Position numbers and translations under genes: made by a program. From assembly GCF_002953935.1 (NCBI RefSeq), contig NZ_CP026514.1, forward strand, positions 558,001-622,000: a stretch of 64,000 nucleotides of DNA, read 5' to 3'. How positions within the stretch are numbered: the first letter of the stretch is position 1; each line of letters opens with the position of its first letter. Source of the DNA: Arthrobacter sp. PGP41 (GTDB lineage: Bacteria > Actinomycetota > Actinomycetes > Actinomycetales > Micrococcaceae). Under the pieces are notes generated by a model. The model searched no databases, was not told the origin of the DNA, and was given only the letters and a program-made list of their open reading frames with translations. Shown piece by piece: positions 1 to 64,000 of the stretch.

Positions 1-400
1 GCCGTGGATGCCGTCAGTGATCATGCCGGCCTGGGAACCGGTGAAGGACTGGGCGGAGGCGCCCAGTTTATTGATGGCCATGGCCAGCAGCGCCATGGAG
101 ATGCGCTCGCCGGCGGACAGCAGCATGTCCATTTCGCGGGCGGGTGCCGAGTCCGTCACCTGGGCGGCAAGGTCCAGGAGTTCGTCCGTGGTGTCACCCA
201 TGGCAGAGACCACAACAACCACCTCGTTGCCGGCGGCCTGCGCGTCCACCACCCGTTTGGCAACCCGCTTGATGCCGTCCGCGTCCGCCACGGAGGATCC
301 GCCGAACTTCTGCACGATGAGCTGCTTTGTCACCGCACGGCCGGCGGGCAGCCCCTGCGGCTGCGTTGCGTTGTGCACTTCGGTAGTGGGCGTACTCATG
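1..400 (-). CDS. lysC: Aspartate kinase, N-terminal part (cut by window edge)
   Basis: Catalyses ATP-dependent phosphorylation of aspartate, the first step towards lysine, threonine, methionine and diaminopimelate. The visible 133 codons contain the amino-acid-kinase N-terminus: [19 protein letters not shown] (the KFGGSS nucleotide-binding signature) followed by [16 protein letters not shown]. The ATG at 400 has a GAAGGT ribosome site upstream on the minus strand. It gives about 24 residues ahead of the usual start at [11 protein letters not shown], so an internal start is possible. The rest of the kinase domain and the ACT domains lie beyond base 1. Its position next to recR and dnaX is common in Arthrobacter relatives. 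Identification is firm; the exact start is less so. Confidence 0.93.
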
Positions 401-605
401 CGCGTACCTTCACTGGATCTGTAGGGGTTTGGAGGCCAGGCAGCCTAACGCCTGGTCGGCGCGACTTCTCCCCACAGTTTATCGCCGCCCGCTGCCCGGG
501 GTTGAATTGTGACCATTTCCGGCCGGCCAGGCAGCCCCTGGAGGGCGCGGGCGGCGTAGGCTCAGAGCGTCAGAATGCAAAGACTGTGGGGGCAGGTGCA
601 GATCG

Positions 606-1571
606 ATGGCAAGGATTTCTGAGGTACCGGGATATTCGGGCGTGCCGGTGTCCGACGACGGAATATCGGCGCGTGGCGTCAGCCGAAGCTTCGGCGCGGT
701 GCGCGCCGTCGAACACATGGACTTCCATGCTCCGGCAGGGAAGGTGACCGCCCTGATCGGACCCAACGGCGCCGGCAAGACAACGCTCCTGCTGATGCTG
801 GCATCGCTGCTGGCGCCGGATGAGGGGACAATCAGCGTGGGGGGCCTGGATCCCCTCCGCCACCGCGCGCAGGTCAGAAGGCGCCTGGGCTGGATGCCCG
901 ATACGTTGGGCGTGTGGGAGTCTTTGACCGCCCGGGAGATCCTCACCCAGATGGCCCGCTTTTACCGGCTGCCGGCCGGAGGCCTCGGCCAAAGGGTGGC
1001 CGCCATGCTGGAAAGGGTCCGGCTGGACGATCTCGCGGACCAGCCGGCACGGGTGTTGTCCCGCGGGCAGCAGCAGCGGCTGAGCCTCGCCAGGGCACTG
1101 ATCCACGACCCTTCAGTCCTGCTCCTTGATGAGCCAGCCTCTGGCCTGGACCCGGGCTCGCGGGTGGAACTCCGCACCATGCTGAGGCAGTTGGCGGCGG
1201 AGGGCAAGGCCGTGGTGGTGTCCTCCCACGTCCTCAGTGAACTCGACGAGATCGCCGACGGCGCAGTGTTCGTCAATAGGGGCCGCACAGTCCGCCAGCA
1301 GTCCACTGCCGAAGCAGCCGCCGCGGGCCGGCGGTACGCGATCTCCGGCTCGGACCCGGCAGCACTGGCCGCAAGGCTTACCGCCCTGGGAATGGCGTTC
1401 CGCGTCGAGGATGGCCGCCGTCCGGGCGTGAGCCTGGTGCTGAACAACGACGGCGATGCGGAGCGCCTCCTGCGGGACCTGGTGCTGGCCGGCGTCGGAA
1501 TCATTTCCTGTGCCCCCGCAAGCGGGGCCCTTGAAGAGACCTACATGAACCTTGAGGGGGAGCGGCAGTGA
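606..1571 (+). CDS. ABC-2 type transporter ATP-binding protein
   Basis: Cytoplasmic ATPase expected to drive the permease encoded directly downstream. Of 321 residues, Walker A GPNGAGKTT is near residue 53, the signature LSRGQQQRLSLARAL near 150, Walker B VLLLDEPASGLDP near 173, and the switch His follows in VVVSSHVLSELDEIADG. The C-terminal ~90 residues form the small accessory domain typical of CcmA/DrrA/NatA-type exporter ATPases. The stop overlaps the GTG start of the next gene (GTGA), which indicates translational coupling. The substrate cannot be read from the sequence; lipids, peptides or drugs are typical for this class. Confidence 0.92.
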   Translation: MARISEVPGYSGVPVSDDGISARGVSRSFGAVRAVEHMDFHAPAGKVTALIGPNGAGKTTLLLMLASLLAPDEGTISVGGLDPLRHRAQVRRRLGWMPDTLGVWESLTAREILTQMARFYRLPAGGLGQRVAAMLERVRLDDLADQPARVLSRGQQQRLSLARALIHDPSVLLLDEPASGLDPGSRVELRTMLRQLAAEGKAVVVSSHVLSELDEIADGAVFVNRGRTVRQQSTAEAAAAGRRYAISGSDPAALAARLTALGMAFRVEDGRRPGVSLVLNNDGDAERLLRDLVLAGVGIISCAPASGALEETYMNLEGERQ

Positions 1572-2701
1572 GCCAGGCAACCGACAACAGGCAGGACACC
1601 TCGGGAACCGGCGCATCAGCAGCCTATCTTGCGGGAATCAGGAATGTGGTGGTCCTGGAACTGAAGCAGCGCCTGCGTTCGCGCGGCTGGTACATCTTGC
1701 TGGCCATCTGGTTTGTCCTGACCGGTGTGGTCACCCTGCTGACGTGGGCCGGCTGGAACGCCTCGCAGGCTGCCCAGCGGGCGTATGGAGGCTATGTTCC
1801 GCCGGAGCCGGCCGGGCCGGGTTCAATGATCTTTGAAGTGGTGCTGGCATTCGTCCTGTTGTTCGCATTGCTGGTGGCGCCCGCCTTGTCTGCCAATGCA
1901 ATCACCGGGGACCGGGCAGGCGGCACCCTGGCGATCCTGCAGGTCACCCTCCTCGAACCCGGCCAGATACTGTGGGGGAAGTTTTTTGCCGCCTGGCTGG
2001 CAGCCCTTGCGTTCCTCGTGGCCAGCGCGCCGTTCCTGGTCATTGGTGTGGCTCTCGGGGGAATGACACCGGGACACGTGACGGTTGCACTGCTGATGCT
2101 GGCAGTTGAAGTGGGCATCGTATGCGCCTTAGGCGTGGGGATTTCGGCTCTGGCCGGGCGGTCCTTGTTCTCCATTTTGGTGACTTACCTGGCGGTGGCC
2201 GGGCTGGTTTTCGGCACGCTGATTTCCTTCGGGCTCGGCACGGGCCTGGCCCAGGGCACCGTCATGGCCAACAACCCGCTGTACCGCCAGTACGCACCGC
2301 TGGAGTCCGGGCCGTTCGGGCCGGAGTACACCTGCTCGGGTCCGCTCCGGGAACAGCCTGCCGTCCGTACCGAGCGGGTTGCATGGCTGCTCGGCATGAA
2401 CCCTTTCGTGGTGGTGGCGGATGCCATCCCATACCGCGACCGCACAGCGCAGACGGGTTTCGCCTCCGTCGGGGCCATTGAAGGAATAAGCCAGGGCACC
2501 CGCCAGGCAATGGCCGGCCCGGACGGCACCGTCCCCTGCGCCAACGGCATGGTACGGCCGCCGTACCTGGGGCAGAAAACTCCGCTGTGGCCGCTTGGAC
2601 TGGGGCTTCAGCTGGTGCTGTCCGCCCTGCTGATGTGGCTCGGCCGGCGGGCGCTCAGGACACCTGCGCACAAGCTGGCCCGGGGTGTGCGCATCGCATA
2701 G
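1568..2701 (+). CDS. ABC-2 type transporter permease
   Basis: Integral membrane partner of the upstream ATPase, 377 residues starting at the GTG inside the GTGA overlap. Hydrophobic segments lie near residues 41-63, 93-117, 138-165, 172-196 and 203-225. A long polar loop (about 230-335) follows, then a last membrane segment near 345-365. The loop carries YTCSGPL, RTERVAWLLGMNPFVVV and DGTVPCANG. These same landmarks recur in the next gene, so the two are probably paralogues. The fold is that of ABC2_membrane_2/ABC-2 permeases; the transported substrate is unknown. Confidence 0.85.
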   Translation: MSQATDNRQDTSGTGASAAYLAGIRNVVVLELKQRLRSRGWYILLAIWFVLTGVVTLLTWAGWNASQAAQRAYGGYVPPEPAGPGSMIFEVVLAFVLLFALLVAPALSANAITGDRAGGTLAILQVTLLEPGQILWGKFFAAWLAALAFLVASAPFLVIGVALGGMTPGHVTVALLMLAVEVGIVCALGVGISALAGRSLFSILVTYLAVAGLVFGTLISFGLGTGLAQGTVMANNPLYRQYAPLESGPFGPEYTCSGPLREQPAVRTERVAWLLGMNPFVVVADAIPYRDRTAQTGFASVGAIEGISQGTRQAMAGPDGTVPCANGMVRPPYLGQKTPLWPLGLGLQLVLSALLMWLGRRALRTPAHKLARGVRIA

Positions 2702-2806
2702 TCCGGCTCTGGACAGCCCTGGCGTGTTGGGCAACGATAGGACCAGCCGGCACCTTTGCCGGTCTGAGCCGGGCTGGGGCCTGTCCGTGGAAAGGCGGGC
2801 TTCCCC

Positions 2807-3910
2807 ATGGCCGACGACGACCAGCCTGCTGCGCATCCAGTCGCCGAACCCTTCTACGAACCGATAGGCGCGAACGCCGGCGGTTCCGGCAGTTCCAGCT
2901 GGGAGGATGACGACGACGGCGGCCGGGAACAGATGCACGGCGGCCGGCCGGGCATGCAGCTCGCGGTGGCTGACGCTGGCCGCAGCATCCGTACCGTCAG
3001 GTTCTGGGCGCTGGCGGGCAGCGCTGTTGTAGGAACCTGGGCAGCTTCCGCCGCCGCCGTGGTGATGTTTGCGTCGCTGGGGCAGGGGAGTGGCGGGTAT
3101 AACGCCCCGATGCTGGTGTACGCGCTCGCCGCAACCCTCATGCCGTCCGTGGCGGCCTGTCTTGCGGTGGCCTGGGGCATGCAGTGCCAACGACACGTTG
3201 CCGCAGCCACGGAGCCGGCCGTGGGCGGCGTGGTCCTCCCGGCATTGCTGGCCACCACATTCCGTGGGTTCATTTTGGCTGCCCTGGCGTTCTGCGTGCT
3301 GATGCTGCAGTCGCTGGCTGCCGGCGGACCAGGCACTGTGGCGGCGGCCGCTGCCGGGGTCATCGCTGTTGAGGGCACCGTTTTCGGCGCTGTTGGAGTG
3401 GGGGTGGCGGCTACGGCAGGGAAACCGCGACTGGCCCGGGTGGCGGGTTTGGCGCTCGCCGGAATCCTGGTGGCTGGCTCGGCCGGTGGCGCTGCCGCCC
3501 TGGTGCCCCTGGTCCGGGTGGTGGAACCGGTGACCGTGGCAGTGAATGTGCAGTGGGGACCCGCCGGGACACGCCAGGCCTACCAGTGTTCGGAAGTCCC
3601 GGCCGGCGTAGCCGAGGTCTACCATACCGAGCGCATCATGTGGCTGGCCGCCTTCAGCCCCTCGGTGGTCTTCCTGGCGCTGGGCGCTGACGCCGATCCG
3701 GCCGGGGTTGTCCTGGGATGGGTGCCGTCAGCCATGCAGGAAGCGGGGGACGGCACCCAGGTCCCCTGTGTGAACGGGGAACCGCTGGCCAAGGATTCGG
3801 CCAGGATGCCGCTGCCTGTGGTGGGAATTGCCGGCCAGGCCATAGTGGCTGGAGTGCTGCTGGCCGCCGGAAGCAGGACGGCTGGTTCGCGCAGGCGTCC
3901 GCGGACCTGA
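2807..3910 (+). CDS. Membrane protein, divergent paralogue of the upstream ABC-2 permease
   Basis: A 367-residue protein with an acidic, Ser/Gly-rich N-terminal tail (residues 1-60, with a DDDD run) and about six hydrophobic segments (67-92, 100-124, 139-166, 173-204, 211-236, 332-352). The polar loop between the fifth and sixth segments carries YQCSEVP, HTERIMWLAAFSPSVVFLAL and GDGTQVPCVNG. These align in order with YTCSG, RTERVAWLLGMNPFVVVADA and PDGTVPCANG of the preceding permease. That common plan suggests duplication, although no ATPase lies next to this copy. It starts 105 bases downstream of the permease and may share its transcript, with an AAAGG site ahead of the ATG. It could be a second half-permease for the same ATPase or a specialised partner; function unknown. 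Confidence 0.7.
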   Translation: MADDDQPAAHPVAEPFYEPIGANAGGSGSSSWEDDDDGGREQMHGGRPGMQLAVADAGRSIRTVRFWALAGSAVVGTWAASAAAVVMFASLGQGSGGYNAPMLVYALAATLMPSVAACLAVAWGMQCQRHVAAATEPAVGGVVLPALLATTFRGFILAALAFCVLMLQSLAAGGPGTVAAAAAGVIAVEGTVFGAVGVGVAATAGKPRLARVAGLALAGILVAGSAGGAAALVPLVRVVEPVTVAVNVQWGPAGTRQAYQCSEVPAGVAEVYHTERIMWLAAFSPSVVFLALGADADPAGVVLGWVPSAMQEAGDGTQVPCVNGEPLAKDSARMPLPVVGIAGQAIVAGVLLAAGSRTAGSRRRPRT

Positions 3911-3983
3911 CGCGGGCGCGCTTGCGGCTCTTGCGGCGCTTCCCCGGGCCCGGCCCGGCTAGGCAGGGTCCGCCAGGGGCAGG

Positions 3984-4583
3984 TCAGATGAGGGCGTTCC
4001 GGCGTCCCTCGAACGCCCGGCCAAGGGTGACCTCGTCCGCGTATTCCAGGTCGCCGCCCACAGGCAGCCCGGAGGCCAGCCGGGTCACGGTGATGCCGAT
4101 TGTCTTGAGCATACGGGCCAGGTAGGTGGCGGTGGCCTCGCCCTCAAGGTTGGGGTCCGTAGCGATGATGACTTCCTGGATAGCGCCGTCATTGAGCCGG
4201 GTCAGGAGCTCGCGGATGCGGAGCTGCTCCGGTCCGATGCCCGCAATGGGGTTGATGGCGCCGCCCAGCACGTGGTAGCGGCCCCGGAACGACCGCGTGC
4301 GCTCCACTGCCAGGACATCCTTTGATTCCTCCACCACGCAGATCACCGCCGGATCCCGGCGCGGGTCACGGCAGATGTTGCACAGTTCCTGCTCGGTGAC
4401 GTTGCCGCAGGCGGTGCAGAACTTGACCCGTTCCTTGACGGTCGTGATCGCCTCAACCAAGCGCTTCATGTCCTGGGGATCGGCTTCGAGGATGTGGAAC
4501 GCCAGCCGCTGGGCGGATTTGGGGCCCACCCCCGGAAGGCGTCCGAGCTCATCAATCAGCTCCTGGACAGCACCTTCGTACAC
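3984..4583 (-). CDS. recR: Recombination mediator protein RecR
   Basis: RecR works with RecF/RecO to load RecA on gapped single-stranded DNA. The 199-residue length is normal. In order: helix-hairpin-helix [20 protein letters not shown] (residues 13-32), a C4 zinc finger [16 protein letters not shown] (56-71), and a Toprim domain with ICVVEES and [13 protein letters not shown] acidic motifs. The start is GTG at 4583, with AAGGGGAAAAC just upstream. It lies 76 bases downstream of dnaX, the classic dnaX-recR pairing. Confidence 0.97.
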
Positions 4584-4659
4584 GTTTTCCCCTTAGCTTG
4601 GGATGGATTGCGGGCAGGGCAAAGACTTAAAGGCGGTCCCCCGTTTGACCGGGCAACCG

Positions 4660-7600
4660 TCAATATCGCGGTGTGATGGGGCTTCCGTCGGGGGAGCGCT
4701 CCTCAATCAGCTTTCCGCCCAGAATACGCTCCACCGCGGCACGGCCGAACACGCCGGACTCTTCGATGGTCTCATCATCGGCGCTGGGGATGTCCTGGAC
4801 GTACGTGGCAGCAGCTGTCACCGCACGGGCCGGGGCCTTGGCGCGGCCGGCTTCCGCTTCAGGGCTGTTGGAGAGGCGCTGGTAAAGGCTTTGCCGTGCC
4901 TCGGCTGCGGCGGCCGGGGACAACTGGGGAGCCTTGGCCGGGGCAGCCTGGGTTGGAGTGGCGGCGGGAGCCGGGGAAGCTGACGCCATGGCGTACTCTG
5001 GCTCCCGCGTTATGTCCGGTTCCGCGATGGCTGGTGAGAAACCGCCCCCGCCCGGTTCGTCCGTTCCAAACCGTCCAGCGCCTGCAGATGCTGCAGACGC
5101 TGCCAGGCCCCAGTCCGGCTCCGGGCTGGTGCCGGCTCTCGTGACGGGGATTGAAGGTGGTACCTGGGCTGTGGCGGGTTCGTAGCGCGGTGCGGCCACC
5201 GGCCCGGTTGGTGCCTCGTCCGGCGCCGCAGGGGAGGCTGCCCTTCCCACGTTGCTTTCTTCACCGACCACCCAGACTCCGGGAGCCTGTTCCACGGCAC
5301 GGGTCCAAGGATCCTGCGGTTCTGCAGCCGTGCCAGCGGCAGAATGATGCTGCCCGTGAGGCTGGACGCCCGGGACGTTAACGGGGCCGGGGCGTGCCGG
5401 CGACGGCCCCTTTGCACCGGAATCGGTGACGGGGGTGCCCGACGGGCCTGAACCGGCCTGCACCCCCGAGGGCTGGGCCCGGTTGGACGGGGCCCAGTCC
5501 ATGGGAGGTTCTTCGTCCAGAGGGGGAGCGTCCTCGTCCCTGGCCGGTCCCCAGTCGTCGTCGGAATATGAGTAATCTTCCTCCGCGGCGGCGTGGGCCG
5601 CCGGGACCGGGGCGGACTCTGCGCGGGGCGGGACCTGCGCAACGGGTTGTCCGGATGCGGGCCGCACGGTACCGCTTCCGGGAGGCGGGGCCGAAAGTGC
5701 CGCGGCTGCTGCCTGGGCCGCCACGCCTTCCGGTGCGACGTCGTGGGCCTGGCCCGCATCAGCTTGTCCCTGCCCCGTACGTGCACTTTGCTGATGTTTT
5801 GCGTCCGGTACAGAGTGCTGCTGGCTCGCGGCAGCGGGCCCGCCAAGGCCAGGCTGCCGTGCTGCATCGCTGCCCGTCGGAGCAGGTGCCGGCGCCAGCC
5901 CCCAAGCGACGTCAGCCGAAGTTGCCGGTGCCACCCGTCCGGCGGGCACTTTTGGGTTTGGGTCAGAGCTCGCCTGCGTGCCGCCACCGGCCGACGCAGT
6001 GATCTGGCAGTCGATGCCTACGGTCTTGTGGATGGCCTGGCGCAGATTCTCCGAATGGTCCGCCCGGCCGAAGGCTCCGGCAAGTCCGGACGTGGTGAAT
6101 GCGAGGGTGAGGCTGTGGCCGTCGAAGGCAGCAACCTGGGCATTGGGTTCAACGAGGGCCCACGTGCTGCGCTTGATTTTGGACAGGGTCTGCAGGACGT
6201 CGGGCCAGGCGCGGCGCAAGACCTCCACGTCCCCCATGGGTCCGGGCGCACCGGCAGGCGCCGCCGCGGTGGGTGCCGCTGGGGTGGGCGACTTCTCCGC
6301 CTGCCCGGCAGGGGGAGCTGCTTTGGGCTCGGCGGCGGGCGCCGGGCCGGAGCCCTGAGCGGGGCCGGAACCCGGCGTGCGCATGGCACCTTGAGCCGGG
6401 CCGGAACCCTGCGTTTCCATGGCATCTTGCGCCGAGCCGGACGCACTCGCAGCGGCCGGCTCCGCCGGGGCCTGCGGCGGCGAGGCAAAGCCGGGGCCGC
6501 GACCGGCTGGACGATCCGAGGGGGCAGGAGACGGGCGGTTCCCTGCCGAATCGTCTACCGGCCAGTCGCCGGTGCTGACTCGCGGGGCGGTCAGGGCAGA
6601 GCGTGGTCCGCCGGCCGCAGAGGAAGCTTCCCCGACGGAGCCCGCGCCGGGAGCTGCCGGGTCCCCGGGGGCTGCGGTGGCTGCCGGCAATGCCGGGGTG
6701 CCGGGCGCCGGGCCCGCAACGGCCGGAGCCGCGGGCGCCGCCTTCGCGGTAGCCAGGGCCGGAACGCTGGCAGCGGTGGCGCCAGCTGAAGACGCAGGAG
6801 CCGAGGGCCTTGCTTCCCGGGCAGCGGCGTTGGCTGCCCCGGAAACGTGTGCCGGCGGAGCGGCAGGTGTGGCGGCAGCTGTGGAGCCGTTCACACTTGA
6901 CCCGGCGGGAGCCCCGACGTCGTTCCCGGCGTAGTTCAGCCTGCGCTCCACGCGGTCTATCCGCGCCGCCATGCCGCGCTCGTTTTGCTCCGAGCTGGGC
7001 AAAAGGATCCGCGCGCACAGCAGCTCAAGGTGCAGCCGGGGGGAGGTGGCGCCGGTCATCTCGGTCAGCGCGGTATTGGTGACGTCCGCTGCGCGCGACA
7101 GCTCGGCCGCCCCCAGGTTGTGGGCCTGGTTCTTCAGGCGGGCAATCTGGTCCGCAGGCATGCCGCGGAGAATGGTTTGGGCGCTTTCAGGCATGGCCTG
7201 GACGATGATGAGGTCGCGGAACCGCTCCAGCAGGTCCTCAACGAAGCGGCGGGGATCGTGGCCGGTTTGGATCACCCGGTCCACGGCCCGGAAAACGGTA
7301 GCGGAGTCAGAAGCGGCAACGGCCTCAACCACGTCATCGAGCAACGACGCGTGGGTGTATCCGAGCAGTGCCACGGCAAGTTCGTAGTCCAGGCCGTTCG
7401 GCCCGGCACCCGCCATCAGCTGGTCCAGGACGGACAGCGAATCACGGACGGAGCCGCCGCCGGCACGGATCACAAGGGACAGGACGCCGGGGGCCACCGG
7501 GACGTTCTCCTGGTTGCACAAGAGCTCCAGGTAGGCCATCAGCGGTTCCGGCGGCACCAGCCGGAACGGGTAGTGGTGGGTGCGGGAGCGGATGGTCCCG

Positions 7601-8097
7601 ATGACCTTGTCCGGTTCCGTGGTGGCGAAGATGAACTTGATGTGTTCCGGTGGTTCTTCCACGATCTTCAGCAGGGCGTTGAAGCCGGCGGACGTGACCA
7701 TGTGGGCCTCGTCAATGATGAAGATCTTGTAGCGGTCCCGTACTGGTGCATAGGTGGCCCGCTCGCGGAGGTCCCGGGCGTCGTCCACGCCGCCGTGGCT
7801 GGCGGCGTCAATCTCGATGACATCCAGCGAGCCGGAACCGCCGCGGGCGAGCTCAACGCAGCTGGGGCAGGTGCCGCAGGGGGTGTCGGTAGGGCCTTGG
7901 GCGCAGTTGAGGCAGCGCGCCAGGATACGGGCGGAGGTGGTCTTGCCGCAGCCCCTTGGGCCGGAGAAGAGGTAGGCGTGGTTGACCCGGTTCTTCCTCA
8001 AAGCCGTCATCAGCGGCTCGGTGACATGCTCCTGCCCGATAACGTCAGCAAACGAATCTGGACGGTATCTGCGGTAGAGGGCGGTAGTAACTGTCAC
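4660..8097 (-). CDS. dnaX: DNA polymerase III subunit gamma/tau
   Basis: Clamp-loader ATPase of the replicative polymerase. From the GTG at 8097 the product begins with TTALYRRYRPDSFADVIGQE, the canonical N-terminus. Walker A GPRGCGKTT is at about 46-54, the four-cysteine zinc motif CLNC...CGTCPSC at about 62-80, and Walker B IIDEAHMV near 126. The sensor motif ATTEPDKVIGTIRSRTHHY and domain III follow up to about residue 365. Beyond that is a very long Ala/Pro/Gly-rich linker interrupted by a short folded block (VLRRAWPDVLQTLSKIKRST) that resembles the tau-type domain. With 1145 residues it is well above the ~640 of E. coli tau, as often in actinobacteria. An in-frame ATG at 8127 is possible but adds an atypical leader. 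Confidence 0.95.
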   Translation of the reverse strand: MTVTTALYRRYRPDSFADVIGQEHVTEPLMTALRKNRVNHAYLFSGPRGCGKTTSARILARCLNCAQGPTDTPCGTCPSCVELARGGSGSLDVIEIDAASHGGVDDARDLRERATYAPVRDRYKIFIIDEAHMVTSAGFNALLKIVEEPPEHIKFIFATTEPDKVIGTIRSRTHHYPFRLVPPEPLMAYLELLCNQENVPVAPGVLSLVIRAGGGSVRDSLSVLDQLMAGAGPNGLDYELAVALLGYTHASLLDDVVEAVAASDSATVFRAVDRVIQTGHDPRRFVEDLLERFRDLIIVQAMPESAQTILRGMPADQIARLKNQAHNLGAAELSRAADVTNTALTEMTGATSPRLHLELLCARILLPSSEQNERGMAARIDRVERRLNYAGNDVGAPAGSSVNGSTAAATPAAPPAHVSGAANAAAREARPSAPASSAGATAASVPALATAKAAPAAPAVAGPAPGTPALPAATAAPGDPAAPGAGSVGEASSAAGGPRSALTAPRVSTGDWPVDDSAGNRPSPAPSDRPAGRGPGFASPPQAPAEPAAASASGSAQDAMETQGSGPAQGAMRTPGSGPAQGSGPAPAAEPKAAPPAGQAEKSPTPAAPTAAAPAGAPGPMGDVEVLRRAWPDVLQTLSKIKRSTWALVEPNAQVAAFDGHSLTLAFTTSGLAGAFGRADHSENLRQAIHKTVGIDCQITASAGGGTQASSDPNPKVPAGRVAPATSADVAWGLAPAPAPTGSDAARQPGLGGPAAASQQHSVPDAKHQQSARTGQGQADAGQAHDVAPEGVAAQAAAAALSAPPPGSGTVRPASGQPVAQVPPRAESAPVPAAHAAAEEDYSYSDDDWGPARDEDAPPLDEEPPMDWAPSNRAQPSGVQAGSGPSGTPVTDSGAKGPSPARPGPVNVPGVQPHGQHHSAAGTAAEPQDPWTRAVEQAPGVWVVGEESNVGRAASPAAPDEAPTGPVAAPRYEPATAQVPPSIPVTRAGTSPEPDWGLAASAASAGAGRFGTDEPGGGGFSPAIAEPDITREPEYAMASASPAPAATPTQAAPAKAPQLSPAAAAEARQSLYQRLSNSPEAEAGRAKAPARAVTAAATYVQDIPSADDETIEESGVFGRAAVERILGGKLIEERSPDGSPITPRY

Positions 8098-8152
8098 AGA
8101 GAAAACCCTACCAATCCGGGCCGACATCCTGCCGCCCTGTGGGGGAATAGTA

Positions 8153-8246
8153 AAGACCCCCCATGCACCCGCCAGAGCCCATTTACCCTTGCTACCTTCC
8201 GGTCCTGGGGGAGTTCAACAGGATGACGCCACATGAGGGGCCGTCA
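8153..8246 (-). ncRNA. ffs: Signal recognition particle RNA, small bacterial type (4.5S)
   Basis: On the minus strand the segment contains the conserved SRP helix-8 core: GTTGAACTCCCCCAGGACC, then GGAAGGTAGCAAGGG. The GGAA tetraloop and asymmetric loop bind Ffh. The ends pair (GGCCCCTCATGTGGCG with CGGGTGCATGGGGGGTC), closing a hairpin of about 94 nucleotides, the usual size for the short form. It lies between the YqfO-like gene and dnaX, its usual actinobacterial position. Ends are estimated from the pairing and may shift by a few bases. Confidence 0.93.
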
Positions 8247-8283
8247 GACACTTTACCCGAACTTCCGGCGCGACTCGAATCGA

Positions 8284-8616
8284 TTAGCGCCAGCCCTCCA
8301 CCGGCCAGCTCATAAAGGCTGGCTCCTCATAGGGATGCGCCGCCCGCAGCGCTGCAACCACAGCGTCGAGCAATGCCTGGTCAACCACGCATTCAATCTT
8401 GTCCTCGGCCGCCTCCTCCGGCTTTCCCACGTGCCCAAGGTACGGTTCGGAGCCTTCCAGGGGAGTGAAGCGGCCCGTCCCGGGCACGACGAACGAACAG
8501 TGCGAGTAATTGCCGATCCTGCCGGCTCCGGCGTTACCGATGGCCGCGAGGACCCGGTCCGTGTGGGAACGCGGGACGTAGACCACCAGTGCATGCAGCT
8601 CCTTCATGGTTTCCAT
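8284..8616 (-). CDS. YqfO/Nif3 C-terminal domain-like (PII-fold) protein
   Basis: A 110-residue stand-alone protein of the YqfO type, the PII/CutA-like ferredoxin-fold domain found inserted in Nif3 family proteins. Visible features are the first strand ELHALVVYVPRSHTDRVLAAIG, the hallmark GRIGNYSHCSFVVPGTGRF, then EEAAEDKIECVVD and the terminal AHPYEEPAF. The HPYEEPA motif is characteristic of the family. No enzymatic role is established; a metabolite-binding or metal-associated function is often suggested. The first or second in-frame ATG (8616 or 8607) could be the start. It precedes the SRP RNA and dnaX on the same strand. Confidence 0.8.
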   Translation of the reverse strand: METMKELHALVVYVPRSHTDRVLAAIGNAGAGRIGNYSHCSFVVPGTGRFTPLEGSEPYLGHVGKPEEAAEDKIECVVDQALLDAVVAALRAAHPYEEPAFMSWPVEGWR

Positions 8617-8916
8617 CGTGCCCGAAAGCAGCCGGCAAGCGGACGAAACTCGTTGCTTATCCCGGCAACTCCCCGGATTATGGGTACATACGCCGATTGG
8701 GGCAATCTCCGATTGTGAGGTGCGTGGCCTGGCTGAACGGGCCGGACCCGGCAGCTCAACGGTGTCTGGGGAATGGACGCGTTGGGGGCGTCCATTTCGT
8801 GGTTAAAGTGACGGGCAGCCCTCTCAGGGCCTGTGGAGGACCAGCTTGTTCCGGCCAATTGGGCGATGCGGAAAACATCAGGTAGCCTAGTATCTGCTTT
8901 TGATTCAGAAGCAGCT
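8617..8916. other. Intergenic spacer ahead of tRNA-Ser
   Basis: About 300 bases without a supportable gene. It holds the upstream region of the YqfO-like gene (leftward) and of the tRNA (rightward). A perfect 9-bp hairpin is present at 8772-8796 (AATGGACGC / GCGTCCATT, 7-base loop) without a U-tract. A possible -10 (TAGTAT, 8888-8893) for the tRNA is seen without a convincing -35. Short open frames here overlap each other and lack ribosome sites. Confidence 0.5.
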
Positions 8917-9001
8917 GGAGAATTCGCCTAGCGGCCTATGGCGCACGCCTGGAACGCGTGTTGGGTTAACGCCCTCGGGGGTTCAAATCCCCCATTCTCC
9001 G
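8917..9001 (+). tRNA. tRNA-Ser (anticodon GGA)
   Basis: An 85-base class II tRNA. The acceptor stem GGAGAAT pairs with ATTCTCC. The D arm is present. The anticodon stem CACGC/GCGTG closes loop CTGGAAC, so the anticodon is GGA reading UCC/UCU serine codons. The long variable arm TTGGGTTAACGCCCTC is typical of tRNA-Ser. The T stem is GGGGG/CCCCC with loop TTCAAAT. The discriminator is G; CC follows but the final A of CCA is not encoded. A hairpin terminator follows directly. Confidence 0.97.
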
Positions 9002-9985
9002 CCGGTGAGGACCCGGCTCCCGTTCAATCGGGGGCCGGGTCCTTTCTATTGGTGCGGCGTCATCCCGCCCTTCGGCGGCCGCCACGCCCAGCCGCCGAAG
9101 CCGTTCCCTGGCGGCCAGCTCGCTTGGACCCCTGTGCCCCAAGGCCAGGCGTGCGACGCCGAGAACCAGCTTCGTTGCGAGCCTCACCGGCAGCGGCAGG
9201 GGACCCAGTCGGGGAACTTCCAGCCCGAGCATCCGGCGGTACCTTGGCTCCAGGCTGTATACAGCGCCCGCGAAGAGGAGCCGGTACCCCGGCCGGAGCA
9301 TCCGGTTCAAGGGCGGGTTGCGGACGAATCCCACTGTCTCTGCCACACGGCCGTCACCCCGGAGATCACCGCTTTCGTACCAGCGGTCCAGCTGCCTGTG
9401 CATGTCCGCCTCGGTGAGCGGCGGATCCTCCACTCCCATCAGCCGGCCCGCATGGGCCCACTCCCGGACATACGCGTCCGGTCCGCCGGGAATCGTGCCT
9501 CCCCACAGTTTGTGGGCCGTGAGGAAGGCGTCAGTGAAGGCCAGATGGATCCAGCTGGCCAGGTGCGGATCGTTGGCGCTGTAGGTGCGCTGTGCCCCCT
9601 GGTTGTCGCTGTAGCTGCCCTGGACGGCCTCGTGCAGCCGGCGCACCCTCCGTGAGGCGTTCCCGGCGGCGTCCTTGGAGCCGTAGGTCACCGTGAAGAT
9701 CCAGCGGATGGTGTTGGCCAGCCTGCCCAGGGGATCCTCGCGGAAGTTTGAATGTTCGTGGACGCCGGCAAGGGCGCCAGGGTGCAGGGACTGCATCAGC
9801 AGGGCTCGGATTCCGGCGACGATGGGCGACATTGAACCGTGCACCGCCCATACCGCGGAACCGGGCAGGTGGTACCCCGGGTCATCGCCCTCCGCAAGAT
9901 CCAATTGCCATTGCTGAACCCCTTCGGAACCGTTGCTGAAGGTTCGGACCAAGCGCTTCTTGATGGGGCTGAGGATGCTTTTGAT
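8966..9985 (-). CDS. Oxygenase MpaB family protein (DUF2236)
   Basis: Member of the DUF2236 family, heme-dependent oxygenases related to fungal MpaB and rubber-degrading Lcp. The family core is visible: a GSAVWAVHGSM start, MQSLHPGALAGVHEHSNF, DPLGRLANTIRWIFTVTYGS and HLASWIHLAFTDAFLTAHKL. The histidines in the latter motifs are candidate heme ligands. No in-frame ATG or GTG lies at a sensible place. The only strong ribosome site (AGGAGGG) is followed after 8 bases by ATC at 9985, giving a product starting KSILSPIKKRLV; TTG at 9952 is the alternative. The last ~11 codons plus stop run antisense into tRNA-Ser and through its terminator, so the basic tail (PIEREPGPHRRR) may be an add-on. Substrate unknown. 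Confidence 0.75.
   Translation of the reverse strand: MKSILSPIKKRLVRTFSNGSEGVQQWQLDLAEGDDPGYHLPGSAVWAVHGSMSPIVAGIRALLMQSLHPGALAGVHEHSNFREDPLGRLANTIRWIFTVTYGSKDAAGNASRRVRRLHEAVQGSYSDNQGAQRTYSANDPHLASWIHLAFTDAFLTAHKLWGGTIPGGPDAYVREWAHAGRLMGVEDPPLTEADMHRQLDRWYESGDLRGDGRVAETVGFVRNPPLNRMLRPGYRLLFAGAVYSLEPRYRRMLGLEVPRLGPLPLPVRLATKLVLGVARLALGHRGPSELAARERLRRLGVAAAEGRDDAAPIERTRPPIEREPGPHRRRMGDLNPRGR
9008..9047 (+). terminator. Rho-independent terminator of tRNA-Ser
   Basis: A near-perfect 15-bp stem, AGGACCCGGCTCCCG (9008-9022) against CGGGGGCCGGGTCCT (9029-9043), with a short loop. The T-rich stretch TTTCTATT follows in the rightward direction only. It sits 7 bases past the tRNA end and inside the antisense 3' end of the MpaB-family gene. 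Confidence 0.85.
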
Positions 9986-10211
9986 GGTGCACGCCCTCCT
10001 GTGGAGAACTCGGCTGTCGAGCTTATCGTAAGCACGATTCAGCGAAGCTGCAGCGGAGTGGTCCGGTGGCCGTGGCGATGCTGCAGTTCGGTGTCTCCCC
10101 AAAAAACCCAAAGTGTGCCCGCTGCGGGGTTCACAGGGCAGCGACTGTATGTTCACATGGTAGGTACCCGTCAAGACAATGCGCGGGTGGCCACGTCCTG
10201 GAGTCAGTCTT

Positions 10212-11771
10212 TTGGGCACTCACGCGGTATCCGGGAAACACGATAAGAACCCCAATGGCCTTCGCCTGCATGGTGCGCGAACCGTGGTCGCCACCGGGGT
10301 GCTCGCCATCTCCGTCTGCGCGTTCAACCTCTCCGGCAGCAGCTCTGAACCGGGAACCGCCACGGCCTCCGTTGCCCATGCCGGTGCCGGTGCCGCGGGG
10401 AATCTTTTAGGTGACGGAACCGGCGCTGATGGCGGGACCAATGGCAGAGCGGCGGCGGGGGGTGCACCGCCGTCGGACGGCCTTGTAGCCGCGGCTCCCC
10501 TGACTGTTGCCATCCTGTCCGATCCCCAAGCTGAAGCCGGTTTTCCGCGGCCGCTCCCGGGCAGCTCCGCCGAGGGTGCTCCGCCAGCGCTGACCGTTGA
10601 GCTGACAGGGTTGGGAAGGCCGCCGGCGGGTTATCTCATGGCGCCCCTCAAACTGCTGATTCCCACGTCGCCCTTCGGATTCCGGGTAAGCCCGCTCTCC
10701 GGGCTGGCTGGGGATTTCCATCTCGGCCAAGACTATTCGGCCCCGTGCGGCACCCCGGTCTACGCTGCGGATTCAGGCGTGGTCCGTGCGGCCGGATGGC
10801 ATCCCTGGGGCGGCGGCAACCGGGTTGAAATCGATCACGGCAACGGACTCATCACCACCTACAACCATTTGGAGTCCATTGCCGTCCGCAGCGGTGACTC
10901 CGTCAGAGTTGGCCAGGCCATTGCCAGGGTAGGCACCACCGGGTGGTCGACGGGATGCCACCTGCATTTCGAAACAATCCTCAACGGACGCCACACGAGT
11001 CCGCTGCAATGGCGCCTGATGGCGGTATGGCCAGTCGGAGCCGGGCCCGCTGAGTCGCTGACCTACCTGCCAGGCACCACTGTTCCGTCCATAGGGCCGG
11101 TGCCCATACGCTGGACCATCCCGATGGGGCAGGGCAGCAAGCCTCCTTCGGCCGCTCCATGGGCAAATTTGCCGACGACGGCGGCTGGCTCCTCCGCCGG
11201 GCCGGCATCCTCGTTGCTGCTGGCTGCGACGGTTGACCCGGGGGCGCCGTCGACGTCTGAGAGTGGGACGCCGTCGCCGCCGTCGCCGTCGCCGTCTGAG
11301 TTTGACCCGGGGACGCCGTCGCCGTCGCCGTCTGAGACCGGCACGCCGGCCCCCGTTGAGCCGAGTCCGGTTGAGCCGGCTCCCGCCCCCATCGAACCGG
11401 CACCGACCGAACCGGCGCCGACCGAACCTGCGCCGGTTGAGCCGAGTCCGGTTGAGCCGGTTCCCCCGCCCAGCGAACCTGCACCGACCGAGCCGGCCCC
11501 GGTTGAGCCGGTTCCAGTTGAACCTGCCCCGGTTGAGCCGGTTCCCACGCCCATCGAACCTGCACCGACCCAGCCCGCCCCGGTAGAGCCGGTTCCGGTA
11601 ATACCGGCCCCGGTTGAGCCGGTTCCGGTTGAACCGGCCCCGGTTGAGCCGAGTCCGGTAGAGCCGGTTCCCACCCCCATCGAACCTGCACCGACCGAGC
11701 CTGCCCCGACCGAGCCCGCCCCGACCGAGCCCGCGCCGACCGAACCCGCCCCCATCGAACCAGCGCCATAG
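10212..11771 (+). CDS. Exported M23-family (LytM) metallopeptidase with Pro-rich repeat tail
   Basis: Predicted cell-wall endopeptidase. An N-terminal signal or anchor segment (TVVATGVLAISVCAFNLSGS) leads to a linker. The M23 domain then runs from roughly FGFRVSPLSGLAGDFHLGQD to GCHLHFETILNGR. The zinc ligands HxxxD (in HLGQDYSAPCGTPVYA) and HxH (in HLHFE) are both present, so it should be catalytic. About 125 C-terminal residues are near-perfect PxEP/PTEPAP/PVEPVP repeats preceded by Ser-Pro blocks, a wall-spanning or peptidoglycan-associated type of tail with no LPXTG. TTG at 10212 has GGAG 8 bases upstream; an ATG at 10179 without a ribosome site would add 11 residues. It is divergent from the MpaB-like gene. 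Confidence 0.85.
   Translation: MGTHAVSGKHDKNPNGLRLHGARTVVATGVLAISVCAFNLSGSSSEPGTATASVAHAGAGAAGNLLGDGTGADGGTNGRAAAGGAPPSDGLVAAAPLTVAILSDPQAEAGFPRPLPGSSAEGAPPALTVELTGLGRPPAGYLMAPLKLLIPTSPFGFRVSPLSGLAGDFHLGQDYSAPCGTPVYAADSGVVRAAGWHPWGGGNRVEIDHGNGLITTYNHLESIAVRSGDSVRVGQAIARVGTTGWSTGCHLHFETILNGRHTSPLQWRLMAVWPVGAGPAESLTYLPGTTVPSIGPVPIRWTIPMGQGSKPPSAAPWANLPTTAAGSSAGPASSLLLAATVDPGAPSTSESGTPSPPSPSPSEFDPGTPSPSPSETGTPAPVEPSPVEPAPAPIEPAPTEPAPTEPAPVEPSPVEPVPPPSEPAPTEPAPVEPVPVEPAPVEPVPTPIEPAPTQPAPVEPVPVIPAPVEPVPVEPAPVEPSPVEPVPTPIEPAPTEPAPTEPAPTEPAPTEPAPIEPAP
11230..11768. repeat. Imperfect tandem codon repeats encoding PxEP units
   Basis: The 3' part of the M23 peptidase gene consists of short degenerate repeats built on GAGCCGG/GAACCGGC and CCGACCGA units. 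They encode PVEPVP, PVEPSP, PTPIEPAP and PTEPAP. Blocks such as the one encoding PVPTPIEPAP recur three times, which suggests expansion by slippage or unequal recombination. Repeat number may vary between strains. Confidence 0.85.
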
Positions 11772-11872
11772 GCAACCGGCCCCTCACCGGTGCCTTAAAA
11801 GTGCGCCGGGATCCTTGCAGGAAACGCCCAGCCCTGACCAATACCGCGGTCCGTTGGTGACGAATTCCATGC

Positions 11873-12385
11873 ATGGACAACCTTTTGGGGAAGCGGTCTG
11901 TAACCGACCTGTACCGGTTCCCGCTGACCCTGAACGACGGTGCCCCGACCGATTTTGGCAGGTTCAAGGGCAAAGCGGTGATGGTGGTCAACGTTGCCTC
12001 CAACTGCGGGTTCACGCCCCAGTACACGGGGCTGGAGACGCTGTATCAAAAATTCCGGGACCGGGGGTTTGAAGTACTCGGCGTACCGTGCAACCAGTTC
12101 GCAGGCCAGGAACCCGGCAGCGACAGCGAAATCGCCGAATTCTGCCAGCGCAACTTCGGGGTCACGTTCCCCCTCACCCTCAAGGCGGACGTCCGTGGCA
12201 GGAACCAGCACCCGCTTTACGCGGAGCTCACCAAGTTCAAGAGCGGGCTGCTGCCCGGATTAGTGAAATGGAACTTTGAGAAGTTCCTGGTCAACAGGGA
12301 CGGCCGGGTGGTGAACCGCTTCGCGCCAACCGTGGAGCCCGATTCGGCGGCGGTTATCGACGCCGTCGAGGAGGCCCTCTGTTGA
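11873..12385 (+). CDS. Glutathione peroxidase family thiol peroxidase
   Basis: A cytoplasmic peroxidase of 170 residues, normal for bacterial BsaA/GPx proteins. The peroxidatic cysteine is in NVASNCGFTPQYTGLE (about residue 45). The catalytic Gln is in CNQFAGQEPGS and the Trp/Asn pair in VKWNFEKFLV, completing the tetrad. A Cys also sits in the CNQF motif. No signal peptide is seen. Actinobacteria of this group lack glutathione and use mycothiol and thioredoxin, so thioredoxin-dependent activity is the likelier in vivo role. No strong ribosome site precedes the ATG. Confidence 0.92.
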   Translation: MDNLLGKRSVTDLYRFPLTLNDGAPTDFGRFKGKAVMVVNVASNCGFTPQYTGLETLYQKFRDRGFEVLGVPCNQFAGQEPGSDSEIAEFCQRNFGVTFPLTLKADVRGRNQHPLYAELTKFKSGLLPGLVKWNFEKFLVNRDGRVVNRFAPTVEPDSAAVIDAVEEALC

Positions 12386-12550
12386 AAAACGGGCCCTTCG
12401 CCGAACCGGGCGGCTGAAAAGCGCAGTTCTTTCATCTTTTTCCACATCAACTACGGCGATTTACCCAAAGTTTGCCAAATGTCTGATTGGATAAACATTA
12501 CTGAAGGGTACAAGGGAAGCGCCGTTTCCCACCGAACCACAGAGGCAGCA

Positions 12551-13480
12551 ATGGAGCACATCGAGGCCGAACATCCCCGGCCACGCCACTTCCTACTCCA
12601 CCTGAGCGATCCCCACTTGATGGGAGGTCCGGATCCTCTTTACGGCGTCGTTGACAGCGAAGCACGCCTTATCCAGCTCTTCGAAGAAGTGAAGGCGTCC
12701 GGGGCGCGGCCGGAGGCCGTGATCTTCACCGGCGACCTCGCCGACAAGGGCGATCCTGAAGCCTATGTGAAACTGCGGGCAATCGTTGAGCCCGCCTGCG
12801 AGGAACTCGGCGCTCAGGTGATCTGGGCGATGGGCAACCACGACAACCGTGAAAACTTCCGGACGGGACTGCTGGACGAAGCCCCGAATGACGCGCCCGT
12901 GGACAAGAGCTACTCCGTCAACGGGCTGCGCGTCATCACCATGGACACCTCAGTTCCCGGGTATCACCACGGCGAGCTGAGCCCGTCGCAGCTGGACTGG
13001 CTGACGCGGCAACTGGACACTCCTGCCCCCGACGGCACCATCCTGGCGCTGCACCACCCGCCCATACCGTCCATCCTGGACCTCTCGGTCCTGGTAGAGC
13101 TGCGTGACCAGGCGTCGCTGGAGGCAGTAGTCCGGAACTCGGACGTCCGCACCATCCTCGCGGGCCACCTGCATTATTCGACCACGGCGAGCTTCGCCGG
13201 CATCCCTGTCTCCGTGGCATCGGCCAGTTGTTACACCCAGGACCTCAATGTTCCCGTTGGCGGCACACGGGGCCAGGACAGCGGGCAATCCTTCAACCTG
13301 GTCCACGTGTACGAGCACACCATCGTCCACTCGGTAGTTCCGCTGGGCCGTTCCACCACGGTGGGGGAGTACGTCTCCCCGGAAGAGACCGAGTTCCGGC
13401 TGGCCGCCGCCGGGATCCGGATTCCAGAAACCGCCAAGCAGCGGAACAGCGCGAAGATCGGGCTCCCCACAAGCCGGTAG
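12551..13480 (+). CDS. Metallophosphoesterase, CpdA-like cyclic nucleotide phosphodiesterase
   Basis: Calcineurin-like dimetal phosphoesterase. The five ligand blocks are present in order: [33 protein letters not shown] and AGHLHYS. Overall length and order match the CpdA/class III 3',5'-cyclic nucleotide phosphodiesterases, so cAMP hydrolysis is the best guess. The ATG at 12551 preceded by AGAGGCAGCA is preferred over an in-frame ATG at 12479, which adds 24 unconserved residues. It is transcribed alone and converges with the Stealth gene. Confidence 0.85.
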
Positions 13481-13484
13481 GCCG

Positions 13485-13526
13485 CTGCCTACTTTTCCCT
13501 GCCTACTTTTCGCTGCCTACTTTTCC
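13485..13526. repeat. Three tandem copies of a 14-bp unit
   Basis: CTGCCTACTTTTCC, CTGCCTACTTTTCG and CTGCCTACTTTTCC follow head to tail in the gap between two convergent genes. The third copy contains the stop and last codons of the Stealth gene, so the unit appears to have been copied outward from that gene end. Confidence 0.9.
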
Positions 13527-15112
13527 CAAGGCGCCTTGATGGGGAAGTACTTCTCCAGGAAGTCCGTGACCAGTTTGGCGCGCTCGTCGGCATCCACCTC
13601 GGGGAAGCTGCCGTCGTTCAGGCAGAAGAAATCCATGTTCCGCTTGGCCAGCAGCTTGGGCAGGTAATTCAGTCCCGTCCGCATGGTGGTGTCCACGTAA
13701 CGGACCTTCGCCGCCGTCTGGGTCACCGCCCGGCCCGTCAGCAGGGCGTAGTAGTGGTAGAAGGAGTTGGTCACGGAGATGTTGTCCGCCGCCCGGAAGC
13801 GGCTGGCCGCCGTCTTCCGGAATTCCTCAGGGAACTCGCGCTCCATCTTCGCCACCACGCTGCGCCGCAGCGGCGCGGCTGTGTGCTCCAGGTGCCGGGT
13901 AGTGATGCGGCCGAACCTGTTCCATAACAGCTTGCGGTTGACACGGGCCGCGTTCTCGAACCCGCTCCGTTCTGCAGCATTCTCGCCCAGCCCGATCCGG
14001 GTCTCCGCCTCAATGAACTTGGTGATGCCGCCCGGCGTGAAGAACAGGTCCGGGCTGACCGGCCGGCCGAAAAACATGTCGTCATTGGAATACAGGAAGT
14101 GCTCGGACAGGCCTTCGATGTTGTGGAGCTGGCACTCCACCGCCTGGGAGTCGTGGGTGGGCAGCACGGAGGGGTCCGAGAAGAATTCCTCACTGCGGAC
14201 AATGGTCACTGACGGGTGTTCCGCCAGCCACGCGGGTGCCGGTGAATCCGTGGCAATGAAGATGCGGCGGATCCAGGGCGCAAACATGTAGACGGACCGC
14301 AGCGCGTACTTGAGTTCGTTGATCTGCCGGAAGCGGGCCTCATGGTCATCCCCTTCGCCCAGGACAACGTCCTTCTGCTGGGCCCGGCGGGCGGCAATGT
14401 ACTCAGGGGAGCTGCCGTCCACCCAGGAGAACACGAGGTCGATGTCGAAGCTGATGTCGCTGGCGTGGTCCGCGAACATGTTCTCGATGGTGGGCCACGT
14501 GTGGCCATAGCGTTCAACGGTGCCGCGGACAGCGTCCTGCCGGAGCAGGGTCCTGCGCGTGAGGGAATTCTCGATCGGCAGGATGATCTCGTCGCCCTTG
14601 AAGGACCAAAGCTCAAGCTGGACACCTGCGGACGCACCGAACTCGAAGCCGCCGGCCGGCTCCACCCGCGGCCGGTACAGGCGGAAGATGCGCGCCTTCC
14701 GGTTGGAGGAGAGTTCGCCGTCCGCAACCAGCAGGGAGGTCTTCTTCTTGGCGTCCACGGTCATGGAGTAGAAAGGTTCGTCCTGGCAGGCTTCCACCAG
14801 GGCGGCCCTGAGCTTCTTCCGGTCTTTCCAGTCCAGGGCAACGACGGGACGGTCATTGTTGCCCCTGACCAGCAGGTAGGCCAGGCCGGCGTTGGCAAGC
14901 ACATTCCTGACAAACAGCAGGTCCTCCACCATGGCCTGGTACGGAGTCCTGTTGTAGTTGATCAGCGCGATGCGGCCCTTGTGCGTGATGACGTCAGGGC
15001 GCGGGTTGAGGCGCTGCTCAGCTTCTGCGGAGGTGATTTCCGCGTGAAATTGTTCCTCTACGGATGCCTGGCCGCCGTAGTAGACCTCGTCTTGAACCGG
15101 TGCTTCTGTAAT
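13517..15112 (-). CDS. Stealth family sugar-phosphotransferase (capsular polysaccharide type)
   Basis: Stealth proteins are hexose-1-phosphotransferases for phosphate-linked polysaccharides, related to N. meningitidis SacB/CpsY and human GNPTAB. Conserved regions are seen in order: CR1 DIDLVFSWVDGSSPEY, CR2 FRQINELKYALRSVYMFAPW through RIFIATDSPAPAWL and FLYSNDDMFFGRP, CR3 around RNTAP-like RLEHTAAPLRRSV, then CR4-like C-terminal motifs. Homologous sequence (KGRIALINYNRTPYQAMVED) lies upstream of the first ATG (14932). The frame continues to a TAA just beyond 15130 with no ATG, GTG or TTG. The best start is ATT at 15112, 6 bases after GGAG, giving M-TEAPVQDEVYYGG and 531 residues. Confidence 0.88.
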   Translation of the reverse strand: MTEAPVQDEVYYGGQASVEEQFHAEITSAEAEQRLNPRPDVITHKGRIALINYNRTPYQAMVEDLLFVRNVLANAGLAYLLVRGNNDRPVVALDWKDRKKLRAALVEACQDEPFYSMTVDAKKKTSLLVADGELSSNRKARIFRLYRPRVEPAGGFEFGASAGVQLELWSFKGDEIILPIENSLTRRTLLRQDAVRGTVERYGHTWPTIENMFADHASDISFDIDLVFSWVDGSSPEYIAARRAQQKDVVLGEGDDHEARFRQINELKYALRSVYMFAPWIRRIFIATDSPAPAWLAEHPSVTIVRSEEFFSDPSVLPTHDSQAVECQLHNIEGLSEHFLYSNDDMFFGRPVSPDLFFTPGGITKFIEAETRIGLGENAAERSGFENAARVNRKLLWNRFGRITTRHLEHTAAPLRRSVVAKMEREFPEEFRKTAASRFRAADNISVTNSFYHYYALLTGRAVTQTAAKVRYVDTTMRTGLNYLPKLLAKRNMDFFCLNDGSFPEVDADERAKLVTDFLEKYFPIKAPWEK

Positions 15113-15209
15113 GATGGTCTCCGTGCTGCGTATTGGTTAGCGTTCCTATGTGCATGATAGCCCCGCCCGTAAAACGGCAGGGTCCGGGCAACCAATGCCC
15201 GGAAGGGGC

Positions 15210-16139
15210 TTAGGCGCCCAGCGCCTCCCGCCAGCTGCGCAGGAAAGCACCGCCGGCGTCGTCGTGGATTACGGACGCCCCAAGCCCCAGGTCCTCGGCG
15301 GTCAGGACTTGGTACGGTTTTTCCGGGATACCGTCCGCGGGCCGGACATCCACGTGCTTGACCGGGTGGTCGTTGTGGTGAAGCCAGTCAGCCATGGCAT
15401 AGTCCGTGCGCGAATCGCCAACGGTCCGCCAGGCCTCCGGGGTGATGCCCTGTGCCGCGAGCAGCTCCACTGCCCGGCTGGCTCCCAGGTCCTTCCCAAG
15501 CCGCACCGATTCAATGTCCGTGGAAATGATGGTGGGGTCCACCCGGTAGTCCACCTCGTCGTCGGAATTGGGGGCGTGGTGGTCCAGCCGCACCACTCCC
15601 AGCCCGTGGCGGGCCATCAGCTCCATGGCGTCGGCGTCGAAGAGTTTTTGCTCCGCCAGGTACTCGACGCTGGGCACCTCGATGTGCTGCTCCACGGACA
15701 CCATGGCCCTCTTGGTTTCGTCAAAGAACATGTGCGCGGCATAGTCCTCTGCCACCATCCGCCGGATGTCGTCCCCGTAGGCTGCCGGCACGGCGAGTTC
15801 GCGGTCCACATGGATGGGGCCGGGCCCGGCCGCGGTGTAGCTGAACCAGACGGCGCCCTTCTCGCAGACGGCGTGGATGATGGTGCCTGACGGAATCCCG
15901 GCGGCGATCATGGGTTCCATGACCTGTTCCCTGATGAACGCGTCAGAGCGCCCGGTGTTGAAAACAACGGGGATGCCGGCGGCGGCGAGGGCCACCAGGT
16001 CATCGATGATCTCCCGCTTCACATCGCGGGTGACCGGACTTGCCACCGGCCCGTCCACGTCGAGCAGGAGTGCCAGAGGCGGCGTGGCGCGTGCATGGGC
16101 TCCTGGTACGGACACGGCGGGGGACTCGGATGCTGTCAT
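15210..16139 (-). CDS. HAD superfamily hydrolase
   Basis: A 309-residue Cof/MPGP-like HAD phosphatase. Motif I is LLLDVDGPVAS with the nucleophile and acid/base Asp pair, motif II VVFNTGRSD, and the late acidic motif WRTVGDSRTDYAMADWL supplies metal ligands. A cap region (about residues 90-230) separates them. It is probably a phosphatase acting on a sugar phosphate or a small metabolite; the substrate cannot be told. It lies downstream of nothing obvious and reads towards the Stealth gene in the same direction. Confidence 0.85.
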   Translation of the reverse strand: MTASESPAVSVPGAHARATPPLALLLDVDGPVASPVTRDVKREIIDDLVALAAAGIPVVFNTGRSDAFIREQVMEPMIAAGIPSGTIIHAVCEKGAVWFSYTAAGPGPIHVDRELAVPAAYGDDIRRMVAEDYAAHMFFDETKRAMVSVEQHIEVPSVEYLAEQKLFDADAMELMARHGLGVVRLDHHAPNSDDEVDYRVDPTIISTDIESVRLGKDLGASRAVELLAAQGITPEAWRTVGDSRTDYAMADWLHHNDHPVKHVDVRPADGIPEKPYQVLTAEDLGLGASVIHDDAGGAFLRSWREALGA

Positions 16140-16287
16140 GCATCTATTCTCTCAGCAGCGCCGGGCGCGGGCTGTTCCCGGCGGGTATTGGGCACCGCAT
16201 GTGACACATGGTCACTGTTTGGCCACAACCTGCAACAGGCACGCCCGGGCACTTTCGCTGGACGTGCAGGATGCCTAGTGTGGCAAG

Positions 16288-16587
16288 GTGATATTCAAAG
16301 CTGTGGGCGAGGGCCGCCCTTACCCCGACCATGGTTACATGACGCCCAAGGATTGGGCTTCGCTCCCCCCGCGGCCAGTCCGGCTGGATGAGCTGGTGAC
16401 CACTAAGCGAACCCTTGACCTGGAAGCCCTGCTGGCCGAGGACTCCACCTTTTTCGGTGACCTGTTCCCGCACGTGGTGCAGTACCAGGGAACCCTGTAC
16501 CTGGAGGACGGGCTGCACCGCGCCGTCCGCACCGCCCTGCACCAGCGCACCGCAATCCACGCGCGGGTCCTGGTGATAGATGGCTAG
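16288..16587 (+). CDS. Small conserved protein with ParB/Srx-like motif
   Basis: 99 residues from a GTG start. The C-terminal half, VVQYQGTLYLEDGLHRAVRTALHQR followed by IHARVLV, has the layout of the ParB/sulfiredoxin fold: a strand, an (E/D)GxHR loop, a helix, and a final strand with ARV. The N-terminal LDELVTTKRTLDLEALL resembles the address segment of such proteins. Similar actinobacterial proteins are sometimes labelled VapB-like antitoxins, but no toxin gene is adjacent. The last 8 bases overlap the following LytR_C gene, suggesting co-translation. Function unknown. Confidence 0.65.
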   Translation: MIFKAVGEGRPYPDHGYMTPKDWASLPPRPVRLDELVTTKRTLDLEALLAEDSTFFGDLFPHVVQYQGTLYLEDGLHRAVRTALHQRTAIHARVLVIDG

Positions 16588-17254
16588 GAAGAAGCAGCAG
16601 GACGTCAGCGTCCTCCACGGCCACCGCGTTGTCACGGGCCCCGAGCTGCGGGCCACCTTTGAAGCGGCCCGCGAGGCCGACGATACGGCGCGCGTGCGCC
16701 GCCGGGCGCTGCACGGGGTTGTCCTGGTCCTTCTCATTGGCCTGATCCTGGCGGCCATCATTACCGCGCTGGCCATCATCGACGGACGGCTGAAGTTTCC
16801 CGCCGCAGCGCCGGCCGAGGAGGCCGTCTCCACCTGCCCCGCCGCCACTTTCGACTACACCCCCCACGACCAGATCAACCTCAACGTCTATAACTCCACG
16901 AGCAGGCCCGGGCTGGCCCGCTCGGTGGCGGATGAGTTCCTGGCCCGGAAGTTCGTGGTGGGGGCGGTGTCCAACATCGACGCCGGCTACCGTGGCATTG
17001 CGGCTGTGGTTTCCGGAGCCGCCGGCCAGGCCGCTGCCTTCAGTGTCCAGCGCAACCTGCCGGGTTCGGACTATTTCCAGGACAGCAGGACAGACGGAAG
17101 CGTGGACGTGATCCTCTCCCAGAACTACAGCGCCCTGGCCCCGCCCGAGCTCGTTGACCAGACGCCCGGGAAGCTGAGCTGTCCGAGGGAAAGCCGGCGC
17201 ATTGCCGACGACGACAAATGGCCCGTCATACCGTCGGCGGCGCCAACTCCGTGA
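16580..17254 (+). CDS. LytR C-terminal domain-containing membrane protein
   Basis: A 224-residue single-pass protein: a short cytoplasmic N-terminus, a membrane helix near residues 48-70 (VVLVLLIGLILAAIITALAII), then an extracytoplasmic LytR_C-like domain. The domain hallmark is INLNVYNSTSRPGLARSVADEF, followed by paired strands and VDVILSQNYSAL. LytR_C proteins accompany LCP-type cell-wall ligases, but here the catalytic LCP domain is absent. It overlaps the upstream small ParB-like gene by 8 bases, so the two are likely co-expressed. Confidence 0.85.
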   Translation: MARKKQQDVSVLHGHRVVTGPELRATFEAAREADDTARVRRRALHGVVLVLLIGLILAAIITALAIIDGRLKFPAAAPAEEAVSTCPAATFDYTPHDQINLNVYNSTSRPGLARSVADEFLARKFVVGAVSNIDAGYRGIAAVVSGAAGQAAAFSVQRNLPGSDYFQDSRTDGSVDVILSQNYSALAPPELVDQTPGKLSCPRESRRIADDDKWPVIPSAAPTP

Positions 17255-17288
17255 CGCGTGGCCAGCCGCCCGCCCACTGCGGTGCTGC

Positions 17289-17939
17289 TTAGCCCGCCAC
17301 GGCGGGAAGCGGGGCCAGCCGGACGGGGCGGCCGTCGTCGTCGAACCTTGCCCCGGCGCCCAGCTGGATGAAGCGAACCGTCCTGGCCACCCGGGCTTCC
17401 AGTTCGGCGGGCTCATCGCTGCCCCGGGCCGCGCTGGAGGACAGGGTGCCCAGGATCAGCTGTGCCTGCTGGTTGACGTCCGCCACTGGGAGGTAGCCCT
17501 GTTCCATTCCGTCCCGCAGGATCCCCTGCAGCAGGATGCTCAGCTCGCCCACGTGGTTGGCGAGTTTGGCAAAGGACGACGGCGAGAGCACGGCTCCCAT
17601 GGCAGGCCCCGGGGGGAGGTGGCGGCGGCTGAGGTCCACCACCTGCGCGCGGACGTACAGCGCCAGCCTGTCCACGGGGTTGTCCAGGCGCCCCAACGAG
17701 TCACGCAGTTCGGCGAGGAACTTTTCGGTCTCATCCAGGGCGTAGGAGATCAGCAGTTCTTCGATGTCCGCGTAGTAGTTGTAGACGGCGGTCCGGCCCA
17801 CCCCGGCGTGCCGTGCAACGTCCGTCATGGTCAGCCCGGGCAGCCCGTGCGAAAAAAGGAGTTCGCCGAAGGCCGTAAGGATACGCCGCTGGGTGTCCGC
17901 TCGCTGCTCGGCGTTGGTGGCCGCTGAAATCCTGGGCAT
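17289..17939 (-). CDS. TetR/AcrR family transcriptional regulator
   Basis: 216 residues with an N-terminal HTH: RRILTAFGELLFSHG, then LTMTDVARHAGVGRTAVYNYYADIEELL, the standard three-helix TetR DNA-binding domain with the YNYY variant of the recognition-helix tail. The C-terminal helical domain (residues 75-195) has no recognisable ligand signature. It follows the DsbA-family gene on the same strand with a 57-base gap. The target is unknown; it may regulate itself or the DsbA-like gene. Confidence 0.9.
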   Translation of the reverse strand: MPRISAATNAEQRADTQRRILTAFGELLFSHGLPGLTMTDVARHAGVGRTAVYNYYADIEELLISYALDETEKFLAELRDSLGRLDNPVDRLALYVRAQVVDLSRRHLPPGPAMGAVLSPSSFAKLANHVGELSILLQGILRDGMEQGYLPVADVNQQAQLILGTLSSSAARGSDEPAELEARVARTVRFIQLGAGARFDDDGRPVRLAPLPAVAG

Positions 17940-17996
17940 ACAGACACTTTACCGCCGTGTGTCAGTAAACGCCCCGCCCCTTCCTGCTGCGCTTTC

Positions 17997-18695
17997 CTAG
18001 GCCGGGCAGCCGTCCGGTCCGCAGGCCTCCCCATCACCGGAGTTGACCATGACAAGGGGATTGGCTTCCTGCCATGCCTGGTTCAAGGCGGCAGTGAAGG
18101 TCCCGGCGGGTTGTGCCCCGGAGAGTCCGTACTTCCGGTCGATCACGAAGAACGGGACGCCGCTGATGCCCAGGGACCGGCCTTCCTCGAAATCGTAGCG
18201 GACTGCGTCCGCGTACTTGTCCGTGGTGAAGAGTTCATCCACTGCGTCGGGGTCGATGCCGAGCCCGACACCGAGCGACGCAAGGTACTGCCGGCTGCCG
18301 ATGTCCTTGCCATGCTCGAAGTGGTCGCTGAGCAGGCGTTCCTTTGCAGCGTCCTGCTTGCCGTGGGCAGCGGCAAGGTGGATCAGGCGGTGCGCGGTGA
18401 AGCTGTTTGCCACCACCACCGAGTCGAACCGGTAATTCAGGCCCTCGGCCTTCGCCTGGCCGGCAACGTGGCCGAACATCGCCGAGACCTGCTCCGCGGG
18501 GATGCCCTTGCGGGAGCTCAGGTACTCAAGTTCCGTGCCGTCATAGTGCTCGGGAAGGGTGGGGTCCAGCTGGTAGCTGCGCCAGGTGACGTCCACGTAA
18601 TCACGGTGCGGGAAGGCCGCAAGGGCAGCTTCGAAGCGCCGCTTGCCAATAAAGCACCACGGGCAGGCAACATCGGACCAGATCTCTATCTTCAT
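17997..18695 (-). CDS. DsbA family oxidoreductase (FrnE-like)
   Basis: A cytoplasmic thioredoxin-fold protein of 232 residues. It starts MKIEIWSDVACPWCFIGKRR, so the active-site motif CPWC is at residues 11-14. A helical insertion contains the FGHVAGQAKAEGLNYRFD block typical of FrnE/2-hydroxychromene-2-carboxylate isomerase-like DsbA proteins. The cis-Pro region is GISGVPFFVIDRKYGLSGAQP. A C-terminal CGPDGCPA adds two more cysteines, as in FrnE homologues. No signal peptide is present. Reading further upstream gives only non-conserved sequence, so the ATG at 18695 is chosen. Confidence 0.9.
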   Translation of the reverse strand: MKIEIWSDVACPWCFIGKRRFEAALAAFPHRDYVDVTWRSYQLDPTLPEHYDGTELEYLSSRKGIPAEQVSAMFGHVAGQAKAEGLNYRFDSVVVANSFTAHRLIHLAAAHGKQDAAKERLLSDHFEHGKDIGSRQYLASLGVGLGIDPDAVDELFTTDKYADAVRYDFEEGRSLGISGVPFFVIDRKYGLSGAQPAGTFTAALNQAWQEANPLVMVNSGDGEACGPDGCPA

Positions 18696-18922
18696 GCTGG
18701 AGGTAACCGCGGACTCCGGGCCGCCATTCCGGACCCGGGTGTTAGTTGCCGCACAGTGGGTCTTGTCTGCGGGCCGGTTCCGGGCAATAGTCAGACTGTG
18801 GGTTGAGCAGACGGCCCCTCGGGGTGTCAACCCGAACCAGCGCCGCGGGCCGGACGGTTTCCGCGGAACAAGGTGCCCGGCCCGCTGGGGAGCCCGGCCT
18901 GTCATTATCCTGGAGGTCAGGG

Positions 18923-19984
18923 ATGCGGATAGGACTGGTTGCAGGACCGTGGATTTCGGTGCCGCCTGCAACATACGGCGGAACCGAAAGAGTTGTGGAC
19001 AGCCTGGCCAGGGGCTTTGCCGCTGCCGGGCATGACGTGCTGCTGGCGGCACCAGCTGACAGCACCTGCCCGGTGCCGAGGGTTCCGGGGATGCGGCCGT
19101 CGGCTCCGGAGGACCTGAACTTCACCCTCTCCGAACTGAGCCACGTGGCGCGCGCCTATGCGGGAATGGACGGCGTGGACATCATCCACGACCACACGAT
19201 GGCCGGCCCCCTGTATTTACTGCGGCCGGAACGGACCCCTGTGGTGACCACCATCCACGGCCCGCTCAATTCACAAGCGCAGGACATCTACCGTGCCATT
19301 GCGCGGAAGGCGGCGGTCATCGCCATTTCCCGTGACCAGGCTTCGCACGCACCTGGCATGCCCATCACCCGCGTGATCCATCACGGGATGGATCTTTCCT
19401 CCGTGCCGATGGGCTCCGGCCGTGGGGGCTATCTCTGCTTTGTGGGCAGGGCCTCCCGGGATAAGGGACTGCTGGAGTCAGTCATGATTGCCCGCGAGGC
19501 GGGAATACCGCTCAGGATCGCCGTCAAAATGCGCGAGCCGGATGAGATCCGCTATTTCCGTGATGCCGTCGAACCCGTCCTCGGATCGAATGAGGAATTC
19601 GTGGGGGAAGTGGACGATGCATCGAAGTACCGGCTGATGGGTGAGGCGCTCGCCTTCCTCAACCCCATCCAATGGCCGGAGCCTTTCGGCCTGGTGATGA
19701 TTGAGGCGCTGGCTACAGGAACTCCGGTGATCGGCACTGCGGTTGGCTCGGCAGCCGAAATCATCGACCATGGACGGACCGGGTACCTGGGGCGAACGGA
19801 CGAGCTGGCCGGTTTCGTGGAGATGGCTGCAGGCCTGGACCGGGCGGTGTGCCGAAGGGCGGTGGAGGAACGCTTCAGCGAGGAACGCATGGTGAACGAG
19901 TACCTCCGGATCTTCGAGAAGCTGCTGGCAGGGGAGGCCCCCTCGGGGGTTCCGGATGTGGTTGGTTTGCACCAGAATCTTTAA
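18923..19984 (+). CDS. GT4-family glycosyltransferase
   Basis: A retaining GT-B glycosyltransferase of 353 residues. The acceptor domain starts MRIGLVAGPWISVPPATYGGTE, with the glycine-rich loop of the family, and contains IIHDHTM and VVTTIHGPL. The donor domain has GRASRDKGLLESV and the signature PEPFGLVMIEALATGTPVIG with the E-x7-E pattern that binds the nucleotide sugar. The ATG has GGAGG 7 bases upstream. It is followed after 55 bases by the debranching-type glucosidase, a likely operon partner. It probably acts on a storage or osmolyte glucan or trehalose-like product; the exact acceptor is unknown. Confidence 0.9.
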   Translation: MRIGLVAGPWISVPPATYGGTERVVDSLARGFAAAGHDVLLAAPADSTCPVPRVPGMRPSAPEDLNFTLSELSHVARAYAGMDGVDIIHDHTMAGPLYLLRPERTPVVTTIHGPLNSQAQDIYRAIARKAAVIAISRDQASHAPGMPITRVIHHGMDLSSVPMGSGRGGYLCFVGRASRDKGLLESVMIAREAGIPLRIAVKMREPDEIRYFRDAVEPVLGSNEEFVGEVDDASKYRLMGEALAFLNPIQWPEPFGLVMIEALATGTPVIGTAVGSAAEIIDHGRTGYLGRTDELAGFVEMAAGLDRAVCRRAVEERFSEERMVNEYLRIFEKLLAGEAPSGVPDVVGLHQNL

Positions 19985-20039
19985 GGGACGGTCTTCCGAA
20001 CCGTGGTAAGTCCGCCTCCCAGCAAAGGAGCCCTTTCCC

Positions 20040-22178
20040 TTGACTGCATGGAACGCCGACACCGAGGCCGCCGCATCCGAATCAGGTTCGGTGACGGTGC
20101 TGGAAGGATCCTCGTTCTGCATCTCTTCCGGCACTGGGGACATCAGTTCAGACACCGGCACGAACGGTGCTTTCTACCAGGACACGCGCATCATTTCCCA
20201 CTGGATCCTCCGGGTTAACGGCTCCTTGCGCGAACCGTTGGCGGCGCAGCGGCCCAAGCCCTTCGAAGCCACCTTCGTTGGGAGGGCCCAGTGGCCGGAC
20301 GGCCGGTTTGACAGCCCGCTGGTGGTCCGCCAAACCCGCCACATCGGCCCCGGCCTGCAGGACGACATCACGCTGGAGAACTACTCGGCGGAGGCTGTGG
20401 ATTGCGACATCGAACTCCTTGTCGGTGCAGACCAGGACGATCTTTTCGACGTCAAGGTGGGCCGCACGTCCAAGCATGCTGAGGCCGCCCGCACGGTCCG
20501 CGACGGCCAGCTCGTAATCGAAAGCGCCCGGAACGGCCAACGGCGGGGAACGGCTGTCCGTGCCCGCGGCGCCGCGGTCAGCACAGACGGGCTCCGCTTC
20601 CGGGCCACCATTCCGCCGCGCGGCAAATGGGCCACCAGCATCATCGTGGTCCCCCTGATCAACGGGCAGGCCCCGGCGGACGCCTTCACCGAGAACGGGC
20701 TGCCGCACCACCGGGAAGGCGCCCGCCGGCACCGGCACTGGGAGCAGAACGTCCCGCTCATCACCGTTGCGGACGCCAACCTGCAGGCTCTGCTGAACCG
20801 CAGCCAAAGCGACTTGGGGTCCCTGCGGATCTTCGATCCGCACCACCCGGAACGGGTGGCCGTTGCCGCCGGTGCCCCCTGGTTCATGGCGCTGTTCGGC
20901 CGCGACTCCATCCTCTCCTCCTACATGAGCCTGATGGTGGACCCTAAGCTGGCGGCCGGGACGTTGCAGACCTTGGCTGGCCTCCAGGGGACGAAAGTGG
21001 ACACGGACTCCGAGGAGGAACCGGGGCGCATCCCGCACGAAGTGAGGTTGGGCGTCACCGCGGGGCTGGCGCTGGGGGGCAGCGCCTATTACGGCACCGC
21101 TGACGCCACCCCGTTGTTTGCAGCCCTTGTTGGCGAGCTGAGCAGGTGGGGGCAGTCAAAGGACATTGTGCAGCCGTTGGTGCCCCACGTGGACAGGGCC
21201 TTGGAATGGATCGAGCGGTACGGGGACCGCGACGGCGACGGGTTTGTGGAGTACCTCCGGCCCAACGACCATGGACTCGTCAACCAGGGGTGGAAGGATT
21301 CCTGGGACGGCATCAACTTCGCGGACGGGACCATGGCCGAGGCGCCCATTGCCCTCTGTGAAGTCCAGGCCTATGTCTACTCCGCCTATGTGGGCCGGTC
21401 CCTGCTGGCCCGCTGGAGCGGCGACCGTGCGCTGGAACAGCACTGGGCTGAACGCGCCGCCGATTTGAAGACCGCGTTCAACGAGAAGTTCTGGCTGCCG
21501 GACAAGGGCTATTTCGCCGTGGCGCTGGATAAGGACAAGCGGCCGGTGGACGCGTGTACGTCAAACATGGGGCACTGCCTTTGGATGGGCATCGTGGACG
21601 AGGACAAGGCGGCCTCCGTGGTGGAGCACCTGATGTCCCCGCAGATGTTCACCGGCTGGGGGATCCGCACCCTCGGATCGGACATGGGTGCCTACAACCC
21701 GGTGAGCTACCACAATGGTTCTGTGTGGCCGCATGATTCGGCCCTGGTGGCCACCGGGCTGATGCGTTACGGGTTCGTGGAGGAAGCACGCAAGGTGGCC
21801 ACCGGAATCTTCGACGCCGCTGAGCATTTTGACGGCAGGCTGCCCGAACTGTTCTGCGGTTTTGACCGGGGCGAGTTCTTCGGGCCGGTGGCGTACCCCA
21901 CCGCCTGCTCGCCGCAGGCATGGGCGGCGGCGGCGCCGGTGCAACTGGTCCGGGCACTGCTCCGTTTCGACCCCGTTTTCACGCACGGGGTAGTGCACCT
22001 GGCGCCGATCCTGCCGGAGGAGGTGGGCGAGTTCCGGGCCGACAACGTGCTGCTGGACACCGCCCGGATCAACATCAGGGCGTCCGGGACCCACGGCACC
22101 GTGGAGGGGCTGCCGCCGGGCCTCAAGCTCCTGGCGGAACCGCGCCCGCCCCTGGCCTACCCGCCTGAGTACGCATAA
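20040..22178 (+). CDS. Glycogen-debranching-type amylo-alpha-1,6-glucosidase family protein
   Basis: A 712-residue cytosolic protein. The N-terminal beta domain is the GDE_N_bis type (SGTGDISSDTGTNGAFYQDT and RIISHWILRVNG). The C-terminal (alpha/alpha)6 barrel is glucoamylase/GH63-like, with PWFMALFGRDSILSSYMSL, DGINFADGTMAEAPIALCEVQAY and NPVSYHNGSVWPHDSALVA. Candidate catalytic acids lie in these barrel motifs. The start is TTG at 20040, 9 bases after AAAGGAG. It sits behind a GT4 transferase, so an alpha-glucan or glucosylated osmolyte is a reasonable substrate. Whether it debranches glycogen is unproven; many members are poorly characterised. Confidence 0.88.
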   Translation: MTAWNADTEAAASESGSVTVLEGSSFCISSGTGDISSDTGTNGAFYQDTRIISHWILRVNGSLREPLAAQRPKPFEATFVGRAQWPDGRFDSPLVVRQTRHIGPGLQDDITLENYSAEAVDCDIELLVGADQDDLFDVKVGRTSKHAEAARTVRDGQLVIESARNGQRRGTAVRARGAAVSTDGLRFRATIPPRGKWATSIIVVPLINGQAPADAFTENGLPHHREGARRHRHWEQNVPLITVADANLQALLNRSQSDLGSLRIFDPHHPERVAVAAGAPWFMALFGRDSILSSYMSLMVDPKLAAGTLQTLAGLQGTKVDTDSEEEPGRIPHEVRLGVTAGLALGGSAYYGTADATPLFAALVGELSRWGQSKDIVQPLVPHVDRALEWIERYGDRDGDGFVEYLRPNDHGLVNQGWKDSWDGINFADGTMAEAPIALCEVQAYVYSAYVGRSLLARWSGDRALEQHWAERAADLKTAFNEKFWLPDKGYFAVALDKDKRPVDACTSNMGHCLWMGIVDEDKAASVVEHLMSPQMFTGWGIRTLGSDMGAYNPVSYHNGSVWPHDSALVATGLMRYGFVEEARKVATGIFDAAEHFDGRLPELFCGFDRGEFFGPVAYPTACSPQAWAAAAPVQLVRALLRFDPVFTHGVVHLAPILPEEVGEFRADNVLLDTARINIRASGTHGTVEGLPPGLKLLAEPRPPLAYPPEYA

Positions 22179-22196
22179 GAAGGCGGTGGAGGCCGG

Positions 22197-22730
22197 TCAC
22201 GGGAGGGCTCGCTCCAGCACGAAATCGTGCTCCACGATATGTCCCAGCCGGAACGACCTGGTTCCCACCTTGCGGAACCCTGACTTTTCGTAGAACCGGA
22301 TGGCGCGGGCGTTCTGGCTGTTGACCCCGAGCCACACACCGGCTGCGCCTGATCCGGCCGCGGCCTGGAGGCTCGCGCGCATCAGCTCCGCAGCGGGGCC
22401 CAGGCCGTGGTGCCCGGGATGCACATAGCACTTGCTAAGCTCCACCGCCGGCGTCAGTGTCAGCACCGAGCACACCTCCGGGTCCTCCGCGGGGCGGGTC
22501 AGCAGGAGGCTGTACCCGCGGAGGGCACCCTCCACGTCGATCACCAGGACCGTGACGTCCGGGGCGCCGAGGTACGTCCGGAAGTGCCGTTCGCTGAGGG
22601 TGTTCGCCAAATGCGACGCAATGTCTTCAGGCGACGTCGACGGCGGGCACGCCAGCGGAAACGTGACGGCTGCCAGGGCTGCCAGCGCCTCGGCGTCGTC
22701 CGTTGTTGCAGGGCGGATGGTGTGGGCCAT
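22197..22730 (-). CDS. GNAT family N-acetyltransferase
   Basis: 177 residues starting MAHTIRPATTDDAEALAALA, a typical GNAT N-terminus. The acetyl-CoA loop is the variant ELSKCYVHPGHHGLGPAAELM (strand 4 and pyrophosphate-binding turn H-x-G-L-G). Then WLGVNSQNARAIRFYEKSGFRKVG is motif B. The N-terminal DIASHLANTLSERHFRTYL fits the RimI/PA4866-like class. The acceptor is unknown. It converges with the debranching enzyme and lies just downstream of the sugar operon on the same strand. Confidence 0.9.
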   Translation of the reverse strand: MAHTIRPATTDDAEALAALAAVTFPLACPPSTSPEDIASHLANTLSERHFRTYLGAPDVTVLVIDVEGALRGYSLLLTRPAEDPEVCSVLTLTPAVELSKCYVHPGHHGLGPAAELMRASLQAAAGSGAAGVWLGVNSQNARAIRFYEKSGFRKVGTRSFRLGHIVEHDFVLERALP

Positions 22731-22760
22731 GCAGGGATTCTACGTGCGCGCCCCTGGGAG

Positions 22761-23756
22761 CTATTGCTTGAAGGCGGCGTCGAAGGAGGTGTTCGACGGC
22801 GGGAAGTCGAACTTTTTGAGGGCAGCCAGGGCTTCGGGGGCACCATGGAGGCGGTCCATGCCTGCGTCTTCCCACTCCACGGAGATGGGGCCGTCGTAGC
22901 CGATCGCGGACAGGGCGCGGAAGGACGCTTCCCAGGGGACATCGCCGCGTCCGGCGGAGACGAAGTCCCAGCCCCGGCGCGGATCGCCCCAGGGCAGGTG
23001 GGAACCCAGGACGGTGTTCCGGCCGGTCTGGCGGAGCTTGGTGTCCTTGCAGTCCACGTGGTAGATCCGGTCCTTGAAGTCCCAGATGAAGGAGACGGGG
23101 TCGATGCCCTGCCACATCATGTGGGACGGGTCCCAGTTCAGGCCGAATGCCTCGCGGTGGCCGATCGCTTCGAGGGTGCGGACGGTGGTCCAGTAGTCGT
23201 AGGCGATTTCGGAGGGGTGGACTTCGTGGGCGAAACGGACGCCGCATTCGTCGAAGACGTCCAGGATGGGGTTCCAGCGGTCGGCAAAGTCCTGGTAGCC
23301 GGCGTCGATGACTTTTTCCGGGACGGGCGGGAACATGGCCACGTACTGCCAGATGGAGGAGCCGGTGAAGCCGACGACGGTGTCCACGCCCAGTGCCTTG
23401 GCGAGCCTGGCGGTGTGCTTCATTTCCTCGGCGGCCCGCTGCCGGACGCCTTCGGGATCGCCGTCGCCCCAGACCTTCGCTCCGACGATGTCCTGGTGGC
23501 GGAAGTCGATGGGGTCATCGCACACGGCCTGGCCCTTGAGGTGGTTGGAAATGGCCCACACCTTGAGGTTGTACTTGTCCAGGATCTCGAGTTTGGACTC
23601 GACGTAGCCGGGTTCGTCCCAGCGCCAGGCGTCCAGGTGGTCGCCGGACACGGCAATTTCCAGGCCGTCATAGCCCCAGCCGGACGCCAGTTTGGCGACC
23701 TCTTCGAAGGGCAGGTCGGCCCACTGGCCGGTGAACAGGGTAAACGGGCGGGGCAT
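22761..23756 (-). CDS. Sugar phosphate isomerase/epimerase family TIM-barrel protein
   Basis: 331-residue AP_endonuc_2/xylose-isomerase-like barrel, last gene of the leftward sugar operon. Candidate divalent-metal ligands lie in FAHEVHPSEIAYD, FGLNWDPSHMMWQGID, IYHVDCKD and ISVEWEDAG, i.e. the E/D/H/E set of the fold. The ATG at 23756 has AAGGAG 6 bases upstream and lies 2 bases after the stop of the previous dehydrogenase gene. Proteins of this family catalyse isomerisation, or elimination on 3-keto-glycosides when encoded with Gfo/Idh/MocA dehydrogenases. The neighbourhood makes the second possibility attractive but unproven. Confidence 0.88.
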   Translation of the reverse strand: MPRPFTLFTGQWADLPFEEVAKLASGWGYDGLEIAVSGDHLDAWRWDEPGYVESKLEILDKYNLKVWAISNHLKGQAVCDDPIDFRHQDIVGAKVWGDGDPEGVRQRAAEEMKHTARLAKALGVDTVVGFTGSSIWQYVAMFPPVPEKVIDAGYQDFADRWNPILDVFDECGVRFAHEVHPSEIAYDYWTTVRTLEAIGHREAFGLNWDPSHMMWQGIDPVSFIWDFKDRIYHVDCKDTKLRQTGRNTVLGSHLPWGDPRRGWDFVSAGRGDVPWEASFRALSAIGYDGPISVEWEDAGMDRLHGAPEALAALKKFDFPPSNTSFDAAFKQ

Positions 23757-23757
23757 G

Positions 23758-24966
23758 TCAGGCTCCTTCGGTGGTACCGGCTGTGCCGGCTGCCGGGGTT
23801 GCGGCGGGGGAGAGTTGGACCAGGGTGCTGTTGGAGGCGGCGGATTGCTCCACCGCGTCCAGGATGCGCTGGACTTCCAGTCCGTCGTCGAACGACGGCG
23901 ATGGCGCGGTTCCGGAGCTGACGGCCAGCAGGAAGTCGCGGACCTCGTGCGTGAAGGTGTGCTCCCAGCCGATGATGTGGCCCTGCGGCCACCACGCATC
24001 CACGTAGGGGTGCTCCGGCTCGCTGACCAGGATCCTCCGGAAGCCCTGCTCCCGGGCGGGGGCGGTGGCGTCCAGGAACTGGAGTTCGTTGAGGTTTTCC
24101 AGGTCGAACCGGAGGGCTCCCTTGTCGCCGAAAACCTCGAGCTGCAGGGAGTTTTTCCGGCCGGTGGCCACCCGGGATGCCTCCACTGAGGCGACCGCTC
24201 CGGAGGCGAGGGACAGCGTAGCCCAGGCGGCGTCGTCGACTGTCACATCTTCAAGCCCGCTTGCAGGGCCTCGCGGGCTGGGGCGCCGGTTGACGAAGGT
24301 GTGCACACGGCCCGAGACTTCCGTGACCCGGTCATCGAGCAGGAACAGGACCTGGTCGATCGCGTGGGAGGCGATGTCGCCGAGCGCGCCGGAGCCCGCG
24401 GTTTCCTTCTTCAGCCGCCAGGACATGGGCGCCTGGTCATCCGCGAGCCAGTCCTGCAGGTAAGCGGCGCGGACGTGCCTGACTGTTCCGATCCTGCCCT
24501 CGGCGATGAGCTCCTTGGCCAGGGCGAGAGCCGGGACCCTGCGGTAGTTGAACCCGACCATCGACTGCACGCCCTTGGACCGGGCATGTGCTGCGGCAGC
24601 CGTCATTGCTTCAGCCTCGGCCATTGTGTTGGCCAGCGGCTTTTCCAGCAGGACGTGCTTGCCGGCATCCAGGGCGGCAATGGCGATTTCCGCGTGCATC
24701 CAGCCCGGGGCGCAGACGTCGATGATGTGGATGTCGTCCCGGTCCAGGACCGTGCGCCAGTCGGTGGCCGTTTCCGCCCATCCGTACTTGGCGGCAGCCT
24801 CCGAGACCGCGGCGGCGTCGCGGCCCACCAGGACCTTCTGCTCGAACGCGGGGACGTCGAAGTAGCTGGCGACGTTCCGCCACGCGTTGGAGTGCGCCTT
24901 GCCCATGAAGGCGTAGCCGATCATGGCCACGCCCAGCGGCGCGGTGGTGCCTGTGTCGGGGCTCAT
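23758..24966 (-). CDS. Gfo/Idh/MocA family oxidoreductase
   Basis: An NAD(P)-dependent sugar or polyol dehydrogenase of 402 residues. The Rossmann start is VAMIGYAFMGKAHSNAW. The family marker is LLEKPLANTMAEAEAM, whose EKP lysine is catalytic, and the substrate-side motif is SGALGDIASHAIDQVLFLL with the D-x3-H pattern. A C-terminal DGLEVQRILDAVEQSAA is typical. The start ATG overlaps the stop of the upstream dehydrogenase gene (ATGA), so expression is coupled. It is the third gene of the leftward operon. Substrate unknown; glycosides, inositols or hexoses are all known for the family. Confidence 0.9.
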   Translation of the reverse strand: MSPDTGTTAPLGVAMIGYAFMGKAHSNAWRNVASYFDVPAFEQKVLVGRDAAAVSEAAAKYGWAETATDWRTVLDRDDIHIIDVCAPGWMHAEIAIAALDAGKHVLLEKPLANTMAEAEAMTAAAAHARSKGVQSMVGFNYRRVPALALAKELIAEGRIGTVRHVRAAYLQDWLADDQAPMSWRLKKETAGSGALGDIASHAIDQVLFLLDDRVTEVSGRVHTFVNRRPSPRGPASGLEDVTVDDAAWATLSLASGAVASVEASRVATGRKNSLQLEVFGDKGALRFDLENLNELQFLDATAPAREQGFRRILVSEPEHPYVDAWWPQGHIIGWEHTFTHEVRDFLLAVSSGTAPSPSFDDGLEVQRILDAVEQSAASNSTLVQLSPAATPAAGTAGTTEGA

Positions 24967-26093
24967 GCGGAGCCTCCGAGGGTCAGGGCTTCCGGCGCCC
25001 AGTCTTCGGGCAGGGGTGCCGACGCCGGCGCGGAGCTTGCCACGTCCACGAACGTTCCTGAATCCATGGACTCCGAGATGGAGACCATCGCATCCAGCAC
25101 GTGGTACGCCAGGTCGCCGGTGGCCCGGTGCGGGACACCGGCGCGGAGCGAACGCGCCATGTCCAGGACGCCCATGCCGCGGCCGTTCGCAGGCCCCGTG
25201 GCCGGGATGGTGGTCCAGTCCTCGTCGCCCGCGCGCCAAAGCCTGACGTCGCCGTCGAAGTTGTTGGGGTCCGGCAGGGAAAGGGTGGCCTCCGTGCCGG
25301 TGATCTCCACGAAGCCCATCCGGGTACGCGGGGACTCGAAGGAGAAGACGCTGTGGGAGGACGCTCCGCTCTCGAACTGGGCCATCGCTGAGACGTGGGT
25401 GGGGACTTCCACCGTGAATTCCTCGCCGGCCTTGGGACCGGAGCCAATGACGCGGACGTCCTTGGCCATGGACCCGACGGCGGCCACCTTGCGGATGGAG
25501 CCGAACGCCTGGACCAGGGTGGTGAGGTAGTAGGGGCCCATGTCGAACAGGGGGCCGCCGCCGTACTGGAACAGGAAGGCGGGGTTGGGGTGCCAGGACT
25601 CCGGGCCGGGCGTCTGGAAGGTGGTCATGCCGGTCAGGGGCGTGCCGATGTCGCCGCGCTGGATCAGGCGCAGCGCAGTCTGGAGCCCGGCACCGAGGAA
25701 CGTGTCCGGCGCGCAGCCTAGGCGGATTCCCGCGGAGTCGGCGGTTTTGAGGAGCCCCAAGCCTGATTCGCGGTCAAGGGAAAAGGGCTTCTCGGTCCAG
25801 ACGTGCTTGCCGGCGTTGACGGCTGCTGTGGCCACTTCGACGTGGGCTGCGGGAATGGTCAGGTTGACGATGATCTCGACGCCGGGGTGCTGCAGTGCTT
25901 TTTCCACGCCGCCCCACTCGGGGATGCCGTATTCTTTGGCCCGGGCTTCGGCGGCTTCCTCGAAGAGGTCTGCGATGACGTGGACCTTGAGGTCGGGGAA
26001 CGTGGTGAGGTTGTCCAGGTACTGCTTGCTGATGTTGCCCGCGCCGATGACACCGACGCCCACCGGGCCTTTGCTGCTGGAGGGGGTGCTCAT
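24963..26093 (-). CDS. Gfo/Idh/MocA family oxidoreductase
   Basis: 376 residues, second gene of the leftward operon, coupled by ATGA overlaps to both neighbours. The Rossmann motif is VGVGVIGAGNISKQYLDNL. The catalytic motif is VWTEKPFSLDRESGL, and GGGPLFDMGPYYLTTLVQAFG supplies the D/Y pocket residues seen in several sugar dehydrogenases of this family. It differs clearly from the next gene's product, so the operon encodes two distinct dehydrogenases. A scheme in which one oxidises a glycoside and the other reduces a released keto-sugar would explain the pair; this is inference. Confidence 0.9.
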   Translation of the reverse strand: MSTPSSSKGPVGVGVIGAGNISKQYLDNLTTFPDLKVHVIADLFEEAAEARAKEYGIPEWGGVEKALQHPGVEIIVNLTIPAAHVEVATAAVNAGKHVWTEKPFSLDRESGLGLLKTADSAGIRLGCAPDTFLGAGLQTALRLIQRGDIGTPLTGMTTFQTPGPESWHPNPAFLFQYGGGPLFDMGPYYLTTLVQAFGSIRKVAAVGSMAKDVRVIGSGPKAGEEFTVEVPTHVSAMAQFESGASSHSVFSFESPRTRMGFVEITGTEATLSLPDPNNFDGDVRLWRAGDEDWTTIPATGPANGRGMGVLDMARSLRAGVPHRATGDLAYHVLDAMVSISESMDSGTFVDVASSAPASAPLPEDWAPEALTLGGSA

Positions 26094-26830
26094 GCGCTGG
26101 CTCCTGCGTTGTTGAGGAAAGCCAGGCTCTCGGCGATGCCCTGGAAAATGTCTCCGTCGTAGTCGTCGAATTCCACCACGCCTACCTCCAGGGCCTTTGC
26201 CGCGGCGATGACGTCCAGGACCGGCACCTTGCCCTTACCGGCCGGTTGCTGGGCCTTGGTATCCGCGGTCAGGGGGCCGTCCTTGATGTGGATCAGCTTT
26301 ACCCGGTCCCCGAGCCTGGCGAGGATGTCCACCGGATCCTGCCCGCCCACGGCCACCCAGTAGGTGTCCACTTCCAGGACCAGTTCCGGATCAAGCAGGT
26401 CGGCGAAGTATTCCAGGGCGGTCCGGCCTTCGATGATTGACTCCAGCTCCCACTGGTGGTTGTGGTAGCCAACCCGGATGCCGTACTCCGCGCCTTTCTT
26501 GGCGGCTTCGTTCAGCTTCCCCGCCGTGTCCCGGATGTCCTCTGCGGACTGCCAGCGGTCCGCCGGAATATAGGGCTCGATGACGGTGGTGATGCCCAGG
26601 TCCCTGGCCGCTGTGAAGATTTCGTCCTGGTCCTGACTGAGCAGCGGGGCATGGCCGGACGGCGCCGTCAGTCCGTTCTCTTTCAGGGCAGTGCCCAGTT
26701 CCTTCGCGGTGGTCACGAAATTGTAGGGCTCCACCTGGGTGAAGCCGATGTCCGCGACCCTGCGGATGGTTCCGGGGAGGTCCTCTTCCAACGGCCGCCG
26801 AAGAGTGTAAAGCTGAAGCGAGTAGTCCAT
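26090..26830 (-). CDS. Sugar phosphate isomerase/epimerase family TIM-barrel protein
   Basis: 246 residues, first gene of the leftward operon. Barrel landmarks are SLQLYTLRRPLEEDLPGTI, VEPYNFVTT, VGYHNHQWELES, LVLEVDTYWVAVGGQDP and KLIHIKDG, with E, D, H and the final acidic residue (VVEFDDYDGD) as likely metal ligands. It is smaller than the other barrel protein in the operon. Proteins of this size occur as 3-keto-glycoside processing enzymes or inosose-type isomerases. The ATG at 26830 with AAGGA upstream is preferred over a longer frame. Confidence 0.88.
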   Translation of the reverse strand: MDYSLQLYTLRRPLEEDLPGTIRRVADIGFTQVEPYNFVTTAKELGTALKENGLTAPSGHAPLLSQDQDEIFTAARDLGITTVIEPYIPADRWQSAEDIRDTAGKLNEAAKKGAEYGIRVGYHNHQWELESIIEGRTALEYFADLLDPELVLEVDTYWVAVGGQDPVDILARLGDRVKLIHIKDGPLTADTKAQQPAGKGKVPVLDVIAAAKALEVGVVEFDDYDGDIFQGIAESLAFLNNAGASA

Positions 26831-26893
26831 GGCCTGCCCATTCCTTGCTGCTCGTTGCTGCACGTGCCGCAGCACATGAGTTGGGTTTTTTAC

Positions 26894-26931
26894 AAATTAC
26901 GGCGACTTTTGGCGCAAGTCAATCAAAAGTC
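26894..26931 (-). promoter_or_regulatory. Promoter with overlapping inverted-repeat operator, leftward sugar operon
   Basis: On the minus strand TTGACT (26922-26917), a 17-base spacer and TAATTT (26899-26894) form a good sigma70-type promoter 64 bases ahead of the first gene. A perfect 8-bp inverted repeat, GACTTTTG (26904-26911) and CAAAAGTC (26924-26931) separated by 12 bases, covers the -35 and spacer. The divergent ROK regulator gene begins about 30 bases away, so it is the natural candidate to bind here and to regulate both sides. Confidence 0.6.
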
Positions 26932-26960
26932 AAGGATTACTCGAACCAAAGTATTTCCGA

Positions 26961-28199
26961 ATGTGCTATTCCTTAGGTATGGCGATCGTTCCGAGGCAAC
27001 AACCGCGTCTACAGCAGGAGGCCGGGCTGCTTTCGCGCACCGGTGACCTGTTCCAGCTGCTCCGTGACGGCAAGCCCCGCACGCGGTCCGAACTGGCGGA
27101 CCTGACCGGCCTTGCCCGGACCACTGTTGCCGCCCGGATCGATGCCCTCCTTGCCATGGGCTTGGTGGGTCCGGCCGGCGAAGCGGCCTCCTCCGGCGGG
27201 CGGCCGCCGTCGAAATTTGCGTTTAACGCGGGGGTCAGGCTGGTGCTCGCCGCCGACATAGGCGCAACCCACGCCTCGGTGGCGGTCACAGACCTGAATG
27301 CCACCATCCTTGCCAGGCACTCCGAAGCCATCGATATTGGGGAAGGGCCTGAGCCCGTCCTCAACCGCGTCATGGAAATAGGGCGCAAGCTGTTGGAAGA
27401 CGTTGGGCGCCGCGTCGGCGATCTTGCCGGAGTGGGCATAGGACTCCCCGGTCCTGTGGAACACAGCACGGGGCGCCCGGTGAAACCTCCCATCATGCCG
27501 GGCTGGGACGGGTTCGATGTGGCCGGATTCGTTGGCCGGCAGCTGGGCACGGTGGTGCTGGTGGACAACGACGTGAACATTATGGCGATCGGTGAGCGGT
27601 ACGCCCACTGGCAGGAATTCCAGAATGTGTTGCTGGTCAAAGTGGCCACGGGAATCGGCGCCGGCATCATCAGCAACGGCCAGATCCAGCGTGGCGCGGA
27701 TGGTACTTCCGGCGACCTGGGGCATGTCCGGGTCCCCGACGGCGAGGACGTGCTGTGCCGCTGCGGCAACAGCGGGTGCCTCGAGGCTTTGGCATCCGGA
27801 CCGGCCTTGGCCGGGAAGCTGCGTGCGGAAGGAATCGAGGCCACCACCAGTACAGACGTGGTGGAACTCGCGGCCAAGGGAAACGTCCAGGCCATCCATG
27901 CGCTGCGGCAGGCCGGACGGGATTTGGGGGAGGTCCTGGCATTTTGCGTGAACCTGCTCAACCCTTCCGTCATTGTGGTGGGCGGAAGCCTGGCCCGCGC
28001 CGGGGACCAGTTGCTGGCGGGGGTGCGCGAGGCTGTTTACCGCAGATCGCTGCCGCTGGCCACATCCCGGCTCCGCATTGAGCAGTCCAAAGCTCCGGCG
28101 GATGCCGCCATCCTTGGTGCCAGCCGGATGGTGATTGACCACGTCCTTTCGCCCGAGGCGGTGGAAACCGCAATCCGGACATCTGCCCCCGCCGAGTAG
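26961..28199 (+). CDS. ROK family transcriptional regulator
   Basis: 412-residue NagC/XylR-type repressor. The N-terminal winged HTH contains KPRTRSELADLTGLARTTVAARIDALLAMGLV. The ROK sugar-kinase-like domain has LAADIGATHASVAVTDL, GIGLPGPVEHSTG and VLVDNDVN. The zinc-binding CxCGxxGCLE element appears as CRCGNSGCLEAL, and the GxGxG-like phosphate loop as VATGIGAGIISNG. It lies between the two divergent sugar operons, so it most likely senses the imported sugar or an intermediate and represses both. The start may be ATG 26979 rather than 26961; neither has a strong ribosome site. Confidence 0.92.
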   Translation: MCYSLGMAIVPRQQPRLQQEAGLLSRTGDLFQLLRDGKPRTRSELADLTGLARTTVAARIDALLAMGLVGPAGEAASSGGRPPSKFAFNAGVRLVLAADIGATHASVAVTDLNATILARHSEAIDIGEGPEPVLNRVMEIGRKLLEDVGRRVGDLAGVGIGLPGPVEHSTGRPVKPPIMPGWDGFDVAGFVGRQLGTVVLVDNDVNIMAIGERYAHWQEFQNVLLVKVATGIGAGIISNGQIQRGADGTSGDLGHVRVPDGEDVLCRCGNSGCLEALASGPALAGKLRAEGIEATTSTDVVELAAKGNVQAIHALRQAGRDLGEVLAFCVNLLNPSVIVVGGSLARAGDQLLAGVREAVYRRSLPLATSRLRIEQSKAPADAAILGASRMVIDHVLSPEAVETAIRTSAPAE

Positions 28200-28290
28200 C
28201 CCCGCAATTCTGGGCCCGGCCGCGTGCACCCAAGCACGCAGGCCTCGTTCCGGCATGCCCTCGGGCGCCCGCAGGTACCCCGGGGGATCC

Positions 28291-28319
28291 AATCGGATAC
28301 TCAAAAATCCCATCCGATT
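28291..28319. promoter_or_regulatory. Perfect 8-bp inverted repeat upstream of the ABC importer operon
   Basis: AATCGGAT (28291-28298) and ATCCGATT (28312-28319), spaced by 13 bases, sit just upstream of the TTGACA hexamer at 28324. Position and symmetry suit a repressor or activator site. The half-sites differ from the GACTTTTG repeat ahead of the leftward operon, so a second regulator may be involved. Confidence 0.5.
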
Positions 28320-28323
28320 CTTG

Positions 28324-28352
28324 TTGACATGGATCACACTCCATGGAAATCT
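28324..28352 (+). promoter_or_regulatory. Candidate promoter with internal palindrome, ABC importer operon
   Basis: A perfect TTGACA -35 at 28324-28329 is followed after 17 bases by the weak AAATCT (28347-28352). The spacer contains CATGGA-N6-TCCATG (28328-28345), an inverted repeat placed where a repressor would block RNA polymerase. The first gene starts about 145 bases downstream. The -10 match is poor, so the exact promoter is uncertain. Confidence 0.4.
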
Positions 28353-28496
28353 GCTTACAGCGGCTCGCTTGCATACTTTTGACCTATGACGGTTGAAAGT
28401 GGCGGCTGACCGCTTCATCGTCCCGCTGTCCGGAAACCTGCGGCCGTCCATTATGGCCGTGGCACGGGCGGACCAGGCCACCCCGAAAGGAAACTC

Positions 28497-29798
28497 GTGA
28501 AGGCATCCATGCCAGCAAGACGCCGTCGTCTCGCCCAGAGTGTTGCAGCAACCGTAGTTGCCGGTGTCATGCTCGCCGGCTGCGGAAACCAGCCGGCGTC
28601 GGAACCATCGAAGGCCCCGGCCGCGGCCGCTGCCGATCCCAAGAGCGCAGAAGGCGCCAAGGGAAACATCCATTTGTGCGGCGGCAAAGACGCCAGCGGC
28701 ATCCACAAGAACACCACGGCTGCCTTCAACGCCGCCAACCCGGGCATGACGGCGAAGTACACGGAGATCGGTGCCACGACGGACGAATCCCGCACGCAGG
28801 CCGTCCAGCGCCTTGAAGGCAAGTCCACCGAGTGCGACATCTTCATGACGGACGTGATCTGGACGGCCGAGTTCGCCTCCCAGGGCTGGCTGCTTGACCA
28901 GACCGAACTGGTCGAAGGAATCAAGGACAACCTCATCACGTCCACGACGGAAACGGTGAAGTACGACGGCAAGTACTGGGCCGCACCCTTCTACACGAAC
29001 GCCGGCCTGATCTACTACCAGAAGGACAAGGTGGCCAAGCCGGAAACCTGGCAGCAGCTCTACAAAGAGGCAGCCAAGGCCCCAGGCAACGGGCTGGTCT
29101 ACCAAGGCAAGCAGTATGAGGGCCTGACGGTGAACTTCCTCGAACTCCTCTACAGCGCCGGCGGCGAGGTCCTGGATGCCAACGGCGAAGTGGCGGTGGA
29201 CAACGACACCACCCGCAAGGTCCTGAACTTCATGGCCGACGGCATCAAGAACGGTTCCGCGGACCGTGCCGTGCTGACCTACAACGAAGATCCCGCACGC
29301 CTGGCCTACGAGTCCGGCAACTTCGGATACCAGCGCAACTGGCCCCACGTCTATCGCCTCCTGAACGCCACCAACCTGGCAGGCACCTTCGGCGTGGCAC
29401 CGCTGCCCTCCTTTGACGGCTCCGCCAAGCCAAGCGGCGTCCTGGGCGGCTGGAACTTCGCCATCTCCGCCCACTCCACCAACCCGGGCGCAGCCGTGGC
29501 CTACATCAAGTTCGCCACCTCCCCGGAGTGGCAGAAGCACGTGGCCATGGACAACTCCCAGGCGCCGGTGAACGAGGCCGCCTACTCCGCCCCCGAAGTC
29601 CTGGCCAAGATGCCGTTCGCGAAGGAACTGCTCGACTCGGTCAAGGGTGCCAAGCCCAGGCCGGTCTCCCCGGTGTACCCGCAGATTTCCCAGGCCATCA
29701 ACAAGAACGTCTACGCGGTCCTGTCCGGCACAGCCACAGCGGATGACGCAACGAAGCAGATGGCTGAAGAGATCAAGACCGCCAAGGCGACCTTCTGA
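28497..29798 (+). CDS. Extracellular sugar-binding lipoprotein of ABC importer
   Basis: 433-residue family 1 solute-binding protein. The N-terminus has a basic stretch (MPARRRRLAQS), a hydrophobic core and a lipobox VMLAGCGNQP, so it should be a lipid-anchored receptor. Mature landmarks are DIFMTDVIWTAEFASQGWL, YWAAPFYTNAGLIYYQKD and GGWNFAISAHSTNPGAA, which match the disaccharide and oligosaccharide binders (ThuE, LpqY, MalE-like). The start is GTG at 28497 with GAAAGGAA upstream. It is the first gene of the rightward operon; both permeases follow, and no ATPase is encoded locally, so a shared MsiK-type ATPase is expected. Confidence 0.93.
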   Translation: MKASMPARRRRLAQSVAATVVAGVMLAGCGNQPASEPSKAPAAAAADPKSAEGAKGNIHLCGGKDASGIHKNTTAAFNAANPGMTAKYTEIGATTDESRTQAVQRLEGKSTECDIFMTDVIWTAEFASQGWLLDQTELVEGIKDNLITSTTETVKYDGKYWAAPFYTNAGLIYYQKDKVAKPETWQQLYKEAAKAPGNGLVYQGKQYEGLTVNFLELLYSAGGEVLDANGEVAVDNDTTRKVLNFMADGIKNGSADRAVLTYNEDPARLAYESGNFGYQRNWPHVYRLLNATNLAGTFGVAPLPSFDGSAKPSGVLGGWNFAISAHSTNPGAAVAYIKFATSPEWQKHVAMDNSQAPVNEAAYSAPEVLAKMPFAKELLDSVKGAKPRPVSPVYPQISQAINKNVYAVLSGTATADDATKQMAEEIKTAKATF

Positions 29799-29800
29799 CC

Positions 29801-30733
29801 ATGGCACCCCCTGTCCTGACTTCCGGTCGTGGCCGCGTGAGCGGCCACGACCGGGCAGAACGCCGCCTGGCCGTCAGGATGACGGCACCGTCCCTCATCC
29901 TGATGGCCCTGGTGGCCGCCGTGCCCATCGGCTACGCCCTGTGGCTCTCGCTGAACCAGTACAGCGTCCGCCAGGCCGGCCTGTCCCGCTTCGTCGGCCT
30001 CGATAACTACATCGCGGCATTGGCGAGCAAGGAATGGTGGGCGGCCTTCGGCCAGACCTTCCTCTTTGCCGGGCTCTCGGTGTCGCTGGAACTGGTGCTG
30101 GGAACGGCCATGGCCCTGCTGCTGAACCTTGCCTTCCGGGGCCGTGCGCTGCTCCGCACCATCGTGCTGCTGCCGTACGCGATCGTCACAGTGGTCAGCG
30201 CCATCACCTGGGAGACCATGTTCGAACCAAACCTGGGGCTGGTGACCACGGTCCTTTCCGCCCTGGGCCTGCCCGCCGGCGACATTGTCTGGCTGGGTGA
30301 ACCTGGCTACGCCATGGCCGTGGTTGTCCTGGCTGACGTCTGGAAGACCACTCCCTTCGCGGCGCTCATCATCCTGGCCGGCCTGCAGGTCATTCCGGAT
30401 GAGACCTACGAGGCGGCTGAACTGGACGGCGCCAGCAAATGGCAGACCTTCCGGGATGTCACCCTGCCCCTGCTGAAGCCCGCGATTGTCCTGGCGGCGA
30501 TCTTCCGCACTATGGATTCCCTGCGCGTCTTCGACCTGCCGTTCGTCCTGACCCGCGGCGCCAACGGCACCGAATCAATGTCGATGCTTGCCTACAAGGA
30601 GCTGCGGGAAAACCGACTGGTGGGTGAGGGCTCAGCGCTGTCCATTCTGACGTTCCTGACGGTCATGATGGTCTCCATGGTCTATATCCGCTTCGCAGGC
30701 AGCAACATCCGCGCCGTCGCCAAGGAGAACTGA
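29801..30733 (+). CDS. Sugar ABC transporter permease (MalF type)
   Basis: 310-residue inner-membrane permease with about six helices. The first is near residues 30-50 (LILMALVAAVPIGYALWLSL). The EAA loop that docks the ATPase is TYEAAELDGASKWQTFRDVTLPLLKPA. It begins two bases after the binding-protein stop and overlaps the next permease by one base. Together with that gene it forms the heterodimeric channel of a CUT1-type importer. Confidence 0.94.
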   Translation: MAPPVLTSGRGRVSGHDRAERRLAVRMTAPSLILMALVAAVPIGYALWLSLNQYSVRQAGLSRFVGLDNYIAALASKEWWAAFGQTFLFAGLSVSLELVLGTAMALLLNLAFRGRALLRTIVLLPYAIVTVVSAITWETMFEPNLGLVTTVLSALGLPAGDIVWLGEPGYAMAVVVLADVWKTTPFAALIILAGLQVIPDETYEAAELDGASKWQTFRDVTLPLLKPAIVLAAIFRTMDSLRVFDLPFVLTRGANGTESMSMLAYKELRENRLVGEGSALSILTFLTVMMVSMVYIRFAGSNIRAVAKEN

Positions 30734-31629
30734 TGGGTACGCTGCTTGCCGACCGTCCCGCCGATACACCGGCCCGGTCCAAGGCACCTCGCCAACGTTT
30801 GCGGGGGGAAGCCAAACTTCACCCGCTAACGTGGCTCTTCGTCCTGGCCGTCATGGCCTTCTCGCTGGTCCCGTTCTACTGGCTGGTCAACACTTCCCTC
30901 AAGAAAGGCGCCAGCCTGGGCAAGGGGGAACTGTTCCCCGCCGAACCCTCGCTGGATAACTACCTGACTGTCCTCCAGAACGCCGAATTCCTGCTGGCGC
31001 TACGGAACTCGGTGATTATCGCCGTCGTCACCACCACGCTGGCGCTGGTGTTCGCATCCTTTGCCGCTTACGCCCTGGCCCGGCTCAAGATGCGCCGGAA
31101 GGCGCTGATCCTGACGCTGATCCTGTCCGTGACCACATTTCCGGCGATCGCCATCGCGGCACCCATGTTCGCGATCTGGCGGGAAATCGGGCTGTACGAC
31201 ACCCTCCTGGGCCTCATTATCCCCAAGATGACCTTCGCTCTGCCGCTGGCCATTTACACCCTGACGTCCTTCTTCCGGGAGATCCCGCGGGAGCTGGAGG
31301 AATCCGCGTACATGGACGGCGCTTCCCCGTTCCAGGCTTTCCGAAAGGTGATCCTGCCGCTTGCGGTGCCGGGCCTGGCCACCACGGCCATCCTGGTGTT
31401 CATCTCCGTCTGGAACGAGTTCCTCCTGGCCGTCACGCTGACGACGTCGCCGGACGCGCGCCCGGTCCCGGTGGCCATTGCCTTCTTCAACGGCGCCAGC
31501 GAGTTCGACCAGCCCATGGGCACCATCAGCGCCGCGTCCGTCCTGATCACACTGCCCCTTGTCATCCTGGTCCTGGTCTGCCAAAAGAGGATTGTCTCGG
31601 GCATGACCGCCGGGGCCGTCAAGGGCTGA
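30733..31629 (+). CDS. Sugar ABC transporter permease (MalG type)
   Basis: 298 residues, second half of the CUT1 channel. The N-terminal helix is WLFVLAVMAFSLVPFYWLV. The EAA motif is ELEESAYMDGASPFQAFRKVILPLAVPG, and the C-terminal helix ends QKRIVSGMTAGAVKG, the standard MalG-type tail. Its ATG shares a base with the upstream stop (TGATG). The matching ATP-binding subunit is not in the window. Confidence 0.94.
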   Translation: MGTLLADRPADTPARSKAPRQRLRGEAKLHPLTWLFVLAVMAFSLVPFYWLVNTSLKKGASLGKGELFPAEPSLDNYLTVLQNAEFLLALRNSVIIAVVTTTLALVFASFAAYALARLKMRRKALILTLILSVTTFPAIAIAAPMFAIWREIGLYDTLLGLIIPKMTFALPLAIYTLTSFFREIPRELEESAYMDGASPFQAFRKVILPLAVPGLATTAILVFISVWNEFLLAVTLTTSPDARPVPVAIAFFNGASEFDQPMGTISAASVLITLPLVILVLVCQKRIVSGMTAGAVKG

Positions 31630-31676
31630 CTTCCCAACCCCATTTCCATCGCACGAAAAAAGAGAAGGATCTACCT

Positions 31677-32771
31677 GTGAGCAATCAGCAGCCGGAAACC
31701 CTGAAGGTGGGGGTGGTTGGCATCGGTTGGGCCGGCCAGCAGCACATCAAGGCCTACAAGGGCATTGAGGGTGTGGAACTCGTGGCGGTCGCCGCCATGG
31801 AGGCCGACCTCCTGGCCAGCCTGAAGGACGAGTATGCCATCCCGCACACGTTCGCCCGCTGGGAGGACCTGATCGAGTTGGAGGGGCTGGACGCCGTCAG
31901 CGTGGCCGTGCCCACCTTCCTGCACGCACCCATCGCCATCGCAGCCATGGAAACGGGGCTGCATGTCCTGAGCGAAAAGCCGCTGGCGCGCAACGGCGTC
32001 GAGGGCCAGGCCATGGTGGACGCGGCACGCAAGGCCGGCCGGGTGCTGGATGTTGCCTTCAACCACCGCCGTCGGGGCGACATCCAGAAGTTGAAGGGCA
32101 TCATGGACGCCGGTGAGCTGGGCCGCCCGTACTACGCCAAGGCTTCCTGGCTTCGACGCTCCGGCATCCCCATGCTGGGCAGCTGGTTCACCAACCCGGA
32201 ACTGGCCGGCGGCGGTCCGCTGGCCGATATCGGCGTCCATGTACTGGACTACTCGCTGCACCTGCTGGGCGAACCCAAGGTCCTGTCCGTTTCCGCCGCC
32301 ACCCACTCCGAGCTGGGCCCGCGTGGTTTGGGCGGGAACGCCCGCTACTCTGCGATGAAGTCCAGCCACAAGTTCGAGGTGGAGGATTTCGCCACCGCGT
32401 TCCTCCGGCTCGAAGGAGGCGGTACGCTGATCCTCGAGGCGGGATGGGCGGCTTACCGGGAAGAGACGGATCTCCTGGACTTCACCGTGTACGGGACGGA
32501 CGGAGGCGCCGAACTGCGCGCTGTAGGGGCTTCCATGGCACCGGTTGCGGACCTGAGGATCTTCAAGGAGAAGGACGGCGAAAACGCCGACTACGAGGTG
32601 GTGGCTGAGCCCGGCCGCGCCCACGACGCCGTCGTCGAGGACTTCGTCAACGCCGTCCGCGGCGGCCCGCAGGAGTGGGGCGCGCATGACGGCTCGGTGG
32701 CCCTCAGCCGGGCCCTGGTCCTGGACGCCTGCTACCGGTCCGCACTCGAACACCGGGAAGTTGCGCTCTGA
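31677..32771 (+). CDS. Gfo/Idh/MocA family oxidoreductase (ThuB-like)
   Basis: 364-residue NAD(P)-dependent dehydrogenase. The Rossmann start is [19 protein letters not shown], the catalytic motif [17 protein letters not shown], and the pocket motif [21 protein letters not shown] has the D-x3-H pair. The start is GTG with GAGAAGGA upstream. It lies directly after the sugar permeases and before a ThuA protein, the same order as thuA/thuB genes for trehalose, maltose and sucrose use in Sinorhizobium, where the disaccharide is oxidised at C3. That function is inferred from context. Confidence 0.9.
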
Positions 32772-32772
32772 C

Positions 32773-33522
32773 ATGACGGACAAACTCAACATCCTGGTCT
32801 GGAACGAGGGCGTCCACGAGGCGCAGAATACGCCGGCCACCATGGCCGAAATGTATCCCGAAGGGATTCACGGTGCTATTGCCGGCGGCCTGCGCGGGCA
32901 TCTGACGGACTCCGTCATCCGCACGGCTACACTCGCCGATCCTGAGCACGGACTCAGCGAGGAAGAGCTGGCCTCCACGGACGTCCTGCTGTGGTGGGGA
33001 CACAAAGCCCACGCCGAGGTCAGCGACGAGGTCGTGGATCGGGTGCAGCGCCACGTCCTGGGCGGAATGGGCCTGCTGGTCCTCCACTCCGGCCACTTCG
33101 CCAAGATCTTCACCCGCCTCCTGGGCACCACGTGCTCGCTCAAGTGGCGCAACGACGGTGAACGCGAGACTGTGTGGACGGTCAAACCGTCCCACCCCAT
33201 CGCGCAGGGCGTTCCAAACCCGCTGATCATCCCCAAGCAGGAGATGTACGGCGAACTCTTTGACATCCCCGACCCGGATGACCTCATCTTCATCAGCTCC
33301 TTTGAAGGGGGTGAGGTGTTCCGCTCCGGCGTGACATTCACCCGCGGCAAGGGCCGGATCTTCTATTTCAGCCCCGGTGACCAGGACTACCCGGTTTACC
33401 ACCAGGCTGAGATCCAACAGGTGCTGGCCAACGGCGTCCGCTGGGCCGCCCAGCCGGATGTCTTCCGCGAGCAGCCCGGGGTGGCCAACGCCCGGCGCGG
33501 CTGGTACCTCGGGGACGCCTGA
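32773..33522 (+). CDS. ThuA domain protein
   Basis: 249-residue trehalose-utilisation (ThuA) family protein with a class I glutamine amidotransferase-like fold. It starts [20 protein letters not shown] and contains [43 protein letters not shown] and [20 protein letters not shown], the conserved blocks. The catalytic nucleophile elbow of true amidotransferases is replaced by LHSGH, as in other ThuA proteins. ThuA acts with ThuB on oxidised (3-keto) sugars. It begins one base after the dehydrogenase stop and closes the operon. Confidence 0.9.
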
Positions 33523-33656
33523 ACCGGCGGCGGAAGTCCCCACGGCTACCAAGGAAGTCCGACGGCGGGCGGGTCACCGCAGGGATGCGCGACGCGCCGT
33601 CGTCCGTCCTCCCGGTAGTTCAACCTGGCAATGGTTCCGCTGGGTGGGCAGCAGGG

Positions 33657-34616
33657 TCACGGCGTGATGGTCCGGACGGGCGAGCCCGCCAGCCAGGCCG
33701 TGACGTCCTCGAAAGCCCCGCCGTAGAACTGCCGGTAGCTTTCCCGCGTGACGTAGCCGAGATGCGGCGACAGCACGGTGTTGGGCGCCGCGAGGAGCGG
33801 GTGCCCGGCCTGCAGCGGTTCCTGGTCGAACACATCCAGCGCCGCCCCGCGGATCCAGCCTTCGGCGAGGGCCTTCAGCAGGGCGTCCTGGTTGACCAGG
33901 GGCCCCCGGGCGGTGTTCACCAGGACACCCTCGGGTCCCAGCAGCCGGAGTTCCGGCTCGCCCACGATGTTTTCCGAGCGTTCGGAGAGCCGCAGGTGAA
34001 GCGTGGCAACGTCCGCCAGGCGGAAGAGTTCCTGCTTGGACACCAAACGGGCACCGGCCTCCTCCGCTGCCGCCGCCGTCAGGTTCTGGCTCCAGGCCAG
34101 GACCTCCATCCCAAAGGCCTGCCCGTACGCCGCAATCCGTCGGCCAATCTTGCCAAGGCCCACGACGCCCAGGGTCTTGCCGGCCAGTTCGAAGCCGACC
34201 GTGGTCTGCCAGGAGCCTGCCCGCACGGAGTTCTCTTCGGCCGGCAGGTTCCTGGCGAGGGCCAGCAGCAGGGCCCACGTCAGTTCGGGGGCCGCGGCGG
34301 GCGAGCCCGGGGTGCCGCAAACGGTGATGCCCTGCTCGGCGGCGGCGGCCACATCAATGGAGGCATTCGCCATCCCGGTGGTCACCAGGAGCTGGAGGTT
34401 TGGAAGTTTTTCAAGCACCTCCCGCGGAAAGGCGGTGCGCTCGCGCATGGCCACCACCATGGTCACATCCGCGAGCGCGGACACCAGGGCCTCCGGGGAG
34501 GCGAAGGGTTCACGGAAGGTCATGGTGGCAACGTCCTCGGCTTCCAGGGCAGCCCAGTCGGCGAAACCGTGGGCCACGCCCTGGTAGTCGTCGAGGATGG
34601 CGAGGCGGTGCTTCAT
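33657..34616 (-). CDS. D-2-hydroxyacid dehydrogenase family protein
   Basis: An NAD(P)-dependent D-2-hydroxyacid dehydrogenase of 319 residues from ATG 34616, which follows AAGGACAATGCC. The nucleotide motif is LGVVGLGKIGRRIAAYG. Catalytic residues are the Arg in VNTARGPLVN, the Glu in ALDVFDQEPL and the His in LSPHLGYVTRE. It starts KHRLAILDDYQGVAHGFADW, as in a subgroup annotated as phosphoglycerate dehydrogenase-like. Substrate unknown; it converges with ThuA and is divergent from the MFS carrier. Confidence 0.9.
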   Translation of the reverse strand: MKHRLAILDDYQGVAHGFADWAALEAEDVATMTFREPFASPEALVSALADVTMVVAMRERTAFPREVLEKLPNLQLLVTTGMANASIDVAAAAEQGITVCGTPGSPAAAPELTWALLLALARNLPAEENSVRAGSWQTTVGFELAGKTLGVVGLGKIGRRIAAYGQAFGMEVLAWSQNLTAAAAEEAGARLVSKQELFRLADVATLHLRLSERSENIVGEPELRLLGPEGVLVNTARGPLVNQDALLKALAEGWIRGAALDVFDQEPLQAGHPLLAAPNTVLSPHLGYVTRESYRQFYGGAFEDVTAWLAGSPVRTITP

Positions 34617-34757
34617 GGCATTGTCCTTCGTCCCGGGTAACCTTGGCGTGATGTTCATCGTAAGGCAGCGGGTCCTGGCCTTTCCTCAAACCCCTGCCAC
34701 GTACGGCGTGATAGCAATGGGAGTGATGAAACCACCCCCAAACCGGTTCCTGGCCCC

Positions 34758-35951
34758 GTGAACGGCCGGATCCTCGCCCGAATTCCCAACAGCTGGATCC
34801 TGCTGGCCTGCATTGGCCTGCTGGCCCTGAACCTGCGGGGCCCTTTTGTGGCAGTTGCCCCGGTAGTGGACCTGATGCAGGCAGAGCTCAACTTCTCGCC
34901 GGTCCTGTTGGGGCTCCTGACCAGCATCCCGGTGCTGTGCTTCTCCCTTGCCGCTCCGCTGGCCTCCCTGGCCGCGAGGAAATTCGGTGCCGAGTTCGCG
35001 GTGACGCTGACCATCCTCGGCGTACTTGCCGGGGTCCTGGTGCGTTCGGCGGGAGGCCCCATCCTGGTGGTGGCCGGGACGGTGCTGATTGGCCTGGCCA
35101 TCACGGTGGGCAACATCGCGGTGCCGCTGATCATCCGCCGCGATTTCGGGCAGGCCCGGCAGGGGACCGCGATGGGCATCTACACCGCGGCGTTGAACAT
35201 CGGCTCGTTCCTGACCTCGGTGGCCACAGCGCCGCTCGCCGGCCTGGCCGGGTGGCGGTTCGCGCTGGGATCCGTGGCCGTGCTGGCGGTGGTGGCAGTA
35301 GTTTTTTGGACCCTGGCCGTGGGGGCCCGCCGGGCTTTCTTCATTGCCCCCGACGACGGCGGAGGCATCCGGTTGCCTCCGGTTGACGGTGCGCGGTGGA
35401 CCACGGCCGGCCTGACGGCAGGCTTCGCGGGACAGGCCTTCTCCTATTACGGGGTAACCGCCTGGCTGCCGAAGATCCTGGCCGACGAGCTGGGAATGGC
35501 CCCTGCCGCGGCCGGTGCCGGATCCTCGCTGTTCCAGATCCTGGCGATCGCCGGCGGCCTGGGCGTTCCCTTGGCGGCGCGGTTTGCCAGTACGACCACC
35601 GTGGCCGTGGCCCTTGGCCTGATGTGGCTGACAGTCCCCCTGGGCCTGCTGCTGGCCCCGGATTGGTGGTGGCTGTGGTGCTCCCTGGGCGGCGTAGCCC
35701 AAGGTGGCGGCATCACGTTGATCTTCACCGCCATCATCAAGATCGCCCGGGACCAGGCGTCGGCAGGGAAGATGTCCGCCGTCGTCCAAGGCGCCGGATA
35801 TGCAATCGGGGCGGCCGCTCCTCCGCTGCTGGGGTACCTTCAGGGGCTGACCGGTTCCTGGGACGTGCCCATGCTGTTGATTCTGGCGTCGGTGCTGACG
35901 TTCTTCCTCACCACCACCCTTTCCGTGCGGAAGGTGCCGAAAAACCGCTGA
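34758..35951 (+). CDS. MFS transporter, CynX/NimT (cyanate permease) type
   Basis: 397 residues with about 12 hydrophobic segments. The first helix region ILLACIGLLALNLRGPFVAVAPVVDLMQ is the diagnostic N-terminus of the CynX/NimT/YycB group. RLGAEF-like loops (ARKFGAEFAVTLTILGVL) and RRDFGQARQGTAMGIYTAALN follow. It starts with GTG at 34758 since nearby ATGs are out of frame. Members carry cyanate, 2-nitroimidazole or unknown solutes, and the substrate here is unknown. A nested palindrome separates its end from aceB. Confidence 0.85.
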   Translation: MNGRILARIPNSWILLACIGLLALNLRGPFVAVAPVVDLMQAELNFSPVLLGLLTSIPVLCFSLAAPLASLAARKFGAEFAVTLTILGVLAGVLVRSAGGPILVVAGTVLIGLAITVGNIAVPLIIRRDFGQARQGTAMGIYTAALNIGSFLTSVATAPLAGLAGWRFALGSVAVLAVVAVVFWTLAVGARRAFFIAPDDGGGIRLPPVDGARWTTAGLTAGFAGQAFSYYGVTAWLPKILADELGMAPAAAGAGSSLFQILAIAGGLGVPLAARFASTTTVAVALGLMWLTVPLGLLLAPDWWWLWCSLGGVAQGGGITLIFTAIIKIARDQASAGKMSAVVQGAGYAIGAAAPPLLGYLQGLTGSWDVPMLLILASVLTFFLTTTLSVRKVPKNR

Positions 35952-35990
35952 GGCGAACAGCGCCGTCGTCGTACGCCCTCCGCCCCTTCC

Positions 35991-36093
35991 GACGCTCTCT
36001 CACTTGATGCGGGAAATAGTTGATCGCTCTCTCACTTTTCTAAGGAAAGTGAGAGAGCGATCGTGATTTCCAGCATCGAATGAGAGAGCGATC
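35991..36093. repeat. Nested palindromic element, family A copy 1
   Basis: A ~103-bp element between convergent genes. Outer arms GACGCTCTCTCACTTGATGC and GCATCGAATGAGAGAGCG enclose inner arms GATCGCTCTCTCACTTT and AAAGTGAGAGAGCGATC around a short TCTAAGG loop. The octamer CTCTCTCACTT is therefore present twice in each direction, allowing one long hairpin or slipped forms. Three other copies occur at 40965, 46009 and 47588. No T-tract or coding potential is seen. Confidence 0.9.
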
Positions 36094-36206
36094 AGGGAGT
36101 GCATTGGTGCGTTGGAGGTGCTCCGTCGCCGGGCCGGCCCTCCGGATTTCGGAGGTGCCTGTTGCGGAGGGCGTGCCGGCCCGGCGGACGGAAGTCTTGT
36201 TGGAAC

Positions 36207-37859
36207 CTACGCCGCCGCGAGCTCCTCGACAGTGGCCTTCTCACGGGCCTCCGTCAGGTACCGTGCGTAGGCGGGGAGGGTGAGGAAGGACGGGAAGTCC
36301 TGGCCGAGGGTGACTTCCTCGAAGATGTCCCGGGCGTCCTCGAACCGGTCGCCGTCGAAGCGTTCCAACCGTGCGAATTCCTCGTCCAGGAGCTCCTCCA
36401 CCCAGTGGTGGGTGATGATTTCCCCGTGGTCGGTGATGGCCCGGGCGTAGATCCACTGCCAGAGCTGCGAGCGGGAGATTTCCGCGGTGGCGGCGTCTTC
36501 CATGAGGTTGTGGATGGCCACTGCGCCGTTGCCCCGGAGCCAGGACTCGATGTAGCGGATGCCCACTTCGATGTTGTTCCGGATGCCCTGTTCGGTGATG
36601 GTCCCCTCGGTAGCGGCGACGTTGATCAGGGCGCGGTCATCCGGGGTGACGTCCTCGCGGAGCCGGTCCAGCTGGTTGGTGCGGGTGCCCAGGATGCTGT
36701 CGAACACCTCGCGGCAGACGGGCACCAGGTCGGGGTGGGCCACCCAGGAGCCGTCGAAGCCGTCGTTGGCTTCGCGGGTTTTGTCGGCGCGGACTTTTTC
36801 GAGGGCGTTGGTGTTCGCTTCTGGGTCTTTGCGGTTGGGGACGGCTGCGGCCATTCCGCCGATGGCCATGGCCCCGCGTTTGTGGCAGGCGCGGACCAGC
36901 TGTTCGGTGTAGGCGCGCATGAAGGGCTGGGTCATGGTCACCTGGCCGCGGTCCGGGAGGACGAAGCGGGGGCCGCGGGTGCGGAAGTTCTTGATCAGGG
37001 AGAAGATGTAGTCCCACCGGCCGGCGTTCAGGCCCGCGGCGTGGTCGCGCAGTTCGTAGAGGATTTCCTCCATTTCGAAGGCCGCGGTGATGGTCTCGAT
37101 CAGCACGGTGGCGCGGATAGTGCCCTGCGGGATGCCGAGCAGGTCCTGGGCGAGGATGAAGATGTCGTTCCAGAGCCGGGCTTCGAGGTGGTTTTCGATC
37201 TTGGGCAGGTAGAAGTACGGTCCCTTGCCCTGGGCGAGCAGGCGCCGGGTGTTGTGGAAGAAGAACAGGCCGAAGTCCACGATGCCGCCCGCGACCGGTT
37301 CGCCGTCGATCAGCATGTGCTTCTCCGGCAGGTGCCAGCCGCGGGGGCGGACCACAATGGTGGGCAGGTCGCCGGCGGGGCGGAGCTTGTATTCCTTGCC
37401 TTCGGGGGTGGTGAAGTCGATGCGGCGTTCCAGGGCGTCGGTGAGGTTCAGCTGGCCCTTGATGACGTTGCGCCAGGTGGGGGTGGAGGAGTCCTCCATG
37501 TCCGCCAGCCAGACCTTGGCGCCGGAGTTCAGGGCGTTGATGGTCATCTTCTGGTCTACCGGGCCGGTGATTTCCACGCGGCGGTCCTCCAGGCCGGGTG
37601 CCGGCGGAGCGACGCGCCAGGAGGGGTCGTTGCGGATGTGCTCGGTCTCGCGGAGGAACCGCGGGTCCTGCCCGGAGGCGATGGCACCCCGCCGGCTGCG
37701 CCGGGCCTGCAGCAGCTCCTGCCGCCGTGCCGCCGTCGCCCGGTGCAGCTTGGCGATGAACGCCAGGGCATCCGGAGTCAGCACCTCTTGCTGCCGGCAC
37801 ACAGGCTGCGCGGTCAAGGTAATGCCATTGATGGTGAAGGTGTCGGTGAAGCTGTTCAT
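36207..37859 (-). CDS. aceB: Malate synthase A
   Basis: Condenses glyoxylate with acetyl-CoA to malate, second step of the glyoxylate shunt, in the cytoplasm. At 550 residues it matches the A isoform. Visible family blocks are [65 protein letters not shown] and [20 protein letters not shown]. The conserved acidic and arginine residues lie in these. The ATG at 37859 follows CAGGAG. It lies downstream of aceA on the same strand, separated by a family B palindrome. Confidence 0.96.
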
Positions 37860-37880
37860 GTCATGTGCTCCTGATGCAGG

Positions 37881-37946
37881 CCCAACTGGGTAGCAGTAAG
37901 TGTCGTTTTGAGCCTCCAAAACGACACTTAGTGCTACTTACTTGGG
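37881..37946. repeat. Palindromic element, family B copy 1
   Basis: A 66-bp near-perfect palindrome between aceA and aceB. Its core is TAAGTGTCGTTTTG and CAAAACGACACTTA around AGCCTC. It is extended by GTAGCA/TGCTAC and by outer CCCAA/TTGGG arms. The same element recurs at 54942. It is not followed by a T-tract, so terminator function is uncertain; it could modulate aceA-aceB readthrough or mRNA stability. Confidence 0.9.
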
Positions 37947-37952
37947 AAAGTT

Positions 37953-39296
37953 TTAGTGGAATTGGCCCTCTTCGGTCGATCCGACCAAGGCGAGGGTGGA
38001 TGCGTTCGGGTTGAGCGCAGTGGCGATGTCGTCGAAGTAGCCGGTGCCGACTTCGCGCTGGTGCTTGGTTGCGGTGTAGCCGCGGGATTCGGAGGCGAAT
38101 TCCTTTTCCTGGAGCTCGACGTAGGCGCTCATGCCTTCCCGGGCGTAGCCGTGGGCGAGGTCGAACATCGAGTAGTTCAGGGCGTGGAAGCCGGCCAGGG
38201 TGATGAACTGGAACGTGAAGCCCATGGCGCCCAGTTCACGCTGGAACTTCGCGATGGTGGCGTCGTCCAGGTGCTTGCGCCAGTTGAACGACGGCGAGCA
38301 GTTGTAGGAGAGCATCTGATCCGGGAACTCGGCCTTGACTGCTTCGGCGAACGTGCGGGCGAGCTCGAGGTCCGGGGTGCCGGTTTCCATCCAGATCAGG
38401 TCGGAGTAGGGGGCGTAGGCCTTGGCGCGGGCGATGCAGGGTTCGATGCCGTTGCGGACCTTGTAGAAGCCCTCCGGGGTGCGGACCGGCTGTCCTCCTT
38501 CGCGGAGGATGAATTCCTGGTCGCGTTCGTCGACGTCGGAGGTGATCAGGGTCGCTGCCTCCGCGTCGGTGCGGGCAATGACCACCGACGGGGTGCCGGC
38601 GACGTCCGCGGCGAGACGGGCAGCGTTGAGGGTCCGGACGTGCTGCTGGGTGGGGATGAGGACCTTGCCGCCGAGGTGGCCGCACTTCTTTTCCGACGCG
38701 AGCTGGTCCTCCCAGTGCACACCAGCGGCGCCGGCCTGGATCATGGATTTCATGAGCTCGTAGGCGTTCAGCGGGCCGCCGAAACCGGCTTCAGCATCGG
38801 CAACGATCGGGACCAGCCAGTCCTCGACGGTCCGGATGCCCTCGGAGAACTCGATCTGGTCGGCCCGGAGCAGGGCGTTGTTGATCCGGCGGACCACCGT
38901 CGGGACCGAGTTGGCCGGGTAGAGCGACTGGTCCGGGTAGGTGTGGCCGGAGTTGTTCGCGTCGGCTGCGACCTGCCAGCCGGAAAGGTAGATGGCCCGC
39001 AACCCGGCCTTGACCTGCTGCACGGCCTGGTTGCCGGTCAACGCGCCGAGCGCGTTGGTGTAGCCGCCGGTCTTGTGCTCCTCGGTGAGCTGCTTCCACA
39101 GCTTCTCCGAGCCGCGGCGGGCCAGGGTGTGCTCTTCGGAGACGCGGCCGCGGAGACGGACGACGTCGGAGGCTGAGTAGTCCCGGGTCACACCTTCCCA
39201 ACGGGGGTTGGCGGCCCACTCGAGCTCCAGGGCGGCGGCCTGCGATTCTGCGTCCTGGCCGGGCGTCTGCTGGGTGGGCTCAAATGCTGCAGTCAT
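37953..39296 (-). CDS. aceA: Isocitrate lyase
   Basis: Cleaves isocitrate into succinate and glyoxylate, entry step of the glyoxylate shunt needed for growth on acetate and fatty acids. 447 residues, normal for AceA. The catalytic loop is [16 protein letters not shown] with the active-site Cys. Mg and substrate regions appear in [21 protein letters not shown] and [11 protein letters not shown]. The ATG at 39296 has AAGGAGATC upstream. It is divergent from the RamB-like regulator and upstream of aceB. Confidence 0.97.
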
Positions 39297-39429
39297 CGTT
39301 GATCTCCTTGATTGAGCTCCGGGATCGGATAGGTGGGAACCGCGTCATTGAGGTTCCCACCGGCCTTCCGGTGCGGTGTTTCTTTCCGTGACACTTACTT
39401 TTCCGCACTTCCAAGAGGCTTTCTAGAGA

Positions 39430-39475
39430 GAAATGCTGGAAAGAAATGCGTTTCTTCACGTATTCTTTAGAAATG
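39430..39475. promoter_or_regulatory. Direct repeats between aceA and RamB-like regulator
   Basis: Three copies of GAAATG(C) at 39430-39436, 39443-39449 and 39470-39475, the first two 13 bases apart. The middle copy also forms an AGAAA/TTTCT inverted pair. They lie in the divergent control region close to the regulator's start and are plausible autoregulatory or aceA-regulatory sites. They do not match the published C. glutamicum RamB consensus closely. Confidence 0.35.
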
Positions 39476-40960
39476 TCCCCTGGAAGCTGGAACCGCGAAG
39501 CCGCGCCGCCAACACCGTCCGCCGCGTCTGCTGAACTGGACGTCATCAGCCTGGGCCGCCGCGTGCGCCATCTGCGCAAGCAAGCCGGACTGACCCTGGA
39601 TAACCTCAGCGCCGCCGTCGGTACCGCACCCAGCCAGTTGAGCCTGATCGAGAACGGCAAGCGGGAACCGAAGCTGGGGCTCCTGCAGCACCTGGCGTCC
39701 GCCCTCAATGTCAGCATCGACCAACTTCTCGGCGCGGAACCTCCCAGCCGCCGGGCCGCCCTGGAGATCGAGCTCGAACGCTACCAGCGCAGCCCGCTCT
39801 ACGAGACGCTGAACCTGCCCAAAATCCGCATCAGCTCGCGGCTTCCGGTGGACGTGCTGGAGGCCCAGGTGGGGCTGCTGCATGAGCTGGAGCGCAAGAT
39901 GAACGAGCAGGTGGCCACCCCGGAGGAAGCGCGCCGGGCGAACGGTGAACTGCGGGCAATGATGCGCGAGCGCGGCAACTATTTTCCGGAGTACGAGGCC
40001 GAGGCGCAGAAGGTGCTCAAGGGGGTTGGTTACACTACCGGCCCGCTTAGCCAGCACGTCATCGCGGACATCGCCGAGAACCTCGGATTCACCCTGCACC
40101 ATGTGGGTGACCTGCCGCATTCCACCCGTTCCGTGACCGATTTGAAGAACCGCAGAATTTACCTGACCCAGAACCAGCGGCAGGACCACGACCCCCGGTC
40201 GGTGCTGCTGCAGGCCCTGGGTCACTACGTGCTGGGGCACGAAACCCCGAAGAACTACGGCGACTTCCTGGCCCAGCGCGTGGCAACGAACTATTTTGCT
40301 GCAGCGCTCCTGCTGCCGGAAAAGGCAACCCTGGAATTTTTGCAGAAGGCGAAGGCCGCCAAGGAAATCGCCGTGGAGGACATCAGGGACGCTTTTGCCG
40401 TGTCCTATGAAACGGCAGCCCACCGGTTTACGAACCTTGCCACGCAGCACTTGGGCATCACCACCCATTTCCAGAAGACGCACCAGAGCGGAATCATCTA
40501 CAAGGCATACGAGAACGACGGCGTGGCGTTCCCGCAGGACCACACCGGCGCCATCGAGGGCCAGCCGTCGTGCAAGGCCTGGACTTCCCGCGCAGTGTTC
40601 GACGTTCCGGACAAGTTCAGCGCCTACAGCCAGTACACCGACACGCCCTCCGGGACGTACTGGTGCACCGCCCGCACCGAACGTTCAGCCAGCGGCGAGT
40701 TTTCGCTCAGCATCGGCGTGCCGTACCAGCACGTCAAATGGTTCCGCGGACGGGAAACCACCGCGCGGGCCAAGTCCACCTGCCCCGATCCGAACTGCTG
40801 CAAACGGCCGCCGACCGAGCTCGCCTCGCAGTGGGCCGGCAACGCATGGCCCTCCGCCCGGGCCCATTCGCACCTGCTGGCGGCCATGCCGCCCGGCGCC
40901 TTCCCCGGCGTCGACGAAACCGAGGTGTACAGCTTCCTTCAGGCGCACTCGGGAACGTGA
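39473..40960 (+). CDS. RamB-like HTH transcriptional regulator (acetate/glyoxylate metabolism)
   Basis: A short-chain-acyl-type regulator of 495 residues. An XRE HTH is near residues 23-77: LGRRVRHLRKQAGLTLDNLS, then SQLSLIENGKREP. The central domain (about 160-330) resembles the ImmA/IrrE metallopeptidase-like module, with LLQALGHYVLGHE carrying an HxxxxH-type pattern. The C-terminal DUF2083-like domain has conserved Cys residues (STCPDPNCCKRPP). RamB in Corynebacterium represses acetate and glyoxylate genes, and the divergent aceA supports that role here. ATG 39473 is preferred; ATG 39446 adds 9 residues. Confidence 0.88.
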   Translation: MSPGSWNREAAPPTPSAASAELDVISLGRRVRHLRKQAGLTLDNLSAAVGTAPSQLSLIENGKREPKLGLLQHLASALNVSIDQLLGAEPPSRRAALEIELERYQRSPLYETLNLPKIRISSRLPVDVLEAQVGLLHELERKMNEQVATPEEARRANGELRAMMRERGNYFPEYEAEAQKVLKGVGYTTGPLSQHVIADIAENLGFTLHHVGDLPHSTRSVTDLKNRRIYLTQNQRQDHDPRSVLLQALGHYVLGHETPKNYGDFLAQRVATNYFAAALLLPEKATLEFLQKAKAAKEIAVEDIRDAFAVSYETAAHRFTNLATQHLGITTHFQKTHQSGIIYKAYENDGVAFPQDHTGAIEGQPSCKAWTSRAVFDVPDKFSAYSQYTDTPSGTYWCTARTERSASGEFSLSIGVPYQHVKWFRGRETTARAKSTCPDPNCCKRPPTELASQWAGNAWPSARAHSHLLAAMPPGAFPGVDETEVYSFLQAHSGT

Positions 40961-40964
40961 CCCG

Positions 40965-41067
40965 GACGCTCTCTCACTTAATGCGCGTTTTCCCGGGACC
41001 CTCTCTCACTTTCTTAAGGAAAGTGAGAGAGGGTCCCGGGTTTTCCAGCATTAAGTGAGAGAGGATC
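40965..41067. repeat. Nested palindromic element, family A copy 2
   Basis: The best-preserved copy. Outer arms are CTCTCTCACTTAATGC and GCATTAAGTGAGAGAG. The inner hairpin has arms of 22 bp (CCCGGGACCCTCTCTCACTT plus TC) around TTAAG. It fills the space between the stop of the RamB-like gene (40960) and the stop of the convergent TAXI gene (41071) almost exactly. Confidence 0.92.
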
Positions 41068-41070
41068 GGG

Positions 41071-42081
41071 TCACCCGTGCAGCTCGCGGTAAGCGTCCGC
41101 CGCTGCCGGGTGCAACGGAATGCCAGCCGTGTTAATCAGGGAATCCGGGCTCAGGAACTGAACGCCCAGGCTCGAGCGGGGGATCAGCTCCTCAGCATGG
41201 CCCACCAGTAATTCCACGGTCCGTTTCACGGTGCGGGCGTCCAGGTCGCGCCGGCACAGCAGCAGGTTGGTCACCCCCACCGTCCAGACGGCAGGGGCAC
41301 CCCCGTAAGCGCCTGCCGGGATCAGGACCCGGTCATAAAAGACGCCGTACCTGGACCGAAGCGCCGGCAACAACAGGGAAAGATCGAGGAAGTTAAGACC
41401 CACGTCGTCATGGGCGGCGGAGATCGCGGCCGTGGGAACGCCCCCGGACCAGAACAGGGCGTCCACTGACCCCGCACGCAGTGCCGCGAGGCCGTCATTG
41501 AGGCCCAGGTTCAGGACGGTGACGGCTTGTCCGGCAGCACCGGCCCCGCCGGCAGCGACGGAACCAAGCCCGGCGGCCTCAAGGAGGCGGGGAGTGGTGA
41601 GGGACGTCCCCGAACCCGGCTCGCCCACAGCCACCGTCCTGCCGGCCAGCTCCCCGATGCTCCGGATGCCGCTGGCCTTCCGGACCACGCAATGGACGTA
41701 GTTTTCGTACACCCGCCCCAGCGCCGTAATGCCGGCGTCGGACGAGTTCTTCCCTGCTTCCCTCTGCGCGGCGGCATCAGCGAGGGCGACGGCGAACGTG
41801 GCTTGCCCGGCAGCGAGCTGTCTGAGGTTGTCCAGGCTGCCCCCCGTGGTCAGGGCCGTGGCCTGCCGGGCCACTCCATGGCGCTGCAGGGACGCGGCGA
41901 GCAGGGTGGCGAACTCCAGGTAGAAGCCGCCCGGTTCGCCGCCCGCAACGGTGACGGCGTCCGGGCTGTCCGCCGGGGTGCAGGCCGCCAGGGCCGGTAG
42001 CAGCAGTCCCGCGAGCCCTGCGGCAACACCGGCCCTGATGGCTTCGCGTCTCGACGGCAGGCTGAAACGAACGTCAGGCAT
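41071..42081 (-). CDS. TAXI family solute-binding lipoprotein
   Basis: 336-residue TAXI-type (TRAP-associated) extracytoplasmic binding protein. The N-terminus has RREAIRAG, a hydrophobic stretch and lipobox LPALAACTPAD. Mature motifs TVAGGEPGGFYLEFATLLA, TTGGSLDNLRQLAAGQATFA and TVAVGEPGSGTSLTTPRLL are diagnostic. No TRAP membrane subunits (DctQ/DctM) are nearby. Instead the gene overlaps the end of a sensor kinase gene by 8 bases and shares its operon, so a ligand-presenting role for signalling is a good hypothesis. The MHS carrier across the divergent promoter could be the actual transporter. Confidence 0.88.
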   Translation of the reverse strand: MPDVRFSLPSRREAIRAGVAAGLAGLLLPALAACTPADSPDAVTVAGGEPGGFYLEFATLLAASLQRHGVARQATALTTGGSLDNLRQLAAGQATFAVALADAAAQREAGKNSSDAGITALGRVYENYVHCVVRKASGIRSIGELAGRTVAVGEPGSGTSLTTPRLLEAAGLGSVAAGGAGAAGQAVTVLNLGLNDGLAALRAGSVDALFWSGGVPTAAISAAHDDVGLNFLDLSLLLPALRSRYGVFYDRVLIPAGAYGGAPAVWTVGVTNLLLCRRDLDARTVKRTVELLVGHAEELIPRSSLGVQFLSPDSLINTAGIPLHPAAADAYRELHG

Positions 42082-43525
42082 GCGGAGCCACCTGCCCCGT
42101 GGCTTCCGGACCGCTTTTAGGGACCAGGGGAAACTCCAGGAACGCCGCCAGGCCGTGCGGGTGCGCCTCGCGGAGCAGCAGGCGTCCGCCATTGGCTGCG
42201 GCCAGCTTTTCGACGATGGTCATGCCCAAGCCGTTTCCGCGCACGTCCCGGTGCTTCGGTGAGCGCCAAAACCGCTGTGTGGCAGCTGCCCTTTCCTCGG
42301 ACGAGAGCCCGGGCCCGTCGTCGGACACTTGGATCACCACGGTGGCGCCGACCTGACGGACGGCAACTGATATCCGGGCGCGGCCGGCATATTTGATCGC
42401 GTTGTTCAGCAGTTCCCCGACCATCTGCGCGAGGTCCCCGGCGTCGCAGGCAATCAGTGCGGGCTGGCCGGGCGTTCTGTCGAAATGGATGGAGGCGCCG
42501 GCACGTCGCGCGGCAGGTGCTGCACGTTCGGCCTGTTCCTGCAGGACAGGGACTGGATCAATGGGCCCCCGATCTCGTCGGGAAGGCGCCTCACCGGGTG
42601 TGCCGGCGGAGTCCTCGAAGGCCCGGTGTTCGGCGGCGGCGAGTTTGAGGACGCCGTCAAGGATCTCCTCCACCCTCTCCAGCTCAGTCTCGACGGCGGA
42701 TGCAGCCGTCTTTTCCCGGGTGGTCTTCAATTCCAGCTGCAGCAAGTCGACGCGCAGCCGCAGCGCACCAACAGGGTTGCGCAGTTCATGGGAGGTGTCC
42801 GCAATGAGCTGGCGTTGCGCTTCGATGCTGTCGCTGACGCTTTGTGCCATCGCAGTGAAGGAACGGCTCAGCGCCCTCAGCTCGGGAGGTCCTTCCTCCG
42901 GTAGCCGGCTGCTCCGGCCGGTGGTTTCCAGTTCGGCGACGGCCGCATTGAGCCGGTGGACCGGGCGCAGCACCCAGCGGGTCACCCGGGATGCGGCGAT
43001 GAGGAGCATTGCCATGAGTGCCGCCGCGGCCAGTCCGACACCTAGCCAGCGTTCGCGGAGTTTCTGCCGGGCAGCGTCCTGGTTGACTTCCAGGACCGCT
43101 GCGCCGAGTACCTGGCTGGCGCTTCCAAACGAGCGGGAAATCACCTCCGAGCCTGTGCCGAACGGTTGAAGCGGCGCCACTGTGGTGTCACTGAGGTTCA
43201 GGCTGGCCCTGGCCAAAGCATTCCGCACGTCTGCCCGGTCCTCGCTCAGGCCGCCGGAGCGCAGGGTGCCCTGCTGGAGCCGGATCAGGACTCCTTCCTC
43301 GTAGAGCTCCGAGTACCTGTCCATTTCGGCCTGCAACTGGGTGGAATCGCCTCCCTCAGTGCCGGCGTCGAACGCAACCTGCGCCAGCCTGTTCAGGGCA
43401 GTGGCCCTGTTGATCTGGAGTTCCTGCGTGAGTTCCCGGCTGGCCGAAGCCAGGAGGGCGTTGGACGCGATGAGCACCAGGAGGACGGAGAGGATGCTCA
43501 GGATCCCGAGGACACGGAGCTTCAC
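42074..43525 (-). CDS. Sensor histidine kinase
   Basis: 483-residue membrane kinase. An N-terminal helix (ILSILSVLLVLIASNALLAS) and a second near residues 167-187 flank an extracytoplasmic sensor of about 140 residues. Then come HAMP (RPVHRLNAAVAELE), the phosphoacceptor motif LIADTSHELRNPVGALRLRV with its His, and an ATPase domain with NNAIKYAGRARI (N box), DDGPGL (G1) and GNGLGMTIVEKLAAANGG (G2). It is co-expressed with a response regulator (ATGA overlap) and with the TAXI protein downstream. It probably senses an organic acid, directly or through the TAXI protein. Confidence 0.93.
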   Translation of the reverse strand: MKLRVLGILSILSVLLVLIASNALLASASRELTQELQINRATALNRLAQVAFDAGTEGGDSTQLQAEMDRYSELYEEGVLIRLQQGTLRSGGLSEDRADVRNALARASLNLSDTTVAPLQPFGTGSEVISRSFGSASQVLGAAVLEVNQDAARQKLRERWLGVGLAAAALMAMLLIAASRVTRWVLRPVHRLNAAVAELETTGRSSRLPEEGPPELRALSRSFTAMAQSVSDSIEAQRQLIADTSHELRNPVGALRLRVDLLQLELKTTREKTAASAVETELERVEEILDGVLKLAAAEHRAFEDSAGTPGEAPSRRDRGPIDPVPVLQEQAERAAPAARRAGASIHFDRTPGQPALIACDAGDLAQMVGELLNNAIKYAGRARISVAVRQVGATVVIQVSDDGPGLSSEERAAATQRFWRSPKHRDVRGNGLGMTIVEKLAAANGGRLLLREAHPHGLAAFLEFPLVPKSGPEATGQVAPHA

Positions 43526-44190
43526 TCAGGGTCCGCCTCGACCCTATAACCAACTCCGCGGACGTTGATGATGAACCCCGGCAGCTGCAGCTTGGACCTC
43601 AGCCCGGTCAGGTGCACGTCAAGTGACCGCGAGGAGGCCAGGAACGCATCGCCCCACAGGGCGTCCAAGATCTGCTCCCGGGTCACTACTGACCCTGCAT
43701 GGCTGGCCAGCAGAGCCAGCAGATCGAATTCCGTGGCGGTCAGGGGGAGCACTTGCCCGTAGAGGACTGCCAGGCGGCGTTCGAGGTCCACCTCAAGTTC
43801 CCCCAGCACGATCCGCCGCTGCGTGTTGCCGGGCGCGCGGCCCGCCCGCCGGGTGACGGCTTCGATCCGGGCCAGGAGCTCCACGAGCTTGACCGGCTTG
43901 ACGAGGTAGTCATCAGCCCCGGATCGGAGGCCAAGGACCACGCTCCGCTCATCGTCGCGCGCTGTGAGGATCAGGATGGGAACGTCCGTGACCTGCCGAA
44001 GCTTCCGGAGCACCTCAAGGCCGTCCATGTCGGGAAGTCCCAGGTCCAGCAGGATCACGCCGAAGCGCCGGTGCTCCAGGAGTGCATCGGCGCCCCGGGA
44101 AACCCTGGCCGACGCATGCCCGGCGGAAACCACGGCCGCCCCGAGGGCGGATGCCATGGCGTCGTCGTCCTCGACGATCAGCACATCCAT
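43522..44190 (-). CDS. OmpR/PhoB family response regulator
   Basis: 222 residues. The receiver domain has the acidic pair in LIVEDDDAM, the phosphoacceptor Asp in VILLDLGLPDMDG (about residue 51) and the Lys in DDYLVKPVKLVEL. The C-terminal winged helix shows LTATEFDLLALLASHAGSVV, REQILDALWG and SLDVHLTGLRSKL. First gene of the leftward operon with the sensor kinase and TAXI protein. The divergent MHS carrier is the likely target. Confidence 0.94.
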   Translation of the reverse strand: MDVLIVEDDDAMASALGAAVVSAGHASARVSRGADALLEHRRFGVILLDLGLPDMDGLEVLRKLRQVTDVPILILTARDDERSVVLGLRSGADDYLVKPVKLVELLARIEAVTRRAGRAPGNTQRRIVLGELEVDLERRLAVLYGQVLPLTATEFDLLALLASHAGSVVTREQILDALWGDAFLASSRSLDVHLTGLRSKLQLPGFIINVRGVGYRVEADPE

Positions 44191-44337
44191 TGCCAGTTCC
44201 TGTTCCGTTGGGCGGCTTCCGTTTCCAGGGACGCGATTTCCCCTGCCCGCCTTTGGAGATTACCCCTTTCGCTTGTCTTCCGCCCGGCCCGGGGCGGTTC
44301 AGCTCCGCCGCCCGGGACCGCTGCCCGCGGGAAAACC

Positions 44338-44354
44338 TAAGGAAGTGTTAGGAA
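44338..44354. promoter_or_regulatory. Direct repeat, candidate response-regulator site
   Basis: TAAGGAA (44338-44344) and TTAGGAA (44348-44354) are spaced by 10 bases start to start. Tandem half-sites one helical turn apart are the standard target of OmpR/PhoB dimers. They lie in the divergent region between the response-regulator gene and the leader ORF/MHS carrier. Confidence 0.5.
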
Positions 44355-44445
44355 TTCGGATTTCGCTTGGGCTGTGCGCTGGCTCACCAATAGCTTTGGT
44401 GGGGTCCCCGGGCTTCCAGGGGACGTTCAACGTCGAGGAGGAACC

Positions 44446-44529
44446 ATGAGCAATGCTGCCATGGACAGCACGAAAGTCGGGCCTGGGCGCACAGCCAGGG
44501 CCGCACAGCCAAGGAAGGTTCAGCGATGA
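44446..44529 (+). CDS. 27-residue leader peptide ORF translationally coupled to MHS carrier
   Basis: A short ORF, ATG at 44446, preceded by a strong GGAGGAACC ribosome site (the best in this region). It encodes a basic peptide starting MSNAAMDSTKVGPGR and ending QPRKVQR. Its TGA (44527-44529) overlaps the carrier's ATG (44526-44528) as ATGA. The arrangement predicts coupled translation or a small co-expressed peptide. There is no homology I can name. The carrier also has its own AAGGAAGG site inside the leader, so the leader could be dispensable. Confidence 0.6.
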   Translation: MSNAAMDSTKVGPGRTARAAQPRKVQR

Positions 44530-45932
44530 GCACCCAGCAAACCGCGGCAGTGAGTGAGTCGGCCCAGACCCGGCGGGCGGTCAGCAACATCCTCAAGGGC
44601 TCTGCCGGCAACCTGGTGGAGTGGTATGACCTGTACGTCTACACGGTCTTCGCCGCCTACTTCCAGTCCCACTTCTTCAACTCGAAGGACGACCTCCAGG
44701 CGGGCCTGGAAGCGATGGCCGTCTTCTCGACGTCGTTCCTGATGCGGCCCATCGGTGCCTGGTTCTTCGGCCGGTACGCGGACCGCAAGGGCCGCAAGGC
44801 CGCGCTTACCCTAAGCGTTACCCTGATGTCTGCGGGGTCATTCGCCATCGCCGTACTGCCCACGACGGAGCAGGTGGGAGTCTGGGCATTGATCCTGCTG
44901 ATCCTGATCCGCCTGGTCCAGGGCTTCTCGGTGGGCGGCGAGTACGGCACCAGCGCCACCTACATGTCGGAGGCCGCAACGTCCAGGCGGCGCGGCTTCT
45001 TCTCCAGCTTCCAGTACGTCACCCTGATCGGTGGCCAGATGCTGGCCCTGCTGGTCCTGGTGATCCTGCAGAATGCCATGCCCAAGGAGGACCTCACCGA
45101 GTGGGGCTGGCGGATCCCGTTCGCGCTGGGCGGCGTCGCGGCGCTCGTGGTCCTCTGGCTCCGGCGCTCTATGGAAGAGACCGTTTCGGAGGAACAGGTA
45201 CAGGCTGCAAAGACCCCGGCCGAAGCGGGGGTTGCCCAGCCCGGCACCATGAAGCTGCTGTTCACGCAGTACTGGAAGCCGCTGCTGGTCTGCATCGGTG
45301 TTACGCTCGGCGGCACCGTGGCCTTCTACACCTACACCAACTTCATCCTGAAGTTCATGAACGATACCTCCGGCATCGCCAAGACCGACACCTCGGTGAT
45401 CAACTTCTGGGCGCTGTTCATCTTCATGCTCCTGCAGCCGGTGTACGGCATGATTTCGGACAAGGTGGGCCGCAAGCCGCTGCTCTTGTGGTTCGGCATC
45501 ACCGGCGTCCTGTTCACCTGGCCGCTGCTCTCCACCCTGGCCAACACCAAGGATCCCTTCACCGCTTTCATGCTGATGATGGGTGGCCTGGTGATTGTGG
45601 GCGGCTACACTTCCATCAACGCACTGGTGAAAGCCGAGCTGTTCCCGGCCTCCATCCGTGCCCTCGGCGTCGGCCTGGGTTACGCGATCGCCAACTCGCT
45701 GTTCGGCGGGACCGTTCCGCTTATCGGCGCAGCCTTCCAGAAGGCCGAGCGGGTTGACCTGTTCTTCACCTACGTCACCGTGGCAATTGCCCTCTCGCTG
45801 CTGGTGTACATCTTTGCGTTGAAGAACAAGAAGGCAACCCACCTGGACCAGGAGCAGGGCCACGCGTGGGTGCAGGAGCGCAAGGACGGAGACAAGGACG
45901 ACAGCAAGGACAAGGACCTGCTGGGCGTTTAG
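44526..45932 (+). CDS. MFS transporter, metabolite:H+ symporter (MHS) family
   Basis: 468-residue, about 12-helix carrier of the KgtP/ShiA/ProP branch. Diagnostic motifs are GSAGNLVEWYDLYVYTVFAAY at helix 1, RPIGAWFFGRYADRKGRKAA between helices 2 and 3, and GFSVGGEYGTSATYMSEAA at helix 5. The C-terminal tail is highly charged (KDGDKDDSKDKD). It likely imports a dicarboxylate such as 2-oxoglutarate, or a related acid. Context with a TAXI-linked two-component system supports regulation by an organic acid. The start overlaps a leader peptide stop. Confidence 0.93.
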   Translation: MSTQQTAAVSESAQTRRAVSNILKGSAGNLVEWYDLYVYTVFAAYFQSHFFNSKDDLQAGLEAMAVFSTSFLMRPIGAWFFGRYADRKGRKAALTLSVTLMSAGSFAIAVLPTTEQVGVWALILLILIRLVQGFSVGGEYGTSATYMSEAATSRRRGFFSSFQYVTLIGGQMLALLVLVILQNAMPKEDLTEWGWRIPFALGGVAALVVLWLRRSMEETVSEEQVQAAKTPAEAGVAQPGTMKLLFTQYWKPLLVCIGVTLGGTVAFYTYTNFILKFMNDTSGIAKTDTSVINFWALFIFMLLQPVYGMISDKVGRKPLLLWFGITGVLFTWPLLSTLANTKDPFTAFMLMMGGLVIVGGYTSINALVKAELFPASIRALGVGLGYAIANSLFGGTVPLIGAAFQKAERVDLFFTYVTVAIALSLLVYIFALKNKKATHLDQEQGHAWVQERKDGDKDDSKDKDLLGV

Positions 45933-45963
45933 CTCCCGGAAGCACACCTGCGGCAGGACAAAT

Positions 45964-45993
45964 GACGACGGCGGGTGCCCGCCCGCCGTCGTC
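45964..45993 (+). terminator. Strong hairpin after the MHS carrier gene
   Basis: A perfect 12-bp GC-rich stem, GACGACGGCGGG (45964-45975) and CCCGCCGTCGTC (45982-45993), 32 bases past the stop. No T-tract follows, which is common for high-GC actinobacterial terminators. A family A palindrome begins 15 bases further on. Confidence 0.5.
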
Positions 45994-46008
45994 CGTCCAC
46001 CACGCCAG

Positions 46009-46112
46009 GACGCTCTATCACTTGATGTGGATTTTCCTTCGACTCTCTCTCACTTTCTTCAGGAAAGTGAGAGAGGGTCCCGGGTTTTCCACCGTTAAGT
46101 GAGAGAGGGCCC
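46009..46112. repeat. Nested palindromic element, family A copy 3
   Basis: Keeps the intact inner hairpin CTCTCTCACTTTC and GAAAGTGAGAGAG around TTCAG. The outer left arm (GACGCTCTATCACTTGATGT) and the left GTCCCGGG complement have decayed compared with copies 1 and 2. It lies in the 317-base gap between two rightward genes (MHS carrier and serpin), the only family A copy not in a convergent gap. Confidence 0.88.
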
Positions 46113-46249
46113 GGCGCGGCGTCCCGCGAGCCGGGCGAGACCAAATCGAATGCAAAGCGTGACCCTCCCGGCATCGTCCCGCGCCGCCGTCGCTGTTTCA
46201 CTGGGAGGAGGCGGATTCCTGCCTTGGCATGCCGGGGGAGGCAACAGAG

Positions 46250-47545
46250 GTGTTTCGTTTTCAGCGGATGATTGCGTTGGGTGCCTTGATAGGACTGGCG
46301 GGGTGTGCGGTGCCAGCCCGGCCGCCGGCCCCGGAACTCCTCACGGCCGACGGCGTCGAGCGGGTTTCGGTGGACCGTGCGGACTACGCCGCTGAACTGC
46401 GCTCCTTCCGGGCTTCGGCGTTCGTCCTCGGCGAGGCGCTGCTGGCCGACGGCGGCGACGGCGACAACGGGAACGTGGTGTCCTCGCCCGGAAGCCTGCT
46501 GATTGCCCTCGCCATGCTGCGCGCCGGTGCCACCGGCGGGACCGCGGCCGAGATGGACAGCGTCCTGCAGTTCCCCCTTGAGAAGCGCGATGAGGCCATG
46601 AACTCGCTCCTCCGCTCGCTTGAGAAGTTCGACGGCGACCCCGCCGCAGTGGATGAGGACAATCCGCCGCAGAAACCGGTTATGCATTCCGCCAACGGAC
46701 TTTTCGTGGACAAGGACGTGCCTACCGGGCAGTCCTTCCTGGACACCCTGGCCCGGCACTACGGATCCGGGGTGTATCCCGTGGATTTCAGCGACGAAGG
46801 GGCAACGAAGCCCGCCATAGATGCGTGGGTGAGCAGGAATACCGGCGGCCGGATCAAGGAAGCCCCGGCGGAATACGACCCCGACAACACCTTCAGCCTG
46901 CTCAACTCCCTGTACTTCGCCGCCGCCTGGAGCATGCCGTTCGATCCGAACGCCACCTCCGACCTGCCGTTCACGACAGCCGCCGGCGAGGAAATCAACG
47001 TGCCGGCCATGCACAACGAACTCACCATGAAGTATGCGGAAGGTGCCGGCTGGCAGGGTGTTGACCTACCCTACGCCGACGGTTTCGTCATGCGGCTGGT
47101 CCTGCCCGCGGAGACGGCCGCTCCCGCTGACACTCCCGCCCCGGCGGCCTTCGACGCGGAAAAACTGACGGAAATCGCGGACATGTTTGATGTGGCCCGG
47201 CCCGCGTCAGTCCAGGTCCAGCTGCCCCGCTGGGACCACAGGTCCAGTTTTGACCTCCGCAAGGTCTTCGAGGCGCTGGGCCTGGAGAACATGCTGGGCA
47301 CCACGGAGGACTTCAACAGCATCCAGCCGCAGATGATGGTCACCCAGGCCGCCCAGGCTGCCAACATCACCGTGGCCGAAAAGGGCACCATCGCGGCCGC
47401 GGTGACCCAGATCAACGGAATGGCCACCAGCGTCCCGCCGCAGCCCGAGCGGACCATCGAGTTCGACCGGCCGTACCACTACCAGATCGTCCACGTTGAA
47501 ACTGGGCTGCCGCTGTTTATGGGAACTGTGGCCGACCCCAGGTGA
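46250..47545 (+). CDS. Serpin-family lipoprotein (serine protease inhibitor)
   Basis: 431 residues from GTG 46250 (GGGGGAGG 8 bases upstream). The signal peptide ends in lipobox ALIGLAGCAVP, so the protein should be surface-anchored. Serpin motifs: NVVSSPGSLLIALAMLRAGA (helix B region), NGLFVDKD, FSLLNSLYFAAAWSMPFDP and the C-terminal YHYQIVHVETGLPLFMG. The reactive loop hinge VAEKGTIAAAVT has the small residues needed for insertion, so it should be inhibitory. Counting from the hinge puts P1-P1' at about Thr-Ser (in GMATSVPP). The target protease is unknown. Confidence 0.92.
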   Translation: MFRFQRMIALGALIGLAGCAVPARPPAPELLTADGVERVSVDRADYAAELRSFRASAFVLGEALLADGGDGDNGNVVSSPGSLLIALAMLRAGATGGTAAEMDSVLQFPLEKRDEAMNSLLRSLEKFDGDPAAVDEDNPPQKPVMHSANGLFVDKDVPTGQSFLDTLARHYGSGVYPVDFSDEGATKPAIDAWVSRNTGGRIKEAPAEYDPDNTFSLLNSLYFAAAWSMPFDPNATSDLPFTTAAGEEINVPAMHNELTMKYAEGAGWQGVDLPYADGFVMRLVLPAETAAPADTPAPAAFDAEKLTEIADMFDVARPASVQVQLPRWDHRSSFDLRKVFEALGLENMLGTTEDFNSIQPQMMVTQAAQAANITVAEKGTIAAAVTQINGMATSVPPQPERTIEFDRPYHYQIVHVETGLPLFMGTVADPR

Positions 47546-47587
47546 GCGCGTGTCCCGGGCCTGCCCTCGCCGCCCTCCCCGACCTCA

Positions 47588-47680
47588 GACGCTCTATCAG
47601 TTAATGCCGGAAAATCCGGAACCCTCTCGCGCTAGGTGCAAGAGGGTTCCGGGAAAACGCGCATCAAGTGAGAGAGCGTC
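47588..47680. repeat. Nested palindromic element, family A copy 4 (divergent)
   Basis: Outer arms GACGCTCTATCAGTTAATGC and GCATCAAGTGAGAGAGCGTC retain the family ends. The inner hairpin has a changed core (GGAACCCTCTCGCGCT... versus AAGAGGGTTCC) in place of the CTCACTTTC/GAAAGTGAG core. It occupies the convergent gap between the serpin and the PdxK/ThiD gene. Confidence 0.85.
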
Positions 47681-47694
47681 GGGGGGGCGGCGGG

Positions 47695-48567
47695 TTAGCG
47701 GGCTCCGCCCTGCCAGAGGGCATCGAACGGGGCTCCTGAGGCTACGCGGTTGCGGATGCCCGCGGTGACGAATTCCTTGGCCGTCCGGGCAGCCTCCAGC
47801 GGGGTGGCGCCCTTGGCGAGTTCCGCCGTCACGGCTGCGGCCAACGAGCAGCCAGCCCCGGAAACCGCCACCTCGCCCACCTTGGGGGCGCTGAGGACCT
47901 CGAGGGTTTCACCGTCATAGAAGACGTCGACGGCGTCCGGGCCTTCCAGCCGCACCCCGCCCTTGGCGAGCACGGCGGCGCCGCTGAGCTCATGGATCCG
48001 GATGGCGGCGGCCTTGAGGGATTCGACGTCCGTGATGTCGAGGCCGGACAGCGATTCGGCCTCGAAGTGGTTGGGCGTGACGAAGGTGGCCAGCGGAAGG
48101 ATCTGCGCCTTCAGCGCCTGGTCCGTGTCCAGGGCGTGCCCGGGTTCCTGGCCCTTGCAGATCAGCACCGGGTCCAGGACCACGTTTTCGAACTGGCCGG
48201 CGGCCAGGGCGTCAGCGACTGTGGCGATGGTGGCGGGGCTGCCCAGCATGCCGATCTTCACCGTGTCCAGCACCGGGCGGCCGGGCTCCGAAGGAGCGGA
48301 CGACGACGGACCGTACGCCGCCGTCGTCGCTTCCAGCTGGTCGGCGATCACCTGCCGGTCCACCGGGACGAACCGGTGGTTCCAGCTGTCGTTCGGGTTG
48401 AACGAGACGATGCAGGTGAGGTTGGCGATGCCGAAGACGCCGAGCTCCTGGAACGTTTTCAGGTCCGCCTGGGCGCCGGCGCCGCCGGTAGCTTCGGAGC
48501 CTGCGATGGTCAGGACAACTGCGGGAGCTGCGGCGGATCGGGGTGCGTCAACGGAAACGGAAGTCAT
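47695..48567 (-). CDS. Pyridoxal kinase / hydroxymethylpyrimidine kinase (ThiD-type ribokinase fold)
   Basis: 290-residue ribokinase-fold kinase. Motifs: LTIAGSEATGGAGAQADLKT near the N-terminus, VVLDPVLICKG, VTPNHFEAESLSGL and the anion-hole motif VAVSGAGCSLAAAVTAELAKG, in which the catalytic base position (usually GTGC(T/S)) reads GAGCS. FVPVDRQVIADQLE and TAKEFVTAGI match the B. subtilis PdxK pattern better than E. coli ThiD. B6-vitamer phosphorylation is therefore at least as likely as thiamine pyrimidine salvage. The start ATG 48567 excludes a non-conserved upstream stretch. Confidence 0.85.
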   Translation of the reverse strand: MTSVSVDAPRSAAAPAVVLTIAGSEATGGAGAQADLKTFQELGVFGIANLTCIVSFNPNDSWNHRFVPVDRQVIADQLEATTAAYGPSSSAPSEPGRPVLDTVKIGMLGSPATIATVADALAAGQFENVVLDPVLICKGQEPGHALDTDQALKAQILPLATFVTPNHFEAESLSGLDITDVESLKAAAIRIHELSGAAVLAKGGVRLEGPDAVDVFYDGETLEVLSAPKVGEVAVSGAGCSLAAAVTAELAKGATPLEAARTAKEFVTAGIRNRVASGAPFDALWQGGAR

Positions 48568-48714
48568 GGCACCATCCTGCCATCCGTCGTCGGACGCGTC
48601 TTTGTGCTGCTGTACAGTCCGCATGCTGATTGCTGTCTCCAACAGCCCCGCCAGCCGGGACGGCTGGCGCTCCCTGCGACGTCCTTGGTGATCCGGTAAA
48701 GAAGTGAGGTGGCG

Positions 48715-49464
48715 TCAGCCCTTCAAGGTCCGGTCGAGCAGGGCGCGCAGCTCCCGGAAGTGCCGTTCCGTGGCTCCCACGTGGAACGCCGAAGTGTCCG
48801 CCATTGAGTAGCCGTGGGATGCACCCCGGTAGACCTCGTTGGACGCCTTGAGGCCTGCGGCCTTCAGGGCCTTCCCCAGCCGGGCCACGGCGTCAGCATC
48901 CATGCTCCGGTCGTGGTCTGCGTGGCCGAACACGAACTCGGCTCTGGCCGAGCCGAGTCCCCGGTGCGGGCTGTCCGGCTCGTCCGTGGCCAGCCCGCCG
49001 CCGTGGAAGCCGCCGCATGCCGCCACCACCTCCGGGTGGGCTGTTGCGGTGCGCACCGCCAGCCTGGCCCCCATGCAGTAGCCAAAGGTGCCGATGGGAC
49101 CCGGCGCAACGTCGTCGAGCGCCGTGAGCGCCGAAACCCAGGCATCGATGTCCGCGAGCGCCTTGTCAGCAGTGAGGTGGCCAATCCGCGGGAACGCCGC
49201 CTGGCCGGCTGCCTGCCTGCCCTCCGGAGTGGTCATGTCCCCTTTCGGGGCAAGCTCGGCAACAGTTCCATCCCGGTAGAAGACGTTCGGGGCCAGGACG
49301 ACATAGCCCCAGTCGGCAACGCGTTGCGCCATGTCCCCGATGCGCGGGCGCAGGCCGAAGGCGTCCATGTACAGGATCGCGCCCGGGAACGGCCCGCCGC
49401 CGCTGGAAGGACGGGCCACCAGGGCTTCCGCGGTGCCTTCCGCGGCAGGGATTCCAATGAGCAT
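48715..49464 (-). CDS. Dienelactone hydrolase family protein
   Basis: 249-residue alpha/beta hydrolase. The nucleophile elbow is GTFGYCMGARLA, with the Cys typical of dienelactone hydrolases. The Asp is in VFGHADHDRSMD and the His in YRGASHGYSMADT. N-terminal ILYMDAFGLRPRIGDMAQRVADWGY and LAPNVFYRDG fit the family. It may hydrolyse lactones from aromatic catabolism or serve a general ester or lactone function; no pathway partners are nearby. Confidence 0.92.
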   Translation of the reverse strand: MLIGIPAAEGTAEALVARPSSGGGPFPGAILYMDAFGLRPRIGDMAQRVADWGYVVLAPNVFYRDGTVAELAPKGDMTTPEGRQAAGQAAFPRIGHLTADKALADIDAWVSALTALDDVAPGPIGTFGYCMGARLAVRTATAHPEVVAACGGFHGGGLATDEPDSPHRGLGSARAEFVFGHADHDRSMDADAVARLGKALKAAGLKASNEVYRGASHGYSMADTSAFHVGATERHFRELRALLDRTLKG

Positions 49465-49506
49465 GGGGTCAGGCTATCGGACGCAATTCCGACGGCGGCG
49501 CGCCGG

Positions 49507-51631
<2,125 letters not shown>

Positions 51632-51715
51632 AGCCCCGAATGTACAACTCCGGCCGGGTGCCGGGAAGGGGGCAAATTACCTAACCCGGCACCCTGTTCA
51701 GGGGCGGGTGCATCG

Positions 51716-52735
51716 TCAGGAACGGACGGCTTCCAGCTCGTTGCTGATCCGCCGCTCGAGTTCGCCCATCCCAATGGTTTCCGAGCCCCCGTGGGCGCGG
51801 AGGAACAGCAGGGATTCGAGCCGCAGGAGGCGCCATTCGCGCTCGGCGTCGTGGTTGGAGTTGTCGATGGAGCGGAAGATTTCCTTGTCGTACAGGTTCG
51901 GCTCGTTGAGCGAGCGCTGCCGGACCTTCGCCGCCATCCTGGCCTTGAACGGATCCGATTCCTGGTTTTCGGGGGTCCGGAGCAGCTTTTCGTAAACCTC
52001 AGCCCGCTCCGCCTGGCCGTCCTGCCGGCAGATGTAGCTGGACAGCGCCAGGGATGCCTCCACGGACGCCCACCGCCCAGGGTTCCCGTCGAAGGGCAGG
52101 ACATTGAGGAGGTCGGCCACGGCGAGTGCGCCCTCGGCATCCTTGAGGGTGATGAACAGCTCGTGGGCAAGGTCGCTCAGGTCCTTCAGGCAGCTGCCTG
52201 ACTTGAAATTGACGCCCTTGGCCAGCCGGTCCGCCAACAGCAGCACGCCCTGGGCATCAGGATGCGCTTCGGCCGCGGCCTCCACCACTGATTCCGGAGT
52301 GCCCTGCGGTGCGGGAATCAGTGCCAGGTCCTCTTCACTGGGACCGCTCACCGCCGGCGGGACCGCCGGGAGGGGAGGTACGACGACGGCGGGAGCGGCG
52401 GCAGCGGAGGCAGGCTCTTCGCCGGGCTGCTTGGCGTGTTCCTGCCCCGCGTCTCCCACTGCCGGGGCAGGGACGCCGGCTGCCTGCGGAAGCTGCGTGA
52501 CGGCGTCGGACTCTTCCTCCAGCACCGTGACTGTGGTGCCCACCGCGATGCGGAGGGTACCGCCGCCGGACAGGCTGGCGAGGACTAGCGCGGGCGCCCC
52601 GAAATCGTCCCGTTCCAGCTCAACCTGGTGTATCTCCGCCGTCCGCCCGCCGTCGGGCAGGACAATGTGGTTGCCGGTGGTCAGGGATCCAGCCTGCTGT
52701 TCAAGATGGTGACGGGCGGCTGGTGTTTCGGTCAT
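51716..52735 (-). CDS. Conserved hypothetical protein with helical repeat-like C-terminus
   Basis: 339 residues. The N-terminal ~75 residues look like a small beta domain (GNHIVLPDGGRTAEIHQVEL). An Ala/Pro-rich linker (about 85-140) follows. The rest is helical, with blocks such as DLAHELFITLKDAEGALAVADLLNVLPFDGN, reminiscent of a tetratricopeptide-like helical array. I do not recognise a named domain with confidence. The surroundings (SRPBCC protein, tgt, NUDIX) give no clear role. Confidence 0.75.
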   Translation of the reverse strand: MTETPAARHHLEQQAGSLTTGNHIVLPDGGRTAEIHQVELERDDFGAPALVLASLSGGGTLRIAVGTTVTVLEEESDAVTQLPQAAGVPAPAVGDAGQEHAKQPGEEPASAAAAPAVVVPPLPAVPPAVSGPSEEDLALIPAPQGTPESVVEAAAEAHPDAQGVLLLADRLAKGVNFKSGSCLKDLSDLAHELFITLKDAEGALAVADLLNVLPFDGNPGRWASVEASLALSSYICRQDGQAERAEVYEKLLRTPENQESDPFKARMAAKVRQRSLNEPNLYDKEIFRSIDNSNHDAEREWRLLRLESLLFLRAHGGSETIGMGELERRISNELEAVRS

Positions 52736-52823
52736 GGGAGTCCTTAAGTTCTCTTGCGGTCCGCCCTACAGTCTACAAAGACGGGCCCTTAAAATCGGGG
52801 ACCCCCACGTCCCGGCGGGGGTG

Positions 52824-53363
52824 TCAGAAGCCCACTCCGGCGAAGGCCAGGGCCTGGCGGATGAGGGCTCCGCGGCCACCGGAGAACTCCATCTGGACGC
52901 CCGGGCTGAGGACTTCCTCTGGGGTCATCCAGGTCAGTTCCAAGGCGTCCTGGCGGGGCTCGCACTCGCCGGTCACCGGGATGACATAGGCCAGGGCCAC
53001 GGCGTGTTGCCGGTCATCGGTGAAGCCGGTCTGGGACGGTGCGGGGAAATATTCGGCCACGGTGAACGGCACGGGGCTGATGGGCAGCTGCGGGAACGCC
53101 AGCGGTCCCAGGTCCTTTTCCATGTGCCGCAGCAGCGCGGCGCGGATCGTTTCACGGTAAATGACGCGCCCCGACACCAGGGACCGGACCATAGTTCCGT
53201 CCTCGTCCGCCTGGAGCAGGGTTCCCACTTCGTTAACGAAGCCCAGGGGGTCCAGCCTGACGGGCACTGCCTCCACGTACACCATGGGCAGCCGCCCGCG
53301 CGCCTCAAAGAGGTCCTCTTCGGAGAGCCAGCCGGGATTCGGGTCAGGAGTGCGCACGTTCAT
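52824..53363 (-). CDS. NUDIX hydrolase-like protein with degenerate Nudix box
   Basis: 179 residues. The sheet strand MVYVEAVPVRLDPLGFVNEV and the segment GRVIYRETIRAALLRHMEKDLG occupy the place of a Nudix box. The REUXEE glutamates are mostly replaced, leaving ET...HMEKDLG. VAEYFP and VALAYVIPVTGECEPRQDALELTWMTPEEV complete a Nudix-type fold. It resembles the DUF4916 group of Nudix-fold proteins. Catalysis is doubtful without the box glutamates; nucleotide or sugar binding is possible. Confidence 0.75.
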   Translation of the reverse strand: MNVRTPDPNPGWLSEEDLFEARGRLPMVYVEAVPVRLDPLGFVNEVGTLLQADEDGTMVRSLVSGRVIYRETIRAALLRHMEKDLGPLAFPQLPISPVPFTVAEYFPAPSQTGFTDDRQHAVALAYVIPVTGECEPRQDALELTWMTPEEVLSPGVQMEFSGGRGALIRQALAFAGVGF

Positions 53364-53475
53364 GGTTAAGTTCTACCCCATGGGACCCCGCTGGATAGCC
53401 GAGGCTCAGCTGCGGGCGGAATGCGTCGGCCCCGCCCGTCACCCGTCGGCCCCCTGCCGCCCGTGGGGCAACTTC

Positions 53476-54210
53476 TCACCCGTGGTGGCGCCCGGCGATC
53501 CAGAGGGTGGCCGGTACGTGCCCGGCGCCGGGCCCGCCCGCGTCGGGATTGGCTACATGGAGGGTGCGTCCGAACGCTTCCTCCGTGAGGCTGACCCGCA
53601 GACCTGCCGAGGCGAGGCGCTGCCGCAGGGGTTCCAGTGCGCCGTCGTACTCGAAGCCCAGGCCTGAACGTGCCGGTCCTGAAGCCGGGCGCACCAGCAG
53701 GACACCGCCGTTCTTGGTGGAAAAATCGGCGGTGTCGTCCTGGTCCGGAACCGGGCGCGGGCGCGCCCCGATGTGCTGCAGCGTGCGGGAGGCGGCGGCG
53801 GGATCTTCGGTAAACCAGACCCCGGCGACGGCCAGCGCCGGGTCAGCGTCCGCGCACTGCGCAAAGTGGGACGCCTTGTCCGCCAGGAACGTGAATCCGT
53901 CGGGGGCCGTGATCCTGCAGGCCTCGCCATGGTCCGCGGTGACGAGTTCCGCGGGGGCGGCGCCGTCCTCATCTGCCGCGAGGTTGGTCCGGCGGGCGAA
54001 TTCCGCAAGGTCCCCCACCTCCACCGCCAGTGCTGTGGTGCCGTCCTCCGCAGCGCCTTCGGGGACGGTGTGGAGGGCGAGGCGGCCCGAGCCGGCGTCA
54101 AAAACCCGCCACCCGGCGTCGTTCTCGGTAATGACCATGCCCAACGCGGTGAGGAGCGTGTCCCAGGAGTCGGGCCTGGAGGTGGAATGAAGGGGGCGGA
54201 CGCGGAGCAT
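53476..54210 (-). CDS. VOC family (glyoxalase-like) protein
   Basis: 244 residues from ATG 54210, which has AAGGA upstream. Two vicinal-oxygen-chelate-like halves are visible: RPLHSTSRPDSWDTLLTALGM onwards and, after about residue 118, LAVAGVWFTEDPAAASRTLQHIG. The metal-ligand positions of true glyoxalases are poorly kept, so a binding role is as likely as an enzymatic one. It is divergent from the YdeI-family gene. Confidence 0.75.
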   Translation of the reverse strand: MLRVRPLHSTSRPDSWDTLLTALGMVITENDAGWRVFDAGSGRLALHTVPEGAAEDGTTALAVEVGDLAEFARRTNLAADEDGAAPAELVTADHGEACRITAPDGFTFLADKASHFAQCADADPALAVAGVWFTEDPAAASRTLQHIGARPRPVPDQDDTADFSTKNGGVLLVRPASGPARSGLGFEYDGALEPLRQRLASAGLRVSLTEEAFGRTLHVANPDAGGPGAGHVPATLWIAGRHHG

Positions 54211-54316
54211 GGCTTGTCCTTCGGATCGGTACGGGACGATTAGGGCCCATACTGCCACGTGGGCCGGCGGCTGTCTCGGCGCTTGTCCCGGCGGGCTGCA
54301 GGAGCACAATAGGGGC

Positions 54317-54955
54317 ATGGCCGTTGAACTCGAGGAACTGCTGCTGCCGGACGCGGCCGCATGGCGCAGCTGGCTCGAGGCGAACCACAGCACCAGCCCC
54401 GGCGTGTGGCTGGTGCTGCACAAAAAGGGCGGAAACGTGACGGAACTGGACTACGCCGCCGCACTGGACGAGGCACTGTGCTTTGGCTGGATCGATGGCC
54501 AGGCGCGCCGCCGTGATGAGCACACGTCGCTCCAGCGGATGACGCCCCGGACCCGCAGGAGTCCGTGGTCGGCGCGGAACGTGGGCCACGTGGCGCGGCT
54601 GGATGCGGCGGGGAAGATGACCGACGCCGGCTGGGCGGCTGTGAATGCGGCGAAGGCTGACGGGCGCTGGGCAAACGCGTACGGCGGACAGGCCGTGGCC
54701 GAGGTTCCGGAGGACCTGGCCGCCGCCATTGCCGCGGTTCCCGCCGCCCAGGCGATGTTCGACGTCCTGACCAGGACAAACCGGTTTGCGCTGATTTACC
54801 GGGTCAACTCCGCTGTGCAGGCTGCCACCCGGGAACGGCGGATTGCCGGGTTCGTGGACATGCTGGCGCGGGGCGAGGCCCCGTATCCGCAGAAGAAGCG
54901 TCCCGGCGACCCTGCGCCGTCACCCCAACCGACCAGCCCGCCCCCAACTGAGTAG
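54317..54955 (+). CDS. YdeI/OmpD-associated family protein
   Basis: 212 residues starting VELEELLLPDAAAWRSWLEA. LVLHKKGG, LDEALCFGWIDGQARRRDE and RNRAIAL-like C-terminal YRVNSAVQAATRERRIAGFVDML are the family blocks (bacteriocin-protection/OmdA type). Function is not well defined. The last codons and stop lie inside a family B palindrome, which may have altered the natural C-terminus (PTSPPPTE). Confidence 0.85.
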   Translation: MAVELEELLLPDAAAWRSWLEANHSTSPGVWLVLHKKGGNVTELDYAAALDEALCFGWIDGQARRRDEHTSLQRMTPRTRRSPWSARNVGHVARLDAAGKMTDAGWAAVNAAKADGRWANAYGGQAVAEVPEDLAAAIAAVPAAQAMFDVLTRTNRFALIYRVNSAVQAATRERRIAGFVDMLARGEAPYPQKKRPGDPAPSPQPTSPPPTE

Positions 54956-55009
54956 CGCTAAGTGTCGTTTTGAGGCTCCAAAACGACACTTAGCGCTACC
55001 TAGTTGGGG
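54942..55009. repeat. Palindromic element, family B copy 2
   Basis: A 68-bp near-perfect palindrome: CCCCAACTGAGTAGCGCTAA ... TTAGCGCTACCTAGTTGGGG, with core AAGTGTCGTTTTG and CAAAACGACACTT around AGGCTC. It supplies the stop codon of the YdeI-family gene (TAG at 54953-54955) and abuts the stop of the convergent fbpC gene at 55010. Its core matches copy 1 at 37881 almost base for base. Confidence 0.92.
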
Positions 55010-56167
55010 TTAGTCGTCCAGGGGGAACGCCACGCCTTCGCCAACCACGCGCAGGCACAGCTCCATGCCGGGCCGGGCGATGGAGGCGTTCCAGTGCCGG
55101 ATGGTGATGATCTCGCCGCCGCCGGGGTAGCGGTGGTCCGGGCTGGAGGCCAGCTGTGGCGGAACGGACAGTTTCAGGCGCACGGTGGTTTCCGGGCCGA
55201 AGTAGTCCGTGTCCACTACAACGCCGCGGATGTTTCCGCCCTCGGCAATCCTGATCTGCTCGGGCCGCAGCATCAGCTGCACCCGGCCCTGCGCCGGCGG
55301 CCGCCGGACGGGGATCGCCCCCAGGGAGCAGGTTGCCAGCGAACCCTCCAGCCAGGCGTCCAGGATGACCGCGTCCCCCAGGAACTCGGCCGTGGCCCGG
55401 TCCGCCGGGCGGGTGTACACCACGAACGGGTTGCCGATCTGGGCGAGTTTGCCGCCACGCATTACAGCCACCTGGTCCGCGAAGGACAACGCCTCGGCCT
55501 GGTCATGGGTCACCAGGATGGTGGTCACGCCGGCCTTATTCAGGACCTTGGCCACTGCCCGGCGGGTGGCTACCCTGAGCCCCGCGTCGAGTGCTGAGAA
55601 GGGCTCGTCAAGGAGCATCAGTTCGGGCTCCCGCGCCAGGGCCCGGGCCAGTGCTACGCGCTGCTGCTGCCCGCCGGAGAGCTGGTGCGGGCGGCGCCTG
55701 GCCATGGCCGGATCCAGTGACACCATTTCCAGCAGTTCGCTGATCCGTGCGGCCACAGCGCGCCGGCCGCCGGGCAGGCGGTCCGGATCGAGCCCGAAGG
55801 CCACATTCTGCCCCACGCTGAGGTGCGGGAACAGGGCGCCGTCCTGGGCTACATACCCGATGTGCCGTTTGTGCGCGGGCACCCAGACGCCGTCGCCCGC
55901 CACTTTGGTGCCGTTCAGCGCGATGCTGCCCGTCTCGGGGTGCTCGAAGCCGGCGATCAGCCGCAGCAGGGTGGTCTTGCCTGACCCGGACGGGCCCACA
56001 ATGGCCGTGGTTCCGCCTTTGGCGACGGAGAGGTTGACGCCCTTCAGGACGGCCTGGTTGCCGAAGTTCTTGGTGACGTCCGTGATCTCCAGGTGGCTGT
56101 TTGTGGTGGGCGCCACGGACGGCGCGATCCGCGGTTCCGGCAGCCTCGAGGGGGCTTGTTCTGTCAC
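55010..56167 (-). CDS. Iron(III) ABC transporter ATP-binding protein (FbpC type)
   Basis: 385 residues from GTG 56167. ATPase motifs: Walker [19 protein letters not shown], signature [20 protein letters not shown], Walker [17 protein letters not shown] and switch [13 protein letters not shown]. The C-terminal TOBE-type domain ([16 protein letters not shown]) is typical of FbpC/PotA-like importers. The GTGA overlap with the permease gene shows coupling. The iron substrate is inferred from the binding protein and the iron box upstream of the operon. Confidence 0.93.
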
Positions 56168-57753
56168 TGTCCGGCTACTTTCTTGGACTGCTGGAAAAGG
56201 AGGTACGTCATCGGCGCGGAGAGCAGGATCATCAGCAGGGCGTACGGCGCGGCGCCTGCGTAGTCGATCTCGCTGCTCTTGCTCCAAAACTCGGTGGCCA
56301 GCGTGCGCGTTCCGTTGGGGGAGAGCAGCAGGGTGGCGGTGAGCTCGTTGGCGATGGCAAGGAAGACGAGAGCCGCGCCGCCCGCGGCGGCTGGTGCCGT
56401 GAGCCGCAGGGTGACCCGGACGAAGGACACGAGCGGAGGCTTGCCCAAGGCCTGGGCGGCCTCGTCCAGTTCCTTCGGAGCCTGCGCCAGTCCAGCCCGG
56501 AGGTTGACCAGGGCGCGCGGCAGGAACAGGAGGACGTAGGCCGCCACCAGCACCCCTGCGGTCTGGTAGATCCCCGGCACAATCCGGATGCTCACCGTCA
56601 CGAAGGCCAGGCCCACCACGATGCCGGGCAGGGAGCTGGTGATGTAGTTGGAGAGCTCCAGGGACTTGCTGAACCAGCCGGGGTGGCGGACAGCCAGGTA
56701 TGCCATCGGAAATGCCACCACGATGGTGGCCGCTGCGCCGGTCAGGCCATAGCCGAGCGTGGTGAGGAGGGCCGGCAGGAACTCGTCCGCGGCCCAGGCG
56801 GCGGTTCCGCCGGAGGCCACCCAGCGCAGCACAAAGAACAGGGGGAGGCCGAAGGCCAGTACGGTCAGTCCCACGAGGAACAGCTGGGCGGGAAGCTGGT
56901 ACGCGTGCAGCGGCAGGCGCAGAGCCTTCGCCTGCGCGCCGGGGCCGATGCGGGCGTAGCGGGCGGTGCCGCGGCTCCTGACTTCGGCCAGCAGCAGGAG
57001 GAGGCAGAAGAACACCAGCACGCTGGCCAGCATGTTTCCGGCAGCACCGTTGAACGTTGACTGGTACTGCACCATGATGGCCGTGGTGAAGGTGTCGAAG
57101 CGGATCATGGCGAACGCCCCGTACTCGGCGAGCAGGTGCAGGGCCACCAGGAGCGCACCGCCGGTCATGGCAATGCGCAGCTGCGGGAGGACTACCCGGA
57201 AGAAGGACCGCCAGGCGCCGAGGCCCAGCGCGGCCGCCGACTGCTCGATGGCAGGGTCCAGCCGGCTGAGCGCGGCAGCGGCGGGGATGTAGACCAACGG
57301 GAAGTAGGACAGTGTTGCGATCAGGACCCCCGAGCTCAGGCCGCCGAGCGACGGGATTGCCGAGACCCAGGCGTAGCTGTTGACGAACGCAGGGATGGCC
57401 AGCGGCGCGGCCAGGAGCACAGCCCAGATCCGCGCGCCGCGCAGCGTTGTGCGTTCCACGAGCCATGCCCCGGCGACACCGAGGACCAGGCACAGCGGGA
57501 CGGTGATCGCCGTCAGCAGGAGGGTGTTGAGCAGCAGTTCGGCCACGCGCGGACGGAAGATGAGTTCGACGGCGGTGTCCCAGCCGGTTGCCGCGGTCAT
57601 GTACACCACGTAGGCCAGCGGAACGAGCGAAAACAGGGCAATCAGCACCGCCAGCGCGGACACCGCAGAAACGCCGAAAGGCGGGCGGGGGCTGCTGCCC
57701 CGGCCCGCCGTCGTCGAGCTCCCCCGAGGGGGAGCCGAGAGATCAGGAGTCAC
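56164..57753 (-). CDS. Iron(III) ABC transporter permease (FbpB type)
   Basis: 529-residue fused permease with about 12 helices and two binding-protein-dependent-transport modules. EAA-like loops are visible as [24 protein letters not shown] in the first half and [24 protein letters not shown] in the second. The doubled architecture in one polypeptide is characteristic of FbpB/SfuB rather than sugar permeases. It is co-directional with the binding-protein gene, 4 bases upstream. Confidence 0.94.
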
Positions 57754-57757
57754 GGAT

Positions 57758-58813
57758 TTAGAGGAGTCCTGCCGCTGTCATCAGGTCGGTGACCTTCTTC
57801 GAGTTGAGCTTGGCGGGATCGACAGTGGGGGCCTGGAGCTCCGCGATCGGAACCAGCTTCTCGTTGGCCGGAACATCCGAGGCGATGGCGTACTCGAACG
57901 AGGTGCCGTCCTTTAGGATTTCCTGGCCCTTCTTGCCGGTGATGAACTTCAGGAACGCCTGGGCATCAGCAGCCTTCTTGGAGCTCTTCAGGACACCGCC
58001 GCCGGATACGGAGAGGAAGGCGCCCGGATCCTGGTTCTTGAAGTAGTACGGGCTGACGTTCTTGGAGTTCTCGCCCGTCTTCGCCTGGTCGCCGTAGTAG
58101 TAGTAGTGGTAGATCAGGGCCGCATCCACTTCACCGGCGTTGACGGCCTTCATGGCGGTGCTGTTGCCCTTGTAGGCCTTGAAGTTTTCCTTCATGCCCT
58201 TGAGCCACTCCTCGGTTGCGGCCTCGCCCTTGAGCTCGAGCAGTGCCGAGACAATGGCCTGGAAGTCGGCGCCGGACGGCGAGGCGGCCCACTTGCCCTT
58301 CCACTCCGGGTTGGCCAGGTCCAGCATGGACTTGGGCAGCTTGTCTTCCGTCAGCTTGTTCTTGTCGTACACCAGGACCGTGGAGCGGGCAGCGATGCCT
58401 GTCCACTTGCCGGTGGAAGGACGGAACTCTGCCGGCACCTGCGCGGCGGTTGCCGCGTCCACATCCGCGAACAGGCCGGCGTTCTCAACCTGGGTCATGG
58501 CGGGGGAGTTTTCCGTCAGGAAAACGTCGGCCGGGGAGGCGTCGCCTTCCTGGATGATCTGGTTGGACAGCTCGGTGTCCGACCCCTGGCGCATGGTGAC
58601 CTTGATGCCGGTCTCCGCCGTGAAGGCGTCGATCCATTCCTTGGTCAGGCTCTCGTGCTGCGCGTTGTAGACGGTGATTCCGCCCGAGTCCCCGCCAGCG
58701 GCGGAAGACGAGCCGGTGGCTGCCGGAGTGGAACCGCCGCCGCAGGCGGTCAGTCCGAGGGCTGCGGTGGCGGCGAGTGCGATGCCGGCCAGGGCGCTGT
58801 TGCGGATCTTCAT
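57758..58813 (-). CDS. Iron(III)-binding lipoprotein of ABC importer (FbpA type)
   Basis: 351 residues with a lipoprotein signal ([18 protein letters not shown]). Mature motifs [38 protein letters not shown] and [17 protein letters not shown] are those of the periplasmic ferric-binding family. The Tyr cluster YHYYYYG contains the typical iron-coordinating tyrosine pair. The start is ATG 58813. It is the first gene of the fbpABC-like operon, controlled by a DtxR-type iron box about 80 bases upstream. Confidence 0.94.
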
Positions 58814-58890
58814 GGGGGCTGCTTTCTGGAAAAAAGTCAACGGGACCGGAGTCCTCATGGGCCGGGATTCGGGAGGCCTACGGGGAAAGC

Positions 58891-58909
58891 GTAGGTTAGC
58901 CATACCTAA
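58891..58909 (-). promoter_or_regulatory. DtxR/IdeR-type iron box upstream of fbpA
   Basis: On the minus strand TTAGGTATGGCTAACCTAC matches the 19-base DtxR consensus (TTAGGTTAGSCTAACCTAA) at 16 of 19 positions. It is placed 78 bases before the fbpA start, overlapping a plausible -10 (TAGGTAT). Iron-dependent repression of the importer is the direct prediction. Confidence 0.85.
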
Positions 58910-58932
58910 GCCACCAAGCCGCAGCGGGGTTA

Positions 58933-58948
58933 TGTGAGCAGGATCACA
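58933..58948. promoter_or_regulatory. Perfect GlxR/CRP-type site
   Basis: TGTGA-GCAGGA-TCACA, an exact TGTGA-N6-TCACA palindrome, the consensus for CRP and actinobacterial GlxR. It lies 24 bases upstream of the iron box and just past the end of the GH76 gene (58973), so cAMP-dependent control of the fbp operon is likely. Confidence 0.7.
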
Positions 58949-58972
58949 AGAATTACGGAAGTGTTGCGTGCC

Positions 58973-60211
58973 CTAATTGCCGGGGCTGTCCGGGAGGGTT
59001 GCCGCGGCCTCCAGGGCCATCCATGCCTGCAGCTGGGTGGAAAGCTCGACGGCGGTGCCCGCGGGGCAGGTTTCCCGTGCAGGGTTGGCAGCGTGCAGGG
59101 AGAAGATGCTTGCGCCGTTCTTTCCGTCGGCTTCGCCGGCTTCCATGGGGCGCCGACCGGCCCAAAAAGCGCCTGCCGTACTGGCCACCAGCGTGGCGGC
59201 GGTGCTTCGGGTCCGGGGGGACAGCCTGGCGTCGGCGGCCGCGAGCGCCAGGTAGCGGCAGAGGATTCCAGTGAACAGGCCGCCGTCGCCCGTCCCTTCG
59301 CACCGCAGGACGCGGGCCTCGCCGGTGGATGCTGTGCCGGTGGATGGTGCGCTGGCGAGGGGCGGAACCGTCAGGTGCTGGTCCACCGCCTCCACCACGA
59401 CGGCTGCCCGGGCAAGGTTCGCCTCCCCGCCCTGTTCCAGGAGGGCGCCCAGGACGGGGCCCTGGTTGTAGGTGTAGACCGTCCGTTCCACCACCACTTC
59501 GCCGGCCGCGTTCAGCCGCGCACCGTCGAGGTACAGGCCTTGGTCCGGGTCGAAGAGGGTGGCGTCCAGCCAGTCCAGCAGCGCTTGTGCCTTTTCGGGG
59601 CGGCCCGTCCGGGCGAAGTAGAGAGCGGCCGGCGCAGTGGCCGGGGTGTTCTTGAAATCCCGTGCTTTGCTCCAGAAAGCGCCGCCGCCCAGGTCCGCCG
59701 TGCATGCTGCCTCGAACTGGAGGGTGAGGGACTTCCGGACGCGCGCGTTGCGCCCGCGCCCCGGCTTGCGGGCCTCCTCGGCCAGCTTGTCGAGCCGGTG
59801 GGTGGCAAGCGCCAGCCAGGCCATGTCGTCGTAATAGTTGTTGACGAGCGTGAAGGCGTTCCGCAGCCGGATTCCGGTGACCAGGCGGGAGGCGAGCTGC
59901 CCGGCGCTGGGGTGCTCCCGGCCGTTGAACCTCGCGGCGGGGGTGGCGCCGCAGCCGAGTTCCCGCAGCCCTGCATCAACCAGGCAGTCAACGTAATGGG
60001 CCTGCCACCAGTAGTGCCAGGGCCCCAGGAGCGCGCCCTTCGGATCCCTGCGCCGGGAATGTGGGGTCCACTTCACGGCACCGAGGTGGGTGCCCGGCAG
60101 GAACAGCAGCCTCCTGCCGAAGAGCGTGGTCACCGATCGTGCAGCTTCATTTGCCCTGCCGTGCCAGCGGGAAAGATCCTGGCGGTCAGGGGCGGGGTCC
60201 GGACGCGTCAT
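58973..60211 (-). CDS. Glycoside hydrolase family 76 (alpha-1,6-mannanase-like)
   Basis: 412 residues with no signal peptide. The GH76 (alpha/alpha)6 barrel is shown by GPWHYWWQAHYVDCLVDAG, the catalytic Asp pair in VNNYYDDMAWLALATHRL, YTYNQGPVLGALLEQGG and FTGILCRYLALA. Members cleave alpha-1,6-mannan backbones in yeast wall or lipomannan; the actinobacterial cytosolic members are less studied. ATG 60211 is chosen over 60220 because AGGGTGGGATCC precedes it. Its 3' end meets the fbp control region. Confidence 0.88.
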   Translation of the reverse strand: MTRPDPAPDRQDLSRWHGRANEAARSVTTLFGRRLLFLPGTHLGAVKWTPHSRRRDPKGALLGPWHYWWQAHYVDCLVDAGLRELGCGATPAARFNGREHPSAGQLASRLVTGIRLRNAFTLVNNYYDDMAWLALATHRLDKLAEEARKPGRGRNARVRKSLTLQFEAACTADLGGGAFWSKARDFKNTPATAPAALYFARTGRPEKAQALLDWLDATLFDPDQGLYLDGARLNAAGEVVVERTVYTYNQGPVLGALLEQGGEANLARAAVVVEAVDQHLTVPPLASAPSTGTASTGEARVLRCEGTGDGGLFTGILCRYLALAAADARLSPRTRSTAATLVASTAGAFWAGRRPMEAGEADGKNGASIFSLHAANPARETCPAGTAVELSTQLQAWMALEAAATLPDSPGN

Positions 60212-60279
60212 GGATCCCACCCTAGTCCGCTGCCTCCCGCCCCCGGGAAGCGCCCATGGATGCAGGGCTTCCGTATTTC

Positions 60280-60297
60280 AGTTAACATTCACTAACT
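60280..60297. promoter_or_regulatory. Inverted repeat upstream of SDR/acyl-CoA dehydrogenase operon
   Basis: AGTTA (60280-60284) and TAACT (60293-60297) with 8 bases between, inside the AT-rich TTAACATTCACTAACTAA segment 50 bases ahead of the SDR gene. Position and symmetry suit a TetR-family fatty-acid regulator; no such gene is adjacent. Confidence 0.4.
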
Positions 60298-60345
60298 AAC
60301 CTCCGCGGCCGGCCTGCCGTGGGGGACGCGCATCAAGGAGGATGT

Positions 60346-61140
60346 ATGGACGTCAACGGCACTGTGGCGCTGGTGACCGGGGGAGCCTCGGGCCTGGGGG
60401 CGGCAACAGTCCGGCGCCTGTTCGACGACGGCGCCTCGGTGGTGCTGGTTGACCTCCCGTCGTCGGCAGGGGCTGCCCTCGCAGAAGAACTGAACGCGGC
60501 CGGCAGCCCGGGCAGGTCCGCCGTCTTTTCGCCCGCGGACGTGACCAGCGAGTCCGAGGTCCAGGCCGCCGTCGACGCCGCGGTCCGCCTTGGCCCGCTG
60601 CGGATCGTGGTGAACTGCGCCGGGATCGCCACCCCCGGAAAGGTTCTGGGCCGGGACGGCGTGCTTCCTCTCGAGGCCTTCAACCGGGTCATCCAGGTGA
60701 ACCTCATCGGCACCTTCAACGTGGTGCGCCTCGCAGCGGCAGCCATGGCAGCCACCGAACCGGCCACCACAGTGCTGGGCGGCCCGGAGCGCGGCGTGAT
60801 CATCAATACCGCCTCGGTCGCGGCCTTCGAAGGACAGATCGGCCAGCCGGCGTATGCGGCCTCCAAAGGCGCGGTGGCGGCCATGACGCTGCCAATCGCC
60901 CGGGAACTGGCCCGCTCGCTGGTCCGGGTGGTCACCATCGCGCCCGGCATCTTCGAGACACCCATGATGGCCGGCCTGCCGCAGGAGGCACAGGATTCCC
61001 TGGGGGCGCAGGTGCCGCATCCCTCACGGCTGGGCAGGCCCCACGAGTACGCAAACCTCGTGGCGCACATCGTGGACAACGCCATGCTGAACGGGGAAAC
61101 CATCCGCCTCGACGGCGCCATCCGGATGGGCCCGAAGTGA
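60346..61140 (+). CDS. SDR family 3-hydroxyacyl-CoA dehydrogenase-like protein
   Basis: 264-residue short-chain dehydrogenase with a perfect AAGGAGGATGT ribosome site. The cofactor motif is [17 protein letters not shown], with the following acidic residue VVLVDLP favouring [13 protein letters not shown], the catalytic Ser in [12 protein letters not shown] and Tyr/Lys in [13 protein letters not shown] are all present. The pattern resembles type 2 3-hydroxyacyl-CoA dehydrogenases (HSD17B10/FabG-like). The GTGA overlap with an acyl-CoA dehydrogenase supports a role in beta-oxidation or branched-chain catabolism. Confidence 0.92.
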
Positions 61141-62357
61141 CTGCACACGAGATGAAGGACGAGGCCCTGCCGGAGCTGCCCGCCGCGGACTTCTTCGCCT
61201 TTGAATCCCTCCTGGGCCAAAAGGAACGCGACAAGCTCGCGGAACTGCGGGAATTCCTGGCCGCTGAGGTAGCTCCGTACGCAGGGGATTGGTGGAACAA
61301 GGCCGAGTTCCCCGCGCACATCCTGCCCAAACTGGCTGCCCTTGAGCTCAGCACGCCCGCCCAGCGCGGCTACAGCAATCTGTTCGCCGGCCTGGTGATT
61401 GCAGAGATGACGCGCGTGGACACCTCCATTGCCACCTTCTTCCTGGTCCACCACGATCTGTTTGTCCAGGCCCTGTACGACTTCGGGTCCGCGGACCAGA
61501 AGCGGCGGCTGCTGGCAGACGCCTCGGATTTGCGCATCACGGGTGCCTTCGCCCTGACCGAGCCCAATCATGGTTCGGATGTGGCGGGCGGCATGGAGAC
61601 GCGGGCCAGGCGCATCTCTTCCGTGACAGGCGAGGCCGACGACGATGGTGACGCCTGGGTGCTGAACGGCGCCAAGCGGTGGATCGGCAACGGGACGTTC
61701 TGCGACTACATGCTGGTGTGGGCGCTGGACGAGGCGGACGGGCTGGTCCGCGGGTTCATCGTGGACGCCACGTTGCCAGGCGTCACGCGGACCCGGATCG
61801 AGAACAAGATTGCGCTGCGGACGGTGCAGAACGCGGACATCCTCCTGGCGGACGTCAGGGTGGCCGAGGCCGACCGGTTCGCGTCCGTCAACAGCTTCGA
61901 GGACACCAAGGAGCTGCTGCGGGGCTCACGGATCATGGTCGCCTGGCAGGCCGTCGGCCAGCAGTTGGCCGCCTTCGACGTCGCCCGGCAGTACGCCGTG
62001 GAGCGCCGGCAGTTCGGCCGCCCGCTGGCGCAGTTCCAGCTGATCCAGCAGCAGCTCGTGACCATGCTCGGCAACGCGGTGGCGAGCATGGGCATGATGG
62101 CAGGGCTGGCGCGGCTGCAGGATGACGGAGCCGCAGACATGCCGCAGGTAGCACTCGCGAAGTCATACCTGAGCGCACGGATGAGGGAAACGGTGGCGCT
62201 GGGCAGGTCCATCCTGGGCGGGAACGGGATTCTGACCGAGTACCGGATGGCCAAGATTTTCTCCGACGCCGAGGCCATCTACACCTACGAAGGGTCCTTC
62301 GAGGTCAACACCCTGATTGTGGGCCGCGCCATCACGGGGGTTTCGGCAATCACCTAA
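61137..62357 (+). CDS. Acyl-CoA dehydrogenase (glutaryl-CoA dehydrogenase-like)
   Basis: 406-residue flavoenzyme. [20 protein letters not shown] is the FAD/substrate motif, [19 protein letters not shown] the second flavin motif, and the C-terminal [20 protein letters not shown] with [11 protein letters not shown] carries the candidate catalytic Glu. [24 protein letters not shown] matches the glutaryl-CoA dehydrogenase branch, which also includes other short-chain enzymes. The start is GTG overlapping the SDR stop. Substrate cannot be fixed from sequence alone. Confidence 0.93.
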
Positions 62358-63202
62358 CCCCCGCGGGGGTACGGCTTCTCGCCCGCCTCCACGCGCACGT
62401 CCAGCGAATTGTTCCTCACCGGCATGGGGCACGTGCCGTACGGGGTGAAGGCGCTGGGATAGTTGATGGCCCGGTTGAAATCCAGCACCACGGTCGCATT
62501 TCCGGTTGAATCCGTTCGTGGCCGCGGCAAGGACAGCTTGCGCCAGTCATCCGTTTGTCCCGGCGGGGCGGCGCCGTTGGTTTCGTCATGGAAAGTGACG
62601 GTCAGCGCCCCGAGCTTCTCCTCCTCCGCCTGCAGCCGGCACTCGTGGCCGCTCCCGGGAACGCGGAAAACGACTTCGCCCACGGTGCGGTGGATGCCAT
62701 CCACCAGGGGATTGGCCGTGGCGATGGGCACGTCCACGGGTTCGGGATAGGGTTCGAACCGACCGGGAACCTCCCAGTCGGGGTTGTAGTCGAAGGTAGG
62801 CACTCCGGCGAATTCGGTGAACACTGGGGAGGCCGAGTCCCGGGTCCGGATGGCATAGCGCCCGGCCCGCCTGGCCAGTTCCACCACCACCTGGTCCCCG
62901 CCAGGTCCGCCGAACTGCACCCACATCAGCGACTCCTCATCGGCGAGGGCCGCGGAAATCGTCCCGGACACTGGTTCCCCTGACTCCACCAGGGACAGGC
63001 CGTCGGCGGGCACCGCGGTGAGTTCCGCCGTCGTGCCGTCCGTCGACCAGAGCCCGGGAGCAAGTTCGACGGCAGCGGGGGAGTTCTCAAGCCACTGGAA
63101 CGAGGTGAGGGTCAGCCAGCCGTGGCGGGCGGCGAGGGCTTTGTTGCGGTTGTCGCGGAAGCGCTGCCAGCGCTCCACCTTGGCTGCGGGGAGGGTGCCC
63201 AT
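62354..63202 (-). CDS. DUF1684 domain-containing protein
   Basis: 282 residues from ATG 63202 (AAAGGAACC upstream). DUF1684 landmarks are WRKLSLPRPRTDSTGNATVVLDFNRAINYPSAFTPYGTCPMP, of which RAINYPSAFTPYGTCP is the signature, and HGWLTLTSFQWLENS at the N-terminus. Family members are uncharacterised, predicted hydrolase-like proteins. It converges with the acyl-CoA dehydrogenase, the 3' ends overlapping by 4 bases. Confidence 0.9.
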   Translation of the reverse strand: MGTLPAAKVERWQRFRDNRNKALAARHGWLTLTSFQWLENSPAAVELAPGLWSTDGTTAELTAVPADGLSLVESGEPVSGTISAALADEESLMWVQFGGPGGDQVVVELARRAGRYAIRTRDSASPVFTEFAGVPTFDYNPDWEVPGRFEPYPEPVDVPIATANPLVDGIHRTVGEVVFRVPGSGHECRLQAEEEKLGALTVTFHDETNGAAPPGQTDDWRKLSLPRPRTDSTGNATVVLDFNRAINYPSAFTPYGTCPMPVRNNSLDVRVEAGEKPYPRGG

Positions 63203-63297
63203 GGTTCCTTTCACACGGTCGGATTGCCATACCCTACAACCGCACCGCGCCGGCGTTCATTCCACTTTGGTACGGTCCGCCCTGTTGAATAGGTGGC

Positions 63298-63843
63298 GTG
63301 GACATACTTGCTGGAGTAAGCACCGAATGGCTCAAGGCCCTGACCTGGATCACGGCAGTAACAGTCGGCGTGGCAATCCTCCTGTGGCGGCCGCGGCGGC
63401 CCGACCTGGCGGGTCTGGCAGCCCTGGTGGTGTTCATGGCAGCCAGTGCCGGTGCGGGGATCTACGTCCTGAACCACCTGGGCGACGGCCGCTGGGGCGG
63501 TGACCAGCAGTCAAAACTGAGCCCGCCTCCGCTCACTGACGCACCGATGGTGGGGCAGTTCCTGGAACCGCTGGAAGGGATGCTGGGCGGCGTTACCGAC
63601 GGCATCAACGAGTTCGTGGACTTCCGGTCCGCGTTGCCGGTGGCGCTGGATTTCTTTGTTGCCGCGGGCTGGGCGCTCGCGCTTTCGGTGCCCCTGGCGC
63701 TGGTGGCCATGGTAGTCACCGCCAGGGCCGCCAAGCGGCTCAAGGCAGAATTCACAGGCTATAAGTCTGAAGTTGACCAACTCCGCGCTGAACTCAACCA
63801 GGTCAAGCGCCACGTCGGCTACCCGGCCGGCGACATTATCTGA
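63298..63843 (+). CDS. Small membrane protein with C-terminal coiled coil
   Basis: 181 residues from GTG 63298. Hydrophobic helices near residues 14-29, 38-56 and 118-138 are predicted. A short coiled-coil segment (KRLKAEFTGYKSEVDQLRAELNQVKRHV) follows the third, so the tail is cytoplasmic or periplasmic depending on topology. No named family recognised. It is divergent from the DUF1684 gene. Confidence 0.7.
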   Translation: MDILAGVSTEWLKALTWITAVTVGVAILLWRPRRPDLAGLAALVVFMAASAGAGIYVLNHLGDGRWGGDQQSKLSPPPLTDAPMVGQFLEPLEGMLGGVTDGINEFVDFRSALPVALDFFVAAGWALALSVPLALVAMVVTARAAKRLKAEFTGYKSEVDQLRAELNQVKRHVGYPAGDII

Positions 63844-63954
63844 GACGAATTCCCTCTGCAGCCACACTGCGGGTAGCATCTTTAGCTAGTTACGTGGCTC
63901 ACAGTATCCAGCGCAGTGTACGAGCCAAGTCCGAACCCTCGAAAGATAGTTTCC

Positions 63955-64000
63955 ATGGCTCACACTGCAATGAATCCCGAAACCGATCTTGCCTCCGAAC
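63955..64000 (+). CDS. Start of a gene cut by the window edge
   Basis: An ATG at 63955 follows GAAAGA 15 bases upstream and opens a frame to the end of the window: MAHTAMNPETDLASE. Too little is present to name the product. The AT-rich 63880-63950 region ahead of it could hold its promoter. Confidence 0.4.
   Translation, partial: MAHTAMNPETDLASE

Follow-up and report, generated by a model that had tools for sequence, protein, structure and literature searches.

A predicted ROK-controlled regulon for oxidoreductive glycoside degradation in Arthrobacter sp. PGP41

The window analyzed here, a stretch of 64,000 nucleotides from Arthrobacter sp. PGP41, holds at positions 22761-33522 a leftward operon TIM2-GFO1-GFO2-TIM1, a divergent ROK regulator gene and a rightward SBP-permease-permease-GFO3-ThuA operon. 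On balance, these genes are likely to form a ROK-controlled regulon for oxidoreductive glycoside degradation with a common hub and two entry arms. The gene content, the clades, the conservation of active-site residues, the presence and position of the palindrome, and the co-occurrence are seen from the sequence.

Gene organization of the cluster

A sequence-only reading had described a leftward operon of TIM barrel and Gfo/Idh/MocA genes, a divergent ROK gene and a rightward CUT1 operon ending in a Gfo/Idh/MocA and a ThuA gene. All ten genes were confirmed by Pfam as two AP_endonuc_2, three Gfo/Idh/MocA, one ROK, one SBP, two BPD_transp_1 and one ThuA protein. The features are as follows:

22761..23756, minus strand: TIM1, AP_endonuc_2 TIM barrel, 331 aa, predicted 2-hydroxy-3-keto-glucal hydratase (hub); PDB kinship
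23758..24966, minus strand: GFO2, Gfo/Idh/MocA, 402 aa, predicted hub dehydrogenase/3-ketoreductase, levoglucosan-dehydrogenase clade; PDB, NCBIfam, tree
24963..26093, minus strand: GFO1, Gfo/Idh/MocA, 376 aa, TIM2 partner (entry arm 1)
26090..26830, minus strand: TIM2, AP_endonuc_2 TIM barrel, 246 aa, predicted 3-keto-O-glycoside beta-eliminase (arm 1); AtOGE alignment, tree
26905..26930, no strand: predicted ROK operator 1, ACTTTTG-N12-CAAAAGT, 0 mismatches, TIM2/ROK intergenic
26979..28199, plus strand: ROK-family transcriptional regulator (HTH + ROK), 406 aa; Pfam PF00480, 2.2e-56
28375..28400, no strand: predicted ROK operator 2, 2 mismatches, 5' of importer operon
28497..29798, plus strand: CUT1 solute-binding lipoprotein (SBP), 433 aa; PF01547, 4.7e-33
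29801..30733, plus strand: CUT1 permease 1; PF00528
30733..31629, plus strand: CUT1 permease 2; PF00528
31677..32771, plus strand: GFO3, Gfo/Idh/MocA, 364 aa, predicted glycoside 3-dehydrogenase (arm 2); 7xr9 DgpA match, tree
32773..33522, plus strand: ThuA, 249 aa, predicted 3-keto-glycoside-cleaving enzyme (arm 2); 1t0b, PF06283

The start of TIM1 most likely lies at 23756 rather than at the outermost limit of the longest open reading frame. The ATGA couplings proposed earlier for the leftward operon were found as 4-base overlaps between TIM2 and GFO1 (26090-26093) and between GFO1 and GFO2 (24963-24966, ATGA), but GFO2 and TIM1 are separated by one base. Among the ten cluster proteins Pfam identified no ABC ATPase and, the ROK protein's own domain excepted, no glycoside hydrolase or sugar kinase. 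The earlier statement that the cluster has neither of the latter thus holds for these proteins, but a glycogen-debranching/MGH1-like glycosidase gene lies just beyond the cluster at 20040-22178.

A conserved palindrome upstream of both operons

At up to two mismatches, the 26-bp palindrome ACTTTTG-N12-CAAAAGT occurs at only two places in the 4.27-Mb genome, before both operons, and the reversed control pattern also has one place. In the 68 family (Micrococcaceae) loci fetched around TIM2, a spacer of 12 gave 64 matches at up to one mismatch, compared with 0-2 for spacers of 6-11 and 13-19; at up to two mismatches, 77 palindrome sites were counted versus 1 for the reversed pattern. Two sites are present in 25 of the 68 loci, and the palindrome lies at most 250 bp upstream of the ROK gene in 52 of 58 loci with this gene. 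It stands directly upstream of GFO3-ThuA in five of nine GFO3 family loci, and L081 and L082 each have a counterpart of operator 2, in the corresponding position and with two mismatches. In locus L187 the order is ROK, operator, GFO2-TIM1-GFO3-ThuA. From these patterns, both operons and the ROK gene very probably constitute one regulon, and we infer that the predicted operator is bound by the ROK protein. Nine named loci with GFO3-ThuA detached from the core (L084-L087, L089-L093) gave no palindrome at up to two mismatches in the stretches examined, and there GFO3-ThuA is therefore placed outside the ROK regulon.

Predicted functions of the TIM barrel proteins

TIM2 is a remote relative of AtOGE, the O-glycoside beta-eliminase of Agrobacterium (8bvk; phmmer, E 2.7e-20), and E39, H66, H132, H134, E161, D163 and H189 of AtOGE are all identical in TIM2 (7/7) within the aligned stretch, chain 12-201, outside which the weak ligand Glu233 falls. 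The available text of PMC10628242 gives His132, Asp163 and His189 as metal ligands of AtOGE and His134 as the base, together with Glu39, His66, Glu161 and the weak ligand Glu233. In the tree, TIM2 forms a clade with AtOGE and a Bacteroides-type relative (support 95/87), separate from the IolE-like sequences that this genome encodes. Residues and clade together make TIM2 a good candidate for a 3-keto-O-glycoside beta-eliminase, the AtOGE-type class being defined by cleavage of 3-keto-phlorizin with Mn2+. The earlier reading had left beta-elimination and hydrolysis side by side; for the TIM2 arm, elimination followed by hydration is favored over direct hydrolysis.

TIM1 matches PDB entry 2zds (E 1.6e-166) and, over about 300 residues, 8ro4, the '2-hydroxy-3-keto-glucal hydratase' AtHYD (E 6.1e-35), with which it has the motifs HPxE, DPSH, KD and EWE in common. 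It groups with 2zds in the tree, and AtHYD joins weakly (support 80/28). A strict clustering of the TIM barrels with inositol or hexulose isomerases, named earlier as the outcome that would speak against glycoside chemistry, was thus found for neither protein. TIM1 orthologues with 76-83% identity stand on the same strand, 3' of lgdB1-lgdA, in 5 of 13 family loci of levoglucosan dehydrogenase (LGDH), and TIM1 was matched in each of the 13 LGDH genomes. Taken together, TIM1 is quite probably a 2-hydroxy-3-keto-glucal hydratase. This bears on a question posed in the accessible part of PMC10066097, namely by which enzyme Arthrobacter-type degraders of levoglucosan without LgdB2 hydrate 2-hydroxy-3-keto-glucal.

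The three Gfo/Idh/MocA proteins

GFO3 matches DgpA (7xr9) with an E-value of 2.2e-43, falls into a clade with this C/O-glycoside 3-dehydrogenase and 9m3d (support 95/87) and keeps the Lys/Asp-x3-His motif of DgpA, with EKP and DIGxHxLD aligned; it is likely to be a glycoside 3-dehydrogenase. An assignment of GFO3 as ThuB orthologue was rejected, as ThuB, on a long branch, diverges basally in the GFO2/LGDH clade and not with GFO3. The clade of GFO1 has no characterized member within the tree made. GFO1 has a Lys/Tyr motif where LGDH and DgpA have Lys/His, and this motif might just as well indicate a reductase.

GFO2 matches 4h3v and the LGDH 6a3f (1.3e-86) and shares a clade with levoglucosan dehydrogenase (support 99/94). 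Its score of 351-352 bits on the NCBIfam model LevoglcsnDh (NF052479) could suggest that the locus is a levoglucosan pathway of the Bacillus smithii type, with GFO2 as LgdA, TIM2 as LgdB1, TIM1 as LgdB2 and GFO1 as LgdC, and the kinds of enzymes are the same as in the set described in the accessible portion of PMC7676230. However, the score is well under the cut-off of 650, and a true LGDH, which scores 750 bits and is almost the same as 6a3f in the tree, is encoded elsewhere in the genome, at 1.12 Mb (1124690-1125844), together with an LgdB1-type TIM barrel that lies outside the TIM2/AtOGE clade. This explanation is largely refuted and highly improbable.

GFO2 is also related to the scyllo-inositol/L-glucose dehydrogenase 5ya8, as would be expected if the cluster served monosaccharide or cyclitol catabolism (iol, L-glucose pathways), with the TIM barrels as isomerases or dehydratases and the Gfo proteins as inositol- or hexose-type dehydrogenases. 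In genera with TIM1 but without TIM2 and ThuA, moreover, the same operator precedes GFO2 and TIM1 together with importers of the CUT2 type, and some of these loci hold a TIM barrel similar to D-psicose 3-epimerase that scores under the cut-off of that model. IolE is the best NCBIfam match of both TIM1 and TIM2; the cut-offs of the inositol iolE and iolG models TIGR04379 and TIGR04380 were, however, not reached (IolE 45 and 46 bits, cut-off 290; IolG 68-125 versus 355). The AtOGE residues and clade of TIM2, the position of GFO3 within the DgpA clade, the TIM1 orthologues in levoglucosan loci and an importer that is of the CUT1, ThuEFG-like type and not CUT2 all speak against monosaccharide or cyclitol catabolism, which we regard as improbable.

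Conservation across the family

The 68 TIM2 loci contain GFO1 in 68, ROK in 58, TIM1 in 53 and GFO2, counted at an identity of at least 45%, in 53 cases. Where a gene is lacking, the contig ends in some cases, and in others the gene is sited elsewhere in the genome. The cluster is thus recurrent and not a chance assembly, but GFO3 and ThuA lie near TIM2 in only 9 of the 68 loci. Pseudarthrobacter sp. GA104 (L081) also has the full cluster, the importer, GFO3 and ThuA included, and Arthrobacter sp. ERGS1:01 has the same enzyme genes annotated with a different importer.

A TIM1 match was found in 69/69 genomes with TIM2 and 39/39 with ThuA, compared with 115/197 overall, counts that are uncorrected for phylogeny. 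Of the 115 genomes, 42 have neither TIM2 nor a P0006-type ThuA. For nine of the 69 genomes with TIM2, the sole TIM1 match belongs to the 68-72% class, which includes the paralogue of the genome studied here, so the nesting counts kin and not proven orthologues; in one of the nine (G144) the match has two in-frame stops. We read the cluster as a putative TIM1+GFO2 hub fed by two separable arms, GFO1+TIM2 and GFO3+ThuA. Together with the defined operator, this layout would allow prediction of genes for glycosidase-free glycoside use across Micrococcaceae.

ThuA and the importer

ThuA matches PDB entry 1t0b (E 1.6e-85) and Pfam PF06283 and is 55% identical to ThuA of S. meliloti pSymB. The SBP and permeases 1 and 2 are 34%, 39% and 45% identical to the pSymB genes at the ThuE, ThuF and ThuG positions, thu names that we assume from gene order, the record having no gene table. 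Among the best 80 ThuA homologues, 63 have a Gfo gene on the same strand at most 300 bp away and 17 have no adjacent Gfo gene according to our own models.

That ThuA cleaves the glycosidic bond of a 3-keto-glycoside has, judged from this context, slightly less than an even chance, and a preference for alpha-linkages is doubtful. A wider proposal, in which ThuA would be a second 3-keto-glycoside cleaver, structurally unrelated to the TIM barrels and with a glutamine-amidotransferase-like fold, acting on alpha links, TIM2 would act on beta links and the common TIM1+GFO2 hub would also supply the hydratase and reductase missing from some Micrococcaceae lgd loci, is more doubtful still. No assigned reaction for ThuA was found in the accessible parts of the literature, and no link of ThuA to an oxidation-elimination pathway in the titles and abstracts searched. 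ThuA is widespread, and the operator and array in common with a hydratase-type TIM barrel make its reaction directly testable.

Alternatively, one regulator might control two unrelated pathways, the left operon degrading glycosides and the right one importing trehalose-like sugars, with GFO3 and ThuA making or recycling a 3-keto-disaccharide without cleavage by ThuA. This would suit the lack of the operator at the detached loci, the low number of ThuA loci with a TIM1/TIM2-type gene nearby (only 11 of the best 80, by our own models) and the case of S. meliloti, where the 30 kb examined hold ThuA and ThuB but gave no match of the TIM1 or TIM2 type. However, GFO3-ThuA stands under the same operator here and in the five family loci, and follows GFO2-TIM1 in one array in L187; every ThuA genome has a TIM1 match, and a Listeria operon has the order Gfo-TIM-ThuA-TIM-Gfo. 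Two unrelated pathways are therefore rather unlikely.

Proposed pathway

For the regulon with one hub and two arms, we infer all reactions, the substrate and the redox direction as follows. The CUT1 importer would take in a glucoside or disaccharide, and its ATPase would have to be encoded elsewhere. In arm 1, GFO1, possibly GFO2, would oxidize C3, and TIM2 would release 2-hydroxy-3-keto-glucal by metal-dependent beta-elimination. In arm 2, GFO3 would oxidize C3 of a second class of glycosides, at a guess alpha-glucosides (for example trehalose, maltitol or isomers of sucrose), and ThuA would then break the bond. In the hub, TIM1 would hydrate 2-hydroxy-3-keto-glucal to 3-keto-glucose, which GFO2 (or GFO1) would reduce to glucose; because the NADH from the first step would be reused here, the sum would be a redox-neutral 'hydrolysis'. 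The ROK protein would act as repressor by binding ACTTTTG-N12-CAAAAGT before both operons. The 3-keto-glycoside interpretation advanced earlier is supported as to the kind of chemistry, but not as a single obligatory six-enzyme pathway, since the gene content is that of a hub with separable arms.

Comparison with known systems

Glycoside cleavage by oxidation, elimination, hydration and reduction is already known, and what is new here is the ROK operator palindrome. The Agrobacterium tumefaciens operon GlycDH-AtOGE-AtHYD-Gfo, as far as described in the available text of PMC10628242, follows the same logic with a TIM eliminase having the same metal and base residues, a TIM hydratase and a Gfo reductase. 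Its oxidant is the flavoenzyme GlycDH, whereas NAD-type Gfo proteins are present here, and that text describes neither a GFO3-ThuA arm nor a ROK operator. Bacillus smithii lgdA-B1-B2-C (PMC7676230) and Paenarthrobacter LG01/LG02 (PMC10066097), in the portions accessible, have two Gfo proteins, two TIM barrels and an importer in common with the cluster, and TIM1 orthologues are present in some levoglucosan loci of the family. These systems differ in the clade of the oxidant dehydrogenase, the levoglucosan locus of this genome is separate, and the ThuA arm is additional here.

Sinorhizobium meliloti thuEFGKAB resembles the cluster in its importer (34-45%) and ThuA, but a ThuK-type ATPase gene is absent here, the dehydrogenase is the DgpA-like GFO3 instead of ThuB, and the genes are joined to TIM1, TIM2 and ROK. 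GFO3 belongs to the clade of the gut DgpA-type puerarin/glycoside oxidoreductase (PMC11239390, in the part accessible), and redox coupling via 3-oxo-glucose is a plausible model for the cluster; the partner gene here is ThuA. In the annotated Listeria monocytogenes operon (NZ_LR134401), ThuA has genes of both TIM types as neighbors as well as two Gfo genes, with an AraC-type regulator gene upstream and no adjoining importer, unlike here, and this operon links ThuA to both TIM types in another phylum.

Organization of the cluster

The genome of PGP41 consists of one contig of 4,270,237 bases, of which the window represents positions 558001-622000. The cluster is arranged in two operons of opposite direction with a regulatory gene between them:

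26090-26830, leftward: TIM2, an AP_endonuc_2 TIM barrel, followed by GFO1 and GFO2 (Gfo/Idh/MocA proteins) and by TIM1, a second TIM barrel ending at 22761
26979-28199, divergent from the TIM2 operon: ROK regulator
after the ROK gene, rightward: solute-binding protein (SBP), two permeases, GFO3 (Gfo/Idh/MocA) and ThuA

The closest named ThuA is that of Pseudarthrobacter sp. GA104 (95%). Elsewhere in the window, a small SRP RNA gene (8149-8245, - strand) and a tRNA-Ser gene (8917-9003, + strand) were located.

Relatives of the encoded enzymes

The top solved relative of TIM2 was 8bvk, the Agrobacterium O-glycoside beta-eliminase AtOGE (2.7e-20), followed by 8tcs and 8tcd. Counted along the pairwise alignment, E39, H66, H132, H134, E161, D163 and H189 of AtOGE were all identical in TIM2, and the position of E233 lies beyond the aligned stretch. 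In PMC10628242 these seven residues are given as metal ligands, in either metal position, or as the base. TIM2, AtOGE, 8tcs and a Listeria TIM barrel formed one clade (95/87) in the TIM-barrel tree of 47 rows, in which TIM2 stood apart from the IolE-like proteins of its own genome; the strict clustering of the TIM barrels with inositol or hexulose isomerases that would have counted against the sequence-only reading was not observed. An inositol pathway as the main reading was rejected on NCBIfam models and the TIM-barrel tree. Kinship of the cluster's enzymes to characterized ones is remote, and the eliminase role of TIM2 is a predicted one.

GFO1 was found beside TIM2 in all 68 family loci, which were selected by TIM2 matches at roughly 45% identity and above, with PGP41 as the 69th genome. 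Its clade held no characterized member among the 66 rows of the Gfo tree; the EKP motif is kept, and DMGPYY replaces the Asp...His motif of levoglucosan dehydrogenase (LGDH), GFO2 and GFO3. A plasmid of Arthrobacter sp. StoSoilB13 (L078:4735-14128) carries two neighbouring TIM2-GFO1 pairs with 62/71% and 80/83% identity to those of the window, and in two loci (L073 of genome G104, L069 of G144) the TIM2 match is split into two pieces in different frames.

TIM1 matched 2zds at 1.6e-166 and 8ro4, a 2-hydroxy-3-keto-glucal hydratase, at 6.1e-35, with acidic and His motifs aligning between TIM1 and 8ro4. The entry 2zds was labelled 'putative DNA-binding protein' at deposition but groups with TIM1 among the TIM-barrel enzymes. 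In the 66-row tree GFO2 clustered with LGDH and scyllo-inositol dehydrogenase (99/94), beside 4h3v, and GFO3 grouped with the glycoside 3-dehydrogenase DgpA (95/87). Orthology of GFO3 to ThuB was rejected on the pSymB comparison and the Gfo tree.

ThuA matched 1t0b at 1.6e-85 and ThuA of S. meliloti pSymB with 55% identity. Among 26 homologues, H15, H33, H77, H80, H105, S106, H108, H141, E157, E161 and R184 were invariant. In the predicted structure (pLDDT 87) the HSxH motif is located where strand 100-105 ends, a place which we take to correspond, by position of the motif and not residue by residue, to the nucleophile elbow of class I glutamine amidotransferases. Of at least 591 ThuA loci the best 80 were analysed, a choice that biases this sample to close kin; 63 of them have a same-strand Gfo gene within 300 bp of ThuA.

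Distribution of the modules within the family

Counts were based on tblastn and HMM matches, because ORF picking by the GC3 rule sometimes took the wrong frame. A TIM2 match of any strength was present in 93 of the 197 family genomes, 24 weaker ones being dropped from the locus set. TIM1 matches were found in 115 genomes, TIM2 in 69 and P0006-type ThuA in 39; all 69 TIM2 genomes and all 39 ThuA genomes had a TIM1 match, 35 genomes had both TIM2 and ThuA, and 42 had TIM1 alone. The Fisher tests of co-occurrence on these 197 genomes ignore phylogeny, and the TIM1 counts include a class of 68-72% identity, which is the sole TIM1 match in 9 of the 69 TIM2 genomes, as well as the match of G144, which has two in-frame stops. 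Some genomes carry TIM2 and GFO1 without an adjoining TIM1 and have TIM1 and GFO2 at another place (L189/L190, with operator, for G031/G079; L187 for G008). L187 is a compact array of ROK gene, operator and GFO2-TIM1-GFO3-ThuA with no TIM2 beside it. From the co-occurrence, the split loci, L187 and the pairing of GFO1 with TIM2 and of Gfo genes with ThuA, we read TIM1 and GFO2 as a shared hub of predicted hydration and reduction, to which GFO1+TIM2 and GFO3+ThuA would be exchangeable entry arms, the importers being exchangeable too.

The window importer as the family's usual type was rejected, since no SBP of at least 35% identity over half its length was found at the 68 loci. L066, whose SBP reached 38% over a shorter stretch, was the sole one of these loci with permeases at 38/40% or more; at 32 of the 68 a different protein of 449 aa (cluster c6) adjoins the permeases and is by position a putative SBP.

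Several related arrangements were observed. In PGP41 itself, L079 (C1:123.3-130.7 kb), beside a LacI-type gene, encodes importer permeases, GFO2-like (52%), TIM1-like (70%) and GFO1-like (44%) proteins and a distant ThuA-family protein (22%), with no TIM2 match. L080 (C1:3942.7-3946.9 kb) holds further copies of GFO3 and ThuA (74% each), preceded by a match covering only the last 26 residues of permease 2; after them comes a member of the GH13 alpha-amylase family that matches amylosucrase-C weakly. In Listeria monocytogenes, of another phylum, L075:6173-10772 is an operon Gfo-TIM-ThuA-TIM-Gfo of the same enzyme kinds with an AraC-type gene upstream.

Predicted operator of the ROK regulator

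The gap between TIM2 and the ROK gene contains a perfect 8-bp inverted repeat, whose 7-bp core ACTTTTG-N12-CAAAAGT recurs across the family. At the 68 loci, 64 sites with at most one mismatch had the spacer of 12, and other spacers from 6 to 19 gave 0 to 2 each; with up to two mismatches 77 sites were found against 1 for the reversed pattern, 25 loci having two sites. Of the 58 ROK loci, 52 have a site no more than 250 bp ahead of ROK, and five of the nine GFO3 loci have one directly before GFO3; in Arthrobacter sp. ERGS1:01 predicted sites precede ROK, importer and GFO3.

In the whole PGP41 genome, up to two mismatches returned only 26905-26930 and 28375-28400 of the window, one before each operon; the reversed control also yielded one place, so a lone two-mismatch site is weak evidence. 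L081 and L082, the two closest named relatives, also have the second site ahead of their importer. Against this, no operator (up to two mismatches, stretch examined) was present in any of the nine named loci where GFO3-ThuA stands away from the core (L084-L087, L089-L093), so this arm can live under other control. These opposing weights roughly offset each other, and the two window operons are read as one regulon under the predicted ROK operator. In four of the detached loci (L085, L086, L087, L089) a GFO2 orthologue scoring 715-742 on the HMM comes after GFO3-ThuA, and three of these four have a window-type importer. Upstream of the importer, at 28291-28319, there is another perfect inverted repeat of 8 bp, AATCGGAT/ATCCGATT, which differs from the ROK operator.

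A further operator survey covered 17 places hand-picked among the matches listed, most of them in genomes where no TIM2 cluster is close by. At L175-L186, from genera mostly without TIM2, the operator stands by CUT2-type importers accompanied by GFO2, TIM1 or both, and some of these loci add a psicose-3-epimerase-like TIM barrel. This context of operator-bearing GFO2+TIM1 loci leaves room for the hub to serve a monosaccharide or cyclitol pathway.

Comparison with characterized pathways

With the hub read as hydration and reduction after glycoside cleavage, the TIM2 arm would proceed by C3 oxidation, beta-elimination, hydration and reduction, by analogy with PMC7676230 and PMC10628242. The latter reports that AtOGE cleaves 3'-keto-cellobiose and not 3'-keto-maltose. 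Trehalose and maltitol, the sugars for which the thu genes are used according to PMC10433430 and the title of its reference 50, are alpha-linked. Taken together, these reports suggest alpha-linked substrates for ThuA, which is the most daring and least secure step of the mechanism. For DgpA, PMC11239390 describes 3-oxo-glucose as hydride acceptor, and GFO3 may thus couple the first and last steps of the pathway.

The window cluster as a canonical levoglucosan locus was rejected on LGDH model scores and the separate lgd locus of PGP41. The LGDH encoded there is nearly identical in the tree to 6a3f, whose source species is Pseudarthrobacter phenanthrenivorans according to PMC10066097; together with the closest named ThuA, that of Pseudarthrobacter sp. 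GA104, this makes it very likely that the strain belongs to Pseudarthrobacter. In the 20 kb examined at the lgd locus no TIM1 and no additional Gfo match was found, and both would therefore have to be supplied in trans. The canonical LGDH model scored above cut-off in 13 of the 197 genomes, all with a TIM1 match. In five of the 13 LGDH loci (L192, L193, L197, L202, L203) a TIM1 orthologue 76-83% identical to that of the window follows lgdB1-lgdA on the same strand, at about 0.5 kb or less in four and about 3.7 kb in L203; it was not seen in the remaining eight. This placement lends independent support to the predicted hydratase role of TIM1, and the orthologue at these five loci is a candidate for the hydratase missing from Arthrobacter-type degraders.
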